From Saccharothrix saharensis (GTDB lineage Bacteria > Actinomycetota > Actinomycetes > Mycobacteriales > Pseudonocardiaceae), in assembly GCF_006716745.1 (NCBI RefSeq), contig NZ_VFPP01000001.1, positions 2,666,001 to 2,730,000 of the forward strand: a stretch of DNA of 64,000 nt, read 5' to 3'. This document shows, piece after piece, positions 1 to 64,000 of this stretch. A program made the position numbers and the translations under genes. How positions within the stretch are numbered: position 1 is the stretch's first letter; the number at the start of each line of letters is the position of its first letter. Under the pieces are notes generated by a model. That model worked only from the letters and a program-made list of their open reading frames with translations. It searched no databases and had not been told where the DNA came from.

Positions 1-1
1 G

Positions 2-559
2 GCGCGGCAGATCATGGGCATGGCCCGGGAGACCCACAAGCCGGTCGCGGGCCGCTGGCCACTGCTGGCGGCGACCGTGCGCGTCGGCGTGCCGGGCCTG
101 GGCGGCCGCGCGGGCGACCCCGTTCGGGTCGGTGTCGGGGTCGGACAGGCCGGCCAGGCGGGAGCCCCCGGTCAGACCGCGCGGATCGGTGCGGCGGGCC
201 GGGCGCGGGTCGGTGAGCTCGTGCTGCTGGGCGTCGGTTCGGCCGGTCAGTCGTGGCCCGCCGAGTTGTGGCTGTCCAACCAGCCCGACGTGGACGCCGC
301 GACCTTGTTGCACACCAGCCGGTTCATCGACCGCGTCGACCACGACTTCGCCCGGTTCGGGGACCGGGTCGGGTTGCGCGACTTCACCGGCCGGTCGTTC
401 GCGGGCTGGCACCGGCACACCACGCTGGCGTCCGCGGCCCACGCCGTGCTCGCGCTGGCCGACTCCGCCCACCGCGGCGGCTGGCCGAGCTGGACCGACG
501 AACCGGCCACTGTGGACTACCACTACCCGCTCACGGACGAGCTGCCGCCCGCCCAGTGA
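2..559 (+). mobile_element. IS701-like transposase, C-terminal remnant
   Basis: The reading frame is open from the left edge of the window, so the 5' end is not seen. The last 90 residues resemble the C-terminus of IS701-type (DDE, SRSO17-like) transposases: an 'ELWLSNQPD' strand, then 'DFTGRSFAGWHRHTTLA', which matches the family's GRSFxGWHRH block. Residues before that are low-complexity Gly/Val/Ala/Arg sequence with no sign of the DDE catalytic core, so the middle looks frameshifted or deleted. No terminal inverted repeats or target duplications were recognised. It is most likely an inactive remnant. The family assignment is from motif memory and is moderate. Confidence 0.5.
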
Positions 560-567
560 CACGCGCC

Positions 568-605
568 GGAGCACGGGCCGACGTCACCACGTCGGCCCGT
601 GCTCC
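568..605. terminator. Perfect 17-bp hairpin after the transposase remnant
   Basis: Arms at 568-584 and 589-605 are perfectly complementary with a 4-nt loop. The hairpin starts 9 bp after the stop of the transposase frame. It has no U-tract, as is common for actinobacterial terminators. Confidence 0.7.
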
Positions 606-635
606 GCTGTCGGCACGACGAACGGACGACAGGCA

Positions 636-666
636 GGAACCGGCGCCCTGGGGAGACGCCGGTTCC
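636..666 (-). terminator. Hairpin after the flavin monooxygenase gene
   Basis: GGAACCGGCG (636-645) pairs with CGCCGGTTCC (657-666) across an 11-nt loop. It lies 18 bp past the stop codon of the minus-strand gene at 684-1859. Confidence 0.6.
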
Positions 667-683
667 TTGGTCCGGGTGCGGGA

Positions 684-1859
684 TCAGATGTAGGGGGTGC
701 CGGGGTCCATGCCGAGCAGCACGCGGCCCTGGAGCTCCATGTTGGCGTTGTACTGGATCAGCGCGTGCAGGGACAGGGCCTCGATGTCGCGGCGGAACCG
801 GCCGAGGGCCACGTCGTTGCGGATCACCGAGCCGCCACCGGCGCTGAACAGCAGCTCCACCGCTTCTTTGGCCAACTGGGCGGCGTAAGTCGTCTGACCG
901 CGGACGATCGCCTTCTCCTCGTTGGTCAGTTCCTCCCGCGCGTCCGCGCGCTCCTGGATCACCTTGTGCCACACCGACGCGAACGCCTCGGCCGCGTCGA
1001 TCTTGTTCTTGGCGATGGCGACCTGCATCTGGGTCAGCGGGTGCTCGCTCTGCTCGGTCCACGGCGTGTAGGTGATGCCGCGGCCCGGCAGCCGCTTGAG
1101 GAACTCCTCGTAGGCACCGCGCGCCATGCCGGTGAAGATGCCGGAGATGATGGCCATCACCAGGCTCATCAGGCCGTAGGCGCGACCGTCGGAGCCGTCG
1201 TCGCTGCGGCCCTCGACCGTGCCCGCCAGCACGTCGGCGTACTTCACCACGCGGTGCTCGGGCACGAAGACGTTGTCCGCGACCGAGGTCGTGCTGCCGG
1301 TCGCCGCCGCGCCCATCACGTCCCAGTCGTCCAGGATGGTCAGCTCGCTGACCGGGATGAGCATCATCATGGTGCTCGACGTGCCGTCGGGCTCTTCGAG
1401 CAGGGCGTTGACCAGGTTCCAGTCCGCGCCGCGGACACCGGTGTTGAAGTTCCACTTGCCGCTGACGACGTAGCCGCCGTCGGTCTTGGTGATGGTGGCG
1501 GTCGGCGGGATCGTGCCGGAGACGCGGACCGAGCCGCCCGCGAAGACGTCCTCCTGCGCCGCGTCCGGGAAGAGCCGCACGGTCCACGCGGTGTGCACCC
1601 ACACCATCGTGACCCAGCCGGTCGCGCCGCAGCCCCGGCTGATCTCGGAGATGACCTTCGCCATGTCGGCCGCGGAGTAGGCCAGGCCCCCGAACCGCGC
1701 GGGCACGCCCATCCGGAACACGCCCGCCTTCTCCTGCAGGGCGATGTTCTCGTCCGGGATCCACCGGTTCCGGTCGGCCTCGGCACCGTTCTGGCGGAGA
1801 GTGGGGATCATCTCCCGCACGGCTTCCAGCATTGCCTCGGGTGACACGTCGGTCGACAT
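684..1859 (-). CDS. Acyl-CoA dehydrogenase-fold flavin monooxygenase
   Basis: A 391-residue protein of the acyl-CoA dehydrogenase fold, closest in style to the reduced-flavin-dependent monooxygenases (HsaA / ActVA-ORF5 / acyl-CoA_dh_2 group). These take FMNH2 or FADH2 from a partner reductase and hydroxylate phenolic or polyketide substrates. The N-terminal helical part contains 'GVPARFGGL', the middle beta part 'VSGKWNFNTGVRGADW', and the C-terminal four-helix part ends 'LLGMDPGTPYI'. The ATG at 1859 is preceded by GAAGGAAGG; an upstream in-frame start at 2000 lacks a comparable site. No reductase gene is adjacent, although a PPOX flavoprotein lies 4.5 kb away. The substrate cannot be read from sequence. 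Confidence 0.8.
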   Translation of the reverse strand: MSTDVSPEAMLEAVREMIPTLRQNGAEADRNRWIPDENIALQEKAGVFRMGVPARFGGLAYSAADMAKVISEISRGCGATGWVTMVWVHTAWTVRLFPDAAQEDVFAGGSVRVSGTIPPTATITKTDGGYVVSGKWNFNTGVRGADWNLVNALLEEPDGTSSTMMMLIPVSELTILDDWDVMGAAATGSTTSVADNVFVPEHRVVKYADVLAGTVEGRSDDGSDGRAYGLMSLVMAIISGIFTGMARGAYEEFLKRLPGRGITYTPWTEQSEHPLTQMQVAIAKNKIDAAEAFASVWHKVIQERADAREELTNEEKAIVRGQTTYAAQLAKEAVELLFSAGGGSVIRNDVALGRFRRDIEALSLHALIQYNANMELQGRVLLGMDPGTPYI

Positions 1860-2054
1860 GGCTTTCCTTCCTTCGGGATGGCGTGGACAGCTGTGTGACT
1901 CGCTGATGATCGACGCCGGAATCGCGCCCCAGTTCGTGGCCCGGGAATCGGTGCGGCTATTCGACCGGTCGAATCCGCACGTCGCCGACCCCTTCGCCAC
2001 GACCGACGTTACCCACGGCCGAACGACGTCCTCAAAAAGTCCGCCGATGATCTG

Positions 2055-2528
2055 TCATGTCGGTTCGGAGGGACGCAGAACGGGCTCCAGGGCGGCGAGC
2101 GCGCGCACCAACGGGGCCAGCTCCGGCAGCTCCGAGGCTTCGCGGAGGGCGCGCGCCAACGCCTCGTCGTGCGTCGAGCGGGCGCGGTCGAGGAGCTGCC
2201 GGCCCTGCTCGGTCACCACGGTGTAGATGCCCCGCCGGTCCTCGTCGCTGAGCCTGCGGCGCAGCAGGCCGCGTCGTTCGAGTCGGTCCACCAGCCGGGT
2301 GGTCGCCGACCCGCTCAGCACGATCGCGCGCGCGAGCTGGGCCATCCGGAGGCGCTGACCTGCGTCGACATCCTGGCGCGAGAGCACGTCGAGCACGCCG
2401 TACTCGCTCACGGACAGGCCGTGCCCGCGCTGCAGGGCCGGTTCCAGCACGTCGTCGATGCAGGCGTGCAGCGCGGCCAGGGTGCGCCAGCCCTGCGCGC
2501 GGGACTCGGCGTCATCGCCCGTCCTCAC
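2055..2528 (-). CDS. MarR-family transcriptional regulator
   Basis: A 157-residue winged-helix repressor-type protein. The HTH and wing lie around 'LSGSATTRLVDRLERRGLL' and 'SDEDRRGIYTVVTEQG', the typical MarR recognition helix plus the D-x-R wing motif. MarR dimers usually repress a divergent efflux or oxidoreductase gene and release DNA on binding a phenolic ligand. The GTG at 2528 is chosen because AAGGAGGGAGG sits 8 bp upstream; the longer frame to 2591 would place this site inside the coding region. The gene is divergent from the MFS exporter at 2787, which is its most likely target. It may also control the monooxygenase at 684-1859, 195 bp downstream on the same strand. Confidence 0.88.
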   Translation of the reverse strand: MRTGDDAESRAQGWRTLAALHACIDDVLEPALQRGHGLSVSEYGVLDVLSRQDVDAGQRLRMAQLARAIVLSGSATTRLVDRLERRGLLRRRLSDEDRRGIYTVVTEQGRQLLDRARSTHDEALARALREASELPELAPLVRALAALEPVLRPSEPT

Positions 2529-2559
2529 GGCATCGACCTCCCTCCTTGCGCCGAAGTAC

Positions 2560-2588
2560 TTGCATACGCCATCATAACTCGCATGCAA
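2560..2588. promoter_or_regulatory. Probable MarR operator, divergent promoter region
   Basis: TTGCATACG (2560-2568) and CGCATGCAA (2580-2588) form an inverted repeat with 8 of 9 matches. The position is 32 bp upstream of the marR start and 199 bp upstream of the MFS gene, suited to autorepression and to control of the divergent gene. TTGC/GCAA half-sites are typical of MarR operators. Confidence 0.5.
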
Positions 2589-2786
2589 CAAGCCGCGTGT
2601 GCCACTATCGCGGACGCCGGTAGCGTGCGTGGGACAAGGCTACGGCACGGCGCGCGCCCGTGTCCTCCGCCGTGTCCGCGGGCGCACCGCGCAACGAATG
2701 CTCTTGCCTAGTCATATCGGGTCAAAAATCGCGTCGGGACGCGATGTCTGCCGCGTTCCGGCCCCGCGCCGAAGGATGGCAACAAC

Positions 2787-4217
2787 ATGTCGACCAGTTT
2801 GAGCCCCAACGAGGAGCAAAGGGGCAACGACACCGGCTCGGCTCCGGACACCGGGACCGAACGGGTGCGGTGGAACGCGCGCCAGTGGATTCTGCTGGTC
2901 ATCTTCAGCGGGGCGATCACGCTCGACGGGCTGGAGAACTCGATGATCGCCGTCGCCATCCCGGAGATCCAGCAGGCGTTCGGCGTGACCGCGGCGACCG
3001 CGCAATGGGTGCCCGGCGCGTACATCCTGGCGTTCGGCGCTTTCCTGCTGCTCGGCGGGCGGTGCGCCGACCTGTTCGGCCGCAGGCGGGTGTTCGTGAT
3101 CGGCATGGCGGTGTTCGCCGTCGTGTCGATGATCGGCGCGTTCGCCGACGACCCCCTGCTGATCATCCTGACGCGGTTCGTCAAGGGCGTGGCCGCGGGC
3201 TTCACCGCGCCCGCCGCGATGTCGCTGCTGACCACGACGTTCCCGGAAGGTCCGCAGCGCAACAAGGCGTTCGGCATCTTCAACGTCTTCGAGGCCTCCG
3301 GCTACTCCTCGGGCCTGCTGATCGGCGGCTTCCTCGCCGCGCTGAACTGGCGGTCCACGTTCGTCCTGCCCGCGGTGGTCGCCCTGCTGCTGATGGTGGG
3401 CGCGATGCGCTTCGTCCCGAGGGACCCGGCGCGCAGCGAGAAGGTGCGCCTGGACGTGGGCGGCGCGCTCACCCTGCTCCTGGGCATGCTGCTGCTGGTC
3501 TTCACCGTCGTCGAAGCCCCTGAGGTCGGCTGGTCCTCGGTGCGCACGATCGGCGGGTTCGTCCTGTCGGCGCTGCTGCTGGCCGCGTTCGTGGTGATCG
3601 AGCGCAAGGTGCGCGAGCCGTTGATCCGGTTGAGCATCCTGCGCAACCGCAACCTGGTGCTGGCCAACGTCAGCATGTTCCTGCTCTACGGCGGCGCGCT
3701 CGGGTTCCAGTTCGTGCTCGCCCTCTACCTGCAGAACATGAACGGCTGGGAGCCGTGGCAGATGTCGTTCGTCATCCTGCCCGGCACGGCGCTGACGCTG
3801 CTCATCGGTCCGAAGCTCGGCTGGCTCATCGACAAGTTCGGCGTGAGCCGGGTCGCGCTCGTCGGCCTGATCTCGTTCATCCCGTGCTACCTGCTGTTCC
3901 TGCGCATCGGCCCGGAGCCGGACCTGTGGGGCGTGCTGGTGCCGGTGGCGCTGATCTGGGGCCTCGGCTTCGCGCTCGCCCTCGCCTCGCTGATGGTGGC
4001 GGGCACCGCCGGCATCCGCGACGAGGACCAGGGCCTGGCCGCGGGCCTGCTCAACAGCTCGCTGCAGATCGGCGGCGCGTTCGGCCTCGCCGTCGTCACC
4101 GCGGTGATCGTGCCCGCCACGCAGTTGGGCGAGCTCTACCCCGGTGTGGCCACGATGCTGATCTTCTCCGTGCTGGCGCTGCTCGCCCACGCGATGCGCA
4201 AGAAGACCACGGCCTGA
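2787..4217 (+). CDS. MFS drug exporter, DHA2-like
   Basis: A 476-residue polytopic inner-membrane protein of the major facilitator superfamily, probably with 14 transmembrane helices, as in proton-driven DHA2 multidrug exporters. The motif-A loop between TM2 and TM3 reads 'GGRCADLFGRRRVF'. The N-terminal 33 residues are hydrophilic and cytoplasmic. GAAGGA lies 11 bp upstream of the ATG. Being divergent from a MarR regulator with an inverted repeat between them suggests inducible efflux of an aromatic or antibiotic-like compound. A strong hairpin follows 17 bp after the stop, so the gene is probably monocistronic. The substrate is unknown. Confidence 0.88.
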   Translation: MSTSLSPNEEQRGNDTGSAPDTGTERVRWNARQWILLVIFSGAITLDGLENSMIAVAIPEIQQAFGVTAATAQWVPGAYILAFGAFLLLGGRCADLFGRRRVFVIGMAVFAVVSMIGAFADDPLLIILTRFVKGVAAGFTAPAAMSLLTTTFPEGPQRNKAFGIFNVFEASGYSSGLLIGGFLAALNWRSTFVLPAVVALLLMVGAMRFVPRDPARSEKVRLDVGGALTLLLGMLLLVFTVVEAPEVGWSSVRTIGGFVLSALLLAAFVVIERKVREPLIRLSILRNRNLVLANVSMFLLYGGALGFQFVLALYLQNMNGWEPWQMSFVILPGTALTLLIGPKLGWLIDKFGVSRVALVGLISFIPCYLLFLRIGPEPDLWGVLVPVALIWGLGFALALASLMVAGTAGIRDEDQGLAAGLLNSSLQIGGAFGLAVVTAVIVPATQLGELYPGVATMLIFSVLALLAHAMRKKTTA

Positions 4218-4233
4218 TCGGCTCTCCCCCGGT

Positions 4234-4273
4234 CACCCGGCGAGCGGGCACTCCCCCGCCCGCTCGCCGGGTG
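4234..4273 (+). terminator. Perfect 16-bp hairpin after the MFS gene
   Basis: Arms at 4234-4249 and 4258-4273 match perfectly around an 8-nt loop, directly after the MFS stop codon. Confidence 0.75.
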
Positions 4274-4335
4274 GCAACCGCGACGGTGTGCGCAAGGTGG
4301 TACCGGACCAACGGTCAGATGCGGGCGGTGTCTTG

Positions 4336-6300
4336 ATGACAGGTTTGTTCACGTCCCGGGAAGCGGCTGCCGGAGACCTCGTGGCCGAGCTGCTGGACAT
4401 GCTGGCCAGCGGCGCGCCCACGGACGCGTTCGAGACGCTGCTGGACGACGACAGCAGGCTCGGCGGGACCGCGGGGTCGACACCCGACGTGAAGGCCGCG
4501 GTGTGGCGCGCCATGCGCGTGCACGTCCACATCCAGCGCGGGCGCACCCGCGAGGCGGGTCTCGCCGCCCTGGTCGACGCGGCCCGGGAGCTGGCGTCAC
4601 CGCACGACTCGATGGCCGCGCTGCTGCACGCCATCACGCGGCGGGCCCGTCAGCTGCTCCACGTGGACATGGCCTACATCGCGCTGCTCGACGAGGAGCA
4701 GCGCTACAGCAGGGTGCACGCCACGGACGGCCACACGTCCAGCCTGAGCGTGGGCCTGCGGCTGCCCGTCGACGGCGTCGCCGCCGTCGACCAGCCCGAC
4801 GGCGCACCGTTCGCCACCCACAACCTGCTCGCCGACGAGCGGATCACGCTCAGCCCGGCGTTCGAGGAGATGGCCAGGGCCGAGGACCTCCGCGCGGTGA
4901 TCGCGGTGCCGCTGGGCGACCGCTCGCACCACCACCGCGGCGTGCTCTACGTGGCCAGCCGCAAGGTCCGCCACTTCACCGCCGACGAACGCTCCCTCAT
5001 CGGCTCCCTGGGCATCCTCGCCGGCCTCTACATGGAGACCACCCGGGCACGCCTCGCCGCGCAGGCGCGGACGGCGGAGCTGGAGGCGCGGCTGTCCCAG
5101 CTCACCGCCACCGCCGAGGACGCGCACGAGCACCACGACTTCCAGACCGCGTTGCTGGACATCCTGTTCTCCGAGGACGACCTGCACGCCACCGCCGCGG
5201 CCGGCGCGGAGTGGCTGGGCGGGAACATCGCGGTCTACCACGCGGACGGCGAACTGCGCACCGCCGCCGGTGAGCCCGCCGACGTCGACGACCCCGCCGC
5301 GCTCGCCGCCGTGCCGGGCCTGCGGACGGGCGAACCGGCCATGGTGGACCTCGGCGTGTGGGTCGCTCCCCTGTGCTGGCAACAGGAACACCTCGGCACC
5401 CTCGTGCTGCGCGGGCCCGAGAGGATGACCGAGCGGGAACGCGGCCGGCTGCGCCTGCTCGCCCGCACCATCGTGCTGGTCCTGCGGCGCGACGCGCTCG
5501 CGGCCGGTCCGACGGGCGAGACCCGGGACCGGTGGCTCGACGACGCGCTCGGCGACGAGCGGCGCGCGCCGGACCGGCTGGCCGAGCGGGCGAGCCGGAT
5601 CGGGCTGGACCTCGCGGAGCCCTACCTGGTGCTGGTGGCGAAGCCGGAGGGCGAGCTGCTGTGCCCGGCGCAGGCGTGGGCGGGGTCGTACGTGCAGCGC
5701 GTGAACGGGCTGCGCGGTTCCCGCGACGGCAACCTGGTCCTGCTCCTGCCCGGCGCGGACGCGAGCGGCGCGGCGCGCGAGGTGTCGTCCGCCTTGGAGT
5801 CCGCGCTGGGCGCGCCCGTCTCGGTCGGCGCGGCCGGCCCGCTCACCGGCGCCGCCAAGGTCCACGACGGGTACCGCGAAGCGGTGCGCTGCGCCGACAC
5901 CGTGATCGCGCTCGGTGTCGTGGGCGGTGCCGCGTCGGCGCGCGACCTGGGTTTCGTCGGCGCTCTGATGTCGCGCAACCGCGACGCGGCGGGGTTCGTC
6001 GAGCAGGTCATCGGGCCGGTGATCGACTACGACCGGGAGCGCTCGGCCGACCTGCTGCCCACGTTGCAGGCGTACTTCGAGGAGGGTGGCAGCCCGACCT
6101 ACGCCGCGGCCCGCCTGCACGTGCACACCAACACCGTCACCCGCAGGCTCGACCGGGTCAAGGACCTGCTCGGGCCGGGGTGGCAGAAACCCGACCAGGC
6201 ACTGGAGATCCAGCTCGCGCTGCGCCTGCTGCGCGTGCGCGACCTCCTCGAACACCGACCGGTCACCGCGCGGACGCCCCGGCTCCCCGCGCGACCGTGA
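4336..6300 (+). CDS. GAF-PucR (CdaR-like) transcriptional regulator
   Basis: A 654-residue regulator. A GAF sensory domain spans roughly residues 90-235 ('ITRRARQLLHVDMAYIALL'). A linker with a second degenerate sensor-like part follows, then a GGDEF-like CdaR region. The C-terminal PucR-type HTH lies at about residues 570-635 ('AYFEEGGSPTYAAARLHVH', 'NTVTRRLDRVKDLLG'). Such proteins sense small ligands and activate catabolic genes. The ATG at 4336 gives the first convincing residues; an alternative in-frame start at 4288 adds 16 residues and neither has a strong ribosome site. The flavoprotein gene 47 bp downstream is on the same strand and is a plausible co-transcribed gene or target. Confidence 0.83.
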   Translation: MTGLFTSREAAAGDLVAELLDMLASGAPTDAFETLLDDDSRLGGTAGSTPDVKAAVWRAMRVHVHIQRGRTREAGLAALVDAARELASPHDSMAALLHAITRRARQLLHVDMAYIALLDEEQRYSRVHATDGHTSSLSVGLRLPVDGVAAVDQPDGAPFATHNLLADERITLSPAFEEMARAEDLRAVIAVPLGDRSHHHRGVLYVASRKVRHFTADERSLIGSLGILAGLYMETTRARLAAQARTAELEARLSQLTATAEDAHEHHDFQTALLDILFSEDDLHATAAAGAEWLGGNIAVYHADGELRTAAGEPADVDDPAALAAVPGLRTGEPAMVDLGVWVAPLCWQQEHLGTLVLRGPERMTERERGRLRLLARTIVLVLRRDALAAGPTGETRDRWLDDALGDERRAPDRLAERASRIGLDLAEPYLVLVAKPEGELLCPAQAWAGSYVQRVNGLRGSRDGNLVLLLPGADASGAAREVSSALESALGAPVSVGAAGPLTGAAKVHDGYREAVRCADTVIALGVVGGAASARDLGFVGALMSRNRDAAGFVEQVIGPVIDYDRERSADLLPTLQAYFEEGGSPTYAAARLHVHTNTVTRRLDRVKDLLGPGWQKPDQALEIQLALRLLRVRDLLEHRPVTARTPRLPARP

Positions 6301-6347
6301 CCGTGCGTCGTCCCCCAGAGAAACCGTCCCGACCAGAAGGTGAACAC

Positions 6348-6737
6348 ATGAGCGTCATCCCGGACAGCCACCGCGATCTCCTGGAACGGCCGCTGTACAC
6401 GCATCTGGCCACGATCCGGCCGGACGGGAAGCCCCAGGTCAACCCGATGTGGTTCGCCTGGGACGGTGAGCACGTGCTCTTCACGAGCACGACGTTCCGC
6501 CAGAAGCACAAGAACGTGGCCGTCCACCCGGAGGTCGCGCTGTCCATCAACGACCCGGAGCGGCCGACCAGGTACCTGGAGGTCCGCGGCGTGGTCGAGC
6601 GGATCGAGGACGACTCGCAGGGCCGGTTCTTCATCGAGATGGCCGCGCGGTACGGGGTGCGGATGGACGGCCCGCCGTGGGACGCCCGCTACCGGGTCGT
6701 CTACGTCGTCAAGCCGACCAGGGTGAGCAAGCAGTAA
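6348..6737 (+). CDS. PPOX-class F420/FMN-dependent oxidoreductase
   Basis: A 129-residue split-barrel flavin-binding protein of the pyridoxamine-5'-phosphate-oxidase-like superfamily. The strand 'YTHLATIRPDGKPQVNPMWF' and the later 'FTSTTFRQKHKNVA' and 'YLEVRGVVE' are typical of actinobacterial PPOX-class F420-dependent enzymes (TIGR03618-like), which reduce or bind deazaflavin-linked substrates. AGAAGGTG precedes the ATG by 5 bp. The gene follows the PucR regulator by 47 bp and is terminated by a hairpin shared with the convergent hydrolase gene. Cofactor choice between F420, FMN and heme cannot be settled from sequence. Confidence 0.8.
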   Translation: MSVIPDSHRDLLERPLYTHLATIRPDGKPQVNPMWFAWDGEHVLFTSTTFRQKHKNVAVHPEVALSINDPERPTRYLEVRGVVERIEDDSQGRFFIEMAARYGVRMDGPPWDARYRVVYVVKPTRVSKQ

Positions 6738-6747
6738 CCGATCACCC

Positions 6748-6790
6748 CGCCCCCGACGACTCCACGCGGACGCCGTGGTCGTCGGGGGCG
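6748..6790. terminator. Bidirectional hairpin between convergent genes
   Basis: CGCCCCCGACGAC (6748-6760) pairs with GTCGTCGGGGGCG (6778-6790), and the stem can continue inward through CCACG/CGTGG with one bulged base. It serves both the PPOX gene and the convergent hydrolase. Confidence 0.7.
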
Positions 6791-6810
6791 TCGAGCCGGC
6801 GGCCCGGGGG

Positions 6811-7701
6811 TCACGCGGACGACGTGGTGGCAGGTCGGGTGGTGGCCACGGCCTCCAGGAAGCCGGCGATCAGCGGTGCGATCTCGGGTAGGTGGTCCTC
6901 CAGTGCGAAGTGGCCCGTGTCGAACAGGTGCAGCGCCGCGTCCGGCACGTCGCGCAGGTACGCCCGAGCGCCCGCCTCGGTGAAGAACGGGTCGTTGACG
7001 CCCCACGCGATCAACGTCGGCGGGCGGTGGCGGCGCAGCCACGCCTGCCAGTCCGGGTAGGCCGCGACGTTCCGGTGGTAGTCGTAGGCCAGCGCGAGCT
7101 GCGCCTCCTTGCGCCCCGGCCGGTCCAGGAAGAGCTGGTCCAGCAGCCACCCCTCCGGCGCGACCAGCCCGGGGTCGGCGGTGCCGCCCTCGTACTGGCC
7201 GCGGGTCGCGTCGAGCGTGAACAGGTCCAGGATCGTCCGCTCGCCGCCGGGCGTCGCGGGGGTGAGGGCGATGAACTCCCGGGCCGCGGCCGACAGCCCC
7301 TCGACGTAGGCGTTGCCGTTCTGCACGACCAGCCCGGCGACCCGCTCCGGGTGGCGCGCCGCCACCCGGAAGCCGACGGGTGCGCCGAAGTCGAACAGGT
7401 ACAGGGCGAACCGGCGCAGGCCCAACCGGTCGACGAAACCCCCGACCACCTCGGCGAGGTGGTCGAACGTGTACGTGAAGCCGTCGGGGACCCGCGTGTG
7501 CCCGAAGCCGGGGTAGTCGGGCGCGATGAGCCGGTACCGCGCGCCGAGCGCGTCGAGGAGCCGGCGGAACTGGTGCGACGCGGACGGGAAACCGTGCAGC
7601 AGCAACAGGACCGGCGCGTCGGCGCGGTCCGGCAGCGACTCCCGGTAGAAGACCTCCACCCCGTCGACGTCGACGTGCCGGTGCGCGACCCGGGCGATCA
7701 T
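6811..7701 (-). CDS. Alpha/beta hydrolase, Asp-nucleophile type
   Basis: A 296-residue alpha/beta hydrolase. The oxyanion-hole HGFP motif is at residues 36-39. The nucleophile elbow reads 'LFDFGAPVG' with Asp104 instead of Ser, as in epoxide hydrolases and haloalkane dehalogenases. The catalytic His is in 'DTGHFALEDH' near the C-terminus. The ATG at 7701 has GGAGG upstream. It is divergent from the CGNR regulator at 7786 across an 84-bp promoter region holding a palindrome, so the two are probably co-regulated. The likely substrate is an epoxide or a haloalkane, but ester or C-C hydrolase activity cannot be excluded. Confidence 0.82.
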   Translation of the reverse strand: MIARVAHRHVDVDGVEVFYRESLPDRADAPVLLLLHGFPSASHQFRRLLDALGARYRLIAPDYPGFGHTRVPDGFTYTFDHLAEVVGGFVDRLGLRRFALYLFDFGAPVGFRVAARHPERVAGLVVQNGNAYVEGLSAAAREFIALTPATPGGERTILDLFTLDATRGQYEGGTADPGLVAPEGWLLDQLFLDRPGRKEAQLALAYDYHRNVAAYPDWQAWLRRHRPPTLIAWGVNDPFFTEAGARAYLRDVPDAALHLFDTGHFALEDHLPEIAPLIAGFLEAVATTRPATTSSA

Positions 7702-7750
7702 GTCACATGCCTCCTTGGCGTGATGTCCCGTTAGGTATAGCCGCGTGGGA

Positions 7751-7781
7751 CTAATGGGTCAACTCCGTGCAGTACCATTAG
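7751..7781. promoter_or_regulatory. Inverted repeat CTAATGG-N17-CCATTAG
   Basis: CTAATGG (7751-7757) and CCATTAG (7775-7781) are perfect complements. The right arm ends 4 bp before the GTG of the CGNR gene, so bound protein would block its promoter. A related CGTTAGG lies at about 7729. This is a candidate operator for the CGNR regulator itself. Confidence 0.45.
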
Positions 7782-7785
7782 CGTT

Positions 7786-8343
7786 GTGATCGACCCGCTC
7801 ACCGGCGAGCACCTCGCCCTCGACCTCGTCAACACCCGCCCGGTGACCGGGGACGGCCGCGCCGACCTGCTGGACACCCCGCGCCGACTGGCCGCCTGGC
7901 TGGCCCTCGAACCCGCGCTGCGGGCGGGACGGGCCACCCCGACGGCAGCCGACCTCGCCCCCGTGCACGCGGTGCGCGAGCACGTCGACGCCGCCGTCCA
8001 CGCGCTGCTGCGCGGCACCCGGCCGCCGAGGACCGCCCTGGTCGGCCTGACCGAGGCCATGCGCGCCGCACCGGCCGTGCGCGAACTGGGCTGGGACGGT
8101 TCCGCCGTCACCGCGACGCACCGACGGGCGGGCCGGCTCGGCGTCCGCCTGGCCGCGCACCTGGCCGAAGCCGCCGCCGACCTGCTGACCGACCCCGCCG
8201 TCGACACCCTCAGGCGGTGCGAGGCCGAGGACTGCGTGATGGTCTTCCTGCCCGCGCACCCGCGCAGGCGGTGGTGCTCGCCGACGCGGTGCGGCAACCG
8301 CGCCCGGGTCGCCCGCTACTACCAGCGCCACAGGACACCCTGA
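7786..8343 (+). CDS. ABATE-domain / CGNR zinc-finger regulator
   Basis: A 185-residue protein with the N-terminal ABATE region ('GEHLALDLVNTRP') and a C-terminal CGNR zinc-binding motif: 'RRCEAEDCVMVF' supplies two Cys, and 'RRWCSPTRCGNRARVARYYQ' supplies the other two plus the CGNR signature. CGNR proteins are thought to bind DNA as stress-linked transcription factors. There is no Shine-Dalgarno before the GTG at 7786, and an inverted repeat ends just 4 bp upstream, so a leaderless transcript is likely. The divergent epoxide-hydrolase-like gene is the obvious target. The function of the pair is inferred from layout only. Confidence 0.82.
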   Translation: MIDPLTGEHLALDLVNTRPVTGDGRADLLDTPRRLAAWLALEPALRAGRATPTAADLAPVHAVREHVDAAVHALLRGTRPPRTALVGLTEAMRAAPAVRELGWDGSAVTATHRRAGRLGVRLAAHLAEAAADLLTDPAVDTLRRCEAEDCVMVFLPAHPRRRWCSPTRCGNRARVARYYQRHRTP

Positions 8344-8380
8344 CCGCGACCGTTGCGCCACCTCCGGCAGCGGGGCTATC

Positions 8381-8398
8381 TTGGAACGACCATTCCAA
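8381..8398. promoter_or_regulatory. TetR-type operator TTGGAA-N6-TTCCAA
   Basis: Perfect 6-bp inverted repeat: TTGGAA (8381-8386) and TTCCAA (8393-8398), separated by cgacca. It ends 15 bp before the TetR start codon, the classic autorepression position. Confidence 0.65.
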
Positions 8399-8413
8399 GT
8401 TAGCGAGGCGGAC

Positions 8414-9019
8414 ATGCCGGACGTGAAGCACTTCGACCCCGAGGCCGTGCTCGGCTCGGTGGAGGAGCTCTTCTGGCGGCAGGGCGTGGCGTCCACCGGG
8501 GTGCAGGACGTCGTGACGGCGACCGGCGTCAACCGGTCCAGCCTGTACGCGACGTTCGGCGGCAAGCGGGAGCTGTACGTCGCGGCGTTGCGCCGTTACG
8601 CCGATCGGCGCTCGGGACCGGTCTTCCGGCGGCTCGCGGAGGACGAGCGCGGCCTGCCCGCGATCGCGGACTTCTTCCGCGCGTTGATCGGGGCCCGCTG
8701 CTCCGGCGCGCACGCCCGCTGGGGCTGCATGGTCACCAACGCCCACGCGGGGCCGGAGAACGACGACCCCGACGTGCGCGCGGTCCTGCAGGAGCACCAC
8801 GACCGGTTGCGCGCGGCGATGTGCGCGGCGCTGACCCGGGCCCGGGACGCCGGCGCGTTGCGGCCCGGCGTCGTGCCCGCGGCGTCGGCCGACGTGCTCG
8901 CGCTGCTCGCCTACGGGGTCAACCTGCGCTCCCGCGCGGGCGCGAGCCCGGAAGCGCTCGGCGACACCGTCACCGCCGTGCTCGCCTCGCTGGCCACCCG
9001 ACCCGAGGAGATCGGCTGA
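8414..9019 (+). CDS. TetR/AcrR-family regulator
   Basis: A 201-residue TetR-type repressor. The N-terminal HTH is 'GVQDVVTATGVNRSSLYATF' at about residues 27-46, with the recognition helix ending 'NRSSLYATFGGKRELY'. The ATG at 8414 is chosen because the upstream alternative at 8381 would start inside the palindromic operator. The stop codon is one base before the ATG of the AhpD-like gene, so the two are certainly co-transcribed. The cysteine in 'GARCSGAHARWGCMV' is in the ligand-domain region and could be redox-sensitive, which would fit the downstream peroxidase-like gene; this is inference. Confidence 0.88.
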   Translation: MPDVKHFDPEAVLGSVEELFWRQGVASTGVQDVVTATGVNRSSLYATFGGKRELYVAALRRYADRRSGPVFRRLAEDERGLPAIADFFRALIGARCSGAHARWGCMVTNAHAGPENDDPDVRAVLQEHHDRLRAAMCAALTRARDAGALRPGVVPAASADVLALLAYGVNLRSRAGASPEALGDTVTAVLASLATRPEEIG

Positions 9020-9020
9020 C

Positions 9021-9572
9021 ATGGTGCAGTTCACCGTGCACGACGAGACCACCGCGCCCGAGGCGGCCCGACCCCACCTGGAGGCGGGTCGGGCCCGCCT
9101 GGGGTTCGTCAGCACCCTCAACGCGGTCATGGCGGAGTCGCCGGAGCTGCTGGCCGGCTACAACGCGCTGGCCGAGCAGTTCACCAAGTCCTCGCTGCCG
9201 GCCAAGGCCAAGCAGGTCGTGCTGATCACGGTGAGCGTCGTGAACGGCTGCGAGTACTGCGTGGCCGCGCACTCCACGGTCGCGCTGAAGGCCGGGGTGG
9301 ACGAGGAGACCGTGCGGGCACTGCGCGCCGGCAAGCCGGTGTCGGACGAGACCTTGGAGGCCGTCCGCCGGTTCACCGAGCGCGTGGTCACCGACCGGGG
9401 GTGGGTGGAGGAGCAGGAGGTCGAGGCGTTCCTGGCCGCCGGCCTCACCCGCCGCCACGTGCTGGACGTCGTCCTCGGCGTCGGCATGAAGACGCTGTCG
9501 AACTACACCAACCACATCGCGCACACCCCGCTGGACCCGGCTTGGCAGGCCCAGGAGTGGAAGCGCCCCTGA
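9021..9572 (+). CDS. AhpD-like carboxymuconolactone decarboxylase-family protein
   Basis: A 183-residue all-helical protein of the CMD/AhpD family. The redox motif is 'VNGCEYCVAAHS': Cys77, Cys80 and His84 form the CxxCxxxH peroxidase/disulfide centre. Such proteins act as thiol-dependent peroxidases or reductase adaptors. GAGGAG in the end of the TetR gene serves as ribosome site, and the genes are separated by one base. The convergent neighbour is a decayed ECF41/SigJ-type sigma factor; in intact genomes ECF41 sigma genes usually sit beside exactly this kind of CMD gene, so this is probably the surviving half of an ECF41 module. Confidence 0.87.
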   Translation: MVQFTVHDETTAPEAARPHLEAGRARLGFVSTLNAVMAESPELLAGYNALAEQFTKSSLPAKAKQVVLITVSVVNGCEYCVAAHSTVALKAGVDEETVRALRAGKPVSDETLEAVRRFTERVVTDRGWVEEQEVEAFLAAGLTRRHVLDVVLGVGMKTLSNYTNHIAHTPLDPAWQAQEWKRP

Positions 9573-9639
9573 TCGCCGGCACCCGCCTGCCGCCAGAGCG
9601 GGACGAGTCCGGGCGGGACGGGTCACGCGCACCGGCCCA

Positions 9640-10175
9640 CCCGGCCTCGCCGGGTCGCGGACGTAGCACAGGCCGGTGATGCGGGCGTCCTCGACCCGGA
9701 CCGCCACGATGCCGCCGAGCTCACCGTCCAGCCGCACGGCCAGGGCCGGGTGGCCGTTGACCGCGGCCGCGATCTCGTCGTGGTCCACGTCGAACGCCTC
9801 GCGCCGCACGAACACGGCCCGCTCGGTCGGCGACGAGGTCTCCGGCACGAGCATCATCGCCATCGACACGCCCTCGGCGAGCTCGACGTCCTCGGCCACG
9901 TCCGGCGCGGCCGGCACCGGCTCGGGCAGCCACGGGCCGACGTACGACTCCTTGCGGCGCGACATCGCGCGCAGCCGGTCGAGCGACTGCCGGGTGGTGA
10001 TCCGGACCAGGAAACGCGCGGTGGTCGCGCACCTCCGCCAGGTCGAGCCGAGCATCTCGCACGCGACGGTGAAGAGCAGGCTGCGGTGGGCGAGGAAGGC
10101 CTCGGTCGCCCGGACGCCTGCCTGGAGGGTCGTGCGGCTTCTCCTTCGCTCGCCGGTGCGTCGCCCGAGGGACAC
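9640..10175 (-). pseudogene. Decayed ECF41/SigJ-type sigma factor
   Basis: An open frame with clear ECF41-family segments but with the middle missing. The N-terminal 'ATEAFLAHRSLLFTVACEML' is joined directly to 'RFLVRITTRQSLDRLRAMSR' (most of sigma region 2 lost). The acid-to-proline stretch 'YVGPWLPEPVP' is intact. 'DHDEIAAAV' (start of region 4) then jumps to 'NGHPALAVRLDG' and 'ARITGLCYVRDPARP', which belong to the end of the SnoaL-like C-terminal domain. The recognition helix and most of SnoaL are therefore gone. Both losses keep the frame open. It cannot act as a sigma factor. Confidence 0.75.
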
Positions 10176-10500
10176 CGACCGGCCGAGCGCTGTGACACCG
10201 CACGACCCGGATCACCGGGCCGGCCTCACCCGACCGAGCGTTCGCCGCCCTCCGGATCGGGTCCGGGGGTCTGCCGTGACCGGTCGGCCACCTCGCCGGA
10301 CCGGGACGAGGTCCAGTCCGCGCCCAGCCTGGTCCGCCGGGGGTTGGCCACGGCCCGTGCGGTGTCCGTCTCGTGCATTCACGCCTCCAGGTCGAACTGC
10401 TCACGCGCACCGGTAATAGCCGGTGAGGGGCACCGGCCAAACGATGAGCTGGGTCACCTCGCGGGCGTCACCCAGGCCTCGCGATCCCCGAACTCCGGGG

Positions 10501-10540
10501 TTGACATTGTCGCAAGGTTTGACCCATCTTGTTGAGACAA
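10501..10540. promoter_or_regulatory. Promoter/operator of the membrane protein-GntR operon
   Basis: TTGACA at 10501-10506 could be a -35 element. An interrupted inverted repeat follows: TTGTC (10507-10511) and CAAG (10513-10516) mirror CTTG (10528-10531) and GACAA (10536-10540). YtrA-type GntR proteins autoregulate through such repeats close to the first gene, which starts at 10567. Confidence 0.4.
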
Positions 10541-10566
10541 AGGTTGTGACATTCGGAGGTGGCGGC

Positions 10567-11346
10567 ATGCGCGAGGCGGATCACGCGGAAGTCGGGCGGT
10601 GGCTGGCCCGGCACGGCCTGACCGACGCCGAACCCACACCGCTGCTCGCGGCACGGCTGGCGGCGCGATGGCGCGCCAACGTCGTCGGCAGCGTCCTGCT
10701 GGCCCTGTTCATGATGGGCGCGGCGCTGACGCACGCGTTGCGGCTGCCCGCCGACGTGACGTCCTCGTGGCAACCGCTGCTGGTGCCGGCGGCGTTGGTG
10801 GTCGGGTTGCTGACGGGTCAGTGGCTGCTCGGCCGGTGGGTGCGGCGCGCCGACCGGCGGGCCGGCGCACGGCTGTCCCGGCGGGTGGCCCACCCGGCCC
10901 AGCTCGGGTGGGCCGCGGTGGTGGGTCGGCCGTACGCCGTCTTCACGGTCGTCAGCTTCGCCGGCGCGGCGCTGCTCGCGGTGAGCGTGCTGCCGGTTCC
11001 GGACCCCGGCCTGCGCGACGGGGCGATCGTCGTGCTGATCGGCCTCGCCGGCGCGGGCGTCGGCACCGTCGTGCAACTGCGCCAGGTGCTGGCGAGCCCG
11101 GCCGTGGCGGAGGACGAGGCGTCGCTGACCGCCGACGTCATCATGCGGGTCGAGGACGCCCGCGCCCTGGTCACGCCCAGCCTGGTGTGGATGCTGCCGG
11201 TCATCTTCCTGTACGGCGGATCGCTCGGCTGGTGGAACGCGGCCTCGCTCGCGTTCGTGGTGGCGGGCGCCACCGCGTTCTGCCTGCTCCAGGTCCGGTC
11301 CGCGGCCGTCGTGACGGCGGCACGGCGGGCCCTGGCCACCCGGTGA
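10567..11346 (+). CDS. Six-TM membrane protein encoded with a YtrA-like regulator
   Basis: A 259-residue protein with an N-terminal cytoplasmic stretch of about 40 residues ('EVGRWLARHGLTDAEPTPLL') followed by about six hydrophobic helices. No transport or enzymatic motif was recognised. GGAGGT lies 6 bp upstream of the ATG at 10567; the open frame extends further 5' but has no such site. The stop codon overlaps the GTG of the GntR gene by 4 bp (GTGA). Membrane proteins paired with YtrA-type GntR regulators often respond to cell-envelope antibiotics. The usual ABC ATPase partner is absent here. Confidence 0.72.
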   Translation: MREADHAEVGRWLARHGLTDAEPTPLLAARLAARWRANVVGSVLLALFMMGAALTHALRLPADVTSSWQPLLVPAALVVGLLTGQWLLGRWVRRADRRAGARLSRRVAHPAQLGWAAVVGRPYAVFTVVSFAGAALLAVSVLPVPDPGLRDGAIVVLIGLAGAGVGTVVQLRQVLASPAVAEDEASLTADVIMRVEDARALVTPSLVWMLPVIFLYGGSLGWWNAASLAFVVAGATAFCLLQVRSAAVVTAARRALATR

Positions 11347-11708
11347 TCGTCATCGACGCGGCCTCGCCGACGCCGCCGTACGAGCAGTTGCGAGCCCAGT
11401 TGGCCCGGCAGATCCAGGACCGCTCGCTCGCCGTCGGCACGAGGCTCCCGACGATCCGCCGGCTCGCGGCCGACCTCGGCCTCGCCGTGAACACCGTCGG
11501 TCGCGCGTACCGGGAGCTGGAGGAGGCCGGGCTGATCGAGACCCGCGGGCGGGCCGGGTCCTTCGTCTCGGCCGCCGGCGACCAGGCGCTGGAACAGGCC
11601 CGCCGCGCCGCCTTCGACTACGCGGCGGTCATCGCCAGGGTCGGCATCGACCCCACCCAGGCGATCCGGATCGTCGAGGCGGCGCTGGGCAACGCTTCGA
11701 CACCGTGA
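11343..11708 (+). CDS. GntR-family regulator, YtrA subfamily
   Basis: A 121-residue short GntR protein. The winged HTH at residues 10-75 includes 'GTRLPTIRRLAADLGLAVNT' and 'AYRELEEAGLIETRGRAGSF'. The C-terminal tail is only about 45 residues, the hallmark of the YtrA subfamily, which lacks a full ligand domain. The GTG start overlaps the TGA of the membrane-protein gene, so translation is coupled. The likely operator is the inverted repeat at 10507-10540. Confidence 0.88.
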   Translation: MIVIDAASPTPPYEQLRAQLARQIQDRSLAVGTRLPTIRRLAADLGLAVNTVGRAYRELEEAGLIETRGRAGSFVSAAGDQALEQARRAAFDYAAVIARVGIDPTQAIRIVEAALGNASTP

Positions 11709-11855
11709 CCGCGTCCCGCCGGCGGGACGCCGCACGACGCCACCGCTGCACGCCCTCGTTGGTCGCGCCGACTTCCACTGACTGCCTCCCGTTCACGAAA
11801 ACCCCCTCTTCCTCGATCGGACTCGGCACGACGGAGGACCGCGACTCACACCCCG

Positions 11856-12269
11856 TCAGCGCAGCAGCGCTTCGACGTCGGCGAAGTCGATCCGCTCCTG
11901 GCCGAGCGGCACGAGCGCGCACGTGGCCCGGACGAACCGGGCCACCGCCTCGGTGACCAGGACGACCTCGCGCCGGCCCGGCGACTGGTCGCGCGCGACC
12001 TTCCGGATCTTCAGGTTGCGCCCGTTGATCCGGGTGATGACCACGTCGAGCGCGCCGGTCTCCGCGCCGTCCTCCCGGCACGCGACGGCCTCCACGAGCA
12101 GGTCGCGCGCGAACACCCACTCGACCCACCGCCGGACGGTCCAGTCCCGCACGCGCACGACGACCGCGCACGGGTCGGCCGGGTCGTAGACCAGGCGCAC
12201 CGCCACGCCGGTCAGACCCATCGCGCCCGTGGTGTCGATGATGATCGGTGCCCCCACAGCGTTCCTCAC
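11856..12269 (-). CDS. SsgA-like (SALP) sporulation/cell-division protein
   Basis: A 137-residue protein matching the SsgA-like family of morphologically complex actinomycetes: 'VRLVYDPADPCAVVVRVRDW', 'WVFARDLLVEAV', 'DVVITRINGRNLKIRKV' and 'FVRATCALVPLGQERIDF' follow the family pattern. SALPs recruit division proteins and direct septum formation and wall remodelling during sporulation. Two in-frame GTG codons could start it, at 12269 and 12257; the second has GAGGA 5 bp upstream, giving a protein four residues shorter. A small gene of unknown function lies 51 bp upstream on the same strand and may be co-transcribed. Confidence 0.85.
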   Translation of the reverse strand: MRNAVGAPIIIDTTGAMGLTGVAVRLVYDPADPCAVVVRVRDWTVRRWVEWVFARDLLVEAVACREDGAETGALDVVITRINGRNLKIRKVARDQSPGRREVVLVTEAVARFVRATCALVPLGQERIDFADVEALLR

Positions 12270-12320
12270 TTGTCTGCGTCCGCGACGGGGCCGGGCGCGC
12301 CCCTCGTGCGCCCGGCCCCG

Positions 12321-12632
12321 TCAGGTCCGGGGTGTCTCGCCCGCCGGGACGGGCTCGGGTGACCCGATGCCCAGCAGGCCGAGCCGGTGCTCCAGCGAGA
12401 AGCACAGGCCCTCGGCCCGCTCGTGGAAGTCCGCCAGCCCCGGCACGAGCGGGCCGATCCGGCCGAACAGCTCCTGGAGCCGACGGGCGTCCTCCACCTG
12501 GTGCGGCGAGCCGTGGCGGCCCGCCAGCGCCACGATGATCGACAACGAGCGGGTCAGGGCGAACGCGGCCTGGTCGAGGACCTCCAAGTGCCGCTGGAGT
12601 TCCACGACCGGGTGCTCTTCGGTTCCGGCCAC
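12321..12632 (-). CDS. Small helical protein of unknown function upstream of ssgA-like gene
   Basis: A 103-residue protein that I do not recognise. It is predicted to be mainly helical ('VVELQRHLEVLDQAAFALTR', then 'DARRLQELFGRIGPL') with a Pro-rich tail. The GTG at 12632 is preceded by AAAGGGGGC, and the coding style changes upstream of that point. It is the first gene of a probable two-gene unit with the SsgA-like gene. A role in sporulation is possible only by association. Confidence 0.55.
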   Translation of the reverse strand: MAGTEEHPVVELQRHLEVLDQAAFALTRSLSIIVALAGRHGSPHQVEDARRLQELFGRIGPLVPGLADFHERAEGLCFSLEHRLGLLGIGSPEPVPAGETPRT

Positions 12633-13110
12633 GCCCGCCCCCTTTCGTGCACGCCACCGCGGTGGTTCGCCCGCGGCTACGACGCGGCAGACCCGCGAGT
12701 CATTCCCCCTCGTGGCGGCGCGAGCCGGCGCGCCGCACGCCGTGCGCCAGGACCAGCATCGCGATTTCGGGCAGGTTGGACATCGTGGCGAGCACGGAGA
12801 TCGACCGCGAGACCGCATCCGCGCGGAAACCACGGACCCGACGGCGTCACGCTCGGCACCCACGACGTGACGTGCGGCATCCGACGGAGGCCGATCGGGT
12901 GATGGGGGGTGCGGCCGACGGCCGACGGGTGGTCCGACCACCGCTGCCGCGCCGGGCGGAGCCGGGTGGCCGGGGCACCGGCCGGTGGTGCGGGCGCGGT
13001 GGGACCGGTCTCCGTGTCAGTACGGATGTGCGGCGGCGGCGGGACACGGGATCATCCGGCGGACCACACCGACGCTCGGCCCGCCGAGATCCAGGGAGAG
13101 CCGCAGAACC
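12633..13110. other. Intergenic stretch without a convincing gene
   Basis: About 480 bp between divergent transcription units. A minus-strand frame ending near 12702 could encode a 27-residue peptide beginning 'MSNLPEIAMLVLAHGVRRAG', but it lacks a good ribosome site. Nothing else stands out beyond the ribosome site for the P450 gene (GGGAGAGC about 13095). Confidence 0.4.
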
Positions 13111-14352
13111 ATGACCACGACCCAGCACGAGAACCTCGAGCACGCGCTGCTGCTCGGCGGTGAGCTGCACGGCTACCGGCACCACGAGGTCGAGGACGCC
13201 GCGCGCCAAGCGGGGCCGGCGCACCTGGCCGTGCAGCCCAACCACGTGCGGGTCCACGTCGCCACGCTCGGGCTGGAGGCGGCGCGCACCTTCCTGACCG
13301 ACGAGCGGCTGTCCAAGGACGCCCTGGGCGTCGCCGGCGCGATGCGGCAGCACATGGTCGCGGCGGGGGTGGAGCCGAACGTGTCGGCGATCATCGGCGG
13401 CAGCATGATCAACGCCGACCCGCCGGACCACGCCCGGTTGCGCCGACCGGTCGCGGCCGCGCTGACCCCGCGCCGGGTCGAGGCGCTGCGCGACAGCGTC
13501 ACCGCGATCACCCGCGGCTTGCTCGACGACCTGGACCCGGGCCGGCCGACCGACGTGGTGGCGGGTCTGGCGCTGCCGCTGCCGCTGACGGTGATCTGCG
13601 AACTGCTCGGCGTGCCGGGCGAGGACCAGGCCATGCTGGCCGCGTGGTCCTCGGCGATGATGACCGAGGTTCCGGAGCAGCAGCAGCCGGCGTCCGAAGC
13701 GATGGTCGGCTACCTGGCCGCGTTGATCGAGCAGAAGCGGGCCAAGCCCGACGACGCGCTGCTGTCCGCGCTGGTGCACGTCGACGTGGAGGGCGACCGG
13801 CTCGCCCCCGACGAGGTGCTGACCACCGCCGTGCTCATGATCGCCGCCGGGCACGAGACCACCACCGCGGGCATCGGCAACACGCTGGCCGCACTGCTGC
13901 ACACCGGGCAGTGGTCCGCCGTCGCCGCGAAGCCCGACGCCGTGCCGGACGTGGTGCGGGAGAGCCTGCGCTTCGACCCGCCCACCCGCAACATCCCGCA
14001 CTACCTGGTCCGCGAGCCGATCGACCTCGGCGACCACGTGACGCTGCCGGCCGGCGCGCTCACCATGGTCAACCTCGGCGCGGCCAACCGGGACCCGGAG
14101 GCGTTCGGCCCGGACGCCCACCGGTTCGTGCCGTTCCGGCCACGGCCCGCCCGCTCCCACCTGACCTTCGGCAACGGGTGGCACCGGTGCGTGGGCAGCG
14201 CCCTGGCCGCGATGGAGATCGAGATCGCGGTGCGCGAGACGCTGGTGCGCTTCCCCGACGCGGTGGCCGCGATCCCGGTGGACCGGATGGTCCGCAACCC
14301 GCACGTGGTGATCAACGGGTTCACCCGCGTCGACATCGTGCTGGGCGGGTGA
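13111..14352 (+). CDS. Cytochrome P450 (bacterial class I type)
   Basis: A 413-residue soluble P450. The I-helix oxygen-activation motif 'AAGHETTT' is near residue 247, the K-helix 'ESLR' near 283, and the heme loop 'FGNGWHRCVG' carries the axial Cys360. All canonical residues are present. GGGAGAGC precedes the ATG at 13111; the open frame extends 126 bp further 5' but without P450-like sequence. The gene is convergent with the STAND-LuxR regulator at 14368, leaving only 15 bp between stop codons. No ferredoxin or reductase gene is nearby. Substrate unknown. Confidence 0.92.
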   Translation: MTTTQHENLEHALLLGGELHGYRHHEVEDAARQAGPAHLAVQPNHVRVHVATLGLEAARTFLTDERLSKDALGVAGAMRQHMVAAGVEPNVSAIIGGSMINADPPDHARLRRPVAAALTPRRVEALRDSVTAITRGLLDDLDPGRPTDVVAGLALPLPLTVICELLGVPGEDQAMLAAWSSAMMTEVPEQQQPASEAMVGYLAALIEQKRAKPDDALLSALVHVDVEGDRLAPDEVLTTAVLMIAAGHETTTAGIGNTLAALLHTGQWSAVAAKPDAVPDVVRESLRFDPPTRNIPHYLVREPIDLGDHVTLPAGALTMVNLGAANRDPEAFGPDAHRFVPFRPRPARSHLTFGNGWHRCVGSALAAMEIEIAVRETLVRFPDAVAAIPVDRMVRNPHVVINGFTRVDIVLGG

Positions 14353-14367
14353 ACGCGCGGGACCGGG

Positions 14368-16722
14368 TCAGCGGCGGACGCGCGGGCCGCTGAGGTAGGT
14401 GACGAGCTGCAACCTGTTCCGGACGCCCATCTTGCTCAGGATCGACGACACGTGGGTCTCCACCGTCCGGGGACCGATGTGCATCGCCTCGGCGATCTCC
14501 TTGTTCGTCAGGCCTTCCATGACGTGGCGCAGCACGGCGTCCTCGGTCGGGGTGAGGTGCGGGGTCATCGCGCGGCCCGCGGCGGCGTCACCGGGCGGCG
14601 CACCGCCGAAGGGCTCGTCGTCCAGCGCGGAGTCGATGTACTTGCCGTCCAGGACCAGCGCGAAGGCGTCCTCGACCGTGCCGACCTGCACGGCGTACGC
14701 CTTGTCGTACTGCTCGCCGGTGAGGTGCTCGGCCACGGCCCGTTCCGCCAGCTCCCGCAGCACGGCGAACACGCGCAGCTTGCGGGAGAGCTGGATGCCG
14801 GTCGCCTGGTGCAGGCCGTCGGCCGCGCCCAGCAGCCGTGCCGCGGCGGTCGCGTAACGCCGTCCGCAGCGGGCCAGCGCCCACGCCAGCACGGGCAGGG
14901 TGAACAGCGGCGTCCACCGGTCGCCGATCCGCTGCTGCCCGCGCACGCTCTCCAGCAGCACCCGCACGGCGGCTCGCGGGTCGTCGTCGAACCTGATCAG
15001 CGACACCGCCCGGCACCACAGCGCCCACGCCATGCCCCACTCGGCGCGCAACCGCCGGCACTCGGCGAGGAAGTCCGCGGCGACGCGCCTGCCCTCCTCC
15101 GGCTCACCCAGCAGCACCGAGCCCATGGTCAGCAGGATCTCGGTCAGGTGCGCGTCGACCAGCGCGCCGGGACCGTAGGACAGCCAGCGGCGGTGCGACT
15201 CGCGCAGCAGGTCCATCCCGGCGCGGTCGCCGTCGATCAGCAGCACCTGCGCGCCCTTGATGAACAGCAGCGCGGCGACCGGTTCGCCGGCCGGCGCCAT
15301 GGCCTCGGCCTCGGCGATGCGGGCCAGCACCGCCTCGCGGCCTTCACCCAGGCACAACATCATCCAGGCGTCGAGCGCGATCGCGCTGGCGCGCAGCACC
15401 GACGGGACCGCCGGCGCCACCGCCAACGCGCGGTTGAGCCACAGCGACTGCTCGGGCAGCCGCCCGGAGTAGGTCCACCAGCGGGTGCGCGCCATGTCGA
15501 CGGCCATCTGCAACGCCTCGGTGGCGGCCGTCGGGTCCTGGTGCAACGCGCCCAGCGCCGCCCGCAGGTTGGGCATGTCGACCTCGACCGCGCGCAGCAG
15601 CTCGATCTCGTTCTCGCCCCGGAAGCCGGCCGCGTGCTGCGCCGCGACCTGCCGGTAGTGGTCGCGGTGCCGCCGGCGGACCGCCGCGCCCGCGTCGGGC
15701 AGCCGCTGCAACCGCTGCGCGGCGAACTGCCGGACCGGTTCCAGCAGCTCGTAGCGGGCCCGGTTGGGGAAGGGCACCACGAGCGACCGGTCGACCAGGC
15801 CCGCCAGCGCCTCGGCGACCGCGTGCTCGGTCAGCCCTTCGCCGGCGCACACCCGCTCCGCGCCCTCCAGGTCGAACGAGCCGGTGAACACCGACACCGC
15901 CGCCAGCAGGAGCTGTTCGGCCGGTTCGCACACCTCGTAGCTGGGGCCGATCAGCTTGTTCAGCGTCTCCTGGTGCGGCGAGTTGTCCAGCCTGGCCGCG
16001 ATGACCTCCGGCGACAACGACCGCATCTGGCCCACCACCAGCTCGATGCCGAGGGGCAGGCCGCCGAAGCGCCGCAGGATCTGCCGCACCGCGGGCCAGT
16101 TCTCGTCGGTCAGCTTCCAGCCGGGCGCACCGGTGCGGGCCCGCTGCACCAGCAGCTGGACGGACTCGACCTTGAGGTTCAGCGGGCCGTCCTCGGCGGG
16201 TAACTCCAGCGGCGGCACCATCACGAGCGCCTCGCCGTCGAGGGCGAGCAACGTCCGGGTGGTGGTCAGCACGCGCAGGTGCGGCGCACCGCGCAGCAGC
16301 GTGGACACCAGGTCCCCGACCTCCTCGACCAGGTGCTCGCAGTTGTCCAGGATCAGCAGCATCCGGCGGTCGCGCAGGTAGGTCACCAACGACGCGCGCA
16401 GGTCGCGGGCGGACTGGCTGGGCACGCGCACCGCCGACATCAACGCCTGCTCCAGCAACGCCGTGTCACCGGCGGGCACGCCGCGCAGGTCCACGAACCG
16501 CACACCGTGCTCGTAGGCGGACTCGACCTGCCTGGCGTACTCCTTGGCCAGTCTCGTCTTGCCCACGCCGGGCCCGCCGGTCAGCGTGACCAGCCGGGTG
16601 GAGTCGGCACCGCCCATCGCGCCCCTGAGGTCGGCCAGCAGCGCACGCCTGCCCACGAAGGTGTTGAAGGTGCCGAAGTGTCCGTCCTGGCCGATCGCTT
16701 CGGCCCGAAACGAGGTGCCCAT
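14368..16722 (-). CDS. STAND-ATPase LuxR-family regulator
   Basis: A 784-residue large regulator. The NB-ARC/STAND ATPase carries a P-loop 'GGPGVGKTRLA' (about residues 49-59) and Walker B 'LLILDNCEHL'. A long TPR-like helical region follows, and a LuxR-type HTH occupies the last 70 residues ('LTNKEIAEAMHIGPRTVETH'). Such proteins bind ATP and an effector, oligomerise and activate transcription, often of secondary-metabolite genes. The ATG at 16722 is used; a GTG at 16731 three codons upstream is equally possible. It is divergent from the methyltransferase at 16853. It lacks the N-terminal SARP domain found in the regulator at 20860. Confidence 0.86.
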   Translation of the reverse strand: MGTSFRAEAIGQDGHFGTFNTFVGRRALLADLRGAMGGADSTRLVTLTGGPGVGKTRLAKEYARQVESAYEHGVRFVDLRGVPAGDTALLEQALMSAVRVPSQSARDLRASLVTYLRDRRMLLILDNCEHLVEEVGDLVSTLLRGAPHLRVLTTTRTLLALDGEALVMVPPLELPAEDGPLNLKVESVQLLVQRARTGAPGWKLTDENWPAVRQILRRFGGLPLGIELVVGQMRSLSPEVIAARLDNSPHQETLNKLIGPSYEVCEPAEQLLLAAVSVFTGSFDLEGAERVCAGEGLTEHAVAEALAGLVDRSLVVPFPNRARYELLEPVRQFAAQRLQRLPDAGAAVRRRHRDHYRQVAAQHAAGFRGENEIELLRAVEVDMPNLRAALGALHQDPTAATEALQMAVDMARTRWWTYSGRLPEQSLWLNRALAVAPAVPSVLRASAIALDAWMMLCLGEGREAVLARIAEAEAMAPAGEPVAALLFIKGAQVLLIDGDRAGMDLLRESHRRWLSYGPGALVDAHLTEILLTMGSVLLGEPEEGRRVAADFLAECRRLRAEWGMAWALWCRAVSLIRFDDDPRAAVRVLLESVRGQQRIGDRWTPLFTLPVLAWALARCGRRYATAAARLLGAADGLHQATGIQLSRKLRVFAVLRELAERAVAEHLTGEQYDKAYAVQVGTVEDAFALVLDGKYIDSALDDEPFGGAPPGDAAAGRAMTPHLTPTEDAVLRHVMEGLTNKEIAEAMHIGPRTVETHVSSILSKMGVRNRLQLVTYLSGPRVRR

Positions 16723-16852
16723 GTCGAGCACGGTACGACACCGGGCGCGGTGGGGTGCCGCACGTCGGCACCGCTGCGCTGATCGACGCGCGGGGTCGGC
16801 GCCGGACCGCGCCGGGTACCGACAGCCGGGTCGTCGGTCCAGACTGGGCGGT

Positions 16853-17446
16853 GTGACGACCGAAGCGCGCGAGTTCTGGGACGAGCGGGCGGCCACCTTC
16901 GACCGGGAGCCCGACCACGGGCTGCTGGACCCGGAGGTGCGCCGGGCGTGGGCGGATCTGCTGCTGCCGCTCGTGCCGCTCGCTCCGGTGTCCATTGTGG
17001 ACCTGGGTTGCGGCACCGGCAGCCTGGCGGTGCTGCTCGCCGAAGCGGGTTACGAGGTGCACGGGGTCGACCTCTCCGGGCGGATGGTCGCCGCCGCACG
17101 GGAGAAGGCGCGCGTCGCGGGCGTGCGGGCGGACTTCGCGCAGGGCGACGCCGCCGACCCGCCGAGTCCGGCCGCGTCGTTCGACGTGGTGCTCGCCCGG
17201 CACGTGCTCTGGGCGCTGCCCGACCCCGGCGCGGCCCTGGCGAGGTGGGTCGACCTGCTCAAGCCCGGCGGCCTCCTCCTGCTGGTGGAGGGCCGCTGGT
17301 CGACCGGCGCGGGACTGCCCGCGGCGCGGACGAGGGAGCTCGTCCTGGCCGTCCGCGCGCAGGCCGAGGTCGAGCACCTGACCGACCCGGCGCTGTGGGG
17401 CCGCGCCATCGAGGACGAGCGCTACCTGGTGGTCAGCCGGCGGTGA
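16853..17446 (+). CDS. Class I SAM-dependent methyltransferase
   Basis: A 197-residue Rossmann-fold methyltransferase. Motif I is 'IVDLGCGTGSLAVLLAEAG', the acidic end of strand 2 is 'VHGVDLSGRM', motif II 'GDAADPPSP', and the post-motif region 'VLWALPDPGAALARWVDLLK' matches the methyltransferase-11/25 style. No ribosome site precedes the GTG at 16853, so the mRNA is probably leaderless. It is divergent from the STAND-LuxR regulator across 130 bp, which makes regulation by that protein plausible. The acceptor substrate is unknown. Confidence 0.85.
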   Translation: MTTEAREFWDERAATFDREPDHGLLDPEVRRAWADLLLPLVPLAPVSIVDLGCGTGSLAVLLAEAGYEVHGVDLSGRMVAAAREKARVAGVRADFAQGDAADPPSPAASFDVVLARHVLWALPDPGAALARWVDLLKPGGLLLLVEGRWSTGAGLPAARTRELVLAVRAQAEVEHLTDPALWGRAIEDERYLVVSRR

Positions 17447-17580
17447 CCGGGTGGCGCGGCGTCGCGCCCTCGCCGATCAGCCGGGTCACCGGGTCGTGGC
17501 AGGCGTCCTCCATCGGCAGCTCGCGCTCGACGTGGAGTTCCCGCCGGGTGGTGTTGTGCACGTGGCTCGGGGCCGGCCAG
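17433..17580 (-). other. Possible gene remnant, minus strand
   Basis: A minus-strand frame ending at 17433 reads 'HVHNTTRRELHVERELP' and 'MEDACHDPVTRLIGEGATP', which looks like protein-coding sequence rather than an antisense shadow, but it has no start codon or known homologue that I can name. It overlaps the 3' end of the methyltransferase gene by 14 bp. Probably the tail of a lost gene. Confidence 0.25.
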
Positions 17581-17625
17581 GATCGCGACCTCCGCCGCCG
17601 CGTGATGGCATTCCGGCACGGTGAC

Positions 17626-17639
17626 CGGACTACAGTCCG
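17626..17639. promoter_or_regulatory. TetR operator 1: CGGACT-AC-AGTCCG
   Basis: Perfect 6-bp inverted repeat with a 2-bp centre, ending 5 bp before the TetR start codon at 17645. The same element recurs twice downstream of the TetR gene, before the azoreductase. Confidence 0.7.
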
Positions 17640-17644
17640 CCTCC

Positions 17645-18331
17645 ATGACCGACATGCCTCCGGGCGGCGATGACGCGCCCCAGGACGTGGAACTGGCCCG
17701 CCTGCGCGAACCCGCGCCGAGGGAACGGGCGGACGCGGCGCGCAACCGGGCCAGGATCCTCGACGTCGCGGCACGGCTGTTCGCCCGGCACGGCGTCGCC
17801 ACGGTGTCGATGGACCAGATCGCCGGCGAGGCCGGCGTCGGCAAGGGCACGTTGTTCCGCCGGTTCGGTGACAAGGCCGGGTTGGCGTCGGCCCTGCTGA
17901 ACGCCCGGGAAGAAGACCTCCAGGGCGCGATCCTCGGCGGGCCGCCGCCCTTGGGCCCGGGCGCGCCGGCGGGGGAACGGCTGGTCGCCTTCGTGACCGC
18001 GTACGCGCGGTTCCTGGAGGCCAACCTCGACCTGGTCCGGCTGTCGGAGACGGCCAGCCCCGGCGCGCGCTACCGGGCCGGCGCCTACCGGTTCTGGCGG
18101 CTGCACGTGCGCATCCTGCTGGCCGAGGCACGGCCGGACCTCGACGCCGACTACCTCTCGCACGCGCTGCTGGCGCCACTGGCGGCCGACCTGCGGCACG
18201 CGACCAGCGAGGCGTTCACCGCCGAGCGCGTCGCCGCCGACGTCGCCGACCTGGCCCGGTTGGTGCTGACCGGCCGAGCGGGGGGTGACGCGCACCTCAC
18301 CGCACAAACGGACCACAGTCCGCTACAGTGA
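17645..18331 (+). CDS. TetR-family regulator of the adjacent azoreductase
   Basis: A 228-residue TetR protein. The HTH is 'VSMDQIAGEAGVGKGTLFRR' followed by 'FGDKAGLASALL'. The N-terminal 30 residues are charged and precede the usual TetR start. The ATG at 17645 lies directly after an operator-like palindrome, and the stop at 18331 lies between two more copies of it. This arrangement, one site in front of the regulator and two in front of the NAD(P)H:FMN reductase, argues that it represses both genes. The ligand is probably a quinone or electrophile, inferred from the target. Confidence 0.88.
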   Translation: MTDMPPGGDDAPQDVELARLREPAPRERADAARNRARILDVAARLFARHGVATVSMDQIAGEAGVGKGTLFRRFGDKAGLASALLNAREEDLQGAILGGPPPLGPGAPAGERLVAFVTAYARFLEANLDLVRLSETASPGARYRAGAYRFWRLHVRILLAEARPDLDADYLSHALLAPLAADLRHATSEAFTAERVAADVADLARLVLTGRAGGDAHLTAQTDHSPLQ

Positions 18332-18354
18332 CCATCAACCGGACCGTAGTCCGG
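18309..18354. promoter_or_regulatory. TetR operators 2 and 3 before the azoreductase gene
   Basis: CGGACCACAGTCCG (18309-18322) and CCGGACCGTAGTCCGG (18339-18354) are two near-copies of the element upstream of the TetR gene. The first overlaps the 3' end of the TetR coding sequence. The second ends 28 bp before the azoreductase ATG. Confidence 0.7.
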
Positions 18355-18382
18355 ATCGATGCGTCCGACGGAGGACTGGACC

Positions 18383-19015
18383 ATGACGACCCTGCTGCAC
18401 ATCTCCGCGTCACCGAGGGGCGAGGCCTCGGAGTCGCTGTCGATCGCCCGCACGTTCCTCGACACCTACCGCGAGATCCACCCCGGCCACCGGGTCGACA
18501 CGTTCGACCTGTGGGACGGCACGCTGCCGGAGTTCGGCCCCGACGCCGCGTCGGCCAAGATGGCGGTGCCGGCGGGCCGGGAGCCGACGGACGCGCAGAC
18601 CCGCGCCTGGGACGCCGCCACCAGGACGTTCGAGCGCTTCGCCGCCGCGGACGCGTACCTGTTCAGCGTGCCCATGTGGAACAGCGGCGTCCCGTACGTG
18701 CTCAAGCAGCTCATGGACGTGGTGAGCCAGCCGGGCCTGGTGTTCTCCTTCGACGCCGAGCGCGGGTACGCGGGCCTGCTCACCGGCCGGAAGGCCGCCG
18801 TCGTCTACACCAGCGCGGTGTACGGGGACGGTCGCGGCCCGGAGTTCGGCGCGGACTTCCAGCGGCCGTTCTTCACCGGGTGGTTGCGCTGGATCGGGAT
18901 CACCGACATCACCGAGGTCGAGTTCCGGCCCAACCTGGCCACCGCCGACGCCGACGCCGACGAGCGGCGCAGGCTCGCGCACGAGAACGCGATGAAGGCG
19001 GCGCAGGGCTTCTGA
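18383..19015 (+). CDS. azoR: FMN-dependent NADH-azoreductase / quinone reductase
   Basis: A 210-residue flavodoxin-fold reductase. The N-terminal phosphate loop 'HISASPRGEASESLS' is the AzoR signature, followed by 'FSVPMWNSGVPYVLKQLMD' in the FMN-binding loop and 'AVVYTSAVYGDG'. AzoR enzymes reduce quinones and azo dyes by two electrons at the expense of NAD(P)H and protect against thiol-reactive quinones. GGAGG lies 9 bp upstream of the ATG at 18383. Three matching palindromes tie its expression to the TetR protein directly upstream. It is convergent with galactokinase, 36 bp away. Confidence 0.88.
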   Translation: MTTLLHISASPRGEASESLSIARTFLDTYREIHPGHRVDTFDLWDGTLPEFGPDAASAKMAVPAGREPTDAQTRAWDAATRTFERFAAADAYLFSVPMWNSGVPYVLKQLMDVVSQPGLVFSFDAERGYAGLLTGRKAAVVYTSAVYGDGRGPEFGADFQRPFFTGWLRWIGITDITEVEFRPNLATADADADERRRLAHENAMKAAQGF

Positions 19016-19051
19016 CCACCGGGGAAGCGGCGAGGGCGTCGACACACGCCG

Positions 19052-20215
19052 TCACACGTCCCGGCCGGCGCCCGCCGAGGGCACCGCCGTGAACGTGCGC
19101 GGGGTCGTCCAACCCCGCTCGGCGAACGCCGCGAGCACCGCCCGCACCACCTCGTCGTGCCGCTCCACCGGCACCAGCGCGATCGCCGACCCGCCGAACC
19201 CGCCACCCACCATCCGCGCACCCAACGCCCCCGCCGCCTTCGCCGCCTCCACCGCCACGTCCAACTCCGGCGCGGAGACCTTGTAATCGTCGCGCAACGA
19301 CGCGTGCGAAGCGTCCAGCAACGGCCCCAGCTCCGCCAACCGACCGCCGCGCAGCAGCTCCACCGCCGCCAGCACCCGCTCGTTCTCCGTCACCACGTGC
19401 CGCACCAACGGCCGCAGCTCCTCCGGCAACCGCCCCAGCACACCATCCAGGTCCTCGACGTCCCGCAGCGCCGCGACCCCCAACACCGACGCCGCCCGCT
19501 CACACCCGGCCCGCCGCGCACCGTAGCCACCGTCGGTGTGCGAATGACTGGCACGGGTGTCGACGACCAACACCTCCAACCCGTGCGCCGAGGCGTCGAA
19601 CGGCACCTGCTCCGCCTCGAACGACCGCACATCCAGGAACAACACATGCGCCTCGACACAGCACAACGACGCCGTCTGGTCCAACAACCCCGTCGGCGCA
19701 CCGACGAACTCGTTCTCCGCCCGCCGCACCCACCGCGCCACCAGCGGCAAGTCGTCCACGGCACGATCCGCCAATCCCAACAACGCCAACGCCACCGCGC
19801 ACTCCAACGCGTGCGACGACGACAACCCCGCACCCGCCGGCACATCACCCGCGATCACCAGATTCGCGCCACCGACCACACCCTGATCCCGCAACACCCA
19901 CGCCACACCCGACGGATACGCCGCCCAACCCTTCACCACACCGGGCTCCAGGTCCGCCACCGCGATCGGGTCCGCACGCTCCTCCGCGCCGTCGTCGTGC
20001 AGCGTCGCGACGTGCAGCATCCCGTCATCGCGCGGTGACGCGGCCACCGCCGTCCGGTACGGCAAAGCGAACGGCAGCACGAAACCGTCGTTGTAATCCG
20101 TGTGCTCCCCGATCAGGTTCACCCGACCGGGCGCGGACCACACGCCCTCCGGCGCGACGCCGACCAAGCGCTCGAACGCCGCGGCCGCCCGCCGCGCCGG
20201 ACCCGTTTCGACCAC
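19052..20215 (-). CDS. galK: Galactokinase
   Basis: A 387-residue GHMP kinase that phosphorylates galactose to galactose-1-phosphate, the first step of the Leloir pathway. The galactokinase signature 'GRVNLIGEHTDYNDGFVLP' is near the N-terminus, the GHMP ATP loop 'GDVPAGAGLSSSHALE' in the middle, and 'GARMVGGGFGGSAIALV' near the C-terminus. Length is normal for the family. The GTG at 20215 is preceded by GGGGAG 8 bp upstream. Its usual partners galT and galE are not adjacent. The upstream region from 20280 to 20335 is unusually AT-rich for this window and probably holds the promoter. Confidence 0.95.
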   Translation of the reverse strand: MVETGPARRAAAAFERLVGVAPEGVWSAPGRVNLIGEHTDYNDGFVLPFALPYRTAVAASPRDDGMLHVATLHDDGAEERADPIAVADLEPGVVKGWAAYPSGVAWVLRDQGVVGGANLVIAGDVPAGAGLSSSHALECAVALALLGLADRAVDDLPLVARWVRRAENEFVGAPTGLLDQTASLCCVEAHVLFLDVRSFEAEQVPFDASAHGLEVLVVDTRASHSHTDGGYGARRAGCERAASVLGVAALRDVEDLDGVLGRLPEELRPLVRHVVTENERVLAAVELLRGGRLAELGPLLDASHASLRDDYKVSAPELDVAVEAAKAAGALGARMVGGGFGGSAIALVPVERHDEVVRAVLAAFAERGWTTPRTFTAVPSAGAGRDV

Positions 20216-20859
20216 GGCCCACTCCCCACGTCTAGGTTCGCCAACATCCAACACGGCCAGCGCTCGAATGTCGACTGTTGTTCGACTTGCCCACATTTTG
20301 AGCGCTTTTACGTTGGTTTTCGATCGACGCCGTTGATCATCACGAGGTGGCTCAGTCCCACCACAGCACGACGGCCGGCCCACGTCTCGCGGCCTGCTCG
20401 TCGAACCCGCCAGCAGGGCGTGCTGCTCGGCCAGGTGCCCGGTCAGGTCGCCGACCACCTCCACCGCCGCAGCGCCCCACTCGGCCCCGTACCGGTCCAG
20501 CGACCCGAGGCGGCTCCGACGCGGTCACCGGTGGTCGGCGTTCGTGTCGGTGTGGTCCCGGTAGGACGGGTTCACCCCCTCGCCGCCGTCGAGCGCGAGC
20601 CTCGTCGTCGCCCGCGCCCCGGCACCGACCCGCTCCCACGCCCGCTTCAGCAGCACCGGCCACCAGCCCAGGTCCAGGTGGTCCCCGCCCGGAGCCGCTC
20701 GGGAGGAGCACAGCTCGTCCAGCGCGCGCCCGTCGACCGGCGGCACTCGGTCGGGTGCGGCGCGGTGATGCGGACGGGCTGCCGCGTCACGGCCATGCGG
20801 CGCAGCATGGCAACGTCGGCGGGCGAGTGCCGCCGATCGCCCGTGACACAATCGGCCAC
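20216..20859. other. Intergenic region between galK and the SARP regulator
   Basis: About 640 bp between divergent genes. The part next to galK contains an AT-rich tract (20280-20335) and CGAA-N12-TTCG. Between 20400 and 20850 the minus strand has coding-like pieces ('WWPVLLKRAWERVGAGARA' and, in another frame, 'VVGDLTGHLAEQHALLAG') that may be a decayed gene, but I cannot name it. CACAAT about 8 bp before the GTG at 20860 could be a -10 element of a leaderless transcript. Confidence 0.35.
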
Positions 20860-23800
20860 GTGCAGATCGGGATGCTCGGGCCGTTCGAAGTGCGCGTGGG
20901 GGACGGCGTCCTCACCGACGTGCCGGGCGCGCGGTTGCGCGGGTTGGTGGCGGCGCTCGCGCTCGAACCGGGTCACGTGGTCCCGAAGGCGACGCTGGTC
21001 GACTGGATCTGGGGCGAGCACCCGCCCGCCGACGCGGCGAACGCCTTGCAGCGCTTGGTGTCCCGGCTGCGCAAGGTGTTGCCGGAGGGGACGGTCGAGG
21101 GGCACCCGCACGGCTACCGGCTGGCGGTGGGGCCCGACGCCGTCGACGCCGTGCGCTTCGAGCAGCTCATCACCCAGGCCCGCAACGACGACGGCCCGCG
21201 GCGCGTGCGGCTGCTGCGCGACGCCCTCGCGCTGTGGCGCGGTGCGGCCATGCAGGACGTCGGCCTGGCGGACAGCGAGGCGTTCGACGCGGCCGTCACC
21301 CGGCTGGAAGCCCTGCGCCTGACCGGCTTGGAGGACCGGTTCGACGCCGAAGTCGCCCTGGGGCACGGCGCGGACGTGATCCCCGAGCTGACCGACCTGG
21401 CGGCCGCGCACCCGACCCGCGAACGGCTCGTCGCCGCGCTGATGCGCGCCCTCGTCGCGGCCGGGCGGGACACCGAGGCGCTGGTCGTCTACGAGCGCAC
21501 GCGGGAAGCCCTGGCCGACGCGCTGGGCGTCGACCCCTCGCCGGAACTGTCCACAGTGCACGTCGCGCTGCTGCGGGGTGAGCTGAGCCGGCGGGAGGAG
21601 AACCGGAAGACCAACCTGCGGGCCGAGCTGACCAGCTTCGTGGGCAAGGACGCCGACGTCGCCGCGGTCCGCGAGCTCATCGCCGACCAGCGGCTCACCA
21701 CCCTGATCGGACCGGGCGGCTCGGGCAAGACCAGGCTGGCCGCGGAGACCGCGCGCACCCTGCTCGACGACCTGCCCGACGGCGCGTGGCTGGTGGAGCT
21801 CGCCGCCGTCGACGCGGACGGCGACGTGGCGCAGGCGACGCTGGCCGCGCTCGGCCTGCGGGACGCCCTGCTCGGCGAGGCGCCGAACGCGGAGCCGACG
21901 GACCGGTTGATCGCCGCGGTGCGCGACCGCGAGGCGTTGCTGGTCCTGGACAACTGCGAGCACGTGATCGAGTCGGCGGCGGCGTTCGCGCACCGGTTGC
22001 TCGGCGAGTGCCGGCGGCTGCGGGTGCTGGCGACCAGCCGGGAACCGCTGGGCATCACCGGTGAGGCGCTGTGGCTGGTGGAGCCGCTGGCGCTGCCGTC
22101 GGCGGACGCGACCGCGGACGAGATCGGGTCCGCGCCCGCGGTCCGGTTGCTGCGCGACCGGGCGGGCGCGGTGCGCAAGGACCTCGTCCTCGACGCGCCC
22201 GCGTTGGCCACGATGGTGCGCGTGTGCCGGGCGCTCGACGGCATGCCGCTGGCGATCGAGCTGGCCGCGGCGCGGCTGCGCACCATGACCCTGGACCAGC
22301 TCGCCCACCGCCTCGACGACCGGTTCCGCCTGCTCACCGGCGGCAGCCGCACCGCGTTGCCGCGGCACCGGACGTTGCGCGCGATGGTCGACTGGAGCTG
22401 GGAGCTGCTCACCGACGAGGAACGGCTGGTGCTGCGCAGGCTCTCGGTGTTCTCCGGCGGCGCGAGCCTGGAGGCGGCCGAGCGGGTCTGCGCGGGTGGC
22501 GCCGTGCACCCGGAGGACGTGCTGGAGCTGCTCACGTCGTTGGTGGAGAAGTCGCTGCTGGTGGCCGTGGGCGACGGCGCGCCGCGCTACCGGATGCTCG
22601 GCACCATCAAGGAGTACGCGGCGCAGCGCCTCGCCGAGGCCGGGGAAGCGGACCTGGCGCGGGATGCGCACCTCGCGCACTTCACCGAGCTCGTCGAGGC
22701 CGCGGAGCCGAACCTCCGCCGCGCCGAGCAGCTCACGTGGCTCGCCGTGCTCGACGCCGAGAACGACAACGTCGTGTCCGCGATGCGCGGCGCGGTCGCG
22801 GCGGGCGACGGGCGGGGCGCGATGCGGCTCGCGGCGGGTGCGGGCTGGTACTGGTGGCTCAGCGGGCACAAGTCCGAGGGCATGGAGCTGCTCATCGCCG
22901 CCACCGGGACGCCCGGCGAGGTGCCCGACGAGGTGCGGGCCATGGTGTACGCCCTGATGTCGACGTTCGCCGGCTCCGGCCCGGCCGACGAGCACCAGGC
23001 CGCGAAGTGGATCCACCAGGCGTACGCGTCCAGCCGCGGCGGTCGGTCGGGCAACCCGCTGCTGGCGCTGGTCGTCCCGCTGGAACGCATGTTGCGGTCC
23101 CCGGACGAGCTCCTGTCGGCGTGGGAGCCGTTGCTGGACCACGACGACCCCTGGGTGCACGCGCTGGCCCGGTTGCAGCTCGGCAAGATGCGGATCGCGC
23201 TCGGCCACGGCGGCAAGGAGGCGGACGCGCACCTGGAGACCGCGCTGGCCGAGTTCCGGGCCATCGGTGAGCGCTGGGGCATGTCGTTCGCCCTGTCCGA
23301 GTTGGCGGACCGGATCACCGTGCGCGGCGAGTTCGCCCGCGCCTGCGAGTACTACGACGAGGCGATCACGGTCGTCGACGAGGTCGGCGCGACCGAGGAC
23401 GTCATCCTGATGCGGGCGCGCCAGGCCCGGCTGCACTGGCTGCTCGGCGACAAGGACGCCAGTGCGGCGGCCCTGGCCGAGGCGGAACGGCTCGCGGAAC
23501 GGGTCACCTGGCCGGCCGCGCTGGCGCTGCTGGTGCAGTCGAAGGCGGAACTCGCCCGGTGGAGCGGTGACGGCGAGGAGGCGCTGCGGCAGTTCGGACT
23601 CGCGAAGGCCTTCCTGGGTGCGGAAGCGGACCGGCCGAGCATCCGGGCGATGGAGCACGACCTGCTCGGCTACCTCGCCGACGACCTCGACGCGTCCCGG
23701 ACGCACCGGGCGGCGGCCTGCGCCGCCGCCGCCGAGGCGGGGTACGCGCCGCTGATCGCCCAGGTGCTGGTCGGGGTGGCGGACCTGGCGCTGCGCCTGG

Positions 23801-24000
23801 ACCGGCACGAGGGGGCCGCCCGGTTGCTCGCGGCGAGCGCCGCCGTGCGCGGGTTGCCGGACCGCTCGTACCCCGACGTGGACCGGATCGAGGAGGCCGC
23901 GCGCGCCCGCCTCGGTGACGCGCGGTTCGCCGAGGTGACCGCGGAGGGTGCGCGGGTGGACTGGTCCGAGCTGGTCGGGGCGGTCCTCGGCGAGGCGTGA
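20860..24000 (+). CDS. SARP-STAND regulator (BTAD + NB-ARC + TPR, AfsR-like)
   Basis: A 1046-residue AfsR-type regulator. An OmpR-like winged HTH is at about residues 1-95 ('LLGPFEVRVGDG' type start, 'ALQRLVSRLRKVLPEG'), and a bacterial transcriptional activation domain (BTAD) at about 95-240. The STAND ATPase has its P-loop 'GPGGSGKTRLA' near residue 285 and Walker B 'LLVLDNCEHVI' near 362. A long TPR-like C-terminus follows. SARPs bind direct repeats and activate antibiotic clusters or global metabolism. The GTG start has no ribosome site, suggesting leaderless translation. No obvious biosynthetic cluster is adjacent, so its targets may lie elsewhere. Confidence 0.88.
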   Translation: MQIGMLGPFEVRVGDGVLTDVPGARLRGLVAALALEPGHVVPKATLVDWIWGEHPPADAANALQRLVSRLRKVLPEGTVEGHPHGYRLAVGPDAVDAVRFEQLITQARNDDGPRRVRLLRDALALWRGAAMQDVGLADSEAFDAAVTRLEALRLTGLEDRFDAEVALGHGADVIPELTDLAAAHPTRERLVAALMRALVAAGRDTEALVVYERTREALADALGVDPSPELSTVHVALLRGELSRREENRKTNLRAELTSFVGKDADVAAVRELIADQRLTTLIGPGGSGKTRLAAETARTLLDDLPDGAWLVELAAVDADGDVAQATLAALGLRDALLGEAPNAEPTDRLIAAVRDREALLVLDNCEHVIESAAAFAHRLLGECRRLRVLATSREPLGITGEALWLVEPLALPSADATADEIGSAPAVRLLRDRAGAVRKDLVLDAPALATMVRVCRALDGMPLAIELAAARLRTMTLDQLAHRLDDRFRLLTGGSRTALPRHRTLRAMVDWSWELLTDEERLVLRRLSVFSGGASLEAAERVCAGGAVHPEDVLELLTSLVEKSLLVAVGDGAPRYRMLGTIKEYAAQRLAEAGEADLARDAHLAHFTELVEAAEPNLRRAEQLTWLAVLDAENDNVVSAMRGAVAAGDGRGAMRLAAGAGWYWWLSGHKSEGMELLIAATGTPGEVPDEVRAMVYALMSTFAGSGPADEHQAAKWIHQAYASSRGGRSGNPLLALVVPLERMLRSPDELLSAWEPLLDHDDPWVHALARLQLGKMRIALGHGGKEADAHLETALAEFRAIGERWGMSFALSELADRITVRGEFARACEYYDEAITVVDEVGATEDVILMRARQARLHWLLGDKDASAAALAEAERLAERVTWPAALALLVQSKAELARWSGDGEEALRQFGLAKAFLGAEADRPSIRAMEHDLLGYLADDLDASRTHRAAACAAAAEAGYAPLIAQVLVGVADLALRLDRHEGAARLLAASAAVRGLPDRSYPDVDRIEEAARARLGDARFAEVTAEGARVDWSELVGAVLGEA

Positions 24001-24012
24001 CCACCGCCGCCC

Positions 24013-24837
24013 TCAGCCCGCCGCGCGGTGCACGACGATGTCACCCTGCCGCGTGCGGGCGTGGACCCCGACCGCGTCGGGACCGTCGTGCGAGGTGACG
24101 CGGTCGCGCACCGAGCCCCGCTCGCTGTCGAGGTCCAGCCGTGCCGCCGCGCCCTCGCCGAGTCCGACCTCGGGGGTGCCCGAGCGGTTGGCCGACCCCG
24201 CCCGACCGCGCGTCGGCCGGCCGATCCGGATCGCGCCGTCGCCGGTCCTGGCCGTGACGTCGCCGTCGGCGCGGTCGATGTCGAACCCGCCGCTGCCACC
24301 GGCGAAGTCGACGTCGGCGCGGGCGTGGCCGATCCAGGTCCGCCCGCCGGAGCCGGTGAGCCGGAGCGCGCCGCCGACCTCACCGATCCGCGTCACGACC
24401 ACGCTGCCGTCGATCGTGACGGGCCCGGCGACGTGGTCGATCACGAGCTCCCCCGCCGCGATGTTCGCCCGCAGCGCCTCGACGCGCCCCAGCCGGACCC
24501 GGCTCGACGCCGCGTGCAGCTCGCAGTCGCCGAACGCGCCATCGGCCTCGACGCCCGCGTGCGCCAGGTACGCGACCAGGGCGGAGCCGGCGGGCAGGTC
24601 GATCGTGACGGCGACCGACCCGGTCTTCGCGCCGGAGGCGGTCGTCTTCACCGACAGCCGATCGCCGGTGAAGTCGACCCTGGTCCCCTCGGCGACCTTG
24701 ATGTGCGCCTCGCTCGTCCGGTCGACGGGTTCGACCCGCACGACGGTGTCGGTTCGGGCGGTCGCGGTGACCCGCACTCTCGCCCCGGCGGCGACGACGG
24801 TGGCGGTGATGGGTGTCGGGGTGGCGAAGACGGTCAT
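24013..24837 (-). CDS. DUF4097-like beta-helical protein
   Basis: A 274-residue protein of repeating short beta strands, the pattern of DUF4097/adhesin-type beta-helix proteins: 'VDFTGDRLSVKTTASGAKTG', 'LVIDHVAGPVTIDGSVVV' and 'ADGDVTARTGDGAIRIGRPT'. There is no signal peptide or membrane helix, so it is probably cytoplasmic. In actinomycetes such genes usually follow a small repressor gene, but none is adjacent here. It is convergent with the SARP gene (12 bp between stops), and the P450 gene lies 64 bp downstream on the same strand. Function unknown. Confidence 0.7.
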   Translation of the reverse strand: MTVFATPTPITATVVAAGARVRVTATARTDTVVRVEPVDRTSEAHIKVAEGTRVDFTGDRLSVKTTASGAKTGSVAVTIDLPAGSALVAYLAHAGVEADGAFGDCELHAASSRVRLGRVEALRANIAAGELVIDHVAGPVTIDGSVVVTRIGEVGGALRLTGSGGRTWIGHARADVDFAGGSGGFDIDRADGDVTARTGDGAIRIGRPTRGRAGSANRSGTPEVGLGEGAAARLDLDSERGSVRDRVTSHDGPDAVGVHARTRQGDIVVHRAAG

Positions 24838-24901
24838 ATCGGCTCCTTCCCGCCGGGCTCCAGACCGGCGGCGGGGTCGGGTCAGGTCGACGCCCGCCGT
24901 G

Positions 24902-26143
24902 CTACTCCGAGGTGTCCGTCCAGGTGACGGGCAGCTCGTGGACGCCGTAGATGTTCATGTCGGTCCGGAGCCTGACCTGGTCGGCCGGGACGGCGAGTGC
25001 CAACGTCGGGAAGCGCCGCAGCAGTCCACCGAACCCCGCGCGCATCTCGATGCGGGCCAGTTGCTGGCCGAGGCACTGGTGCACGCCGTGGCCGAACCCC
25101 AGGTGGCCGCGGGCGGTGCGGCGGACGTCGAGCACGTCGGGGTCCTCGAAGCGCCGGGGGTCCCGGTTGGCCGCCAGCAGCGAGACCACGACGGTCGACC
25201 CCGCCGGGATGGTCTCGCCGCCGAGCTCGATGTCCTCGGTGGCGTAGCGGTAGAAGATGTCGGCGACGGCCAGGTAGCGCATCAGCTCCTCGACCGCGCC
25301 GGGCAGCAGGTCCGGGTCGGCCCGCAGCGCGGCCAGTTGCTCCGGGTGCTCCAGGAGCGCGAACGTGCCCAACGACAGCATGTTGGCGGTCGTCTCGTGG
25401 CCCGCCAGCAGCAGCAGGAAGGCGATCCCCGTCAGCTCCTCGACGGTGAGCTCGTCGTGCCGGGCCAGGTCGGACAGCAGGTCCTCGTCGGGTTCGGCGC
25501 GCTTGCGCGTGACGAGCCCGGCCAGGTACGTGGTCAGGCCGGTGAAGGCGGCCATCTTCTCGTCCAGCGCCACGTCCTTCTCCATGAACTTGGCGGAGTT
25601 GGCCTGGAAGTCGTCCCGGTCCTCGTAGGGCACGCCGAGCAGTTCGCAGATCACCAGCGACGGCACCGGCAGCGCGAACTCCTCGACCAGGTCGACCGGC
25701 GGGGTCAGGCGCGCCATCTCGTCGAGCTGCCGTTCGGCCAGGTCGGTGATGCGCTCTTCGAGCTGCTTCATCCGCTTGACGGTGAACGCGCCGGTGAGCA
25801 TCCGCCGCAGCCGGGTGTGGTCGGGCGGGTCCATGCTGATGAACAGGCCCGGCACCTGTGGTGACGGCTCGGTGGCCGCGGGCATGCCGGGCACCTCGTA
25901 CGGCACGTGCAGGACGCCGATGTCCTGGCGCGAGCTGAAGCGGGTGTCGGCCATGAGCCGGCGGACCTCGTCGTACCCGGTCACCAGCCACCCCTCGTGG
26001 CCGTCGGGGAAGATCAGGGGGCTGACCGGGCGGACCTCCCGCAACCGGGTGATCCGGCTCGGCGGGTCGAACGGACCCGCGTCGCGATCCATCGGGAGCC
26101 CGTGCGGGACGGCGGTTGCGCCACCCACGGCGTTGTCATCCAT
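24902..26143 (-). CDS. Cytochrome P450, CYP107-like
   Basis: A 413-residue P450 with all canonical motifs: I-helix 'LLLLAGHETTANML', K-helix 'EELMR' and heme loop 'FGHGVHQCLG' with axial Cys357. The overall style (N-terminal 'RLREVRPVSPL', 'SMDPPDHTRLRRMLTGAFTV') resembles the large CYP107 group that hydroxylates macrolides, peptides and steroids. The ATG at 26143 is preceded by GGAAGGAACACC; the longer frame to 26218 is less likely. No redox partner is present nearby. It is probably an orphan tailoring enzyme. Confidence 0.92.
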   Translation of the reverse strand: MDDNAVGGATAVPHGLPMDRDAGPFDPPSRITRLREVRPVSPLIFPDGHEGWLVTGYDEVRRLMADTRFSSRQDIGVLHVPYEVPGMPAATEPSPQVPGLFISMDPPDHTRLRRMLTGAFTVKRMKQLEERITDLAERQLDEMARLTPPVDLVEEFALPVPSLVICELLGVPYEDRDDFQANSAKFMEKDVALDEKMAAFTGLTTYLAGLVTRKRAEPDEDLLSDLARHDELTVEELTGIAFLLLLAGHETTANMLSLGTFALLEHPEQLAALRADPDLLPGAVEELMRYLAVADIFYRYATEDIELGGETIPAGSTVVVSLLAANRDPRRFEDPDVLDVRRTARGHLGFGHGVHQCLGQQLARIEMRAGFGGLLRRFPTLALAVPADQVRLRTDMNIYGVHELPVTWTDTSE

Positions 26144-26257
26144 GGTGTTCCTTCCGCGGCTGTTGTCCCGGCCACGGTCACCGACCCGCCGGACACGGTG
26201 CTGACACCGCCCTGACACGGCCCTGACACGGCGGCCACCGACTCTCCGCAGTGCACT

Positions 26258-27195
26258 TCAGCGCGCGGGTTCGAGCCCGGCGGGCAGGTGCCGCACCGAC
26301 GCGTCCGGCCGCCGGCCCGGCCGATGCCATGCCCACGGCGCGGCGGCCGGGCCGACGACGGTGGACCGCCCCGTGGCGCGGGCGACGAGGTCGGCGGGCA
26401 CGTGCACCTGCCGCGCGGTCTCCGCGAGCACCGCGTACACGGCGGCCCGCACCCCGGCGGGGACGGCCGCGGCGGCGAGCAGGACCAGCAGCGGTGCCAG
26501 TTCTGCGGGGATCGTCACCGCGACCCGGAGCGGGCGGCGCGGCTTCCGGCGCAGGGCGACGGCGCTGCCCGGCAACGCGCCGACGGTGCAGCCGTTGCCG
26601 ATGAACGCCGACGCCGGCGGACCGCCCAGCCGCCGGTCGGCGGTGATCGGGCCGGGGGCCGGGGACGGCGGGATGCACGCGCCGACCCCGGCCACCACGC
26701 CGCCGACACCACCGGTGCGGCCGGCGTCGCGACGTGCTGGACCGCGTCGACCAGGGCGTTGGCCCGACGGCGTCGCCACGTCGGCCACCGGCCCGGCCGC
26801 GGCGGGGCCGAAGAACGCGGTGGCCGTGCCCGCCACCGCCTGCAACGCCGCCAGGTGCCACGGCGCGGCGGTCCCGCTGAGCAGGAGGACGGCCGTCAGC
26901 CCTTAAAAGGCGCAGCGGACGAGGTCGGCCGCGAGCATCACGGCACGGCGTGACAGCAGGTCGGCCACCACCCCGCCGACGAGCGTGGACACGACCACCG
27001 GCAACCGGCCGGCAGCACCAGCCCCACCGCGGTCGGTGACGCGCCCAGGCGCAATGCCCCGAACAGCGGCGCGACGGCGATCAGTCCGCCACCGAGGCGG
27101 GAGGACGTCCGGGCGACGGAGTACCAGCGGAACGCGGATCGCGCAGCAGCGGTGGCAGGAGCCGGGTCACCGAGGGGGACGGTGCCGGCCACCAC
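26258..27195 (-). pseudogene. Decayed MFS exporter (EntS-like MFS_3)
   Basis: Fragments of one MFS transporter in at least two frames on the minus strand. The N-terminal TM1-TM2 piece near 27150-26940 reads 'RWYSVARTSSRLGGGLI' and 'LFGALRLGASPTAVGLVLPA' and then loses frame. A middle piece from 26845 reads 'QAVAGTATAFFGPAAAGPVA', followed by degenerate sequence. A late piece contains 'RPLRVAVTIPAELAPLLVLL' and 'VHVPADLVARATGRSTV'. Order matches an intact MFS_3 protein, but TM helices 3-6 are scrambled. No functional product is expected. Confidence 0.65.
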
Positions 27196-27211
27196 CGACA
27201 GGAACGGCGAA

Positions 27212-27250
27212 GGCCGGCCCGGCGTCGGTACCGCTGACGCCGGGCCGGCC
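27212..27250 (-). terminator. Perfect 15-bp hairpin after the AA10 gene
   Basis: Arms 27212-27226 and 27236-27250 are fully complementary with a 9-nt loop. It begins 17 bp past the stop codon of the minus-strand LPMO gene. Confidence 0.75.
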
Positions 27251-27266
27251 GTTCCGTGCTCCGGTC

Positions 27267-27929
27267 CTAGCCGAAGTTCACGTCACTGCACCACATGTAC
27301 GCCTGGTCGAGGTGGGAAGCCTGCCAGATCGTGAACACCACGTGGTGACCCCGGTACGAGCCGGAGGTCTGGACGTTGAACCGGATGTCCTTCGCCGGGG
27401 CGAACCGACCGGTCTGCGTGACCAGGTCGAGGTTGCCCCAACCCAGCCGCTGGGTCTTCGGGTCGAACCCGTTCTTGCTGACGTACACCTTGAAGTAGTC
27501 GGCACCGTGGCTGGCCTGGTCGTACAGGTGCATCGTGAAGCTGCTGCCGACGTTGGTCGTCCGCCACTGGCCCGGGTTGTTCAAGGCGTTGTTGCGCGAG
27601 AGGTTGTTGCTGCACAGCGTTCCGTCGGGGGTCGCACCCTGGAAATTGCCCCTCAGGCCGTCCCGCAGCGCGCTCATCCAGTTCCACATGGTGTCGGCGT
27701 TCGCCTGGAACGCCTGGTAACACATGGGGTCCTGCTGCTGCATCGCCGGGTTCGTGTGCTGGCTGCCCCACGACTGCCAGCACTGGTAGGCGCGGGTGGC
27801 GGGACCGACGATCGTCCCGTGCGCCGAAGCCGTCGGCGCGGAGACGATGGTGCACGCCACCAAGCCGATGACCAGCGCGATGATGCCCCGCCGTCTGGCG
27901 ACGGACCCGGAAGTACCACGGACACGCAT
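27267..27929 (-). CDS. Secreted AA10 lytic polysaccharide monooxygenase
   Basis: A 220-residue secreted copper enzyme (chitin-binding type 3 / AA10) that oxidatively cleaves crystalline cellulose or chitin. A signal peptide ends 'SAPTASA', leaving His37 as the mature N-terminal residue of the copper histidine brace; the second brace histidine is most likely His141 in 'QASHGADYFKVYVSK'. Four or more Cys support disulfides. There is no carbohydrate-binding module. GGAGG lies 7 bp before the ATG. The promoter holds a perfect TGGGAGCGCTCCCA, the site recognised by the cellobiose-responsive repressor CebR in streptomycetes, which argues for cellulose as substrate. A terminator follows, so it is monocistronic. 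Confidence 0.93.
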   Translation of the reverse strand: MRVRGTSGSVARRRGIIALVIGLVACTIVSAPTASAHGTIVGPATRAYQCWQSWGSQHTNPAMQQQDPMCYQAFQANADTMWNWMSALRDGLRGNFQGATPDGTLCSNNLSRNNALNNPGQWRTTNVGSSFTMHLYDQASHGADYFKVYVSKNGFDPKTQRLGWGNLDLVTQTGRFAPAKDIRFNVQTSGSYRGHHVVFTIWQASHLDQAYMWCSDVNFG

Positions 27930-27976
27930 CGATGGGCCTCCATTCTCCGGATGGGTGTGAGCGGCGGTGATCGATA

Positions 27977-27990
27977 TGGGAGCGCTCCCA
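27977..27990. promoter_or_regulatory. CebR-type operator TGGGAGCGCTCCCA
   Basis: A perfect 14-bp palindrome, 47 bp upstream of the LPMO start codon. It is identical to the published consensus for the LacI-family repressor CebR, which is released by cello-oligosaccharides. Its presence predicts cellulose-inducible expression of the LPMO. The divergent sigma gene starts 157 bp away and might also be affected. Confidence 0.8.
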
Positions 27991-28020
27991 GAACGAGTGT
28001 CAGCCTATACGTCACTGAGC

Positions 28021-28038
28021 GAAACTTCAACGAAACTT
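28021..28038. repeat. Direct repeat of GAAACTT in the LPMO-sigma intergenic region
   Basis: GAAACTT occurs at 28021-28027 and 28032-28038, one helical turn apart (11 bp), in an AT-rich stretch rare for this window. The second copy (CGAAACTTTGT) resembles the CGAAACTTTCG element known from actinomycete xylanase promoters, matching 9 of 11 positions. It may be a promoter or regulator site for either divergent gene. Confidence 0.4.
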
Positions 28039-28147
28039 TGTGTAGCGGTTTCATCGGGCATACCGGACAAACCGGGCCACCCGATGTGGCCTGCGCTGAC
28101 CTGCGTCGACCGTCGAGGTGAACCCTTTCGGTGGGTCGAGGTCTCTC

Positions 28148-28699
28148 ATGGGGGTGAGCGTGGTTGATCGTGGTTGGGCAAGCGAGCGGCTGATCGAGGC
28201 CGCGCGGGGCGGCGACCCCGAAGCACTCGTCGCGGTGGTGCACAGCGCGCACCCGCACGTGCGGCGGTTCGCGGAGACCCTGTGCGCGTCACCGCAGGAC
28301 GCCGAGGACGCGGCGCAGGAGGCGTTGATCGTCCTGTACCGCGAGATCGGCTCCTTGCGCGCCACGGCGGCGCTCGCGTCGTGGATGTTCCGGATCGTCC
28401 GGCACGAGTGCCTGCGCCGGGCCCGGCGGCTGCTCGACCGGCCGGACGAGGCGGACGTCGTCGCGGCGGCGTCGGCCGAGGACGAGGTGCTCCGGCGCCT
28501 GGAAGCCGACCGCGTGGCGGCGGCGATCCGGGCGTTGCCCGACGTCCAGCGGCGCGTGCTGGTGATGCGGGACGTGCTCGGCCGGCCGGGACGCGCGGTC
28601 GCCGAGTCGCTCGGGCTGAGCACCCCGGCGATGAAGTCCCACCTGCACCGGGCCAGGGCCGCGCTGCGCCTCAGCCTGCGCGGGACCGACAGCGCCTGA
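28148..28699 (+). CDS. ECF-type RNA polymerase sigma factor
   Basis: A 183-residue extracytoplasmic-function sigma factor. Region 2 contains 'DAEDAAQEALIVLYREIGSL' and 'ASWMFRIVRHECLRRARRLL'. Region 4 is 'ALPDVQRRVLVMRDVLGRPG' and 'AVAESLGLSTPAMKSHLHRA'. The ATG at 28148 with GAGG 6 bp upstream is preferred over GTG codons at 28118 and 28154. No anti-sigma gene is adjacent; a peroxiredoxin gene follows after 47 bp on the same strand. The pair suggests a sigma factor that responds to oxidative stress or co-expresses a peroxidase. Confidence 0.88.
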   Translation: MGVSVVDRGWASERLIEAARGGDPEALVAVVHSAHPHVRRFAETLCASPQDAEDAAQEALIVLYREIGSLRATAALASWMFRIVRHECLRRARRLLDRPDEADVVAAASAEDEVLRRLEADRVAAAIRALPDVQRRVLVMRDVLGRPGRAVAESLGLSTPAMKSHLHRARAALRLSLRGTDSA

Positions 28700-28746
28700 C
28701 GCCGTCGACCGACGCCTTGTCACCCAGTTCGAAGGGAAGGTCCACC

Positions 28747-29214
28747 GTGCTCGAACCCGGCTCGCCCGCACCGCGACTGGTGCTGGAAGACACCGACGGG
28801 CAGGCCGTCCGCCTGTCCGACTACCAGGGCAGGCACGCGGTGCTGCTCTTCTTCATGCGGTCGACGTCGTGCCCGATCTGCAACCGACACGTCCGCGACC
28901 TGGCCCAGCGCGCCGACGACCTGGCCGCCGACGACGTCCGCGTGCTCATCGCGGTCCCCGAGGACCGACCGGAGGCCGTCAAGTGGAAGGAGGAGCACGG
29001 GATCCCGTTCCCGGTCCTGACGGGCCGCCACGAGAACCCGCACGAACTGGTCGGGTTGAGCCGCAAGGTGTTCGGCTCGATGCAGCAGTCCGGCAGCATC
29101 CTGGTCGACCGGCAGGGCATCGTGCGCCACGCGCACGGCGCCACGCTGCCGACGAACAGCTACGACGAACCCGGCATCACCGCCGCCATCGCATCCCTGC
29201 GCACCCCGGCCTGA
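28747..29214 (+). CDS. Peroxiredoxin (AhpC/TSA, atypical)
   Basis: A 155-residue thioredoxin-fold peroxidase. The active site is 'MRSTSCPICNRHVRDL', with the peroxidatic Cys42 and a second Cys45 in a CxxC arrangement, as in the AhpC/TSA-like redoxins often found beside ECF sigma genes. 'GSMQQSGSILVDRQGIVRHA' is the conserved late strand. It reduces peroxides using a thiol donor. GGGAAGG precedes the GTG at 28747. It probably forms an operon with the sigma factor 47 bp upstream. Confidence 0.85.
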   Translation: MLEPGSPAPRLVLEDTDGQAVRLSDYQGRHAVLLFFMRSTSCPICNRHVRDLAQRADDLAADDVRVLIAVPEDRPEAVKWKEEHGIPFPVLTGRHENPHELVGLSRKVFGSMQQSGSILVDRQGIVRHAHGATLPTNSYDEPGITAAIASLRTPA

Positions 29215-29278
29215 CCGGAGCTCGCCGCCGGTCGGCCACGGCCACGGCCACCGAAGGCCCGCCACCGAGCGGTCCGGC

Positions 29279-29326
29279 CCGGGTGCGGCCGAGGGCTCGA
29301 ACCGGCCGCCCCCGACCCGCACCCGG
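29279..29326. terminator. Hairpin between peroxiredoxin and MFS genes
   Basis: CCGGGTGCG (29279-29287) pairs with CGCACCCGG (29318-29326), and the 30-nt loop can form a smaller GC stem. It sits between convergent genes. Confidence 0.5.
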
Positions 29327-29331
29327 AACCG

Positions 29332-30861
29332 TCAGTGGCCCGCGGACATCGGGGCCGGTTCACCGGCGGTGTCCGGGCTGGTCCGGCGCAGCGCGACCAT
29401 GCCCACCACCGCGAACACCACGACGACCGAAGCGCCGATGCCGGCCACGACGTGCAGGCCCGACGCGAACGCGTCCCGCGCCGTGGCCAGCACGCCCTCC
29501 CCCAGCGGACCCGGCAGGGAACCCGCCGCTCGCAGGGCGCCCGCCATGCTGTCCGAAGCCAGAGCCGCCGCCTCGGCGGGCACCTCCCCCGGGACGGCGA
29601 CCGAGTCCCGGTACACCGCCGTGCCGACGCTGCCGAACACCGCGATGCCCATGGCGATCCCGAACTCCCCGCTGGTCTCCGACATGGCCGACGCGGCGCC
29701 GGCCTTCCGCGGCGGCACGGAGCCGACCACCATCTCGGTGCACAGCACGCCCTGCGGCCCCATCCCGAAGCTCGCGATCGACATGCCCGCCACCACGAAC
29801 GCCACCCCGCCCGCGCCGTCGGCCAGCGTGAAGAGCCCGATCCCGCCCGCCGCCACCAGCATCCCGAACCCGAGCACGAACTCGGGCCGGAACCGCCGCG
29901 CCAACCGCGGCGCGAGCAGCGAACCCACGACCACCGCGCCCGCCTGCGGCACCAGCCACAGCCCCGCCTGCGCCGCGGACAGCCCGGCGACCATCTGCAA
30001 GTACTGGCTGACCAGCAGGAAGACCCCGCCCATGGTGAGCGCGCCGACCAGCATGATGCTCACCGCCGCGCTGAACGCCCGCACCCGGAACAGCCGCAGG
30101 TCGAGCATCGGGTCGGCCAAGCCGCGCTGCCGCCGGGCGAAGACCACGCCGACCGCCACGCCCACGGCCAGCACGACCGCGTTCACCGGCGACACCCCGT
30201 CCTTGGCGGTCTCCTTGAGGGCGTAGACGACCGGCAGGATCGCGCCCAACGACAGCGCCACGCTCGCCGGGTCGAGCCGCCCGGCGGCCGTGTCGCGGTA
30301 CTCCGGCAGCAACTTCGGCGCGGCGACCAGCAGCAGCACCATGACCGGCACGGCCATCAGGAACACCGAGCCCCACCGGAACCGCTCCAGCAGCACGCCA
30401 CCGACCACCGGCCCGATGACCATGCCGCCCATGAAGCAGCTCATCCACACCGCGATGGCGGTGCCGCGCTGCTTGGCGTCCTGGAACATGTTGCTGATCA
30501 GCGCCAACGTGGACGGCATCAGCGTCGCGCCCGCGACACCGAGCACGGCCCGCGCCCCGATCAGCATCTCCGGGCTCGTGGACAACGCCGCCACCACCGA
30601 CGCCGCGCCGAACGCCGCGCCACCGACCATGAGCAGCTTCCGCCTGCCGATCCGGTCACCCAGCGTGCCCATCGTGACCAGGAAGCCCGCGATCATGAAG
30701 CCGTAGATGTCGATGATCCACAGCAGCTGGGTGCTGCTCGGCCGCAGGTCCGCGGCCAGGTGCGGGACCGCCAGGTGCAGCACGCTCATGTCCAGCGACA
30801 ACAGCAGCGTCGGCAGCGCCAGCACCGCCAACCCCAGCCACTCGCGTCGTCCTGCCCTCAT
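29332..30861 (-). CDS. MFS drug exporter, QacA/SmvA-like (DHA2)
   Basis: A 509-residue 14-TM major facilitator protein. TM1 carries the DHA2-typical 'LLLSLDMSVLHLAVPHLAAD', and motif A reads 'GTLGDRIGRRKLLMVGG'. QacA/SmvA-type pumps export cationic dyes, quaternary ammonium compounds and some antibiotics by proton antiport. The ATG at 30861 has GGGGAG 6 bp upstream; the frame extends to 30984 but those residues are hydrophilic and unlike the family. No regulator is adjacent, apart from possible remnants at 30893-31334. Confidence 0.9.
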   Translation of the reverse strand: MRAGRREWLGLAVLALPTLLLSLDMSVLHLAVPHLAADLRPSSTQLLWIIDIYGFMIAGFLVTMGTLGDRIGRRKLLMVGGAAFGAASVVAALSTSPEMLIGARAVLGVAGATLMPSTLALISNMFQDAKQRGTAIAVWMSCFMGGMVIGPVVGGVLLERFRWGSVFLMAVPVMVLLLVAAPKLLPEYRDTAAGRLDPASVALSLGAILPVVYALKETAKDGVSPVNAVVLAVGVAVGVVFARRQRGLADPMLDLRLFRVRAFSAAVSIMLVGALTMGGVFLLVSQYLQMVAGLSAAQAGLWLVPQAGAVVVGSLLAPRLARRFRPEFVLGFGMLVAAGGIGLFTLADGAGGVAFVVAGMSIASFGMGPQGVLCTEMVVGSVPPRKAGAASAMSETSGEFGIAMGIAVFGSVGTAVYRDSVAVPGEVPAEAAALASDSMAGALRAAGSLPGPLGEGVLATARDAFASGLHVVAGIGASVVVVFAVVGMVALRRTSPDTAGEPAPMSAGH

Positions 30862-30892
30862 CGTCGTCTCCCCGCCGTCTCGGTCGTCCCTG

Positions 30893-31334
30893 TCACCCTT
30901 CAGTCGAACGGCGAGGACCCGGATCGACACCGCGAGCGGAAAAGATTCGCCGATCACGTCCTCGGCCGGTGTGGTGGCGCTCATCCGCTCCCTGGCCTCC
31001 TCGTTCCCGAAGCGTGGAAGCGCAGGTCACGGCCGCGATGTCGGCCGGGTGGGCGGAGGCGGTCGGCACGTCGCCGAACGCGTCGCCCACGCGCGACCGG
31101 AGCAGCCGGCGCAGCGCGTCGGACGAGCACGCCGGCCGGCCCGACGTGCGAGCGGCGCGCGCTCGGGGGTGGCCGCTCGCGTGCGCGAGCAGGGTCGAGC
31201 GGGGTGATCCGCGGCACGAGGACGAGCGAGTCGTGGGTGAGCCGGTCCGGCCACGACATCACGGCGAACCGGTCGGGCCACTCCGGGGTGCCGCCGCGCG
31301 CCGGGTCGAGGTGGAACTCGAAGTCGTGGGGCAT
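30893..31334 (-). other. Possible decayed gene upstream of the MFS exporter
   Basis: A minus-strand frame starting at 31334 begins with natural-looking sequence ('MPHDFEFHLDPARGGTPEWP', 'RLTHDSLVLVPRITPLDP') and then turns into Arg/Pro-rich shadow sequence. A second minus-strand frame further on regains natural composition ('MGDAFGDVPTASAHPADIAA'). This is consistent with a frameshifted gene. I do not recognise the family, and there is no good ribosome site. Confidence 0.3.
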
Positions 31335-31379
31335 GGCGGCACTGCGGCACGTCGTCGGGCTCAGCCACCGAGAGGAAAA

Positions 31380-31400
31380 CCCCTCGCCGCGGGCGAGGGG
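31380..31400. terminator. Strong hairpin, 9-bp stem with 3-nt loop
   Basis: CCCCTCGCC (31380-31388) and GGCGAGGGG (31392-31400) are perfect complements. On the minus strand the stem is followed by GTTTTCC, terminator-like. It insulates the EF-G2 leader or may terminate antisense transcription. A TACACT at 31408-31413 just after it could be the -10 box of the EF-G2 promoter. Confidence 0.5.
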
Positions 31401-31468
31401 TCGTGCCTACACTCCCGCTCGACTTCGCGCGTCGATCGACGACGCGCCCGTGACGAGGGAGGCAGGCC

Positions 31469-31573
31469 GTGCGCTACCGCACCGCTGTCGTCGTCCCCTC
31501 CTCGCGTCACGAGGTGATCCTGGTGTCTCCGGGAGCCCGGTGCCGGCTGCGCGCCCGGCTCCGGATGTCCTGA
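31469..31573 (+). CDS. Upstream leader ORF (34 aa) of the EF-G2 gene
   Basis: GTG at 31469 is preceded by GAGGGAGGCAGG, one of the best ribosome sites in the region, and encodes a 34-residue Arg/Val-rich peptide starting 'MRYRTAVVVPSSRHEVILVS' and ending at TGA 31571-31573. A hairpin-rich stretch follows and the EF-G2 gene begins 119 bp after the stop. A short translated ORF followed by mRNA structure ahead of a translation factor fits a ribosome-sensing attenuation leader. This is inference; the peptide may have no function of its own. Confidence 0.5.
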   Translation: MRYRTAVVVPSSRHEVILVSPGARCRLRARLRMS

Positions 31574-31584
31574 CGAACGCCTGA

Positions 31585-31626
31585 CCACCGGGCTCTTGCT
31601 GCGCCGCAGCGGAACCGCCCCGGTGG
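31585..31626 (+). promoter_or_regulatory. Nested hairpins in the EF-G2 leader
   Basis: CCACCGGG (31585-31592) pairs with CCCGGTGG (31619-31626). Inside the loop GCTGC (31598-31602) pairs with GCAGC (31606-31610). The structure starts 12 bp after the leader-ORF stop and 67 bp before the EF-G2 start, a position where a stalled leader ribosome would affect folding. Confidence 0.45.
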
Positions 31627-31692
31627 CCCGCACCGGCGGCTCGTCGCGCCATCGCGCGGACCTGTTCCGGATCACCCGAAAGGCGCTGTGCC

Positions 31693-33723
31693 GTGCGCAC
31701 CGACCCGAACCGCACCTCGACGTTCCCGCTGACCGGCGTCCGCAACCTGGGCATCCTGGCCCACGTCGACGCGGGCAAGACGACCCTCACCGAACGGATC
31801 CTGTACGCCACCGGCACGACCCACAAGCGCGGCGAGGTCCACGACGGCACCACCGTCACCGACTTCGACCCGCAGGAGCGCGACCGCGGCATCACGATCT
31901 TCGCCGCCGCCGTGAGCTGCACGTGGGACGGCCACCGGATCAACCTGATCGACACACCGGGCCACGTCGACTTCGCCGACGAGGTCGAGCGCTCGCTGCG
32001 GGTGCTCGACGGCGCGGTCGCGGTGTTCGACGGGGTCGCCGGGGTCGAGCCGCAGAGCGAGTCGGTCTGGCGGCAGGCCGACCGGCACGGTGTGCCGCGC
32101 ATCGCGTTCGTCAACAAGATGGACCGGGCGGGCGCGGACCTCGACGCGGCCGTGGCGTCGATCCGCGACCGGCTGCACCCGGTGCCGCTGGTCGTCCAGC
32201 TGCCGATCGGCGCGGAGGACGCGTTCACCGGCGTGGTCGACCTGCTGCGCCTGCGGGCGCTGGTGTGGACCGGTGACGACGTCGAGCACCTGCCCGTGCC
32301 GGAAGCGCTGCGGGACGAGGCGAACCGGCGACGACGGCTGCTGGAGGAGGCGGTGGCCGAGCTGCACCCGGCCGCGCTGGAGGAGTTCGTCGCCGAGTCG
32401 ACGGTCTCCGCCCGCACGTTGACGTCGGCGTTGCGCGACCTCACCCGCACCGGCGAGGCCGTGGTCGTCCTGTGCGGGTCGGCCTACCGCAACCGCGGTG
32501 TCGAGCCGTTGCTGGACGCGGTCGCGGCCTACCTGCCGTCACCGCTGGACCTGCCGCCGGTGCGCGGCGCGGACGGCGACGAGCGCACCGCGGACCCGGC
32601 CGGTCCGTTCGCGGCACTGGTGTTCAAGGTGAACGCGACGGGCACTGGCCGGTTGACCTACCTGCGCGTCTACTCGGGCACCATCCACAAGGGAGGGACA
32701 GTGCTGGACCCCGGGACCGGCCGGGTCGAGCGGGTCGCCCGCATCCTGCGGGTGCAGGCCGACCGGCACGAGTCGGTGGACGTCGCCGCGGCCGGTGACA
32801 TCGTCGCCGTGGTCGGGCTGAAGTCGGCCCGCGCCGGGACGACGTTGTGCGCGCCCGACGCCCCCCTGGTGCTCGAACCGCCGGTGGTGGCGACCCCGGT
32901 CGTCTCCGTCGCGGTCGAACCGCGCACGGCCGCGCAGCACGAGCGGTTGGCTCAGGCGTTGGCGCAACTGGTGGAGGAGGACCCCGCGCTGGTGGTCCGG
33001 GCGGACCGCGAGACCGGTCAGACCGTCCTGTCCGGGATGGGCGAGCTGCACCTGGAGGTGACGGTGGAGAAGGCCAGGCGCGACCACCGGCTCGACATCG
33101 TGGTCGGGCGGCCGAAGGTGGCCTACCGGGAGACCGTCGTCCGCGGTGTCTCCGGCTTCGCGTACCGGCACGTCAAGCAGGAAGGAGGTGCGGGTCAGTT
33201 CGCCCACGTGGTCATCGACGTGCAGCCGTCGGACGGTGACGACTTCGAGTTCCGGTCCGCGGTGACCGGCGGACGGGTGCCTTCGGAGTACGTGCGCGCG
33301 GTGGAAGCCGGGTGCCGGGACGCGTTGGCCGACGGCCCCCTGGGCGGGCACCCGGTGACGGGGCTGCGGGTCACGCTCATCGACGGCTCGACCCACGTCA
33401 AGGACTCGTCGGAGATGGCGTTCCGCACCGCCGGCCGGTTCGCGCTCCGGGACGCCCTGCGGGCGAGCACGGTGGCGCTGCTGGAACCGGTCGCCGAGGT
33501 CACGGTGACCGTCCCGGAGATCGCCGTGGGCAGGGTGCTCGGCGACCTCTCGGCGCGGCGGGGCCGGATCCTCGGCTCCACCGCCCGCGCGGGCACGACG
33601 GTCGTCACCGCGAGCGTGCCGCTGGCCGAGTTGTTCGGCTACGCGACCCGGTTGCGCAGCCGGACCCAGGGCCGGGGCACGTTCACCTCCCGGCCCACCG
33701 GTTACGCGCCGGCTCCCGCGTAG
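31693..33723 (+). CDS. Elongation factor G paralogue (EF-G2-like)
   Basis: A 676-residue translational GTPase. G1 is '[15 protein letters not shown]', G2 lies in '[13 protein letters not shown]', G3 is '[16 protein letters not shown]' and G4 is 'NKMDRAGAD'. Domains II-V follow: '[12 protein letters not shown]' in domain III, '[19 protein letters not shown]' and '[15 protein letters not shown]' in domain IV, and '[13 protein letters not shown]' at the end. The complete domain IV indicates an EF-G relative rather than a TetM-type ribosome-protection protein, although the family includes factors of unknown or stress-related role. The housekeeping fusA, rpsL and tuf genes are not adjacent, so this is an accessory copy with its own leader region. 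Confidence 0.85.
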
Positions 33724-33731
33724 CCACGACG

Positions 33732-33758
33732 ACGGCCCGCCCACACCGGGCGGGCCGT
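33732..33758. terminator. Bidirectional 11-bp hairpin
   Basis: ACGGCCCGCCC (33732-33742) pairs with GGGCGGGCCGT (33748-33758) around a 5-nt loop, between the EF-G2 stop and the convergent XRE gene. Confidence 0.8.
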
Positions 33759-33777
33759 CTCCGCTCCACCGTGGACG

Positions 33778-34650
33778 CTACTGGTGGTCGATCGCCGCCC
33801 GGGTCGCGTGCAGCGAGGCCAGCAGCCGCAACCGGTCGGCGTCGGGGCTGCCCGGCTCGGCGGTGAAGACCAGCATGACCGGGCCCGGGTCGCCGGGCAG
33901 CGGGTACGTGTCCCAGTCCAGCACCACGTCACCCACCTCGGGCACCCGGAACGCCTTGGTGCCGCTGACCGACCCGCGCACGTCGTGCCGCGCCCACAGC
34001 CGCCGGAACTCGGCGCTGCGGATGCTCAGCTCGCCGACGACCGCGGTGGCGCGCGGGTGCGTCGGGTCGGTGGCGACGGCGGCCCGCATCATGCCGATGT
34101 AGTCCAGGGCCTGCCGCTCCCAGTCCGGGCAGCTCCGCCCTCCGGTCAGCGCGTCGTCGAACAGCAGCAGGAGCATGTTCAACCGGTCCGGCGGGTAGTC
34201 GCCGGGCGCGCCGAGCAACGCCTCGGCCATCGGGTTCCAGTCGAGCAGGTCGAGGTGCCTGCCGAGCACGACCGCCGGCGTGTCCAGCACCCGCAGCAGC
34301 CGGCGGGTGCGGTCCGGCACCCGTTCCGCGGCTCGGTCCGGCCGGCTGGGCACGGGTCGGCGGGCGGCGTGCGCCAGGGCGAACAGGTGCCGCCGCTCCG
34401 CGTCGTCCAGGCCGAGCGCGCCGGCCAGCGCGTCCAGGACGTCGTCGGACGGCCGCACCTCCCGGCCCTGCTCGATCCGCTGGTAGTAGTCGGTGCTCAA
34501 CCCGGCCAGCAGCGCCAGCTCCTCGCGCCGCAACCCGGCGACCTTGCGCCGCCCGCCCGGCTCCAGGCCGACGTCGTGCGGCCGCAGCCGGCCGCGCCGG
34601 GCGCGCAGGAAATCACCGAGCTCGCGAGCGTGCGGATGACGACTGCCCAT
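33778..34650 (-). CDS. XRE-family regulator with MmyB-like ligand domain
   Basis: A 290-residue regulator. The N-terminal HTH at residues 35-85 includes 'GLRREELALLAGLSTDYYQR' and 'IEQGREVRPSDDVLDALAGA', the signature of actinobacterial XRE/MmyB proteins. The C-terminal part ('LLDWNPMAEALLG', 'FRRLWARHDVRG') is the MmyB-like ligand-binding domain, thought to bind fatty acids or similar molecules. It is divergent from the SDR gene at 34783, which is its most likely target: this XRE-SDR pairing is common in actinomycetes. Confidence 0.9.
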   Translation of the reverse strand: MGSRHPHARELGDFLRARRGRLRPHDVGLEPGGRRKVAGLRREELALLAGLSTDYYQRIEQGREVRPSDDVLDALAGALGLDDAERRHLFALAHAARRPVPSRPDRAAERVPDRTRRLLRVLDTPAVVLGRHLDLLDWNPMAEALLGAPGDYPPDRLNMLLLLFDDALTGGRSCPDWERQALDYIGMMRAAVATDPTHPRATAVVGELSIRSAEFRRLWARHDVRGSVSGTKAFRVPEVGDVVLDWDTYPLPGDPGPVMLVFTAEPGSPDADRLRLLASLHATRAAIDHQ

Positions 34651-34684
34651 GCCACGAGTGTGCCGTCCCGCGGGACGCCCAAGG

Positions 34685-34705
34685 TAGGCACGGCAGACCT
34701 AGGCA
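34685..34705. repeat. TAGGCA direct repeat between XRE and SDR genes
   Basis: TAGGCA at 34685-34690 and again at 34700-34705, 15 bp apart, in the 132-bp divergent promoter region. It is a candidate binding site for the XRE protein; CCTAGG at 34698-34703 is also palindromic. Confidence 0.3.
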
Positions 34706-34782
34706 ACCGAGGCCGACCGAGCCGGCCGTGATCGCTCCTAGCGTCGCGGGCACAACGCCTCGACAACCCCAGGAGCGACCGC

Positions 34783-35688
34783 ATGACCGGATGGACCGCC
34801 GACCGCATCCCCGACCAGCACGGCCGGGTCGCCGTCGTGACCGGCGCGAACTCGGGCCTCGGCCTGGTCACCGCCACCGAGCTGGCCCGCCGCGGCGCCC
34901 ACGTCGTGCTCGCCGTGCGCAACACCGAAGCCGGGGAACAAGCCGCCCGGCGGATCGGCGGCGACGTCGAGGTGCGCGAGCTCGACCTGGCCTCCCTCGA
35001 CTCGGTGCGCGCGTTCACCGGGAAGCTGGCCGTCGACCACCCGGCGATCGACCTGCTGGTCAACAACGCCGGCGTGGTCCTGCTCGGCCCGCGCCGTACC
35101 TCGGCCGACGGCTTCGAGCTGCACCTGGGCACCAACGCGCTGGGCCACTTCGCGGTGACCGGCCTCCTGCTGGACAACCTCGCCGCCGCCGGCGGGGCCC
35201 GCGTGGTGAACCTCGGCTCGATCACGCACAAGACCGCGCACCTCGACTTCGACGACCTGATGTTCGAGCGCGGCTACCGGGCCGCGGCCGCCTACGGCCG
35301 GTCCAAGCTCGCGACCACCGTCTTCGGCGTCGAACTCGACCGCCGCCTGCGCGCCGCCGGGTCACCGGTCGTCAGCGTGCTGGCCCACCCCGGCCTGACC
35401 CGAACCAACCTCACGCCGCGGGCCTGGGAGCACCGCGGCCGACTGGGACGGGTGATCGCACGGCTCGGCCTGGTGGCCACCCAACCCGCGGCGCGGGGCG
35501 CGTTGCCACAACTGCACGCCGCCACCGACCCCGGTGTGCGGGGTGGGCAGTTCTTCGGACCGTCCAGCCTCTGGGAAACCCGCGGTCGCGTCGCCGAGGC
35601 TCGGTTGAGCCGGGAAGCGGCGGATCCGGCCGTGGGCGCGCGGTTCTGGGCGGTGGCACGGGAACTCACCGGTGTGCGGTACCTCTGA
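34783..35688 (+). CDS. Short-chain dehydrogenase/reductase
   Basis: A 301-residue classical SDR of the retinol-dehydrogenase/WWOX-like style. The NADP site is 'VTGANSGLGLVTATELARRG', the structural motif 'LLVNNAGV', the catalytic Ser in 'VVNLGSITHK' and the catalytic pair in 'AAYGRSKLA' (YxxxK). AGGAGC precedes the ATG by 7 bp. It is divergent from the XRE/MmyB regulator. The substrate, a ketone, aldehyde or alcohol, is not predictable. Confidence 0.9.
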   Translation: MTGWTADRIPDQHGRVAVVTGANSGLGLVTATELARRGAHVVLAVRNTEAGEQAARRIGGDVEVRELDLASLDSVRAFTGKLAVDHPAIDLLVNNAGVVLLGPRRTSADGFELHLGTNALGHFAVTGLLLDNLAAAGGARVVNLGSITHKTAHLDFDDLMFERGYRAAAAYGRSKLATTVFGVELDRRLRAAGSPVVSVLAHPGLTRTNLTPRAWEHRGRLGRVIARLGLVATQPAARGALPQLHAATDPGVRGGQFFGPSSLWETRGRVAEARLSREAADPAVGARFWAVARELTGVRYL

Positions 35689-35938
35689 CACCCGCGCGGT
35701 GGCGGCGAATCCCCTGTGAATGAACGACGTTGGGCTGATCGGCGTATTTGATCGCCGATGCTGGACAACGACGCCGAAGTGCGCTGAAGTGGGAGTGCTG
35801 GGGGGCACCACTGGGGGTTTGTCCACGAAGGCTTCTCCGCGCATCGCTGATGTGCGGGGAACTTCCGCGCGCGTCAGCGCGAATCCCCAGCTGTTCCCCG
35901 GACCCTTGCCGCTTGTCGTGCAGACGAAGGGTAACGCT

Positions 35939-37555
35939 GTGAGGAAGAAACCGTTGTCATTGCTGGCCGTCGCGCTCCTGGCGAGCGCGGGTGCCTCGGC
36001 CCTGTCCGCACCCGCGGCCGCCGCGGCGGCCGAACCGGGTGCCGTCATCGAGGTGAAGCTGTCCACCGGCGCCGGTGTCGCCGCGGTGCGGCACGCCTTG
36101 ACGGACCGCGAGATCGACAAGATCACACCGCTGTTCACGCGCCTTGACGAGAAGCTCACCAGGCTGCGGCCGATGAACGCGCGGTCGTCGTCGCCGGGGC
36201 TGGAGCGGTGGCACCGGGTCCAGCTCGCCCCGGGCGTGGACGCGAAGGCCGCGGCGCAGGAGCTGAACGCGCTGCCCGGCGTCGAGGTCGCCTTCCCGCA
36301 GGCCGAGCCCGTCGACGCGGTCACGCCCGACTTCTCCGGCCAGCAGGGCTACTCGGACCCGGCGAGCAGCGGCGGCATCGACGCCGACTACGCGCGCACC
36401 GTGCCGGGAGGCAAGGGCGGTCACGTCAAGGTCGTCGACCTGGAGCGGAACTGGAACCCGCAGCACGAGGACCTGTCCAAGCTGCGGCTGCCCGGTGCGC
36501 TCATCGCCAACGGCACGCCGAACTTCACCCCGACCAGCATCGACCACGGCACCGCCGTCACCGGCGTGGTCGGCGCGGACGACAACGGGTTCGGCGTCAC
36601 CGGGCTGGTCCCAGAGGCGGGCCTGCACTACACCAACGTGGTCAACCACGAGGTCGGCTACGACCTGGCCAACTCGCTGCTGATCGCGGCCGCGGGCGTG
36701 AACGCGGGTGACGTGCTCATCATCGAGCAGCAGGTGTCCCAGTGCGGCAACTACGCGCCCATGGAGGTGTGGCCCTCGGTGTACGACGCGATCGTCACCG
36801 TGGTGCAGTCCGGGCGGCACGTCGTGGAGGCCGGCGGCAACGGCAACCTGAGCCTCGACAACTCGTGCTTCGGCTCCCGGTTCCCGGACGACAAGCCGGA
36901 CTCCGGCGCGATCATCGTCGGCGCCGGCTCCGCGCCGGGCTGCACCGGCACGCCCCGCACCAAGCTGAGCTTCTCCAACTACGGCAGCCGGGTGGACGTG
37001 CAGGGCTGGGGCGAGTGCGTCACCACCACGGGATACGGCGCGCTGTACGGAACGGGCGCGGACGACAAGTACACCGCCGGCTTCAACGGCACGTCGAGCG
37101 CGTCGCCGATCGTGGCGTCGGCGCTGGCGTCGCTGCTCAGCGTGGCCGAGGCGAACGGGCAGACGCTGACCCCCGCCCAGGCGCGGGAGATCCTGATCGC
37201 CACCGGCACCCCGCAGAGCGGCGCGCTGGAGATCGGCCCGCTGCCGAACCTGCGCACGGCCATCGACAACTTCCTGGCCGGCGCGGAGTTCCCCGAGCGC
37301 GTCGCCAACCCGGGACCGCGCACGTCGATCCGCTGGCAGTGGACGAACTTCGCGATCCAGGCGTGGGACGGCAACGCCGAACCGCTGACCTTCTCCGCCA
37401 CCGGTCTGCCGCCGGGCCTGGCGATCGCCGCGGGCACCGGCGTCATCTCGGGCACCCCGACCACCCCGGGCACCTACACCGTGACGGTGTCGGCCAGTGA
37501 CGGCGCGGGCTCGCCCAGCCAGGCCACGTTCAGCTGGACGGTCACCAACGCGTGA
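35939..37555 (+). CDS. Secreted subtilisin-like serine protease (S8)
   Basis: A 538-residue secreted protease. The signal peptide covers about the first 30 residues ('LLAVALLASAGASALSAPAA'). An inhibitor-like propeptide region follows. The S8 catalytic triad appears as Asp167 ('KVVDLERNWN'), His203 ('IDHGTAVTGVV') and Ser386 ('NGTSSASPIVASALASLL'), and the oxyanion Asn is in 'EAGGNGN'. The last 90 residues form a putative Ig-like (He_PIG) domain ('FSATGLPPGLAIAAGTGVIS'). GTG at 35939 with GAAGGG upstream gives the clean signal peptide; the frame itself is open from 35720. A terminator hairpin begins 7 bp after the stop. Confidence 0.9.
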   Translation: MRKKPLSLLAVALLASAGASALSAPAAAAAAEPGAVIEVKLSTGAGVAAVRHALTDREIDKITPLFTRLDEKLTRLRPMNARSSSPGLERWHRVQLAPGVDAKAAAQELNALPGVEVAFPQAEPVDAVTPDFSGQQGYSDPASSGGIDADYARTVPGGKGGHVKVVDLERNWNPQHEDLSKLRLPGALIANGTPNFTPTSIDHGTAVTGVVGADDNGFGVTGLVPEAGLHYTNVVNHEVGYDLANSLLIAAAGVNAGDVLIIEQQVSQCGNYAPMEVWPSVYDAIVTVVQSGRHVVEAGGNGNLSLDNSCFGSRFPDDKPDSGAIIVGAGSAPGCTGTPRTKLSFSNYGSRVDVQGWGECVTTTGYGALYGTGADDKYTAGFNGTSSASPIVASALASLLSVAEANGQTLTPAQAREILIATGTPQSGALEIGPLPNLRTAIDNFLAGAEFPERVANPGPRTSIRWQWTNFAIQAWDGNAEPLTFSATGLPPGLAIAAGTGVISGTPTTPGTYTVTVSASDGAGSPSQATFSWTVTNA

Positions 37556-37561
37556 CCGGAC

Positions 37562-37602
37562 GAGGTGGCCGTGCGGGTGATCCCGACCCGCACGGCCGCC
37601 TC
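37562..37602 (+). terminator. Hairpin after the subtilase gene
   Basis: GGCCGTGCGGGT (37567-37578) pairs with ACCCGCACGGCC (37586-37597), extended by GAGG/CCTC with one mismatch. Confidence 0.7.
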
Positions 37603-37668
37603 GGCGGTGCCGATCAGACCGAGTCGGCGACATCCCCTCGATCGGGCGCGGCAGGGCGAGCGCCGCGA

Positions 37669-37975
37669 TCACCTAGCCGAGCCCGTGGAGGTGACGCCGT
37701 CCGCACCCACCACGAGGTCGAACCGCTCGGTGACCGCCGTGCCGCCGCGGTCCGGCGTGACGTCCACACCGGACCCGTCCTGCCCGATCCGGACGGGCTT
37801 CGTCCCGTAACGGATGTCGACGTCCGCTTTCGACCGGTGGACAACAGTTCCTCTTCGGCGCTGGTGGGCGCCGGCGACCGCCGCGCGCTCACGCACCTGC
37901 TCGACACCCCGTCCGGCACGGCGACGCGGACCTCCACCCTGCCGGGCGGTCCGCGGTAGCAGAGGCGCGTCGACC
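37669..37975 (-). pseudogene. Fragment of an FAD-dependent monooxygenase
   Basis: A minus-strand piece reads 'DIRYGTKPVRIGQDGSGVDV' and 'RFDLVVGADGVTSTGSAR', which is the DG-motif strand and the GADG FAD-binding motif of PHBH/UbiH-type aromatic hydroxylases. Sequence upstream on the same strand is Arg-rich and out of frame, and the Rossmann N-terminus and the whole C-terminus are missing. It is a short remnant with no expected function. Confidence 0.6.
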
Positions 37976-38029
37976 AGCCGGTTGTCACACCCGGCAGCGG
38001 TCCGGCGATGTCGGGGTGGAGGAGGCGTG

Positions 38030-38446
38030 GTGGCGAAGTCGCTGAAGTCGCGGACCGGGCGGGTCGTGGCGGGGGTCGTGCTGATCGGCGCGATCACCGG
38101 ACTGGTGCTCGTGATCCGGGAGTCGGTCGAGCAACGGTCCTGGGCGGGCACCGACGGGATCGTGCAGGAACGGCTCCGGTCGGGCAAGAGCTTCTCGGTC
38201 GAGGTCGAGTACTCCCTGCCCGACGGCACGAAGCAGGTCGCCACGCTGTCCGAGAACGGCCCGGCCCGCCACCCCGGCGACCACGTGACGGTCCGCTACG
38301 ACCTGGAGCACGGCCGGGTCGTGGACGCCGCCCTGGCCGACAACGACCAAGCCCACTGGGTCGGCGGCGGCATGCTGGGCGTCCTGGTCCTCGGCGCGGT
38401 GTTCGCCAACCTGATCGCCTGGGCCCCCACCCCGCGACCGGAGTGA
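38030..38446 (+). CDS. DUF3592-like membrane protein
   Basis: A 138-residue protein with two membrane helices, residues 10-28 ('VVAGVVLIGAITGLVLVI') and about 112-130, flanking a small beta domain. That domain is 'GTDGIVQERLRSGKSFSVEV' then 'GDHVTVRYDLEHGRVVDAAL', the DUF3592 pattern seen in many actinobacterial membrane proteins. Tandem GGAGGAGG at 38018-38025 supplies the ribosome site for one of two adjacent GTG codons (38027 or 38030). Function unknown. Confidence 0.7.
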   Translation: MAKSLKSRTGRVVAGVVLIGAITGLVLVIRESVEQRSWAGTDGIVQERLRSGKSFSVEVEYSLPDGTKQVATLSENGPARHPGDHVTVRYDLEHGRVVDAALADNDQAHWVGGGMLGVLVLGAVFANLIAWAPTPRPE

Positions 38447-38555
38447 CCGACCCGCGTGCACGGCGCGTCGATGAGGACGCGGTTAGCGACTTGTGAGAAC
38501 CCCCTGCCACGGTCTGGAGCAGGAACGGGAGTTCCCGTGGACGAGGGGAAATCAC

Positions 38556-38993
38556 ATGATCGGCATTCGACGCGTGGTCGCGGTGGTCGCACTGGCGTTG
38601 GCGTTGGGGGCGGTGGTCGGTACGCCGGGGGCGTCGGCGAAGGCCGAAGCCGGCTGGGCCGACGACTTCTTCAGCGTGTGCGTGCCCGACGCCGCCGGCT
38701 GCTTCGGCTACACCTACGGCACCGTCGTCTGGGGCAACCGGACCGCGACCATCAGCGGCACGGTGGCCAACGAGTACACGTCCGGGTACGTCACGGCCTA
38801 CTTCGAGGCGTACGCCGGCTCGACCAAGGTCACCAGTACGACCCGGACGGTGTCCAGCGGCACGCGCGGCTACCAGTTCGGCCTCGGTGACCCGGACCGG
38901 GTCGGCGGGTTCGACCGGACGAAGATCACGGTCTGCTGGCACGGCACCGACAGCAAGGTGTGCAGCGCCCCGCTGAACCTCTGGCGGGACTGA
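38556..38993 (+). CDS. Small secreted protein of unknown function
   Basis: A 145-residue protein with a Sec signal peptide ending near 'VGTPGASAKAEA' and a mature part of about 110 residues rich in Tyr, Thr and Gly. It has four Cys (two in 'VCVPDAAGCFGYTYGT', two in 'VCWHGTDSKVC') that probably form two disulfides. The mature part looks like a small all-beta domain. GAGGGGAAATCAC precedes the ATG at 38556. No family is recognised. A strong terminator lies 11 bp after the stop. Confidence 0.75.
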   Translation: MIGIRRVVAVVALALALGAVVGTPGASAKAEAGWADDFFSVCVPDAAGCFGYTYGTVVWGNRTATISGTVANEYTSGYVTAYFEAYAGSTKVTSTTRTVSSGTRGYQFGLGDPDRVGGFDRTKITVCWHGTDSKVCSAPLNLWRD

Positions 38994-39004
38994 CCGGAAC
39001 ACGC

Positions 39005-39045
39005 GGAAGCGGTCGTCCCGGCACCCGGCCGGGACGACCGCTTCC
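39005..39045. terminator. Perfect 17-bp bidirectional hairpin
   Basis: Arms 39005-39021 and 39029-39045 are fully complementary with a 7-nt loop, between the small secreted protein gene and the convergent GH43 gene. Confidence 0.85.
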
Positions 39046-39053
39046 ACGCGCGA

Positions 39054-41444
39054 CTAGCGCTTGTTGACCTTCAGCACGACCGTCGTGGACGACTGGACGT
39101 GATTGGCGTCGCCGTCGTAGACCACGGTCAGCGGCCACCGGCCGGTGCCGAGCGCGGCGGTGTCGACCGAGACCGACGCACGTCCGTTCACCAGGGTCCC
39201 GCGACCCACCTCCAGGTCGTCGCCGGAGAGGATCCGGACGGTGCCCGTCGGGGTGAACGGCCCGCCCTTCACCGCGACCTTGGCGGACACGGCCCCGCCC
39301 GGCTTGACCGCGTCCCGGCTGAGGGTGGCGGTCGTCGTGCTCGGGTCGAGCGTCGCCCGCGGCACGGAGATCGTGTTCGCCTGCTCCACGAGACCCGCGC
39401 GGTCGACGGCCCGGTACCGCACCGTCGCGGCGACGTCGCCGAACGTCAACGGGGACGTGTAGGTCGTCCACGCCGCGTCGCCGACCTGGTACTCGACCCG
39501 CGCGACGCCGGACGTGTCGTCCGCCGCCACGATGGACACCGACCGGGTCGCGGTGTTCCACGAGGCGCGGCTGACCGGCGCCTGCGTGTCCACGTCGATC
39601 TCGCGGGTCACCGGGCTGGAGACGTTCCCGGTGACGTCCGTGGCCCGAGCCTGCACGGTGTGCCTGCCGTCGGTCAGCGTCACCTCGTCGGTGGTCCGCC
39701 ACGCCCCGTCCACCGCGATCTCGGTCGACCGCACACCGGTCTCGTCGGCGGCCGTCGCCCGCACCACGACCGGGGACGTGAACCAGTCACCGGTCGGTGA
39801 ACCGGGCGTCGTGCTCAACGAGACCGTCGGGTCCAGGCTGTCGGTCACGATCACGGTCACGCTCGCGCGGAGCGCCTGGCCCACGAACGTGCCCTCGACC
39901 TGGAACGAACCCCACGACCCGTACCGCGCCGGGTCCACGTCGGCCCAGTCGACGGCGGTCGCCCGGGTCGAGCCGTCCGCGTAGGTGACGTCCACGGTGG
40001 ACGGCAGCGCGGGAGCCACGCCCGCACGGGTGCGCACCGACACCGACGCGACCGACTTCGCGAGCAGGTTCGGCTGCATCGCCGCGCGCAACGCGTCCAG
40101 CTCCGCCTGGCTGATCGGGATGACCGTGCCGTGCCGCGGGCTGCGGGGCAGCGCCGCGCCCGGGACCGACGTCCAGGCACCGGAGGCGATGTCGTCGGTC
40201 CGGAACGCCAGGTACCCCTGACCGCCGTGGTAGCTCGGCTGGTCGATCAGCATGTACCAGCGCCCGGGCACCGCGTTGTCGCGGAACACCGTCGGGCCCT
40301 CGCCGCCGGTGAACGTCCCGCCCCACGGGTTGGGCTGGCCGACGCCGATGCGCTCGCGCACCAGCGACCACGGCGAGGACGTGGTGGTCGGCAGCGTCCC
40401 GGTGACCGTGGCCATGAGGTCCGCCGACTTCTCCTGCCGGACCGTCATGGAGGCCTCGTCCTTGATGAACCGGTAGAACGTGTCGCCGTCGCGCACCACG
40501 GTCGCGTCGATCATGCCGAGACCGGTGCCCCGCTTGACGTCCACCCACGGCTTCGCCTCGCTGAACGTGCGGAAGTCGCGCGTGGTCGCGTACATCATCC
40601 GGTTGTAGGAGGTCCGGAAGTCGCGGGTGGTGACGTCGGTCGTCGGGTACAGGTTCGACGCCCAGTAGACGACGTAGTCGCCCGACGCCTCGTCGTAGAA
40701 CGCCTCGGGCGCCCAGGTGTTGCCCGCGAAGTCCGACGACACCTTGATCATCCGCTGCTCCGACCAGTGCACCAGGTCGGTGGACTCCCACACCACCAGG
40801 TGCTTGCTGCCGGACTCCTGCGCTTCGCTGAAGTTGTTGCCGCCGTAGATCTTCAGGTCGGTCGCCAGCAGGTAGAACTTGTCGCCCTCGTGCGACCGGA
40901 TGAGGAACGGGTCGCGCAGGCCCTTCTCCCCCAGGGTCGAGGTGAGCACGGGGCGGCCGTTGTTCAGCTCGTCCCAGGACAGCGGGTCGTCGCCCTTCGA
41001 CGCGGCGAAGTAGATCTTCTCGCCGTCGTCGGTGCTCTCACCGACGAAGTACGGGAAGAAGTACGCCTCGTTGGCCGCCGGTGCGGGCAGCGGGAGCACG
41101 GTGACCGGGATGGTGCGGGTCGCCGTGCCGCCGTCCAGCGTGGCGGTGACGGTCAGGTCGACCGTCACCGGGTCACCGCCCCGCGCGGGTCGGGTGACCT
41201 CGCCGGTGGCGGTCACCACGCTCTCGTCGCCCGACCGCCACGCCAACGTCGCACCGCCGGCCCCGGTCGCGGGAAGCGCGAGGTTGCCCCGCACGCCGTC
41301 GGCGTCGGTCAGCGCGACGGCGTCCACCGCCGCCTGCGCCGACGAAGCGGCCACGACCGGCTCGGCCGCCTGGGCGGGCAGGGCGGTGAGCCCACCCGCC
41401 ACCAGCACGGCGCCCAGCAGCGCGAGGGTGGCCCGCTTGCGCAT
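39054..41444 (-). CDS. Secreted multidomain GH43 glycosidase
   Basis: A 796-residue secreted enzyme. It has a signal peptide ending 'LTALPAQAAEP', an Ig-like strand region (residues 30-115), then a five-bladed GH43 catalytic domain of about 330 residues ('YFFPYFVGEST', 'EKGLRDPFLIRS', 'GNTWAPEAFYDEASGDYVVY', 'GMIDATVVRDGDTFY'). GH43 enzymes remove arabinose or xylose from arabinan and arabinoxylan. C-terminal Ig-like modules follow, and the last two resemble those of the GH51 protein upstream. The ATG at 41444 has GAGG 6 bp before it and starts the signal peptide; a GTG at 41465 would overlap the upstream stop by 4 bp. It is operonic with GH51. Confidence 0.87.
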   Translation of the reverse strand: MRKRATLALLGAVLVAGGLTALPAQAAEPVVAASSAQAAVDAVALTDADGVRGNLALPATGAGGATLAWRSGDESVVTATGEVTRPARGGDPVTVDLTVTATLDGGTATRTIPVTVLPLPAPAANEAYFFPYFVGESTDDGEKIYFAASKGDDPLSWDELNNGRPVLTSTLGEKGLRDPFLIRSHEGDKFYLLATDLKIYGGNNFSEAQESGSKHLVVWESTDLVHWSEQRMIKVSSDFAGNTWAPEAFYDEASGDYVVYWASNLYPTTDVTTRDFRTSYNRMMYATTRDFRTFSEAKPWVDVKRGTGLGMIDATVVRDGDTFYRFIKDEASMTVRQEKSADLMATVTGTLPTTTSSPWSLVRERIGVGQPNPWGGTFTGGEGPTVFRDNAVPGRWYMLIDQPSYHGGQGYLAFRTDDIASGAWTSVPGAALPRSPRHGTVIPISQAELDALRAAMQPNLLAKSVASVSVRTRAGVAPALPSTVDVTYADGSTRATAVDWADVDPARYGSWGSFQVEGTFVGQALRASVTVIVTDSLDPTVSLSTTPGSPTGDWFTSPVVVRATAADETGVRSTEIAVDGAWRTTDEVTLTDGRHTVQARATDVTGNVSSPVTREIDVDTQAPVSRASWNTATRSVSIVAADDTSGVARVEYQVGDAAWTTYTSPLTFGDVAATVRYRAVDRAGLVEQANTISVPRATLDPSTTTATLSRDAVKPGGAVSAKVAVKGGPFTPTGTVRILSGDDLEVGRGTLVNGRASVSVDTAALGTGRWPLTVVYDGDANHVQSSTTVVLKVNKR

Positions 41445-41461
41445 CGCGATCCTCACTTCGA

Positions 41462-44400
41462 TCACCCTCTCCTCGGCTTGGTGACCCGCACGACCACGCT
41501 GGTCTGTGAAGGGCTGTGCCCGCCGTCGCCCACGTAGCGCACCACCAGGGTGTGCTCGCCGACGCGCAGGCCGCTGGTGTCGAGCGACAACCTCGCGGTC
41601 CCGCCCGACAACGTCGCCGACGCCAGCGGCCCGGAGGACCCCAGCAGCCGGACCTCACCGGTCGGCGTCGTGCCACCGGACGTGCCGACCTTCACGGTCA
41701 GCGGGACGACGGCGCCCTGCTCGACCTTCGGCTTCGACGGCGTCACCGTCGTCGTGGTCGACTTCAGCTGTGCCTGCTTCGCGGGCACCACGACCGTGCC
41801 GGGCTCCTCGACGTTGCCCAGCCGGTCGACCGCGCGGAACTGCACCGCGGTCTCGGCGTCACCGACCACGACCGGGGCCGTGTAGGGCCGCCAGTCGGCC
41901 GCGCCGAGCCGGGTCTCGATCCGGTCGACGCCGACGCCGGAGTCCGCGGCGCGGACCGCGACGGTGCGCGCCGCGCTGTCGACCGCGGCGTTCGAGACGG
42001 GCGCGACGCTGTCGATGCCGAACTCCACCGGCCGCACCGCACCGACGTTGCCGGCCGCGTCCACCGCGCGGACCTCGACGGTGTGCCGGCCGTCGCCGCC
42101 GACCTGGACCTGCGTGCCGGGCACCCACGCGCCGCCGTCGACCCGGAACTCGATGCGGTCGAGCCGTCGGTCGTCGGTGGCGGTCGCCGACACGGTGACC
42201 GGGTCGCCGTACCAGCCGTTGACCGTCCTGCCCTGCACCGTCACGTCGTCGACGACCGGCGCGACGGCGTCCGCGGTGCGCAACCGCAGGAAGGTGATCG
42301 ACTGCGCCGGGAAGTCGTAGCCGAAGTCGTTCGACAGCCCGCCGATCTGCCTCGTCGTCGGCACCACCTTGGTCGGGGCGTCCTTGGTGTTGGTGTCACC
42401 GGGCGCGCCGGTCATCTGGATGACCTCGCCGTCGGGCAGCACGCCCGCGTCCGCGACGGTGACCCGCGTGCGGACCGTCTCGGTCGAGGTGTTGACCACT
42501 TTGGCCACGATGTCGCCGCCGGCCTTGTCCCGCGTGACGACCTGGAACAGCTTCTCGTCCGCGCCGGACTCGTACGTCATCTGCAGCTCGCCGTTGAGGT
42601 ACAGCGAGATCGTGTTGCCCGCGACGACCACCTTCACCCGGTAGGTCTCGCCGGTGGCCACGCTGTGGCCCTCGACGGACTCGACCTCGACCGCACTGCC
42701 GCCGGAGGCCTTCTGCAGCACCGACCGGGTGTTGTTCCAGCCGCCGAGGTTCCACCAGTAGAAGTCGTTGGTGCCCTTGGCGCCGAACCCGATCAGGAAG
42801 CCCTCGGCCCCGGAGAGCTTCTTGGCGTCCAGCTCCAGCGTGTAGTTCGTCCAGTCCTTCGCGTACGCGTCGTCGATGGTGCTGCGCGCGTCCGTGGTCG
42901 TCGCCGACGACTGGACGTACTGGCCGTCGGCGACGGCCCAGGTGCCCGCGGCCGGGTTCCACTGGTCCCCGTCGGCGAAGTCGTCGGAGAACAGCGTCGC
43001 GCCGTCGGCGTTGGACGTCACCCGGACGTTGTCGTAGGCGGCGGCGGTGTTCCAGGTGGACAGGAAGACGCCGCCGTTGACGACCGACTGGTTGACCGAG
43101 CCGGTGAAGGTGCTCGGCACGACCTCGTCGCCGACGTTGTTGCCGAACATCTTCTGCACCTCCCAGTTGGGGGTGTTCCACGACTCGTCGTTGTCGAACC
43201 AGATGGCGTCCGGGTTCCACTGCACGTACGACTCGTTGGACAGCAGCGGCGCGTAGGACGCCAGCTTGACCACGTCGGCGTTGCGCTGCAGGCCCGTCAT
43301 GTACGACGCCTCGACCAGGGCGTTGTGGAACGTGTTGCCGCGCGAGGCGTACTCGCCCAGGAACACCTTGGGGCCGTTGCGGTCGTAGTCGTCGTATCGG
43401 TGGTTGTTCAGCAGGAACCAGTCGGGGTCGTTGTAGTAGTGCTCGTCGACCATGTCGACGTTCTGCCGGCGGTTGAAGTCCCACAGGGTGTCGAACCGCG
43501 CGCCCGCGTCGTCCGGGCCGGAGTTGGAGATGATGGTGATCTCCGGGTGACGCGCCTCGATGGCGTCCCGGAAGACCGGGAAGTTCGCCTCGAAGGTCGT
43601 CGTGTTCTCCTCGTTGCCCAGGCCGATCATGTCCAGCCCGAACGGCTCCGGGTGGCCGAGCGCGGCACGCTTCGCGCCCCACTCGGTGGTGACGTCACCG
43701 TTGGCGAACTCGATGAGGTCGAGGGTGTCGTCGACCCAGCGGGCGATCATCGCCGGGTCCTTCATCTCGGGGATGGTGCTGCCGCAACCGTTTGCGCCGA
43801 CCGAGACCACGGGCAGCGGCTCGGCGCCGAGGTCCTCGGCGAACTTGAAGTACTCGAGGTAGCCGATGCCGTAGGACTGGTTGTAGCCCCAGAAGTTCCA
43901 GTTGGTCGGCCGCTCCTCGACCGCGCCGATCGTCTCCTTCCACTGGTAGGTGCGGCGGCGGTCGGTGTAGCCGCTCTCCTCGTAGGTGCGGAACGTGCCG
44001 ACGTTGGTGACGCAGCCGCCGGGGAAGCGCAGGAACTTCGGCTTCATCGCGGCGATCTTCTCGGCCAGGTCCTTGCGCAGCACCGACTTGCCGTTCACCG
44101 GGCCGACCCAGCGGTCCTGCGGCATGACCGAGATCATGTCCAGGCCGACGGTCGAGGCCGCGCCCGCCGTGACGACCAGCCGTGCGGCGTCGGTCGTGCC
44201 GGTCGCGGTCAGCGTGACCGGGTACTGCTTCCAGGTGTCCGAGCCGTCGACGGCCACGGACCCCTCGGCGTAGGCGACCGCGCCGTCCGCGCTGAGCAGC
44301 CGGATCGCCAGGTCCTGCGCGGTCGTCGTGCGCGCCCACACCGAGGCGTCGTACCTCGCGCCCGCCTTGACCGCGAAGCCGCGGTTGTAGCCGAGGTTGC

Positions 44401-45796
44401 GCAGGCCGTCGCCGGGACCGTCGGTGACCAGCCGGAAGTGGTTGCGGTTCAGCGCGTTGAGCCGGGTGTCGTCGTTGACGACGAGCGCCTGCGGAGCCGT
44501 GCCGCCACCGTTGACGACCTCCCAGCCGGTCATGCCGGTGAAGCTCGCGTTGTCCGAGGAGTCGAACTCGAACGACCGGTTGCGCACCAGCTCGGCGTAG
44601 AGGCCGCCGTCGGCCGCGTAGTTGATGTCCTCGTAGAAGATGCCGAACATCGTGTCGCTGATCTGCGCGGCGGCCGCGTCGCCGTCGATGGCCAGCTCCG
44701 CGTCGGACGTGCTGACCTGGGCCAGCTTGAACCGGACGGCGGAGGCCTTGTCGCCGAACGCCAGCGGGTTCTGCCCGCCCGCGTAACCGGTGCCGTCGGC
44801 GTCGCGCAGGAAGAGCTCGCCGCCCGCGGCGTCGGTCAGCCGCACGGGCGTGGCCGCGCCGCCGGTCTGGCCGAGCGCGAGGCGGCCGTCGGTGACGACG
44901 ACCGGGCGGTCGCCCTTGGCGGTGCGCAGGTGGACCGTGCCGTCGGCCTGGGCGGCCGCGGTGAACGCCAGGGTGGACAGCGGCGGCTCGGGCGAGAGGG
45001 CCAGCCCGGCTTCCGCCTCGACCAGGTGGGCGCCCGCGGCGCCCTTGAGCGAGAACGTGCCGCCGGGCTGGATGTCCCGACCCGCGGCGGCGGTGACGCG
45101 GAAGTCGTCGAACGCGGCGTCGAGCGCGGTGCCGTCGAGCGCGCCGAGGGCGTAGACGCCGACCTGGGTCGTCTGGAACGCGGCGGTGACGGACGAGGCG
45201 TCCACCCACGCGCCGGCGGCGTCCTTGTACCGGGTGGTGATCGTGTCGCCGACCCGCTGCAACTGGAGCGTCTCGCCGGTCGAGCCCGGCCGGTCGACGA
45301 ACCGCTCGGCGCGGAACACCGCGGCGGTCTCGACGTCGTTCTCGATCGCGATGCCGGACGGGGCCAGCGTGCCGACGAACGTCAGGCCGGAGCGGACGTA
45401 GTTGTCCATGTCCTGCCAGGCGATCAGACCGGCGCCCTGGTAGGTCTTCGCGACCGGTGCCCGGACGGTCACCTCGGCGGTGAAGTCGCCCGCCGGGACG
45501 TCGACCACGAACACGTTCCGCGCCGTGTTCACCGCCTGGTAGGTGTCACCGGTCTGGCCGGTGACCCGCAGTGATCCGTCGCGGAGCGACCAGGCGCCCG
45601 GGTCCTCGTTGACGACCTCCCACTCCGGCCGGAGCGCCGTCGAGGCGAAGTCGTCCGTCCACGTCTCTCCTTCGACCGCCACCGCACTGGGTGCCGCGGA
45701 GAGCGTGACCCCGATGGTGACCGGCAGAACCGCGGCCACCAGGGCGCTGATCCACCGTCGGCCGGGTCTGCCGCCCGACCGCTGCGCTGTCGTCAT
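41462..45796 (-). CDS. Secreted multidomain GH51 alpha-L-arabinofuranosidase
   Basis: A 1444-residue secreted enzyme releasing terminal arabinofuranose from arabinan or arabinoxylan. It has a signal peptide (to about residue 40) and an N-terminal lectin-like sandwich ('WTDDFASTALRPEWEVV'). A linker with a ricin-like or AbfB-like stretch precedes the GH51 barrel starting near 'ISDTMFGIFYEDINYAADGG'. The acid/base Glu is about residue 729 in 'GLGNEENTTTF' and the nucleophile about 815 in 'VFLGEYASRGN'. A second lectin-like domain ('LFSDDFADGDQWNPAAGTWA') is inserted within the GH51 C-terminal sandwich. Ig-like modules form the tail. Two LacI-type boxes lie upstream. Confidence 0.9.
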   Translation of the reverse strand: MTTAQRSGGRPGRRWISALVAAVLPVTIGVTLSAAPSAVAVEGETWTDDFASTALRPEWEVVNEDPGAWSLRDGSLRVTGQTGDTYQAVNTARNVFVVDVPAGDFTAEVTVRAPVAKTYQGAGLIAWQDMDNYVRSGLTFVGTLAPSGIAIENDVETAAVFRAERFVDRPGSTGETLQLQRVGDTITTRYKDAAGAWVDASSVTAAFQTTQVGVYALGALDGTALDAAFDDFRVTAAAGRDIQPGGTFSLKGAAGAHLVEAEAGLALSPEPPLSTLAFTAAAQADGTVHLRTAKGDRPVVVTDGRLALGQTGGAATPVRLTDAAGGELFLRDADGTGYAGGQNPLAFGDKASAVRFKLAQVSTSDAELAIDGDAAAAQISDTMFGIFYEDINYAADGGLYAELVRNRSFEFDSSDNASFTGMTGWEVVNGGGTAPQALVVNDDTRLNALNRNHFRLVTDGPGDGLRNLGYNRGFAVKAGARYDASVWARTTTAQDLAIRLLSADGAVAYAEGSVAVDGSDTWKQYPVTLTATGTTDAARLVVTAGAASTVGLDMISVMPQDRWVGPVNGKSVLRKDLAEKIAAMKPKFLRFPGGCVTNVGTFRTYEESGYTDRRRTYQWKETIGAVEERPTNWNFWGYNQSYGIGYLEYFKFAEDLGAEPLPVVSVGANGCGSTIPEMKDPAMIARWVDDTLDLIEFANGDVTTEWGAKRAALGHPEPFGLDMIGLGNEENTTTFEANFPVFRDAIEARHPEITIISNSGPDDAGARFDTLWDFNRRQNVDMVDEHYYNDPDWFLLNNHRYDDYDRNGPKVFLGEYASRGNTFHNALVEASYMTGLQRNADVVKLASYAPLLSNESYVQWNPDAIWFDNDESWNTPNWEVQKMFGNNVGDEVVPSTFTGSVNQSVVNGGVFLSTWNTAAAYDNVRVTSNADGATLFSDDFADGDQWNPAAGTWAVADGQYVQSSATTTDARSTIDDAYAKDWTNYTLELDAKKLSGAEGFLIGFGAKGTNDFYWWNLGGWNNTRSVLQKASGGSAVEVESVEGHSVATGETYRVKVVVAGNTISLYLNGELQMTYESGADEKLFQVVTRDKAGGDIVAKVVNTSTETVRTRVTVADAGVLPDGEVIQMTGAPGDTNTKDAPTKVVPTTRQIGGLSNDFGYDFPAQSITFLRLRTADAVAPVVDDVTVQGRTVNGWYGDPVTVSATATDDRRLDRIEFRVDGGAWVPGTQVQVGGDGRHTVEVRAVDAAGNVGAVRPVEFGIDSVAPVSNAAVDSAARTVAVRAADSGVGVDRIETRLGAADWRPYTAPVVVGDAETAVQFRAVDRLGNVEEPGTVVVPAKQAQLKSTTTTVTPSKPKVEQGAVVPLTVKVGTSGGTTPTGEVRLLGSSGPLASATLSGGTARLSLDTSGLRVGEHTLVVRYVGDGGHSPSQTSVVVRVTKPRRG

Positions 45797-45859
45797 GAGG
45801 GGTGCTCCACTCTGAGTTCCACCGCCGTTGGGAAAAGCCAGCGTTTACCACCGGGGAGT

Positions 45860-45876
45860 GTGAGCGTTAACATATG
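45860..45876. promoter_or_regulatory. LacI-type box 1 before the arabinan operon
   Basis: GTGAGCGTTAACATATG, imperfectly palindromic around a central CG, 64 bp upstream of the GH51 start codon. It matches box 2 at 15 of 17 positions. Confidence 0.6.
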
Positions 45877-45933
45877 GGACCGTCAAGGGATGACGGCCAA
45901 CAGATCGACAGCCACCCAGCTTGGGCGCCAGCA

Positions 45934-47062
45934 CTAGTGAACGTTCACATATGAGGATGTGATTGACCGGACCGGCGCTCGACCGTCCCCCCAACTGTGC
46001 GGCGGTTCCCGCGGGGCGGACAGCTCGACCGCAGGCCGACCGGGGTGCACGACGCCCAGTCGGTGCGTGGCCCTGGTCATGGCGACGTACAGGTCGTGGT
46101 GGCCCAGCCGCCAGGCCATGCCGGACAGCTCCTGCGCTTCGTCCACGACCACGTGCCCGAACGTGGCGCGGTCGGGACGCGAGCCGATCAGGGCGGCGGC
46201 CTCGTCCAGGGAACGGGACGTCCGCGGCGCTCCAGCCGTCGACCCGTTCACCCCGGAGGTCCGACACCACGTCGGACACCACGTCCTCCGGTGTCCACGG
46301 CGGCCACAGCGCGTCGAGTGCGGCTGGGACGGCCGGTGTCGGTGAGCAGCGAGTCGCGCAGCCGGGCGCGGTCGGTCCGGTCCGGCAGGCTCCTCGGACC
46401 CCGGTCGTCCGGGTCGACCACGACACCCGCGGCGGCCGGTGCCCGCGGGTCGGCCTCGCCGAGCCGGCCGTCCGCGCTGCCGCCGTCGATCGCCTCACCG
46501 GTGTCGGTGAGCACGACCGCCTCCATGCCGTCGACCAGTCGACGCGCGAGCTCGTCCACGACCTCTCGGTGGAACACCATCCTGGCTCCCTCGTACGGGA
46601 GCCCGGTGCTCCCGGCCTTCCGCGCGGCGCGGGCGCCCGGGTCGAGCCGCACCACCCGCTGCTCGAACTCCACGTCGACCGGGTGCTCCGGTGCCCGGAC
46701 CCGCGACCGCACCGCCCGCGCCGGCCGTTCGGCCATGGCCACCGCACCCTTGAGCTCGACGACCGCCGGCGGGTCCGCCCGGTCCACCTCGACGCCCGGG
46801 ACCAGGTCGGCGACGGTCACCGTCACCGCGCTGTGCTCGCCGAGCCCCGGCAGGACCTGGCCGACGTAGTCGAGGAAGACCCGGCTGGGCCCGACCACCA
46901 GCACACCGCGGGTGCTCAGGTGCGGCCGGGTGCAGAGCAGGTGGGCGACCCGGTGCAGCGCGACGGCCGTCTTCCCGGTGCCGGGACCGCCCTGCGCCAC
47001 CAGCACCCCGCCGGGCTCGTGCCGGATGATCCGATCCTGCTGCGCCTGCGAGACGGGATCAG
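45934..47062 (-). pseudogene. Decayed HelR/HelD-like RNA polymerase-recycling helicase
   Basis: Minus-strand fragments of a UvrD-like ATPase. The best piece, from 47062, reads 'AQQDRIIRHEPGGVLVAQGG' and 'GPGTGKTAVALHRVAHLL' (Walker A), then 'GVLVVGPSRVFLDYVGQVLP' and 'DLVPGVEVDRADPPAVVELK', matching the core of actinobacterial HelD/HelR proteins that dislodge RNA polymerase (HelR also confers rifamycin tolerance). The N-terminal third is missing. A frame change occurs near 46250, after which 'FGHVVVDEAQELSGMAWR' (Walker B) is fused to the final 'YVAMTRATHRLGVVHPG', so the segment between is deleted. Not functional. Confidence 0.7.
45937..45953. promoter_or_regulatory. LacI-type box 2 before the arabinan operon
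   Basis: GTGAACGTTCACATATG. The first 12 bases (45937-45948) form a perfect palindrome centred on CG, as LacI-family repressors require. It lies 77 bp (about seven helical turns) from box 1, suited to DNA looping. No LacI gene is in the window. Confidence 0.6.
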
Positions 47063-47484
47063 CAGTAGGTCTTCTCCGCGGTGGACACCATGGTCTCGGC
47101 CCATGCCGGCGTGAGCGGCCCACCCAGCGAGGACAGCAGGCTCAGCAGCTCCGCCCGATCGGCACCTTTCGCGAGCTCTTCGCACACCACCTGAGCCACC
47201 TCCACCTCTGCGTCGCCGTCGGCGGTCAGCGATATACCGGCGGCCGAGAGGGCGGCGAGGTAGGCGGCCCGCTTGTCACCGGTCGTCTGGCCGGGGGCGC
47301 TGGGAACGGGCACCGTGGTGGATGTCGTGACCGGCGTCGAACCGGTCGTCGGTGCCGGGGCGCTCGACGCGCTCGACCTCGAAGTCGAAGGCGCTGCGGT
47401 GTCCGACGGCGAGCCGCATCCGGCGACGGCGAGCGCGGACAGGGCTAAGCCGGCGGTGACCAAGGAGAGCCTCGACCTTCGCAT
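47059..47484 (-). CDS. DUF732-like lipoprotein
   Basis: A 141-residue predicted lipoprotein. The signal peptide ends with lipobox 'LAVAGC' at about residue 23, followed by a Ser/Thr/Pro-rich linker of about 45 residues. A C-terminal DUF732 domain ('RAAYLAALSAAGISLTADGD', 'VVCEELAKGADRAELLSLLS', final Cys) completes it. DUF732 proteins are small exported actinobacterial proteins with a conserved disulfide; their role is unknown. GGAGGAGAC lies directly before the ATG at 47484. The decayed helicase begins right at the stop codon. It is divergent from the trypsin-like protease at 47702. Confidence 0.8.
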   Translation of the reverse strand: MRRSRLSLVTAGLALSALAVAGCGSPSDTAAPSTSRSSASSAPAPTTGSTPVTTSTTVPVPSAPGQTTGDKRAAYLAALSAAGISLTADGDAEVEVAQVVCEELAKGADRAELLSLLSSLGGPLTPAWAETMVSTAEKTYC

Positions 47485-47701
47485 GTCTCCTCCAAGACGT
47501 GTTGTGCTCACCGCAGCCGCCGGATCGCGGCTACAACCGGATATCGCCACCATCGCCTTGATCGTCTCTGCCGCGGTTGGGCCCTTCCCCGTCCCGCACA
47601 CGCCGGTGGACTGGTATCGGTCAACCGCCGCGGGTCGCTGCCATCCGGGCGTGGCAAGGGGTTGAATCCCGGAACTACGCCGCTCGGAGCAAGGAGTGCA
47701 C

Positions 47702-48553
47702 ATGCGCACAGCAACCGTGGCCGCCGCGGTCGTCGCACTGGCCGCCGTGACCGCTTGGCCGGCTTCCGCGATCAACACCTACAACGCCGTGCCCGCACCG
47801 GAACGCACCGAGGTGGGGGCGTTGGTCGCGACGTGGGACGACGACGACAACCCCGCCACGCCGGACCGCGTCGACTGGGTGTGCAGCGGCACGATGGTGG
47901 ACGCCGACACGTTCCTCACCGCCGCCCACTGCGTCGACGGTTGGCCGTCGAACGTCGAGTTCCACGTCTCGCTGCTCCAGGACGTGCAGGGAGCGCTCGA
48001 CGCCGCGACGGGCACCCCGGCCCAGAAGGCGGCGGCCGTCGGCGTGGCGGGCGTGGCCCACGCCCACCCGGCCTACCCGGGCAACTCCGCCGACTCGCAC
48101 GACATCGCCGTGATCCAATTGCCCGCCGAGCAGGTGGCCGCGCGCTGGAGCTTCACCCCCGCCACCCTGCCGACCGCGGGCAGGCTCGACACGATGAGCC
48201 CGAAGGCGCTCGACGCCACCGAGTACACCGTCGTCGGCTACGGCACCGAGGAAGCCCGGAACGGCCCCGGTGGCCACACCCACCCCGGCGGCGGCGTGCG
48301 GATGAAGGCACCGCTCGGCTTCAACGCGCTCAACAACACCTGGCTGCGACTGTCGATGAACGAGTCGCAGGGCAACGGCGGCGCGTGCTACGGCGACTCC
48401 GGCGGCCCGAACTTCGCCACCATCGACGGCCGCCGCGTCCTCGTGGCCACCACGATCACCGGCGACGCCCCGTGCTACGCGACCAACGTCGTGTACCGCC
48501 TGGACGCGCCATCGGCGCGCTCGTTCCTGGCACCCTTCGTCGCCCTCCCGTGA
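47702..48553 (+). CDS. Secreted trypsin-like serine protease (S1)
   Basis: A 283-residue secreted chymotrypsin-fold protease. The signal peptide ends 'VTAWPASA'. The triad is His in 'FLTAAHCVDG', Asp in 'SADSHDIAVIQLP' and Ser in 'GACYGDSGGPNFA'. A late pair of Cys ('GDAPCYATN') forms the usual disulfide near the substrate pocket. AAGGAG precedes the ATG at 47702 by 5 bp; a GTG two codons upstream at 47696 overlaps the ribosome site and is unlikely. A 15-bp hairpin separates it from the convergent repeat-rich gene. Likely an extracellular scavenging protease. Confidence 0.9.
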   Translation: MRTATVAAAVVALAAVTAWPASAINTYNAVPAPERTEVGALVATWDDDDNPATPDRVDWVCSGTMVDADTFLTAAHCVDGWPSNVEFHVSLLQDVQGALDAATGTPAQKAAAVGVAGVAHAHPAYPGNSADSHDIAVIQLPAEQVAARWSFTPATLPTAGRLDTMSPKALDATEYTVVGYGTEEARNGPGGHTHPGGGVRMKAPLGFNALNNTWLRLSMNESQGNGGACYGDSGGPNFATIDGRRVLVATTITGDAPCYATNVVYRLDAPSARSFLAPFVALP

Positions 48554-48628
48554 CACGGACGACCACGCACAGCGCTCGGGAGTCGTTCACGGCGAGCGTT
48601 CGGCCGCCGTGACCCGACATCGGTGAGG

Positions 48629-48664
48629 CGCGCCGCCGGACCCGGTGCGGGGTCCGGCGGCGCG
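48629..48664. terminator. Perfect 15-bp bidirectional hairpin
   Basis: CGCGCCGCCGGACCC (48629-48643) pairs with GGGTCCGGCGGCGCG (48650-48664), loop GGTGCG, between convergent genes. Confidence 0.85.
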
Positions 48665-48672
48665 TCACGGGA

Positions 48673-50577
48673 TCAGTTGCCGTTCTCCACGTACAGGCAG
48701 TACAGGTCGAACCCGCCGACGGCGGCGTCGAACTGCTTCACCATCTTCCCGCTGCCCTCGAAGTCGGCGAGCAGGTGGTGGGTGCCCGCGTTCAGGCCGA
48801 CGGCGAACAGGGGCCGCCCGACGGGCGAGTCGCAGGCCTCGTCGCCGGTGCCGGCCGCGTAGGCCTCCGGGCAACCCGTGCACGCCGGCAGCGTGAACTC
48901 GTGCGCCGTGGAGCCTGCCAGCTTCATGTCGATCGGGCTGTTGACGGTGTTGTAGAAGGTGATCGTGAGCGGGCCGCCCGTGCCCAGGGGTGCGGGCACC
49001 GGCACCCGCGCGCCGGTGCCGACGGCCACCTCGGCGGCGATGAGGGCCGACCTGGCCTGCGGCAGGTCACCGTGTTCCGGGAAGGTCCTGATGAACCGCT
49101 CCAGGAACCCGGTCGCGACCGTCGCCTGGCCGTCGCGCAGCTCGTTCAACCCGCAGTCGAGCATGGCCCGCGGGTACTGGCTCTTCGCCTGGCCCGCCAC
49201 CTTCGCGGCGACGTCGTCCTTCAGGTCCGCGAAGAAGGCGAGGACGTCCACCGCCTGGCACGGTTGGCCGGCGGCGAGCGGCGCGGTGGCCGCCGCGTAG
49301 AGCGCGTCGAACGCCGCCGGCACCTCCTTGGCGGCCGGCGTGTCACCGAACTCGTCGGCGATCGTCGTCAGGGCGGTGGCACCGGCGCCGGCGCTGACGG
49401 GCGGTTCGGCGGTGATCTTCTTCGCCAGCCTCAGGTAGGCGTCGGCGACCTCCGGGGCGAACGACTCGTCCTCGGCGAGCAGGTCGCGGTAGACCTTGAT
49501 CGCGTCGGCCGGCCGGCCCTCGTCGCGCAGGCGGCGGGCCCAGGTCGTGTACGTCTCGACGAGCTCGGCGCGGACGAACGGGCCCAGCGGGCTGTCCGGG
49601 TGGTCGACGCGGAACCGGCCGTAGCGCTGCACCGCCGCGGCTTCGTCCGCGGAGTCGGCCGCGTGGGTGAAGTCGGCGCACTCGACCAAGCCGCGGCCGG
49701 CCGCGGCGACGTCCGAGCTGAGCGTCAGTTCGTAGGGCCCGGTCACCGCCTCGAACCGGCTGGTCGCCGCGGCGCAGTCACCGCGGCCTTGAGCGGCGAG
49801 CCCGTCGTCGTAGGTGTTGCGGCCGAGCACGCCGTACCCGATGTACGCGCCCACCACGGCGACCACCGCGACCGCCCCGATCACCACCGGCCGGCGGTTC
49901 GCGACCGGCGGGTGCTTCACCGCGATCCGCCACGCGTCGAGGACGAGGACGAGGACCCAGACCGCCGCCACGGCCCGCCACAACCACGGGTTGGCCGCCG
50001 CGTTGGTGGCGAAGGCCAGCACGACGAGCGCGACGGCGAGACCCGCCGCCGTCCAGGCCAGCACGCGCCGGCGCAGGTAGAAGTAGCCGGCGCCGACCCC
50101 GGTGAGGTTCAGCAGCACGGCGGCCGCGGTGGACCTCGGCTCGGGCGGCGTCGGCGGGATCCGCAGGATCGGGTCGGTCGGCGTCGGGTCGACCCACTCG
50201 ACGTGCTCCTCGATCCCGCCCGGCCGCGCCCACGGATTCGCCGCCACGGCGGGAACGGCCGCCGTGAGCTCGACGGCCTGGGCGACGGGTTGTTCAGCGG
50301 CAGCCGACTGGACGGCAACCGGCTCAGCAGCAGGCAGCTCAACGGCAACCGGCTCACCAGCAGCCGGTTCGACGGCAGACGGTTCGACGGCAGACGGCTC
50401 AACAGCAGGCAGCTCAACGGCAACCGACTCGACAGCAGACGGCTCAACGGCAGCCGGTTCGACCGGATCGGGCCCGACGACCGGCGAGTCGACCGCGGCC
50501 GACCCGGGTTCCGCCGGTGCCCCCTGCTCCGGCGGTTCGACCGCCGGTGGCTGTGCCTTCGGTCTGTCCTCGCCCAT
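48673..50577 (-). CDS. Membrane protein with Glu-Pro repeats and TPR-like exterior
   Basis: A 634-residue protein I cannot assign. The first 110 residues are acidic Pro/Ala/Val repeats built on a VEPSA-like pentapeptide. Two or three membrane helices follow at about residues 160-215 ('AAVLLNLTGVGAGYFYLRRR', 'AVAAVWVLVLVLDAW') and another near 235 ('VVIGAVAVVAVVGAYIGYGV'). The C-terminal 390 residues are a helical, TPR-like region ('AIKVYRDLLAEDESFAPEVA', 'FLERFIRTFPEHGDLPQARS') ending in a small Cys-containing beta domain ('FTLPACTGCPEAYAAG'). Topology suggests a cytoplasmic repeat tail and an extracellular helical domain. No neighbour gives a function. Confidence 0.75.
   Translation of the reverse strand: MGEDRPKAQPPAVEPPEQGAPAEPGSAAVDSPVVGPDPVEPAAVEPSAVESVAVELPAVEPSAVEPSAVEPAAGEPVAVELPAAEPVAVQSAAAEQPVAQAVELTAAVPAVAANPWARPGGIEEHVEWVDPTPTDPILRIPPTPPEPRSTAAAVLLNLTGVGAGYFYLRRRVLAWTAAGLAVALVVLAFATNAAANPWLWRAVAAVWVLVLVLDAWRIAVKHPPVANRRPVVIGAVAVVAVVGAYIGYGVLGRNTYDDGLAAQGRGDCAAATSRFEAVTGPYELTLSSDVAAAGRGLVECADFTHAADSADEAAAVQRYGRFRVDHPDSPLGPFVRAELVETYTTWARRLRDEGRPADAIKVYRDLLAEDESFAPEVADAYLRLAKKITAEPPVSAGAGATALTTIADEFGDTPAAKEVPAAFDALYAAATAPLAAGQPCQAVDVLAFFADLKDDVAAKVAGQAKSQYPRAMLDCGLNELRDGQATVATGFLERFIRTFPEHGDLPQARSALIAAEVAVGTGARVPVPAPLGTGGPLTITFYNTVNSPIDMKLAGSTAHEFTLPACTGCPEAYAAGTGDEACDSPVGRPLFAVGLNAGTHHLLADFEGSGKMVKQFDAAVGGFDLYCLYVENGN
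50285..50465. repeat. Imperfect 15-bp tandem repeats coding VEPSA-like units
   Basis: Repeated blocks such as GGCAACCGGCTCA and GACGGCAGACGGTTC recur about every 15 bases, encoding VEPSA, VELPA and similar pentapeptides on the minus strand. They probably expand and contract by slippage. Confidence 0.75.
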
Positions 50578-50847
50578 TTCAATCCCCCCACAACGGTGTC
50601 CCGACCCGATCGATAGGGGACCACACCGGGGTCGTCGGGTGCATGGCTTATACGGATCCGTGACCTGTCGGTCCCCTCACCGATCAAGTCCGAAGTGGAC
50701 GGCGGTGCGCGGCTGGCCGCCGTTCGGGGGCATGACCTCCCTCCTCGCTAACGGTGCACTGGTGAGGCGCGAAGAAGAGGTGATGCGGGTCAACCGGACG
50801 GGTCGGGCTCGACGCGTCCGCCACGCGCAACTGTCGAGGGGACGACG

Positions 50848-51699
50848 ATGCGGTACACGACCAGGGTCGAAGGCGGCATCCGCTACATCGACACCGGACC
50901 GCGCGGCACCTCCGGAACCGGGTTCCTGCTCATCCACGGGCTGGGCGGATCACTCGAGCAGTGGATACCCGTGATCGGCCTGCTGAGCCCCACCGCACGG
51001 GTGATCGCGATCGACGTGCCCGGGTTCGGGCACAGCCGCACGCGGCGCGGCGACTTCGACCTCACCGCCGCGGTCGAGCGGATCTCGGGCGTGCTGGACG
51101 CGCTCCACGTCGACCGCTGCGTGGTGGTGTCGCACTCGATCAGCTGCGTGGTCGCCGCGGGGCTCGCCGCGGCCCGGCCGGACGCCGTCCGCAGCCTGGT
51201 CCTGGTCAGCGGCGCGTTGTTGCGGGCCTCCGAGATAGCGCAGCGCCCGAGCCGGGCACTGCGGCACCCGAAGCTCGGTCTGGTGGTCCTCACCCAGTTC
51301 CTGGCGGGTGTCGTACCGGTGCCGAGGTTCCTGCTCAACGCCCTCGCCTCGTCCGCCCTCCTCCGCACGGTCACGCTGTGGCCGTTCGTGGCCCATCCCG
51401 GCCGCATCCCGACCGAGCACCTGGTGGAGGCCCTGACCGGGAGCGGGAGCCTGGCGGTGCTGCGCATCCTGCTGACCGCGAACGCCATCGACTACCACCG
51501 GCTCCTCTCCGCCGTCGAACAGCCGGTCACGCTCGTCATCGGTGACCGGGACCGGTTGATCGACGCGGACGACGTCGCCCGACTGCGCGGGATGATGCGG
51601 GTGGTCCGGGTGTCGGTGATCCGCGGGTGCGGCCACTGGCCCTGGCTGGAACAACCGTCACAGCTCGCCGCGCGCCTGACGTCCTCGGAGACCTCATGA
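50848..51699 (+). CDS. Alpha/beta hydrolase (lipase/esterase-like)
   Basis: A 283-residue alpha/beta hydrolase. The oxyanion loop is 'LLIHGLGGSLEQW'. The nucleophile elbow is 'VVVSHSISCV' with Ser97; the usual flanking glycines of GxSxG are both replaced by Ser. Acid 'VIGDRDRLIDADD' and base 'GCGHWPWLEQ' are present. GAGGGG lies 8 bp before the ATG. Its stop codon overlaps the next ATG (ATGA), so it is translationally coupled to the membrane protein gene and is the first gene of a three-gene operon. The operon's methyltransferase suggests a lipid substrate, by inference. Confidence 0.85.
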   Translation: MRYTTRVEGGIRYIDTGPRGTSGTGFLLIHGLGGSLEQWIPVIGLLSPTARVIAIDVPGFGHSRTRRGDFDLTAAVERISGVLDALHVDRCVVVSHSISCVVAAGLAAARPDAVRSLVLVSGALLRASEIAQRPSRALRHPKLGLVVLTQFLAGVVPVPRFLLNALASSALLRTVTLWPFVAHPGRIPTEHLVEALTGSGSLAVLRILLTANAIDYHRLLSAVEQPVTLVIGDRDRLIDADDVARLRGMMRVVRVSVIRGCGHWPWLEQPSQLAARLTSSETS

Positions 51700-52958
51700 G
51701 CCGGAAGATCACCACTGCGGATCTCGACCCGTTCCAGTTCGCCCTGCTGTACCAGAAGCTCAAGGGCGTGCACACGTGGTGGCTCGCGCTGGGCGGCGTG
51801 GTCGTCATCGCGCTGTTGGTGCTGGTCAGCACGATCGAGGGCACGTTCGGCCGAGCCGCCGACTTCCAACCGGCGGCCGACTTCAAGCGCACCGTCGGCA
51901 TCACGCTCGCGGAGCGGTCGGCGCCGAGCTTCCCGTTCATGCGGGACGTGGTCAGTTGGCTGCTCGCGCTGATCGTCGTGAGCGGCGCGGTGCTGCTGCA
52001 CCGCCACTGGCAGCACCTGTCGGTGTGCCTGTCCCGGCTCACGGCCAACGGCGCCCTCGTCGCGCGTGACGTGCCGAGGTCGACCCGGGTGTCGAAGCTC
52101 CTGGGAGTCGACCGGATGATCAGCGGCGTCGCGCCGGACCAGGCGCTGGACACCGTGGTGAGCAAGGTGGTGGAAGCGCTGAAGCGGCGCGGCGTCGGGC
52201 TCCTCGTGCTCATGGGCGGCTCGGCGCTGGTGCTCACCATCCTGCTGATCCTCGGCCTGGAGAACAACATGTTCCACGTGCTCGCGCCGACGGGCGCGAA
52301 CGAGCACGACAAGGCCGAGTGGGTGCGCGAGGCCTACGCCAGCTGGTGGGCGGGCAAGCACCACATCCTCGGCCACATCCTGTACTGGATGCTGGCCTGG
52401 TTCGCGATCTTCATCATCCTGTCGTTCCAGGTCGTCGGCGTCATCGCCATCTACCTCCTGGTGGCGTCGCACTTCGTGGTCGAGCCGTCGGCCGACTGGC
52501 TCAACCGCGACGGCCGCTACGGCTGGACGCCCCTGGCCACCCTGTACCGGACGGTGGTGTGGGCGAACGCGCTGCTGGGCGTCACGCTCACGATCGTCCT
52601 GGCGTCCTTGGGCATCGACAACTACGGGTGGGTCGCGGTCCTGGTGGTCGTCTACATCGCGCTCGTGCCGCTGTTCATCGGCGTGCCGTGGCTGGTCCTG
52701 CGGCGAGCGGCGGAGACGGCCCGCGACACCCGCGTCCGGCAGATCTCGGACCTGATGGCGAGCCGCGGCATCGACCCCGACGTGGACATCGAGGCAGCCG
52801 CCCCCTACGTCGCCGAGTCCGAGCGGTGCAGAGCGGCCCGGATCCGCCCGCTCCGACTGGGCACGGCGTCGTTCTCGACCTACGCGGTGCTCGCCGTGCT
52901 CCCGGTGCTCCTGACCGCCGCGCAGATCTTCCTGCCCCTGACCTTCGGGACACGATGA
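51696..52958 (+). CDS. Polytopic membrane protein of unknown function
   Basis: A 420-residue inner-membrane protein with about eight hydrophobic helices, including 'WWLALGGVVVIALLVLV' near residue 30, a pair at about 225-265 ('YWMLAWFAIFIILSFQVVGV'), and 'LAVLPVLLTAAQIFLPL' at the C-terminus. A cytoplasmic stretch between helices 2 and 3 contains 'RSTRVSKLLGVDRMISGVAP'. I recognise no transporter or enzyme signature. ATG overlaps the preceding stop by 4 bp, and the cyclopropane-synthase-like gene follows after 10 bp, so all three are one operon. Confidence 0.75.
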   Translation: MSRKITTADLDPFQFALLYQKLKGVHTWWLALGGVVVIALLVLVSTIEGTFGRAADFQPAADFKRTVGITLAERSAPSFPFMRDVVSWLLALIVVSGAVLLHRHWQHLSVCLSRLTANGALVARDVPRSTRVSKLLGVDRMISGVAPDQALDTVVSKVVEALKRRGVGLLVLMGGSALVLTILLILGLENNMFHVLAPTGANEHDKAEWVREAYASWWAGKHHILGHILYWMLAWFAIFIILSFQVVGVIAIYLLVASHFVVEPSADWLNRDGRYGWTPLATLYRTVVWANALLGVTLTIVLASLGIDNYGWVAVLVVVYIALVPLFIGVPWLVLRRAAETARDTRVRQISDLMASRGIDPDVDIEAAAPYVAESERCRAARIRPLRLGTASFSTYAVLAVLPVLLTAAQIFLPLTFGTR

Positions 52959-52968
52959 TGGGAGGCTC

Positions 52969-54120
52969 ATGAACGACATCGCCGTGATCAACCCGATCGC
53001 GCGTCGCCATCGCGACTACTACGCGGGCCGCGCGGCCGTCCCGTTCGCGGTCCGGACCGCGTCCGGCCGGGTCTACGAAGTGGGGTCCGGCGAGCCGCGG
53101 TTCACCTTCGCGGCCACCGACCGGCGGGGTGAGGAAGCGCTGGCCTCGCTCGACCAGTTCCAGATCGGCGTCGCGTACCTGGAGGGGTGGCTCGACGTCG
53201 AGGGCGACTTCACGGCGGCGCTGGCGATGCGGGGGTTCTTCCGGGACTTCCACCCCGTGACGTGGATCGGGCGGTACCTGCCGACGCTGCTCGGCGCGGG
53301 CACCGCGCACGACCGCAGGGCGATCTCCTCGCACTACGACATCGAGTCGGACTTCTTCCTGACCTTCCTCGACGAGCGGCACCGCTGCTACACGCAGGGT
53401 GCCTTCGAGCACGACGACGAATCCCTCGAAGACGCCATGACGCGCAAGATGGACATCGCCCTGGAATCGCTGGACCTGCCCGAGGACGCCCACGTCCTGG
53501 AGGTCGGCGGCGGCTGGGGCGCGTTCCTCGAACACGCCGGGCGACGCGGCATCAGGGTCACCGCGCTCACCCTCGCGGTCGAGTCGGAGCGGTACCTCAA
53601 CGACCTGGTCGAACGGCACGACCTCCCGGTCACCGTGGTGCGCAGGCACTTCCTCGAGTACCGGACCGGGCGGAAGTTCGACGCGATCGTCAACATGGGC
53701 GTCACCGAGCACCTGCCCGACTACCGCCGGACCCTCCGCCAGTACGCGGACCTGCTGCGGCCCGGTGGCCGGGTGTACCTGGACGCGTTCGGGATGCGCT
53801 CGAAGTACCGGATGTCCACGTTCATGACCCGGTTCGTCTACCCCGGTCGGTCGTCCCCGCTGCTGCTGCCCAAGTACCTGGCCCACGTCGCGCGGTCACC
53901 GTTGCAGCTCACCGGGTTGCACGACGAGCGGCACAACTACCACCTCACCTGCCGGGCCTGGGCACGCCGGCTCGACGCGGCGCGCGAGGAGGTCGTGGAA
54001 CGCTGGGGTCAAGCGCTGTACCGCCGGTTCCGCCTGTTCCTGTGGGCTTCCGCGCTCGGGTTCGACAGCGGCAACCTCCAGGCCTACCGCTGGGGTTTGC
54101 GGCTGCCGCCCGGCCGGTGA
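52969..54120 (+). CDS. Cyclopropane-fatty-acyl-phospholipid synthase-like methyltransferase
   Basis: A 383-residue CFA-synthase-family methyltransferase. An N-terminal substrate domain contains 'QIGVAYLEGWLDVEGDFTAA'. It is followed by the family hallmark 'ISSHYDIESDFFLTFLDERH' and 'CYTQGAFEHDDESLEDAMTR'. The SAM motif is 'VLEVGGGWGAFLEHAG', where the usual DIGCGWG has become EVGGGWG. Such enzymes add a methylene or methyl group to double bonds of membrane or mycolic-type fatty acids. It is the third gene of the hydrolase-membrane protein operon, with a perfect hairpin terminator after it. The altered SAM motif and odd operon suggest a specialised substrate. Confidence 0.85.
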   Translation: MNDIAVINPIARRHRDYYAGRAAVPFAVRTASGRVYEVGSGEPRFTFAATDRRGEEALASLDQFQIGVAYLEGWLDVEGDFTAALAMRGFFRDFHPVTWIGRYLPTLLGAGTAHDRRAISSHYDIESDFFLTFLDERHRCYTQGAFEHDDESLEDAMTRKMDIALESLDLPEDAHVLEVGGGWGAFLEHAGRRGIRVTALTLAVESERYLNDLVERHDLPVTVVRRHFLEYRTGRKFDAIVNMGVTEHLPDYRRTLRQYADLLRPGGRVYLDAFGMRSKYRMSTFMTRFVYPGRSSPLLLPKYLAHVARSPLQLTGLHDERHNYHLTCRAWARRLDAAREEVVERWGQALYRRFRLFLWASALGFDSGNLQAYRWGLRLPPGR

Positions 54121-54130
54121 CGCGGATCCG

Positions 54131-54158
54131 CCGCTACCGGGCGCCGACCCGGTAGCGG
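54131..54158 (+). terminator. Perfect 11-bp hairpin after the CFA-synthase-like gene
   Basis: CCGCTACCGGG (54131-54141) pairs with CCCGGTAGCGG (54148-54158), 6-nt loop. Confidence 0.85.
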
Positions 54159-54558
54159 TCCCCGCGACGACGTGCGACTGGATCGGGCACAAGCCGCACA
54201 CCGCCACCAGGTCCACGGCCATGACCCGGTCGGGAAGCCCCGGCGGAGCGTCACCACCTCGGACACCGCGGACCACGGCCCCGCTCTCCCGCACCGCCGC
54301 GGCGCACCGGCTGAGCACGCGTCCCATCGCCCTGGTGGTAACAGCCGACCCCCTGGGTCCGCGAGACGACCGGCGGCCCACGTCGGTCGCCGACCAGGAC
54401 CAGGACCCCGTCCCCGCCTCCCGGACCGGAATCCACGAAGACGGCTGCTGCGCGTCTTGACCTCCGTTCGGCCGTCACGGGCCCGGACACCAGTTCAACC
54501 CACACCGGTACCACCGTCGCACGCCGCCGAGGCCGGAGCAGCCGCCGGGGGCGCCCGC
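54159..54558. other. Intergenic stretch without a recognised gene
   Basis: About 400 bp between the CFA-synthase-like terminator and the 3' end of the LmbU-like gene. Minus-strand frames are open but their composition is Arg/Pro-rich and no product is recognised. One ACCCCCTG copy occurs at 54349-54356, which could be chance. Confidence 0.4.
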
Positions 54559-55194
54559 TCACCTCGCGTCGAGGACCGTCCCAGCCGCTCGGTCCAACGC
54601 CCTCACGACCCAGACGCCGAACTCGACGTCCGCTTCGGCGGCCGCCTTGCGCCAGACCTCGACCCGCGCGCTCGGCACGCTCAACCGGGGCAGCGCGCGC
54701 TGCTCGTCATCGGTCGCACTCCCGAGCCCGCCGCGCACCGCCTGCCGCAACCGGCTGCGGGTCCATCCGTGCCGTTCGGCGAGGTCGAGCCAACGGCTCT
54801 GGTCGGCCGGGGGCAGGGGCGCGACCTCGGCGTGGTGCTGGAAGCTCAGGTCCTTCCGGCGTCGCGGGTACTCCACCTTGCGGGCGACCCACGCGTAGTT
54901 GCGCAGGGTCTGGTAGTCCAGCCCGACCAGGTCGATCGCCTGCCGGTAGCGGTCGCGGTACTTCTCCTTGCCGTAGACGAGCCAGTCGCCCAGGTACCAG
55001 GCGGAGGAGTTGGCGATGCGGGCGACCCGGAGCCCCGCCTGCTGCCAGGCGTCGAACGTCAGGTCGCGGGGGAAGGCGAGCCCGCTGACGGTGGCCAGCA
55101 CCCCGGTCCTGTTCGCCTGATCGGCGTCGACCGCGGTGACCGGTTGTGATCGTGCAACGGTCGGCTCGCGTCGGGCGTGGTGCGCCACTGTCAC
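54559..55194 (-). CDS. LmbU-family transcriptional regulator
   Basis: A 211-residue protein of the LmbU/NovE/HmtD-type regulators found in lincomycin, novobiocin and related antibiotic clusters. The conserved core is 'GLAFPRDLTFDAWQQAG', 'IANSSAWYLGDWLVYGKEKY', 'LDYQTLRNYAWVARKVEYPR' and 'LSFQHHAEVAPLPPADQ'. LmbU proteins bind DNA and activate biosynthetic genes. GTG at 55194 has GAGGGGAGC about 9 bp upstream. The gene is divergent from a STAND-LuxR regulator, and the 307-bp space between holds clustered CAGGGGGT elements that recur before the P450/oxidase pair 4 kb away. No classical biosynthetic core gene is within the window. Confidence 0.88.
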   Translation of the reverse strand: MTVAHHARREPTVARSQPVTAVDADQANRTGVLATVSGLAFPRDLTFDAWQQAGLRVARIANSSAWYLGDWLVYGKEKYRDRYRQAIDLVGLDYQTLRNYAWVARKVEYPRRRKDLSFQHHAEVAPLPPADQSRWLDLAERHGWTRSRLRQAVRGGLGSATDDEQRALPRLSVPSARVEVWRKAAAEADVEFGVWVVRALDRAAGTVLDAR

Positions 55195-55270
55195 TGCGAT
55201 CGCTCCCCTCGGCCTGTCCCCGGTCGCGGACGGCTTCGCCGCCGGCCGGCGGAACAAGTCTCGGCCGCGC

Positions 55271-55294
55271 CACCCCCCGTATCGCCAGGGGGTG
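55271..55294. promoter_or_regulatory. Inverted repeat CACCCCC-N10-GGGGGTG
   Basis: CACCCCC (55271-55277) and GGGGGTG (55288-55294) are perfect complements; the right half is part of CCAGGGGGTGG. It lies 77 bp upstream of the LmbU-like start codon. Confidence 0.55.
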
Positions 55295-55311
55295 GCCACG
55301 CAGTTCTCGGG

Positions 55312-55337
55312 TCAGGGGGTCGCCCGCCACCCCCTGA
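55312..55337. promoter_or_regulatory. Perfect operator TCAGGGGGT-N8-ACCCCCTGA
   Basis: Nine-base arms at 55312-55320 and 55329-55337 are perfect complements, 118 bp upstream of the LmbU-like start and 164 bp upstream of the LuxR-like start. The same core, CAGGGGGT/ACCCCCTG, appears three times at 59389-59442. Confidence 0.65.
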
Positions 55338-55501
55338 TCACGACGAGAGCGCCGTCTTCCGCGAATCGGGTGGACGTGGTTCCGCGTTGCGGGCACGATC
55401 ATGGGCTGGTCACGGCCCGGAGTGCGTCGATCACCACCGGTGAGCCGCGTTGGACGGGGCGCGGACCGACGCGGACGATGTGATCGGTTGGGGGGCGGCG
55501 A

Positions 55502-58054
55502 GTGACGACGGGTCGAGGTGGGTATCCGCAGGGGGAAGCGACGGCGCTGATCGGGCGGGACGCGCTGATCGCGGACGTGGTGGCCTTCATCGAGGGGCAG
55601 GGCCACAAGAGGGTCCTGACGCTGCTGGGCCCGGGCGGTGTGGGCAAGACCAGCCTGGCCGAGGAGGCCGCGCGGCGCGTGCGGGATGACCCGGCGGTGG
55701 GCGGCGCGGCGCGGCGTGACGTCGCCCTCGCCTACCTGGCCGAGCTGAAGGCACCCGACGAGGACCGGCTGCACCACCTCGTCCTGCGGGCGTTGGAGAT
55801 CACCGACCAGGGCGTCGACCGGCCGCTGCCGGTGATCGTGGACCACCTGCGCCGGCGTGAGCAGGCGGGCCGCCGGACGCTGCTGGTGCTGGACAACTGC
55901 GACCACCTGCTCGACGACGTCGTGGACCTCGTCGAACGGCTGCTCGACGAGCTGCCCGACCTGCGGGTGCTGCTGACCAGCCGGGAAACGCTGGAACTGG
56001 CCAAGGAGCTGGTGGTCGCGGTGCCGCCGCTGGCGCTGGAGCCCTCCGAGTGCACCGGTGGTGCCGACTACCGGGACCAGTCGGACGGGCCGCTCAGCGA
56101 CGCCGAGCGACTGCTGGTGCAGTGCCTCAACGACCGGGGCATGCGGCTGACCCCGGACGACGACTGGGAAACTCTGCGCCGGTTGGTGGCGTGGACCGAC
56201 GGCATCCCCCTGGTGCTGATCTTCGTCGCGGTTCGGCTGCTGGGCGGCATGGCCCCGCGCGAGGTGCTGGAGCGCCTGGACAAGGGCAGGTTGCTGCACG
56301 CGCGGGCCGGTGGCCGCCGCAGCCGCCGGCAGGGGCTCAAGACGCACCACCCGTCGCTGACCGCGATGATGGACGACAGCTGGCGCTCGTTGACCCCTCA
56401 GCAGGCCGCCCTGGCCGCTCGCATCAGCGTGTTCGCCGACGGCTTCACGGTCGGCGACGTCGAGGCGGTGTGCGCCGACCCGGAGGTCGTCCCGAACGGT
56501 GACGAGCCCGGCGGTGCCGTGCGCGTGCACCGCGCGGAGGTCGCCGACCTGGTCAACGACCTGATCCAGAAGTCGCTGATCAAGCGGCACGGTCCGGGCA
56601 AGCTCGGCCAGCTCAACCCGGTGCGCGAGTACGCCGAGGCGCGCCTGGTCGACCGCGGCGAACCGGAGTCGGTGCGCACCCGCCACGCCCGGCACTTCCG
56701 CGACCTGGCCAAGCACTACGCCGACACCTGGTACGGACCGCGGGAGGTCGAGCTGCTGCGGCGGGCGAACGACCAGATCGCCAACTTCCTCGCCGCGATG
56801 GACTGGTGCGCCGAGACCGCGAGCGACCAGGCCCGCACCGGCCTCGAGATCGTCTTCCACCTGGCCAGGTTGCGCCTGCCGTTCTTCTTCGCGCGGCTGG
56901 GCGAGTGGTGCGACCGGTTCGCCGGGTTCCTCGACCTCGTGCCGGTCGAACCCACGCCCGAGCGCATCGGTTCCTCGGCGTTGCTGGGCTGGATCAAGCT
57001 GTGCCAGGGGCTGCCCGAGCAGGCCGAGATCCACCTGCGCCACTGCCGCGAGCTGGTGGCGATGACCGACACGCCCGCCGACGACGTCGCCCCGGTGGTG
57101 TTCCTGGAAGGCGCCTGGCTGATGGAGGGCACGGGCACGCCCGACTGCATCCAGGTCCTCGGGCGCGCGGTGGACCTGTTCGCGCGGTCGGGCCCGGAGT
57201 TCGACGGCGACCGGGGCAACTCCCTGCTGATGTGGGCGCTGGGCGCCGGGTTCTGGGGCGACGACGCCACCGGGACCCGCATCGCGCAGCGCTGCCTGGA
57301 CGACGCCCGGGCCGCCGGAGCCGAGTGGGCGATCAGCTGGGCGCAGTGGGCCAGGGGCTTGGCGCCGTTGATGCACGGGCGCCCGGTGGAGGCCGTCCAG
57401 TGGTTCCGCGCCGGTCTGGAGACGCAGATCGACCTGCGCGAGCGGTGGGGCTCGACCTGGGGCAGCGAGGCGTGCTTCTGGGCGCTGGCCGCCATCGCCG
57501 GGCGGCTGGAGGCGGGCAACGCCGAGACCGGCGCCCGTGAGGTGGCCGAAGCCGCCGCGATCCTGATGGGCGGCGCGCTGGCCATCCAGCGCGACACCCA
57601 CGTCAACGTGATCGGCCTGGTCCCGTTCCGCCGGGAACGCGACCGCGCCCACGCCACCCTGGAACGGGTGCTGGGCCGGGATCGCTTCCGGGAGTGCTTC
57701 GACAAGGGCGCGGCCATGCCCGCCGTCGAGGTGCACCACCTGGCGCTCACCGCGCACATCGTCGCGGGCGACACGCTGAGACGACGCGAGGAGCGTTACG
57801 CCAACGCCTCCTGGAGCACGTTGACGCCGCGGCAGCGGAAGATCGCGGACCTGGTGTCCCAGGGGCTGACCAACCAGCAGGTCGCCGGGAAGGTGCACAG
57901 CTCGCGCGGTGCCGTCGAACAGCAGTTGACCGTCATCTACCGCACCCTGGGCGTCACCGACCGCACCGCCCTGACCGACTGGATCGAGCGGATGCACGAC
58001 GGCGCGTCCACGCCGGCGACCGCGGGGTCGGACGGGCGGTCACCCGGCCGGTGA
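55502..58054 (+). CDS. STAND-ATPase LuxR-family regulator paired with LmbU
   Basis: An 850-residue regulator. The P-loop 'LLGPGGVGKTSLAEEAAR' is at about residues 40-57, Walker B 'LLVLDNCDHLLDD' near 128, winged-helix and TPR-like regions fill the middle, and a LuxR HTH occupies about 768-840 ('LTPRQRKIADLVSQGLTNQQ', 'VHSSRGAVEQQLTVIYRTLG'). GTG at 55502 follows GGGGGGCGGCGA. It is divergent from the LmbU-family gene; co-occurrence with clustered CAGGGGGT elements makes it a candidate for binding them. Its 3' end overlaps the 3' end of the convergent P450 gene by 15 bp. An effector is unknown. Confidence 0.87.
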   Translation: MTTGRGGYPQGEATALIGRDALIADVVAFIEGQGHKRVLTLLGPGGVGKTSLAEEAARRVRDDPAVGGAARRDVALAYLAELKAPDEDRLHHLVLRALEITDQGVDRPLPVIVDHLRRREQAGRRTLLVLDNCDHLLDDVVDLVERLLDELPDLRVLLTSRETLELAKELVVAVPPLALEPSECTGGADYRDQSDGPLSDAERLLVQCLNDRGMRLTPDDDWETLRRLVAWTDGIPLVLIFVAVRLLGGMAPREVLERLDKGRLLHARAGGRRSRRQGLKTHHPSLTAMMDDSWRSLTPQQAALAARISVFADGFTVGDVEAVCADPEVVPNGDEPGGAVRVHRAEVADLVNDLIQKSLIKRHGPGKLGQLNPVREYAEARLVDRGEPESVRTRHARHFRDLAKHYADTWYGPREVELLRRANDQIANFLAAMDWCAETASDQARTGLEIVFHLARLRLPFFFARLGEWCDRFAGFLDLVPVEPTPERIGSSALLGWIKLCQGLPEQAEIHLRHCRELVAMTDTPADDVAPVVFLEGAWLMEGTGTPDCIQVLGRAVDLFARSGPEFDGDRGNSLLMWALGAGFWGDDATGTRIAQRCLDDARAAGAEWAISWAQWARGLAPLMHGRPVEAVQWFRAGLETQIDLRERWGSTWGSEACFWALAAIAGRLEAGNAETGAREVAEAAAILMGGALAIQRDTHVNVIGLVPFRRERDRAHATLERVLGRDRFRECFDKGAAMPAVEVHHLALTAHIVAGDTLRRREERYANASWSTLTPRQRKIADLVSQGLTNQQVAGKVHSSRGAVEQQLTVIYRTLGVTDRTALTDWIERMHDGASTPATAGSDGRSPGR

Positions 58055-59308
58055 CGCCACGAGGCCGTCGTCCACCGTCCACCGCACGGGCAAGGCGGTC
58101 AGGCCGCGCAGCACGCCGAAGGTGCGTCGGGGCACGAAGCCGGGCTCGACCGCGAAGTCGCCGAGGGCGTCCAGCAGCTCGTCGAGGACCACGCGGACCT
58201 GCAACCGGGCCAGGTGCTTGCCCAGGCAGTGGTGCGCCCCCGCGCCCCACCCGAGGTGCCGGGTGGGATGGGGGCGGTCGAGGCGGAACCGGTCCCCGTC
58301 CTCGAACACCGCCCGGTCGCGGTTCGCGCTGCCCCACAGCAGCAACAACCGGTCCCCCGCCTGGAGGTCCGCACCGGCCAACCGGGTGCCGTGGCGCACG
58401 GTGCGCCCGGTGGCCGCGACCGCCGACTCGTGCCGGACGCTCTCCTCCACCACCGCGCCCAGCAACGACCGGTCGGCCGTCACCCGAGCCCGCAGGCTCG
58501 CGTCGGAAGCCAGCACGTAGGCCGTGTTGGCGATCGTGTCGGACGCGGTCAAGGTGCCCGCCGCGAGCATCAGGAACCCGTGCTTGAGCAGTTCGTCGTC
58601 GGTCGCCGGCACCCCGTCCACGGCGGCGTTGACCACCGCGCCGAACACGTCGCGCACCGGCGCGCCGCGCCGCTCGCGCACCAACCCGGCCAGCACCTCG
58701 GCCAACCGCCCGCCCGCCGCACCCGCCTGCTCGGCGTCGGCGGCACCGAACAGCTGCCGGGTCAACGCCGCGATCTCCGCGCGGCGGACCTCCGGCACAC
58801 CCAGCAGCGTCACGGTGACCAAAGACGACACGACCGCCGCGAAGTCGGCCACGAGGTCCGCGCGCCCGCGCGGCGCCAGCCCGTCCAGCACCTCGCGGGC
58901 CAGGCGCCGGACGGCGGGCTCGAGACCGGCCGCCGCGGCCGGGGTGAAGAACGGCTGCATCGCGCGCCGCCAGACGGTGTGGGCGGGCCGGTCCGACTCG
59001 AACAGCGGCGCCGTCACCCTGTTCAACGCCGGCAGCACCATCGTGGCGCCCAACCCCTCGACCGCCGAGGAGAACGTGTCGTCGGCCTTGGCCACCGCGT
59101 CGATCTCCCGGGCCCTCGTCACCACGAAGAAGCCGCCGTAGGCCTCGCTGCGCGCCACCGGGCACGCCTCGCGCAGCTCGGCGGTCCGCTCGTGGATCAC
59201 CTCACCGACTCCCGGCGCCAAGTGGTCGAACGCCTCCGCCCAGGGTGGAACGCGGCCGGGTTCGCCCGCGGGAGGGTCCCCTTGCAGCACGCTCTCGTAC
59301 ACCACCAC
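58040..59308 (-). CDS. Atypical cytochrome P450 lacking the I-helix acid
   Basis: A 422-residue P450. The K-helix 'EESVRHES' (ExxR) and the heme loop 'GWGAGAHHCLGKHLAR' (axial Cys361) are present, with Trp in place of the usual Phe. The I-helix reads 'LAAGTLTASDTIANT': aligned to the AGxE/DT motif, the acidic residue is Leu while the Thr is kept. P450s without the acid often show changed oxygen activation or do coupling, decarboxylation or peroxygenase chemistry. Three consecutive GTG codons (59308-59300) could start it; AGGGG upstream favours the last. The divergent flavin oxidase and shared CAGGGGGT boxes suggest joint action on one substrate. Confidence 0.85.
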   Translation of the reverse strand: MVVYESVLQGDPPAGEPGRVPPWAEAFDHLAPGVGEVIHERTAELREACPVARSEAYGGFFVVTRAREIDAVAKADDTFSSAVEGLGATMVLPALNRVTAPLFESDRPAHTVWRRAMQPFFTPAAAAGLEPAVRRLAREVLDGLAPRGRADLVADFAAVVSSLVTVTLLGVPEVRRAEIAALTRQLFGAADAEQAGAAGGRLAEVLAGLVRERRGAPVRDVFGAVVNAAVDGVPATDDELLKHGFLMLAAGTLTASDTIANTAYVLASDASLRARVTADRSLLGAVVEESVRHESAVAATGRTVRHGTRLAGADLQAGDRLLLLWGSANRDRAVFEDGDRFRLDRPHPTRHLGWGAGAHHCLGKHLARLQVRVVLDELLDALGDFAVEPGFVPRRTFGVLRGLTALPVRWTVDDGLVASPAG

Positions 59309-59388
59309 GCCCCTGACCGCTCAACGCCGATACCGCGACCACCCGTGCCCACAGCCCGGCAGACAACCAGGTGCCCACCACCGGAGGA

Positions 59389-59442
59389 ACCCCCTGATAC
59401 CCGTGTCGCTCGACCAGGGGGGTGGGCGGCGGACCAGGGGGT
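59389..59442. promoter_or_regulatory. Three CAGGGGGT-type boxes between P450 and flavin oxidase
   Basis: ACCCCCTG (59389-59396), CAGGGGGGT (59415-59423, with one extra G) and CAGGGGGT (59435-59442). The first two form an inverted pair. They lie 81-134 bp upstream of the P450 start and 173 bp or more upstream of the oxidase start. Confidence 0.6.
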
Positions 59443-59614
59443 CGGCATCCCCACGATAACCGGACAAGCGTCCGACGTGCCCCACCAGGTCCGATCGGGC
59501 GACACCGGACGGCCCGGGCGCGGTACGCGGTTACGCTGCTCTCCCGGCGGTCGCCACGACGGGTGCCGGTGCGCCGGTGGCTCGGCCGGCGCGGGTCCGG
59601 CGATCGGAGCAGCG

Positions 59615-61006
59615 GTGGTGGACCGGGACGGACGGCCGCTGGCCGACGCCATTCGCGCCGGATTCGGCGGCGAGCTGCTGGAGCCGGACGACGCCGGGTA
59701 CGACCGGGCGCGCGTGGTGTGGAACGCCGTGGCGGACCGGCGTCCCGCGGTGATCGCCCGCTGCCGCGGGGTGGCCGACGTCCTGCACGCGCTGGCGGTG
59801 GCGCGGGAGTTCGGTGTCGAGGTCGCGGTGCGCGGCGGTGGCCACGACGTGGCGGGCAACGGCGTGAGCGAGGGCGGCGTCGTGCTCGACCTGTCGCCGA
59901 TGAAGGGCGTCCGGGTCGATCCCGTGCGGCGCGTCGCCCGCGCCCAGGCCGGGCTCACCTGGGCCGAGCTCGACCGGGAGACGCAGGCGTTCGGCTTGGC
60001 CACGACCGGTGGGCAGTGCTCCGGCACGGGGGTCGCCGGCGTCACCCTCGGCGGCGGCATGGGTTGGCTCATGCGCAAGCACGGGCTCACCGTCGACAAC
60101 CTGCTCTCCGTCGACGTCGTGACGCCCGACGGACGGCTGCTCACCGCGAGCGAACACGACAACAGCGAGCTGTTCTGGGGCCTGCGCGGAGGCGGCGGCA
60201 ACTTCGGCGTCGCCACCGAGTTCGAGTTCCGCCTGCACCCGGTCCGCGAGGTCACGGCCGGACTGCTGGTCCATCCCGGCGACCGGCTGGCCGACGTCCT
60301 CGCCTTCTACCGCGACTACGCCGCGACCGAACCCGACTCCGTCACCTCGACCGTCATCGCCCTGACCGCGCCGGTGATGGCCGGCCTGCCCGAATCACTG
60401 CACGGCAAGCCGGCGGTCGCCATCGGCGTGTGCCACAGCGGTCCACCCGAGGACGCCGAACAGGCCCTGCGCCCGCTGCGCGAGTTCGGCCCACCGGCGG
60501 CCGACCTCATCGCGCAGATGCCCTACACGACGCTGCAGAGCATGTTCGACGGCATGCCCGCCGGCGACTACGGCTACCGCCAGAGCATCCGCTCCGGCTA
60601 CCTCACCGAGCTGACCGACGACGCCATCGCCGCCCTGGTCCACCACGCCGGCACCGCCGTGTCGCCCCTGTGCCTGGTCGAACTGCTGCACCTCGAAGGC
60701 GCCGTCGCCCGGGTGCCGGAGGACGGCACCGCGTTCCCCGGCCGCGACGCGCGCTTCTTCTGCATGTTCCAGTCCACCTGGAGCGACCCCGCCGACACCG
60801 CCCACACCGCCTGGACCCGGGCAGCCTGGAACGCCTTCGCCCACTTCACCGACGGCCGCACCCACCCGAACTTCCTCGACGCCGACGAACCCGCCCACCG
60901 CGTCACCGACGCCTACGGCCCACCCAAGACCGCCCGCCTGGCCGCGCTCAAGCGCCGGTACGACCCCACCAACTTCCTCCACCTGAACAAGAACATCCGC
61001 CCGTAG
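59615..61006 (+). CDS. FAD-linked oxidase, berberine-bridge-enzyme type
   Basis: A 463-residue flavoprotein of the BBE/6-hydroxynicotine-oxidase family. The FAD domain contains 'VAVRGGGHDVAGNGVSEGG', whose His is the expected 8-alpha-histidyl FAD link. 'TTGGQCSGTGVAGVTLGGGM' has a Cys near the position used for a second link in bicovalent members. 'LFWGLRGGGGNFGVATEFEF' is the second nucleotide loop, and the C-terminus 'YDPTNFLHLNKNIRP' is the family ending. These enzymes oxidise alcohols, sugars or amines, or close rings. GGAGCAGC precedes tandem GTG codons at 59615/59618. Divergent from the P450. Confidence 0.87.
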   Translation: MVDRDGRPLADAIRAGFGGELLEPDDAGYDRARVVWNAVADRRPAVIARCRGVADVLHALAVAREFGVEVAVRGGGHDVAGNGVSEGGVVLDLSPMKGVRVDPVRRVARAQAGLTWAELDRETQAFGLATTGGQCSGTGVAGVTLGGGMGWLMRKHGLTVDNLLSVDVVTPDGRLLTASEHDNSELFWGLRGGGGNFGVATEFEFRLHPVREVTAGLLVHPGDRLADVLAFYRDYAATEPDSVTSTVIALTAPVMAGLPESLHGKPAVAIGVCHSGPPEDAEQALRPLREFGPPAADLIAQMPYTTLQSMFDGMPAGDYGYRQSIRSGYLTELTDDAIAALVHHAGTAVSPLCLVELLHLEGAVARVPEDGTAFPGRDARFFCMFQSTWSDPADTAHTAWTRAAWNAFAHFTDGRTHPNFLDADEPAHRVTDAYGPPKTARLAALKRRYDPTNFLHLNKNIRP

Positions 61007-61015
61007 CACCGGGCT

Positions 61016-61219
61016 TCACGTGTTGTGGACACGAAGGACGGCACGCACGGGCAACTCCTTGTCCTCGTGCCGCACCCCGATCACCACCGAGGGGCGGCCG
61101 GCCCGCCAGTCGACCTGGTGGTCGGCCCCGAACCCGTCGTCGAACTCCGACTGGACGGCCTCGCCGCCTCGCCACTCGCCACCGGCACGCGCGCCGGACA
61201 GCGCCCCCAGCCGGTCCAC
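61016..61219 (-). CDS. Small protein, possibly 5'-truncated
   Basis: A 67-residue frame ending 'WRAGRPSVVIGVRHEDKELP' and 'VRAVLRVHNT', with natural composition. The only in-frame start codon is GTG at 61219, without a good ribosome site. The coding-like sequence continues upstream ('IEPDGYEDLDRALGRARDRV') to a stop at 61280-61282 with no start codon. Either a short protein starts at 61219 or this is a gene whose start has been lost. Family not recognised. Its stop is 9 bp from the stop of the convergent oxidase gene. Confidence 0.4.
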   Translation of the reverse strand: MDRLGALSGARAGGEWRGGEAVQSEFDDGFGADHQVDWRAGRPSVVIGVRHEDKELPVRAVLRVHNT

Positions 61220-61536
61220 CCGGTCACGAGCCCGCCCGAGCGCCCGGTCGAGATCCTCGTAACCGTCGGGCTCGATCGATCACCCTCCGGGCCGCGTGCA
61301 CCGACGATCGTCCGATCAGCCGCCACTCGACCACCCGATCCGGACTGACCACTGTGGACCGTTCGAGGGGCCGCGCCGGGCAGCACCCCGTCGGCCCGGC
61401 CACGTGCGGTGACGTGGCCGCGCCAGGCCTTCCCGATCGAGTGGAGTAGCGGTTCACCCCGTACTGGCGCAGGTGCGATTCGGAGACCCTCACGAGTGGG
61501 CGCGACGCGTGCCCGACCGTCTCCGAGGAGGGGAAC
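61220..61536. other. Intergenic region upstream of the I36-type inhibitor gene
   Basis: The first 60 bp continue the minus-strand coding-like sequence described for 61016-61219. The rest, up to the GAGGAGGGG ribosome site at about 61525, shows no further gene or clear repeat. Confidence 0.35.
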
Positions 61537-62160
61537 ATGGGAGTCACATCCAGTACTCGCCGGATGCTCGCGAGGTGCGGTGCCGTCGTCACGGCGGCGT
61601 TCCTGGCGGCCTCGGTCCCACCGGCGGCGGGGGCGGCGCCGGGTGGACCGACCGGTCCGCTCGCGCCCAGGATGGAGCAGCTGCTGGCCGAGCACCCCGG
61701 TGGTGTCCAGGTCAGTGACAACGCGCTGGCGTGGGACCGCGGCCGGGTCGTGCTCGTCATGCCCTCGCCCGGTGAGGCGGTGGCGCCCAGGGGCCTGGGG
61801 CGCAACCCCCGGGGTCGGCAGGTCCGGTCGATGGGCTTGGCGGACCTCGCCGACCCGTCCGGGACGAGGGACGTGCACGGCTGCCCCTCCGGGGCGACGA
61901 AGAAGGACAACTACTGCTTCTACGGCGACCGCGACTTCGGCGGTGACCGGTGGCAGTTCGCCGAAACGTGCGCCGACCAGGCCGGCGACTGGGGCTTCTC
62001 GCGCAAGACGTCGAGCTGGGTCAACACCGACACCGACAAGACCATCGTCGCGTACGACGGCAACACCCGGTTGTGGGACGAGCCGGAGAACAGCGTCTCC
62101 AAGTACGTCGGCGCCACCAACAACGACAGGCTGACGCGGTGGGACTGCCGGGGCCAATAG
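61537..62160 (+). CDS. Secreted peptidase-inhibitor I36-like protein
   Basis: A 207-residue secreted protein. The signal peptide ends 'VPPAAGAAPG', a linker of about 90 residues follows ('MEQLLAEHPGGVQVSDNALA'), and the C-terminal 90 residues form a peptidase-inhibitor family I36 / gamma-crystallin-like domain with Cys, Trp and Tyr landmarks ('CPSGATKKDNYCFYGDRDFG', 'WGFSRKTSSWVNTDTD'). I36 members such as SMPI block metalloproteases, but many homologues are uncharacterised. GAGGAGGGG sits 3 bp before the ATG. A 21-bp hairpin terminates it. It may protect against, or modulate, the secreted proteases encoded in this window. Confidence 0.8.
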   Translation: MGVTSSTRRMLARCGAVVTAAFLAASVPPAAGAAPGGPTGPLAPRMEQLLAEHPGGVQVSDNALAWDRGRVVLVMPSPGEAVAPRGLGRNPRGRQVRSMGLADLADPSGTRDVHGCPSGATKKDNYCFYGDRDFGGDRWQFAETCADQAGDWGFSRKTSSWVNTDTDKTIVAYDGNTRLWDEPENSVSKYVGATNNDRLTRWDCRGQ

Positions 62161-62178
62161 CGCGACCCGCAGCGGAGT

Positions 62179-62229
62179 GCGGTGCCGCGCTCCGGTCGGC
62201 ATCGATGTCCGACCGGAGCGCGGCACCGC
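62179..62229. terminator. Perfect 21-bp bidirectional hairpin
   Basis: Arms 62179-62199 and 62209-62229 are fully complementary with a 9-nt loop, between the inhibitor gene and the convergent EF-hand gene. It is the longest stem in the window. Confidence 0.85.
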
Positions 62230-62283
62230 CGGCCAGATCCCGCCGGGTGTGCGCAGGCGCGGTCCGCGCCCGGCGGGTCGGTA

Positions 62284-62841
62284 TCAGACCGCGATCGGTC
62301 CGAAGATCCAGTTCCCCCTGGCGTCCTCCTCCGCGCTGCGGAAGAACTGCTCGTTGGCGGCGTGCAGTTCGGCGCGCTCGAGCGAGCCGTTGCCGTCCAG
62401 GTCGAGCTTGTCGAACGCGGCGTTGCCCGCCTCCTCGGACAGGCGGAAGGCGCTGGCCGCCATGCGCACGTACTCGGTCCTGGTGATCCGACCGTCGCCG
62501 TCGACGTCCATCAGGTCGTAGAAGGCGTCGGCGACCGGTGCGATGTGGGTGCGGTAGCCCTCCTCCGACGTGGTCACGAACCGGTCCATGCCCGAGGAGT
62601 ACTCGGCCACGTCGACGCGGTCGTCACCGTCGGTGTCCATCGGACGGGTGACCGTCTCCCACAACCGGTCGTAGCGGCTCCGGAGGAGTTCGCTCTCGGG
62701 CGAGCCCGGCGCGTACCCGAAAGCGGTGACGAGCCGGTCGGCGGACGCCGTGTAATCCATCCTGTCGATCGTGCCGTCGTCGTCCACGTCCAGCAGGGCG
62801 AAGAGGTGTGCGAGTTTTCGCTTCAGCAGTTCGTTGAGCAT
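62284..62841 (-). CDS. Four-EF-hand calcium-binding protein (calerythrin-like)
   Basis: A 185-residue cytoplasmic protein with four EF-hand loops: 'DVDDDGTIDRMDY' (about residue 18), 'DTDGDDRVDVAEY' (about 69), 'DVDGDGRITRTEY' (about 113) and 'DLDGNGSLERAEL' (about 147). Each keeps the Asp at loop position 1 and an acidic residue at position 12 or close to it, except the first, which ends in Asp. The arrangement is that of bacterial calerythrin/sarcoplasmic-type proteins of actinomycetes, which buffer or sense calcium. The ATG at 62841 has GAAAGGG upstream. It is divergent from the SDR gene across 83 bp. Confidence 0.9.
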   Translation of the reverse strand: MLNELLKRKLAHLFALLDVDDDGTIDRMDYTASADRLVTAFGYAPGSPESELLRSRYDRLWETVTRPMDTDGDDRVDVAEYSSGMDRFVTTSEEGYRTHIAPVADAFYDLMDVDGDGRITRTEYVRMAASAFRLSEEAGNAAFDKLDLDGNGSLERAELHAANEQFFRSAEEDARGNWIFGPIAV

Positions 62842-62924
62842 GGCATGCGACCCTTTCCCGAAGGTGCATTACTCTGACGACGTGAACGCTAGTGTCCACC
62901 ACGCGACCACGCGAAGGTTGCTGG

Positions 62925-63983
62925 ATGGCTAATCATGTGGTAGACGGCGCGAACGGATTCGTCGCCTCCCATCTCATCGGCGCGCTCGTGGCGCGCGGCG
63001 ACTCGGTGATCGCTTTGGCGCGGGCCAGTGAGGAGGTGGTCCGCAGGAAGGTCTCCGACGCCTTGGCCACGCTGCACCTGAACCCCGACCTGGCGAAGAA
63101 GGTGCAGTTCAGGACGTTCTCGCTGGGCGATCCCGCGCTGGGCACGGCGGCGCCCGACGTGTTCGCCGAGCCTTGCACCTACTGGCACAGCGCAGCCCTG
63201 ATCACGTTCTTCCCGCGGCGCGAGGCCGAGTTGCACGCCGTCAACGTGGTCGGTTCGGCCAACGCCGTCACCGCGTTCACCAGGCACGCGAAACCCGGGT
63301 CGCGTTACGTCCACGTCAGCACGGCTTACCAAAATGGAACCACGCACAGTAGAACGTTGGAGCAATGGCCTGAATACGGTCACCCGTCCGAGTTCAGGAA
63401 TGACTACGAGCACTCCAAAAGAGCGGCCGAAGTCGCCCTCTCGCAGACCGGGTTAGCACGAAAGAGTGTCGTTTTGGTCACCCGGTTGGGCGTCATGGTC
63501 GGTCATTCCGGAACCGGTCGGGCGTTGTCCGACCTCGGGCTCTACGACTTCCTCCGGGTGATCGCGCTGTTCGCGAGGCGCACCCCCGGCGAACGCGTCC
63601 GCTTCGTGTGCCACCCGGGGGCGGCGCTGCACCTGACCCCCGTGGACGGCACGGTGGACCGGATGCTGGCGCTGGCGGACGGCCCGCTCGACCGGCCGGT
63701 CCGGCACCTCGTGCCCGCCGTCGCCGTGCCGGTGACCGACCTGTTCGCCGCGATCTCCGCCCACCTGCCCGTCGAGCTGGTCCCCGTCACCGCCGAGGAC
63801 GTCGAGGCCGAGCCCTTCACCAGGTTCGAGGCGATCGTCAACATGCGGTGCAAGTTCACCTCGCCCTACCTGCGCCACGAGTACGAGTTCGAGTCCCGCG
63901 CAGACGCCCAGCCGCCACCCGTCACACCCCGGATCCTCGACCTGCTCATCTCCTGGTACGTGCGTGAAGGGCTGCCCGAATGA
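62925..63983 (+). CDS. Extended SDR / thioester-reductase-like protein
   Basis: A 352-residue NAD(P)-binding protein of the male-sterility/thioester-reductase (NAD_binding_4) type. The nucleotide loop reads 'VDGANGFVASHLIGALVARG', then 'HSAALITFFPRREAELHAVN'; the catalytic Ser is in 'YVHVSTAYQNG' and the YxxxK pair in 'NDYEHSKRAAEVAL'. Stand-alone members reduce acyl thioesters or modify polyketide and lipid intermediates. The ATG at 62925 follows GAAGG; a GTG at 62892 is the alternative. The segment 63320-63480 is clearly lower in GC than the rest. Its stop overlaps the next start by 4 bp, so it is the first gene of an operon leaving the window. Confidence 0.8.
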   Translation: MANHVVDGANGFVASHLIGALVARGDSVIALARASEEVVRRKVSDALATLHLNPDLAKKVQFRTFSLGDPALGTAAPDVFAEPCTYWHSAALITFFPRREAELHAVNVVGSANAVTAFTRHAKPGSRYVHVSTAYQNGTTHSRTLEQWPEYGHPSEFRNDYEHSKRAAEVALSQTGLARKSVVLVTRLGVMVGHSGTGRALSDLGLYDFLRVIALFARRTPGERVRFVCHPGAALHLTPVDGTVDRMLALADGPLDRPVRHLVPAVAVPVTDLFAAISAHLPVELVPVTAEDVEAEPFTRFEAIVNMRCKFTSPYLRHEYEFESRADAQPPPVTPRILDLLISWYVREGLPE

Positions 63984-64000
63984 CGGACTTCGTCACCCGC
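63980..64000 (+). CDS. Start of a further gene, cut by the window edge
   Basis: ATG at 63980 overlaps the TGA of the SDR gene (ATGA) and opens a frame beginning 'MTDFVTR'. Seven codons are visible. The overlap implies co-transcription with the SDR. Product unknown. Confidence 0.55.

Follow-up and report, generated by a model that had tools for sequence, protein, structure and literature searches.

We identified two arrays of a short G-rich box, CAGGGGGT, in Saccharothrix saharensis. The boxes follow a gene pair that encodes a STAND-LuxR regulator and a cytochrome P450, and they are most likely operators of this regulator, as predicted from sequence. Therein they most likely represent a new putative operator for a known kind of regulator, the LAL/MalT-like proteins.

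The window, that is the whole stretch of DNA that was analyzed (64,000 nt), has both arrays in spaces flanked by divergent genes, an arrangement described in the initial annotation and confirmed here from gene calls and domain matches. Array 1 lies between the genes of an LmbU-family transcription regulator (54559-55194, minus strand) and a STAND-LuxR (LAL/MalT-like) regulator of 850 aa (55502-58054, plus strand). Array 2 lies between the genes of a cytochrome P450 (58040-59308, minus strand; Pfam p450, 63.6 bits), which is convergent with the STAND-LuxR gene, and an EncM-like FAD oxidase (59615-61006, plus strand; Pfam FAD_binding_4 and BBE), which diverges from the P450 gene. The LmbU-like protein belongs to its family by the NCBIfam model NF038070 (214 bits against a cut-off of 125). 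Its start is best placed at a GTG with first base 55194, behind AGGGGAG, and the mechanical open reading frame reaches 55299; with the GTG start, array 1 therefore falls outside the LmbU-like coding sequence. Among solved structures, EncM is closest to the window oxidase (EncM chains, about 402 bits).

The STAND-LuxR protein combines an N-terminal STAND-type ATPase with Walker A and B motifs (Pfam AAA_16, 41 bits, above the cut-off) and a C-terminal LuxR-type helix-turn-helix (HTH) at residues 773-827 (GerE, 31 bits against a cut-off of 23.5), the two parts by which LAL/STAND-LuxR membership was judged; further traits of this group are a superhelical/TPR sensor region and inducer-triggered, ATP-dependent multimerization. 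In translation, the ATPase module reads GPGGVGKT (Walker A), LLVLDN (Walker B), TSR and GIPLVL, and an nSTAND1 match of 24 bits fell below the cut-off. A fold model built from two sequences had a mean pLDDT of 42.3, with the HTH region alone being fair, and the nearest PDB relatives of the HTH are ComA, ChrA, NarL and DevR. Elsewhere, the window encodes a 185-residue protein with several EF-hand calcium-binding motifs (62284-62841, minus strand) and a 1444-residue protein with alpha-L-arabinofuranosidase, carbohydrate-binding and Ig-like domains (41462-45796, minus strand).

Counted on both strands, exact CAGGGGGT occurs eight times in the window, and five of these copies fall within the two short intergenic spaces. 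Array 1 (55272-55336) consists of boxes at 55272-55279 (minus, the one-mismatch variant CGGGGGGT), 55286-55293 (plus), 55313-55320 (plus) and 55329-55336 (minus), giving the orientation - + + - with offsets of 14, 27 and 16 bp. Array 2 (59389-59442) consists of boxes at 59389-59396 (minus), 59415-59422 (plus, the one-mismatch variant CAGGGGGG) and 59435-59442 (plus). These five exact and two one-mismatch boxes are the seven copies or close variants that the initial annotation had counted, and its perfect pair, TCAGGGGGT-N8-ACCCCCTGA, was located at 55312-55337. The remaining exact words, at 3151, 38499 and 54348, are isolated and reproduce the positions given earlier (about 3150, 38499 and about 54349). 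A sigma-70 promoter scan returned no match.

The eight exact copies compare with 2.55 expected from dinucleotide shuffles, of which 1 in 100 reached eight, and with 1.5 expected from an order-3 Markov model; the earlier estimate of about five chance copies was thus too high. When one mismatch is tolerated, the count in the window equals chance (80 against 79.9), and the signal of CAGGGGGT therefore lies in its clustering only. Four exact pairs no more than 60 bp apart are present in the window, and none of 400 order-3 Markov windows contained any. Among 5189 strand-collapsed 8-mers with at least four copies, CAGGGGGT is alone, for words of at most 12 copies, in forming two clusters, one of them of at least three copies. 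Thus, the boxes are real and clustered in the window.

The clustering also stands out at larger scale. Throughout the 8.92-Mb genome (one contig), the convergent exact pair CAGGGGGT-N0-30-ACCCCCTG is found at this locus only. Direct exact pairs with N0-30 occupy three places, one of them here; everted exact pairs occupy two places with N0-30, neither of them here, and one place with N31-61, which is this locus. Across the family, CAGGGGGT-N6-10-ACCCCCTG occurs in 13 of 390 genomes, and within the genus in 1 of 25 (this genome); no relative of the six query proteins from the window is encoded within 1.5 kb of any of the 12 other places. A separate observation concerns CAGGGGGTGTTCCGCAACCCCCTG (or its reverse complement), which is identical in four genomes of three genera (G137, G146, G130 and G111; loci L111, L112, L114 and L119), at a distance from any relative of the window proteins.

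A scan of 84,980 species genomes that detects close relatives only found such relatives of the STAND-LuxR protein at one locus, in Saccharothrix sp. ALI-22-I (L057). This locus keeps the STAND-LuxR gene (63% identity; weak NB-ARC match, below the cut-off) and the convergent P450 gene (76%). In its 18.5 kb there is no LmbU match and no EncM-like oxidase, the sole match to the window oxidase having 23% identity. This L057 FAD oxidase (5884-7422) is of the cytokinin-dehydrogenase type, diverges from the STAND-LuxR gene and faces array 1.

In the STAND-LuxR/oxidase space of L057, boxes are situated at 7667 (minus), 7681 (plus), 7708 (plus) and 7724 (minus), so that the orientation and the 14/27/16-bp offsets of array 1 are identical in the two species, and the inter-box DNA has largely diverged. 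Each L057 box carries one or two mismatches, amounting to 6 of 32 positions against a four-box template taken from the window array. When this template was run over 1,506,784 control positions, drawn from the window and from other loci that overlap in part, the sole better fit was the window array itself (1 mismatch) and the next best had 8; in 5000 Markov randomizations of the L057 spacer, 6 was never reached. Chance clustering in GC-rich DNA would agree with the one-mismatch window total and with a negative de novo one-mismatch test described below. However, the empty simulated windows, together with a four-box geometry that returns in the orthologous spacer and nowhere else among the control positions, make this explanation scarcely credible.

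The P450 side is conserved as well. Upstream of the P450 gene, an exact everted pair is present in both species, with 41 bp between the boxes in L057 and 38 bp in the window. In the 25 genus genomes, ACCCCCTG-N31-61-CAGGGGGT has three places, namely the window and L057 P450 promoters and one in genome G020, where both strands carry open frames of about 400-500 codons that overlap it. The 499-bp upstream region of the L057 P450 gene contains 7 near-boxes against 1.5 expected (0 of 1000 shuffles), and near-boxes are weakly enriched in the L057 STAND spacer (3 against 0.67 expected; 37 of 1000 shuffles). A position weight matrix from the window, applied to the 18.5 kb of L057, gave its three highest scores at 12127, 10147 (inside the STAND gene) and 7725, in this order. 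In the opposite direction, the L057 matrix placed window boxes at ranks 1, 2, 3 and 11, other places taking the ranks in between, and left two exact boxes below rank 20. The four-box geometry test is the stronger of the two.

The L057 arrangement bears on which protein reads the boxes. The initial annotation had assigned them as an operator to either the STAND-LuxR or the LmbU-like protein; the operator-like behavior is upheld, with STAND-LuxR the better candidate, and the LmbU part is not. A reader role for LmbU, with control of both regulator genes and both enzymes, would fit its position facing array 1. Proteins of the LmbU family are DNA-binding, and its S. lincolnensis member, LmbU, controls the LAL-type gene SLINC_0469 according to the available text of the report (PMC10763038), and thus links between LAL and LmbU proteins have precedent. 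In addition, a palindrome between the LmbU start and array 1, CCGCCGGCCGGCGG (55239-55252), resembles the LmbU core CGCCGGCG given in the accessible part of PMC6510168 but is not identical to it. Nevertheless, both arrays are present at the L057 locus, where no LmbU match was found; the LmbU homologue of Saccharothrix sp. ALI-22-I lies on another contig (L007), without CAGGGGGT nearby. Moreover, the fetched flanks of the 24 other LmbU homologue loci in the 25 genus genomes, about 1.5 kb long and shorter in one case, are free of CAGGGGGT. The core CGCCGGCG is missing from 55195-55501 and 59309-59614, which is a weak test, as no more than 5 of 22 LmbU homologues in the genus have the core upstream. 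L057, the 24 loci without a box and the missing core together disfavor LmbU, and we regard its role as reader of the boxes as improbable.

The inexact palindrome at 55239 may leave room for autoregulation by LmbU. Counts of the core and of CAGGGGG refer to 22 of the 24 LmbU homologue loci, the two weakest (L025 and L026) being left out; CAGGGGG stands just before the GTG start in 14 of these 22 and looks like a ribosome-binding sequence. Most LmbU homologues at L003-L015 and L021 have in common an upstream promoter-like stretch, GTGAGCGGAAGTTGACCGGTGTGTGAGG (and close variants of it), and the ribosome-binding sequence CAGGGGGA; a family-wide LmbU promoter seems to exist.

Inverted boxes could also act as RNA or DNA hairpins, in the manner of an attenuator, instead of protein sites. 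In the window, array 1 can form two strong hairpins (z -3.2 for one strand and -3.1 for the other), and the minus strand of L057 array 2 also folds better than shuffles (z -2.2). However, window array 2 folds no better than shuffles (z 0.1 and -0.5), and L057 array 1 folds weakly and with other pairings (z -1.6 and +1.2) although its box geometry is kept. Neither array has an Rfam match or a T-run terminator. Hairpins are disfavored by the two arrays without special folding, and we consider them a very improbable explanation.

Because L057 keeps the boxes and the STAND-LuxR/P450 pair without LmbU or an EncM-like oxidase, we assign the boxes to that pair. The proposal of a dedicated four-gene regulon, or oxidative module, was not borne out: L057 keeps only STAND-LuxR and P450, lacks LmbU and the EncM-like oxidase, and has a different flavin oxidase facing array 1. 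A STAND-LuxR/P450 core with changeable neighbors appears to fit better than a fixed four-gene unit. LmbU and the EncM-like oxidase look like local neighbors, which may or may not be controlled from the arrays.

The recognition helix provides a further hint. The predicted helix reads VEQQLT and VEQHLT in the two array-bearing proteins, and VEQ(Q/H)LT occurs in only these two among the proteins aligned; five of the six next relatives have (V/I)ENHLT (the sixth, L064, gave no row). The DNA-contacting positions are presumably those assigned after NarL-type structures. This pattern agrees with STAND-LuxR as the reader, as a correlation in few proteins. Alternatively, a third regulator encoded elsewhere might read the boxes and count the STAND-LuxR gene among its targets, since box ownership by the neighboring STAND-LuxR is inferred and isolated exact boxes occur elsewhere in the window. 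Such a regulator is nonetheless unlikely, given that the genome has hardly any close exact pairs outside this locus and that the sites accompany the STAND-LuxR/P450 pair from one species to the other.

Taken together, the boxes are probably STAND-LuxR half-sites, on which the regulator would multimerize in fixed arrays upon binding an inducer and switch on the P450 gene and its own gene. Binding of the inducer would open the ATPase module, and the protein would then form multimers on arrays with a defined box geometry, one of four boxes at the divergent promoter of its own gene and one of three boxes at the promoter of the P450 gene. STAND-LuxR would act on both genes as an activator and not as a repressor. 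The gene facing each array may be switched on as well, which here would concern LmbU and the EncM-like oxidase, and in L057 the cytokinin-dehydrogenase-like flavin oxidase.

Comparable behavior has been reported for MalT, the STAND-LuxR protein studied in most depth, which multimerizes on its inducer and binds several boxes cooperatively, as described in the accessible part of PMC4381067. In Actinoplanes sp. SE50/110, the available text reports inverted MalT boxes, TCATCC-5nt-GGATGA, at 17 start sites (PMC7567727). MalT of E. coli and of Actinoplanes resembles the window protein in having a STAND ATPase and a C-terminal LuxR HTH, and its promoters, as far as those reports go, resemble the present ones in carrying several short G-rich asymmetric boxes, with inverted pairs in Actinoplanes. 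The differences lie in the word, which is CAGGGGGT and not GGA(T/G)GA, in the four-box array with 14/27/16 spacing, and in the proposed targets, namely its own spacer and the P450 gene. None of the seven boxes is a MalT box: all are (C/A)(A/G)GGGG-type words, and none is GGATGA or GGAGGA. The full-length window protein falls short of the MalT model, and the L057 protein matches its HTH only (29 bits, cut-off 537). By analogy, the arrays are of the MalT-box kind with another word.

Other LAL regulators, such as SCO6993 and GdmRI/II, also have an ATP-binding N-terminus and a LuxR HTH; the similarity of named LAL models such as AbsR2 to the window protein is at HTH level only. SCO6993 binds its own promoter at two palindromes, and the part of that report available describes no consensus among its sites (PMC9628970), whereas here one word recurs seven times and its geometry is conserved. 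LmbU of S. lincolnensis differs from the present system in its core CGCCGGCG, missing from both spaces, and in the boxes being present in L057 without LmbU. EncM-type and cytokinin-dehydrogenase-type oxidases are both FAD_binding_4 proteins beside the STAND-LuxR/P450 pair; the window oxidase is EncM-like and faces P450 across array 2, whereas the L057 oxidase is of the Cytokin-bind type and faces STAND-LuxR across array 1. Among the open-access papers searched, none paired ACCCCCTG with LuxR or AGGGGGT with LuxR, Streptomyces and footprint, and the one match for CAGGGGGT with regulator and LuxR concerned Vibrio efflux.

The gene pair extends well beyond the two species. P450 relatives at E 1e-90 or better occur at 36 places in 34 of 390 family genomes, and STAND-LuxR matches at E 1e-60 in 55 of 297; a class-wide STAND-LuxR search at E 1e-90 returned 1 of 394 genomes, its own alone. 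A STAND-LuxR relative converges on a P450 gene in 15 of 30 fetched loci (window included) from three genera, and genome G232 (L049), of a fourth genus, has the same arrangement. A cytokinin-dehydrogenase-type oxidase is found in the flank of 9 of the 29 other STAND loci, divergent in seven and upstream in the same direction in two. Besides L057, these oxidases adjoin STAND-LuxR genes at L036 and L042-L048 (genomes G180, G110, G082, G149, G113, G117, G090 and G057), in several genera and sometimes with a convergent P450. A flavin oxidase with STAND-LuxR, and sometimes P450, is a recurring module of the family.

The expectation that orthologous loci carry the boxes held at L057, the closest orthologue, with its identical geometry, and failed at nearly all more distant loci, where clear arrays are absent. 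Of the 29 other STAND genes, only those of L057 (3) and G232 (4, none exact) have two or more near-boxes within 350 bp upstream; the G232 count was reached in 5 of 300 shuffles, and about one such case is expected in a set of that size. The G232 near-boxes, about 250-310 bp upstream of STAND, read CGGGGGGT, CCGGGGGT, GAGGGGGT and CCGGGGGT in the order + - - +, and might form a third array, from a further genus, a candidate that is weak when taken alone. For the 15 STAND-linked P450 genes other than that of the window, the upstream 350 bp contain five near-boxes in L057, two in each of three loci, and none or one in the rest. L036/L066 has a single exact box near its oxidase start, and no array is present in the third-closest pair, in G014 (STAND 47%, P450 62%). 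A single G-rich inverted element, which may be an operator or belong to the promoter, lies near the start codon of STAND relatives with about 47% identity (L059-L064); its near-box count is not above shuffles (same genes as L029-L034). A de novo one-mismatch 8-mer test on eight STAND/P450 pairs, including the window, found no word above shuffles and thus does not speak for a general occurrence, although it is weak for spacers of about 300 bp; its top word in L057 was ACCCCCTG. Clear arrays are thus found in two species only, and convergent STAND-LuxR/P450 pairs recur in four genera.

A broader reading, which we offer tentatively, joins these observations into a family-specific oxidative module of Pseudonocardiaceae-like actinomycetes. 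A STAND-LuxR sensor on arrays of fixed geometry might control the convergent P450 and a changeable flavin oxidase. LmbU might have been captured here on the side of array 1 where L057 has its flavin oxidase, forming a two-tier cascade from STAND-LuxR to LmbU, and operators would change from clade to clade as the regulator/P450 pair stays.

The operators of actinomycete LAL regulators are ill defined; for SCO6993, a consensus could not be predicted, as far as the available text states (PMC9628970). A short box with repeated, conserved geometry is a ready probe for testing the regulator and seeking its inducer, and the arrays offer a route to switching on the P450/flavin-oxidase pair. The regulator/P450 pair is kept across genera, while the adjoining flavin oxidase and the accessory regulator change.
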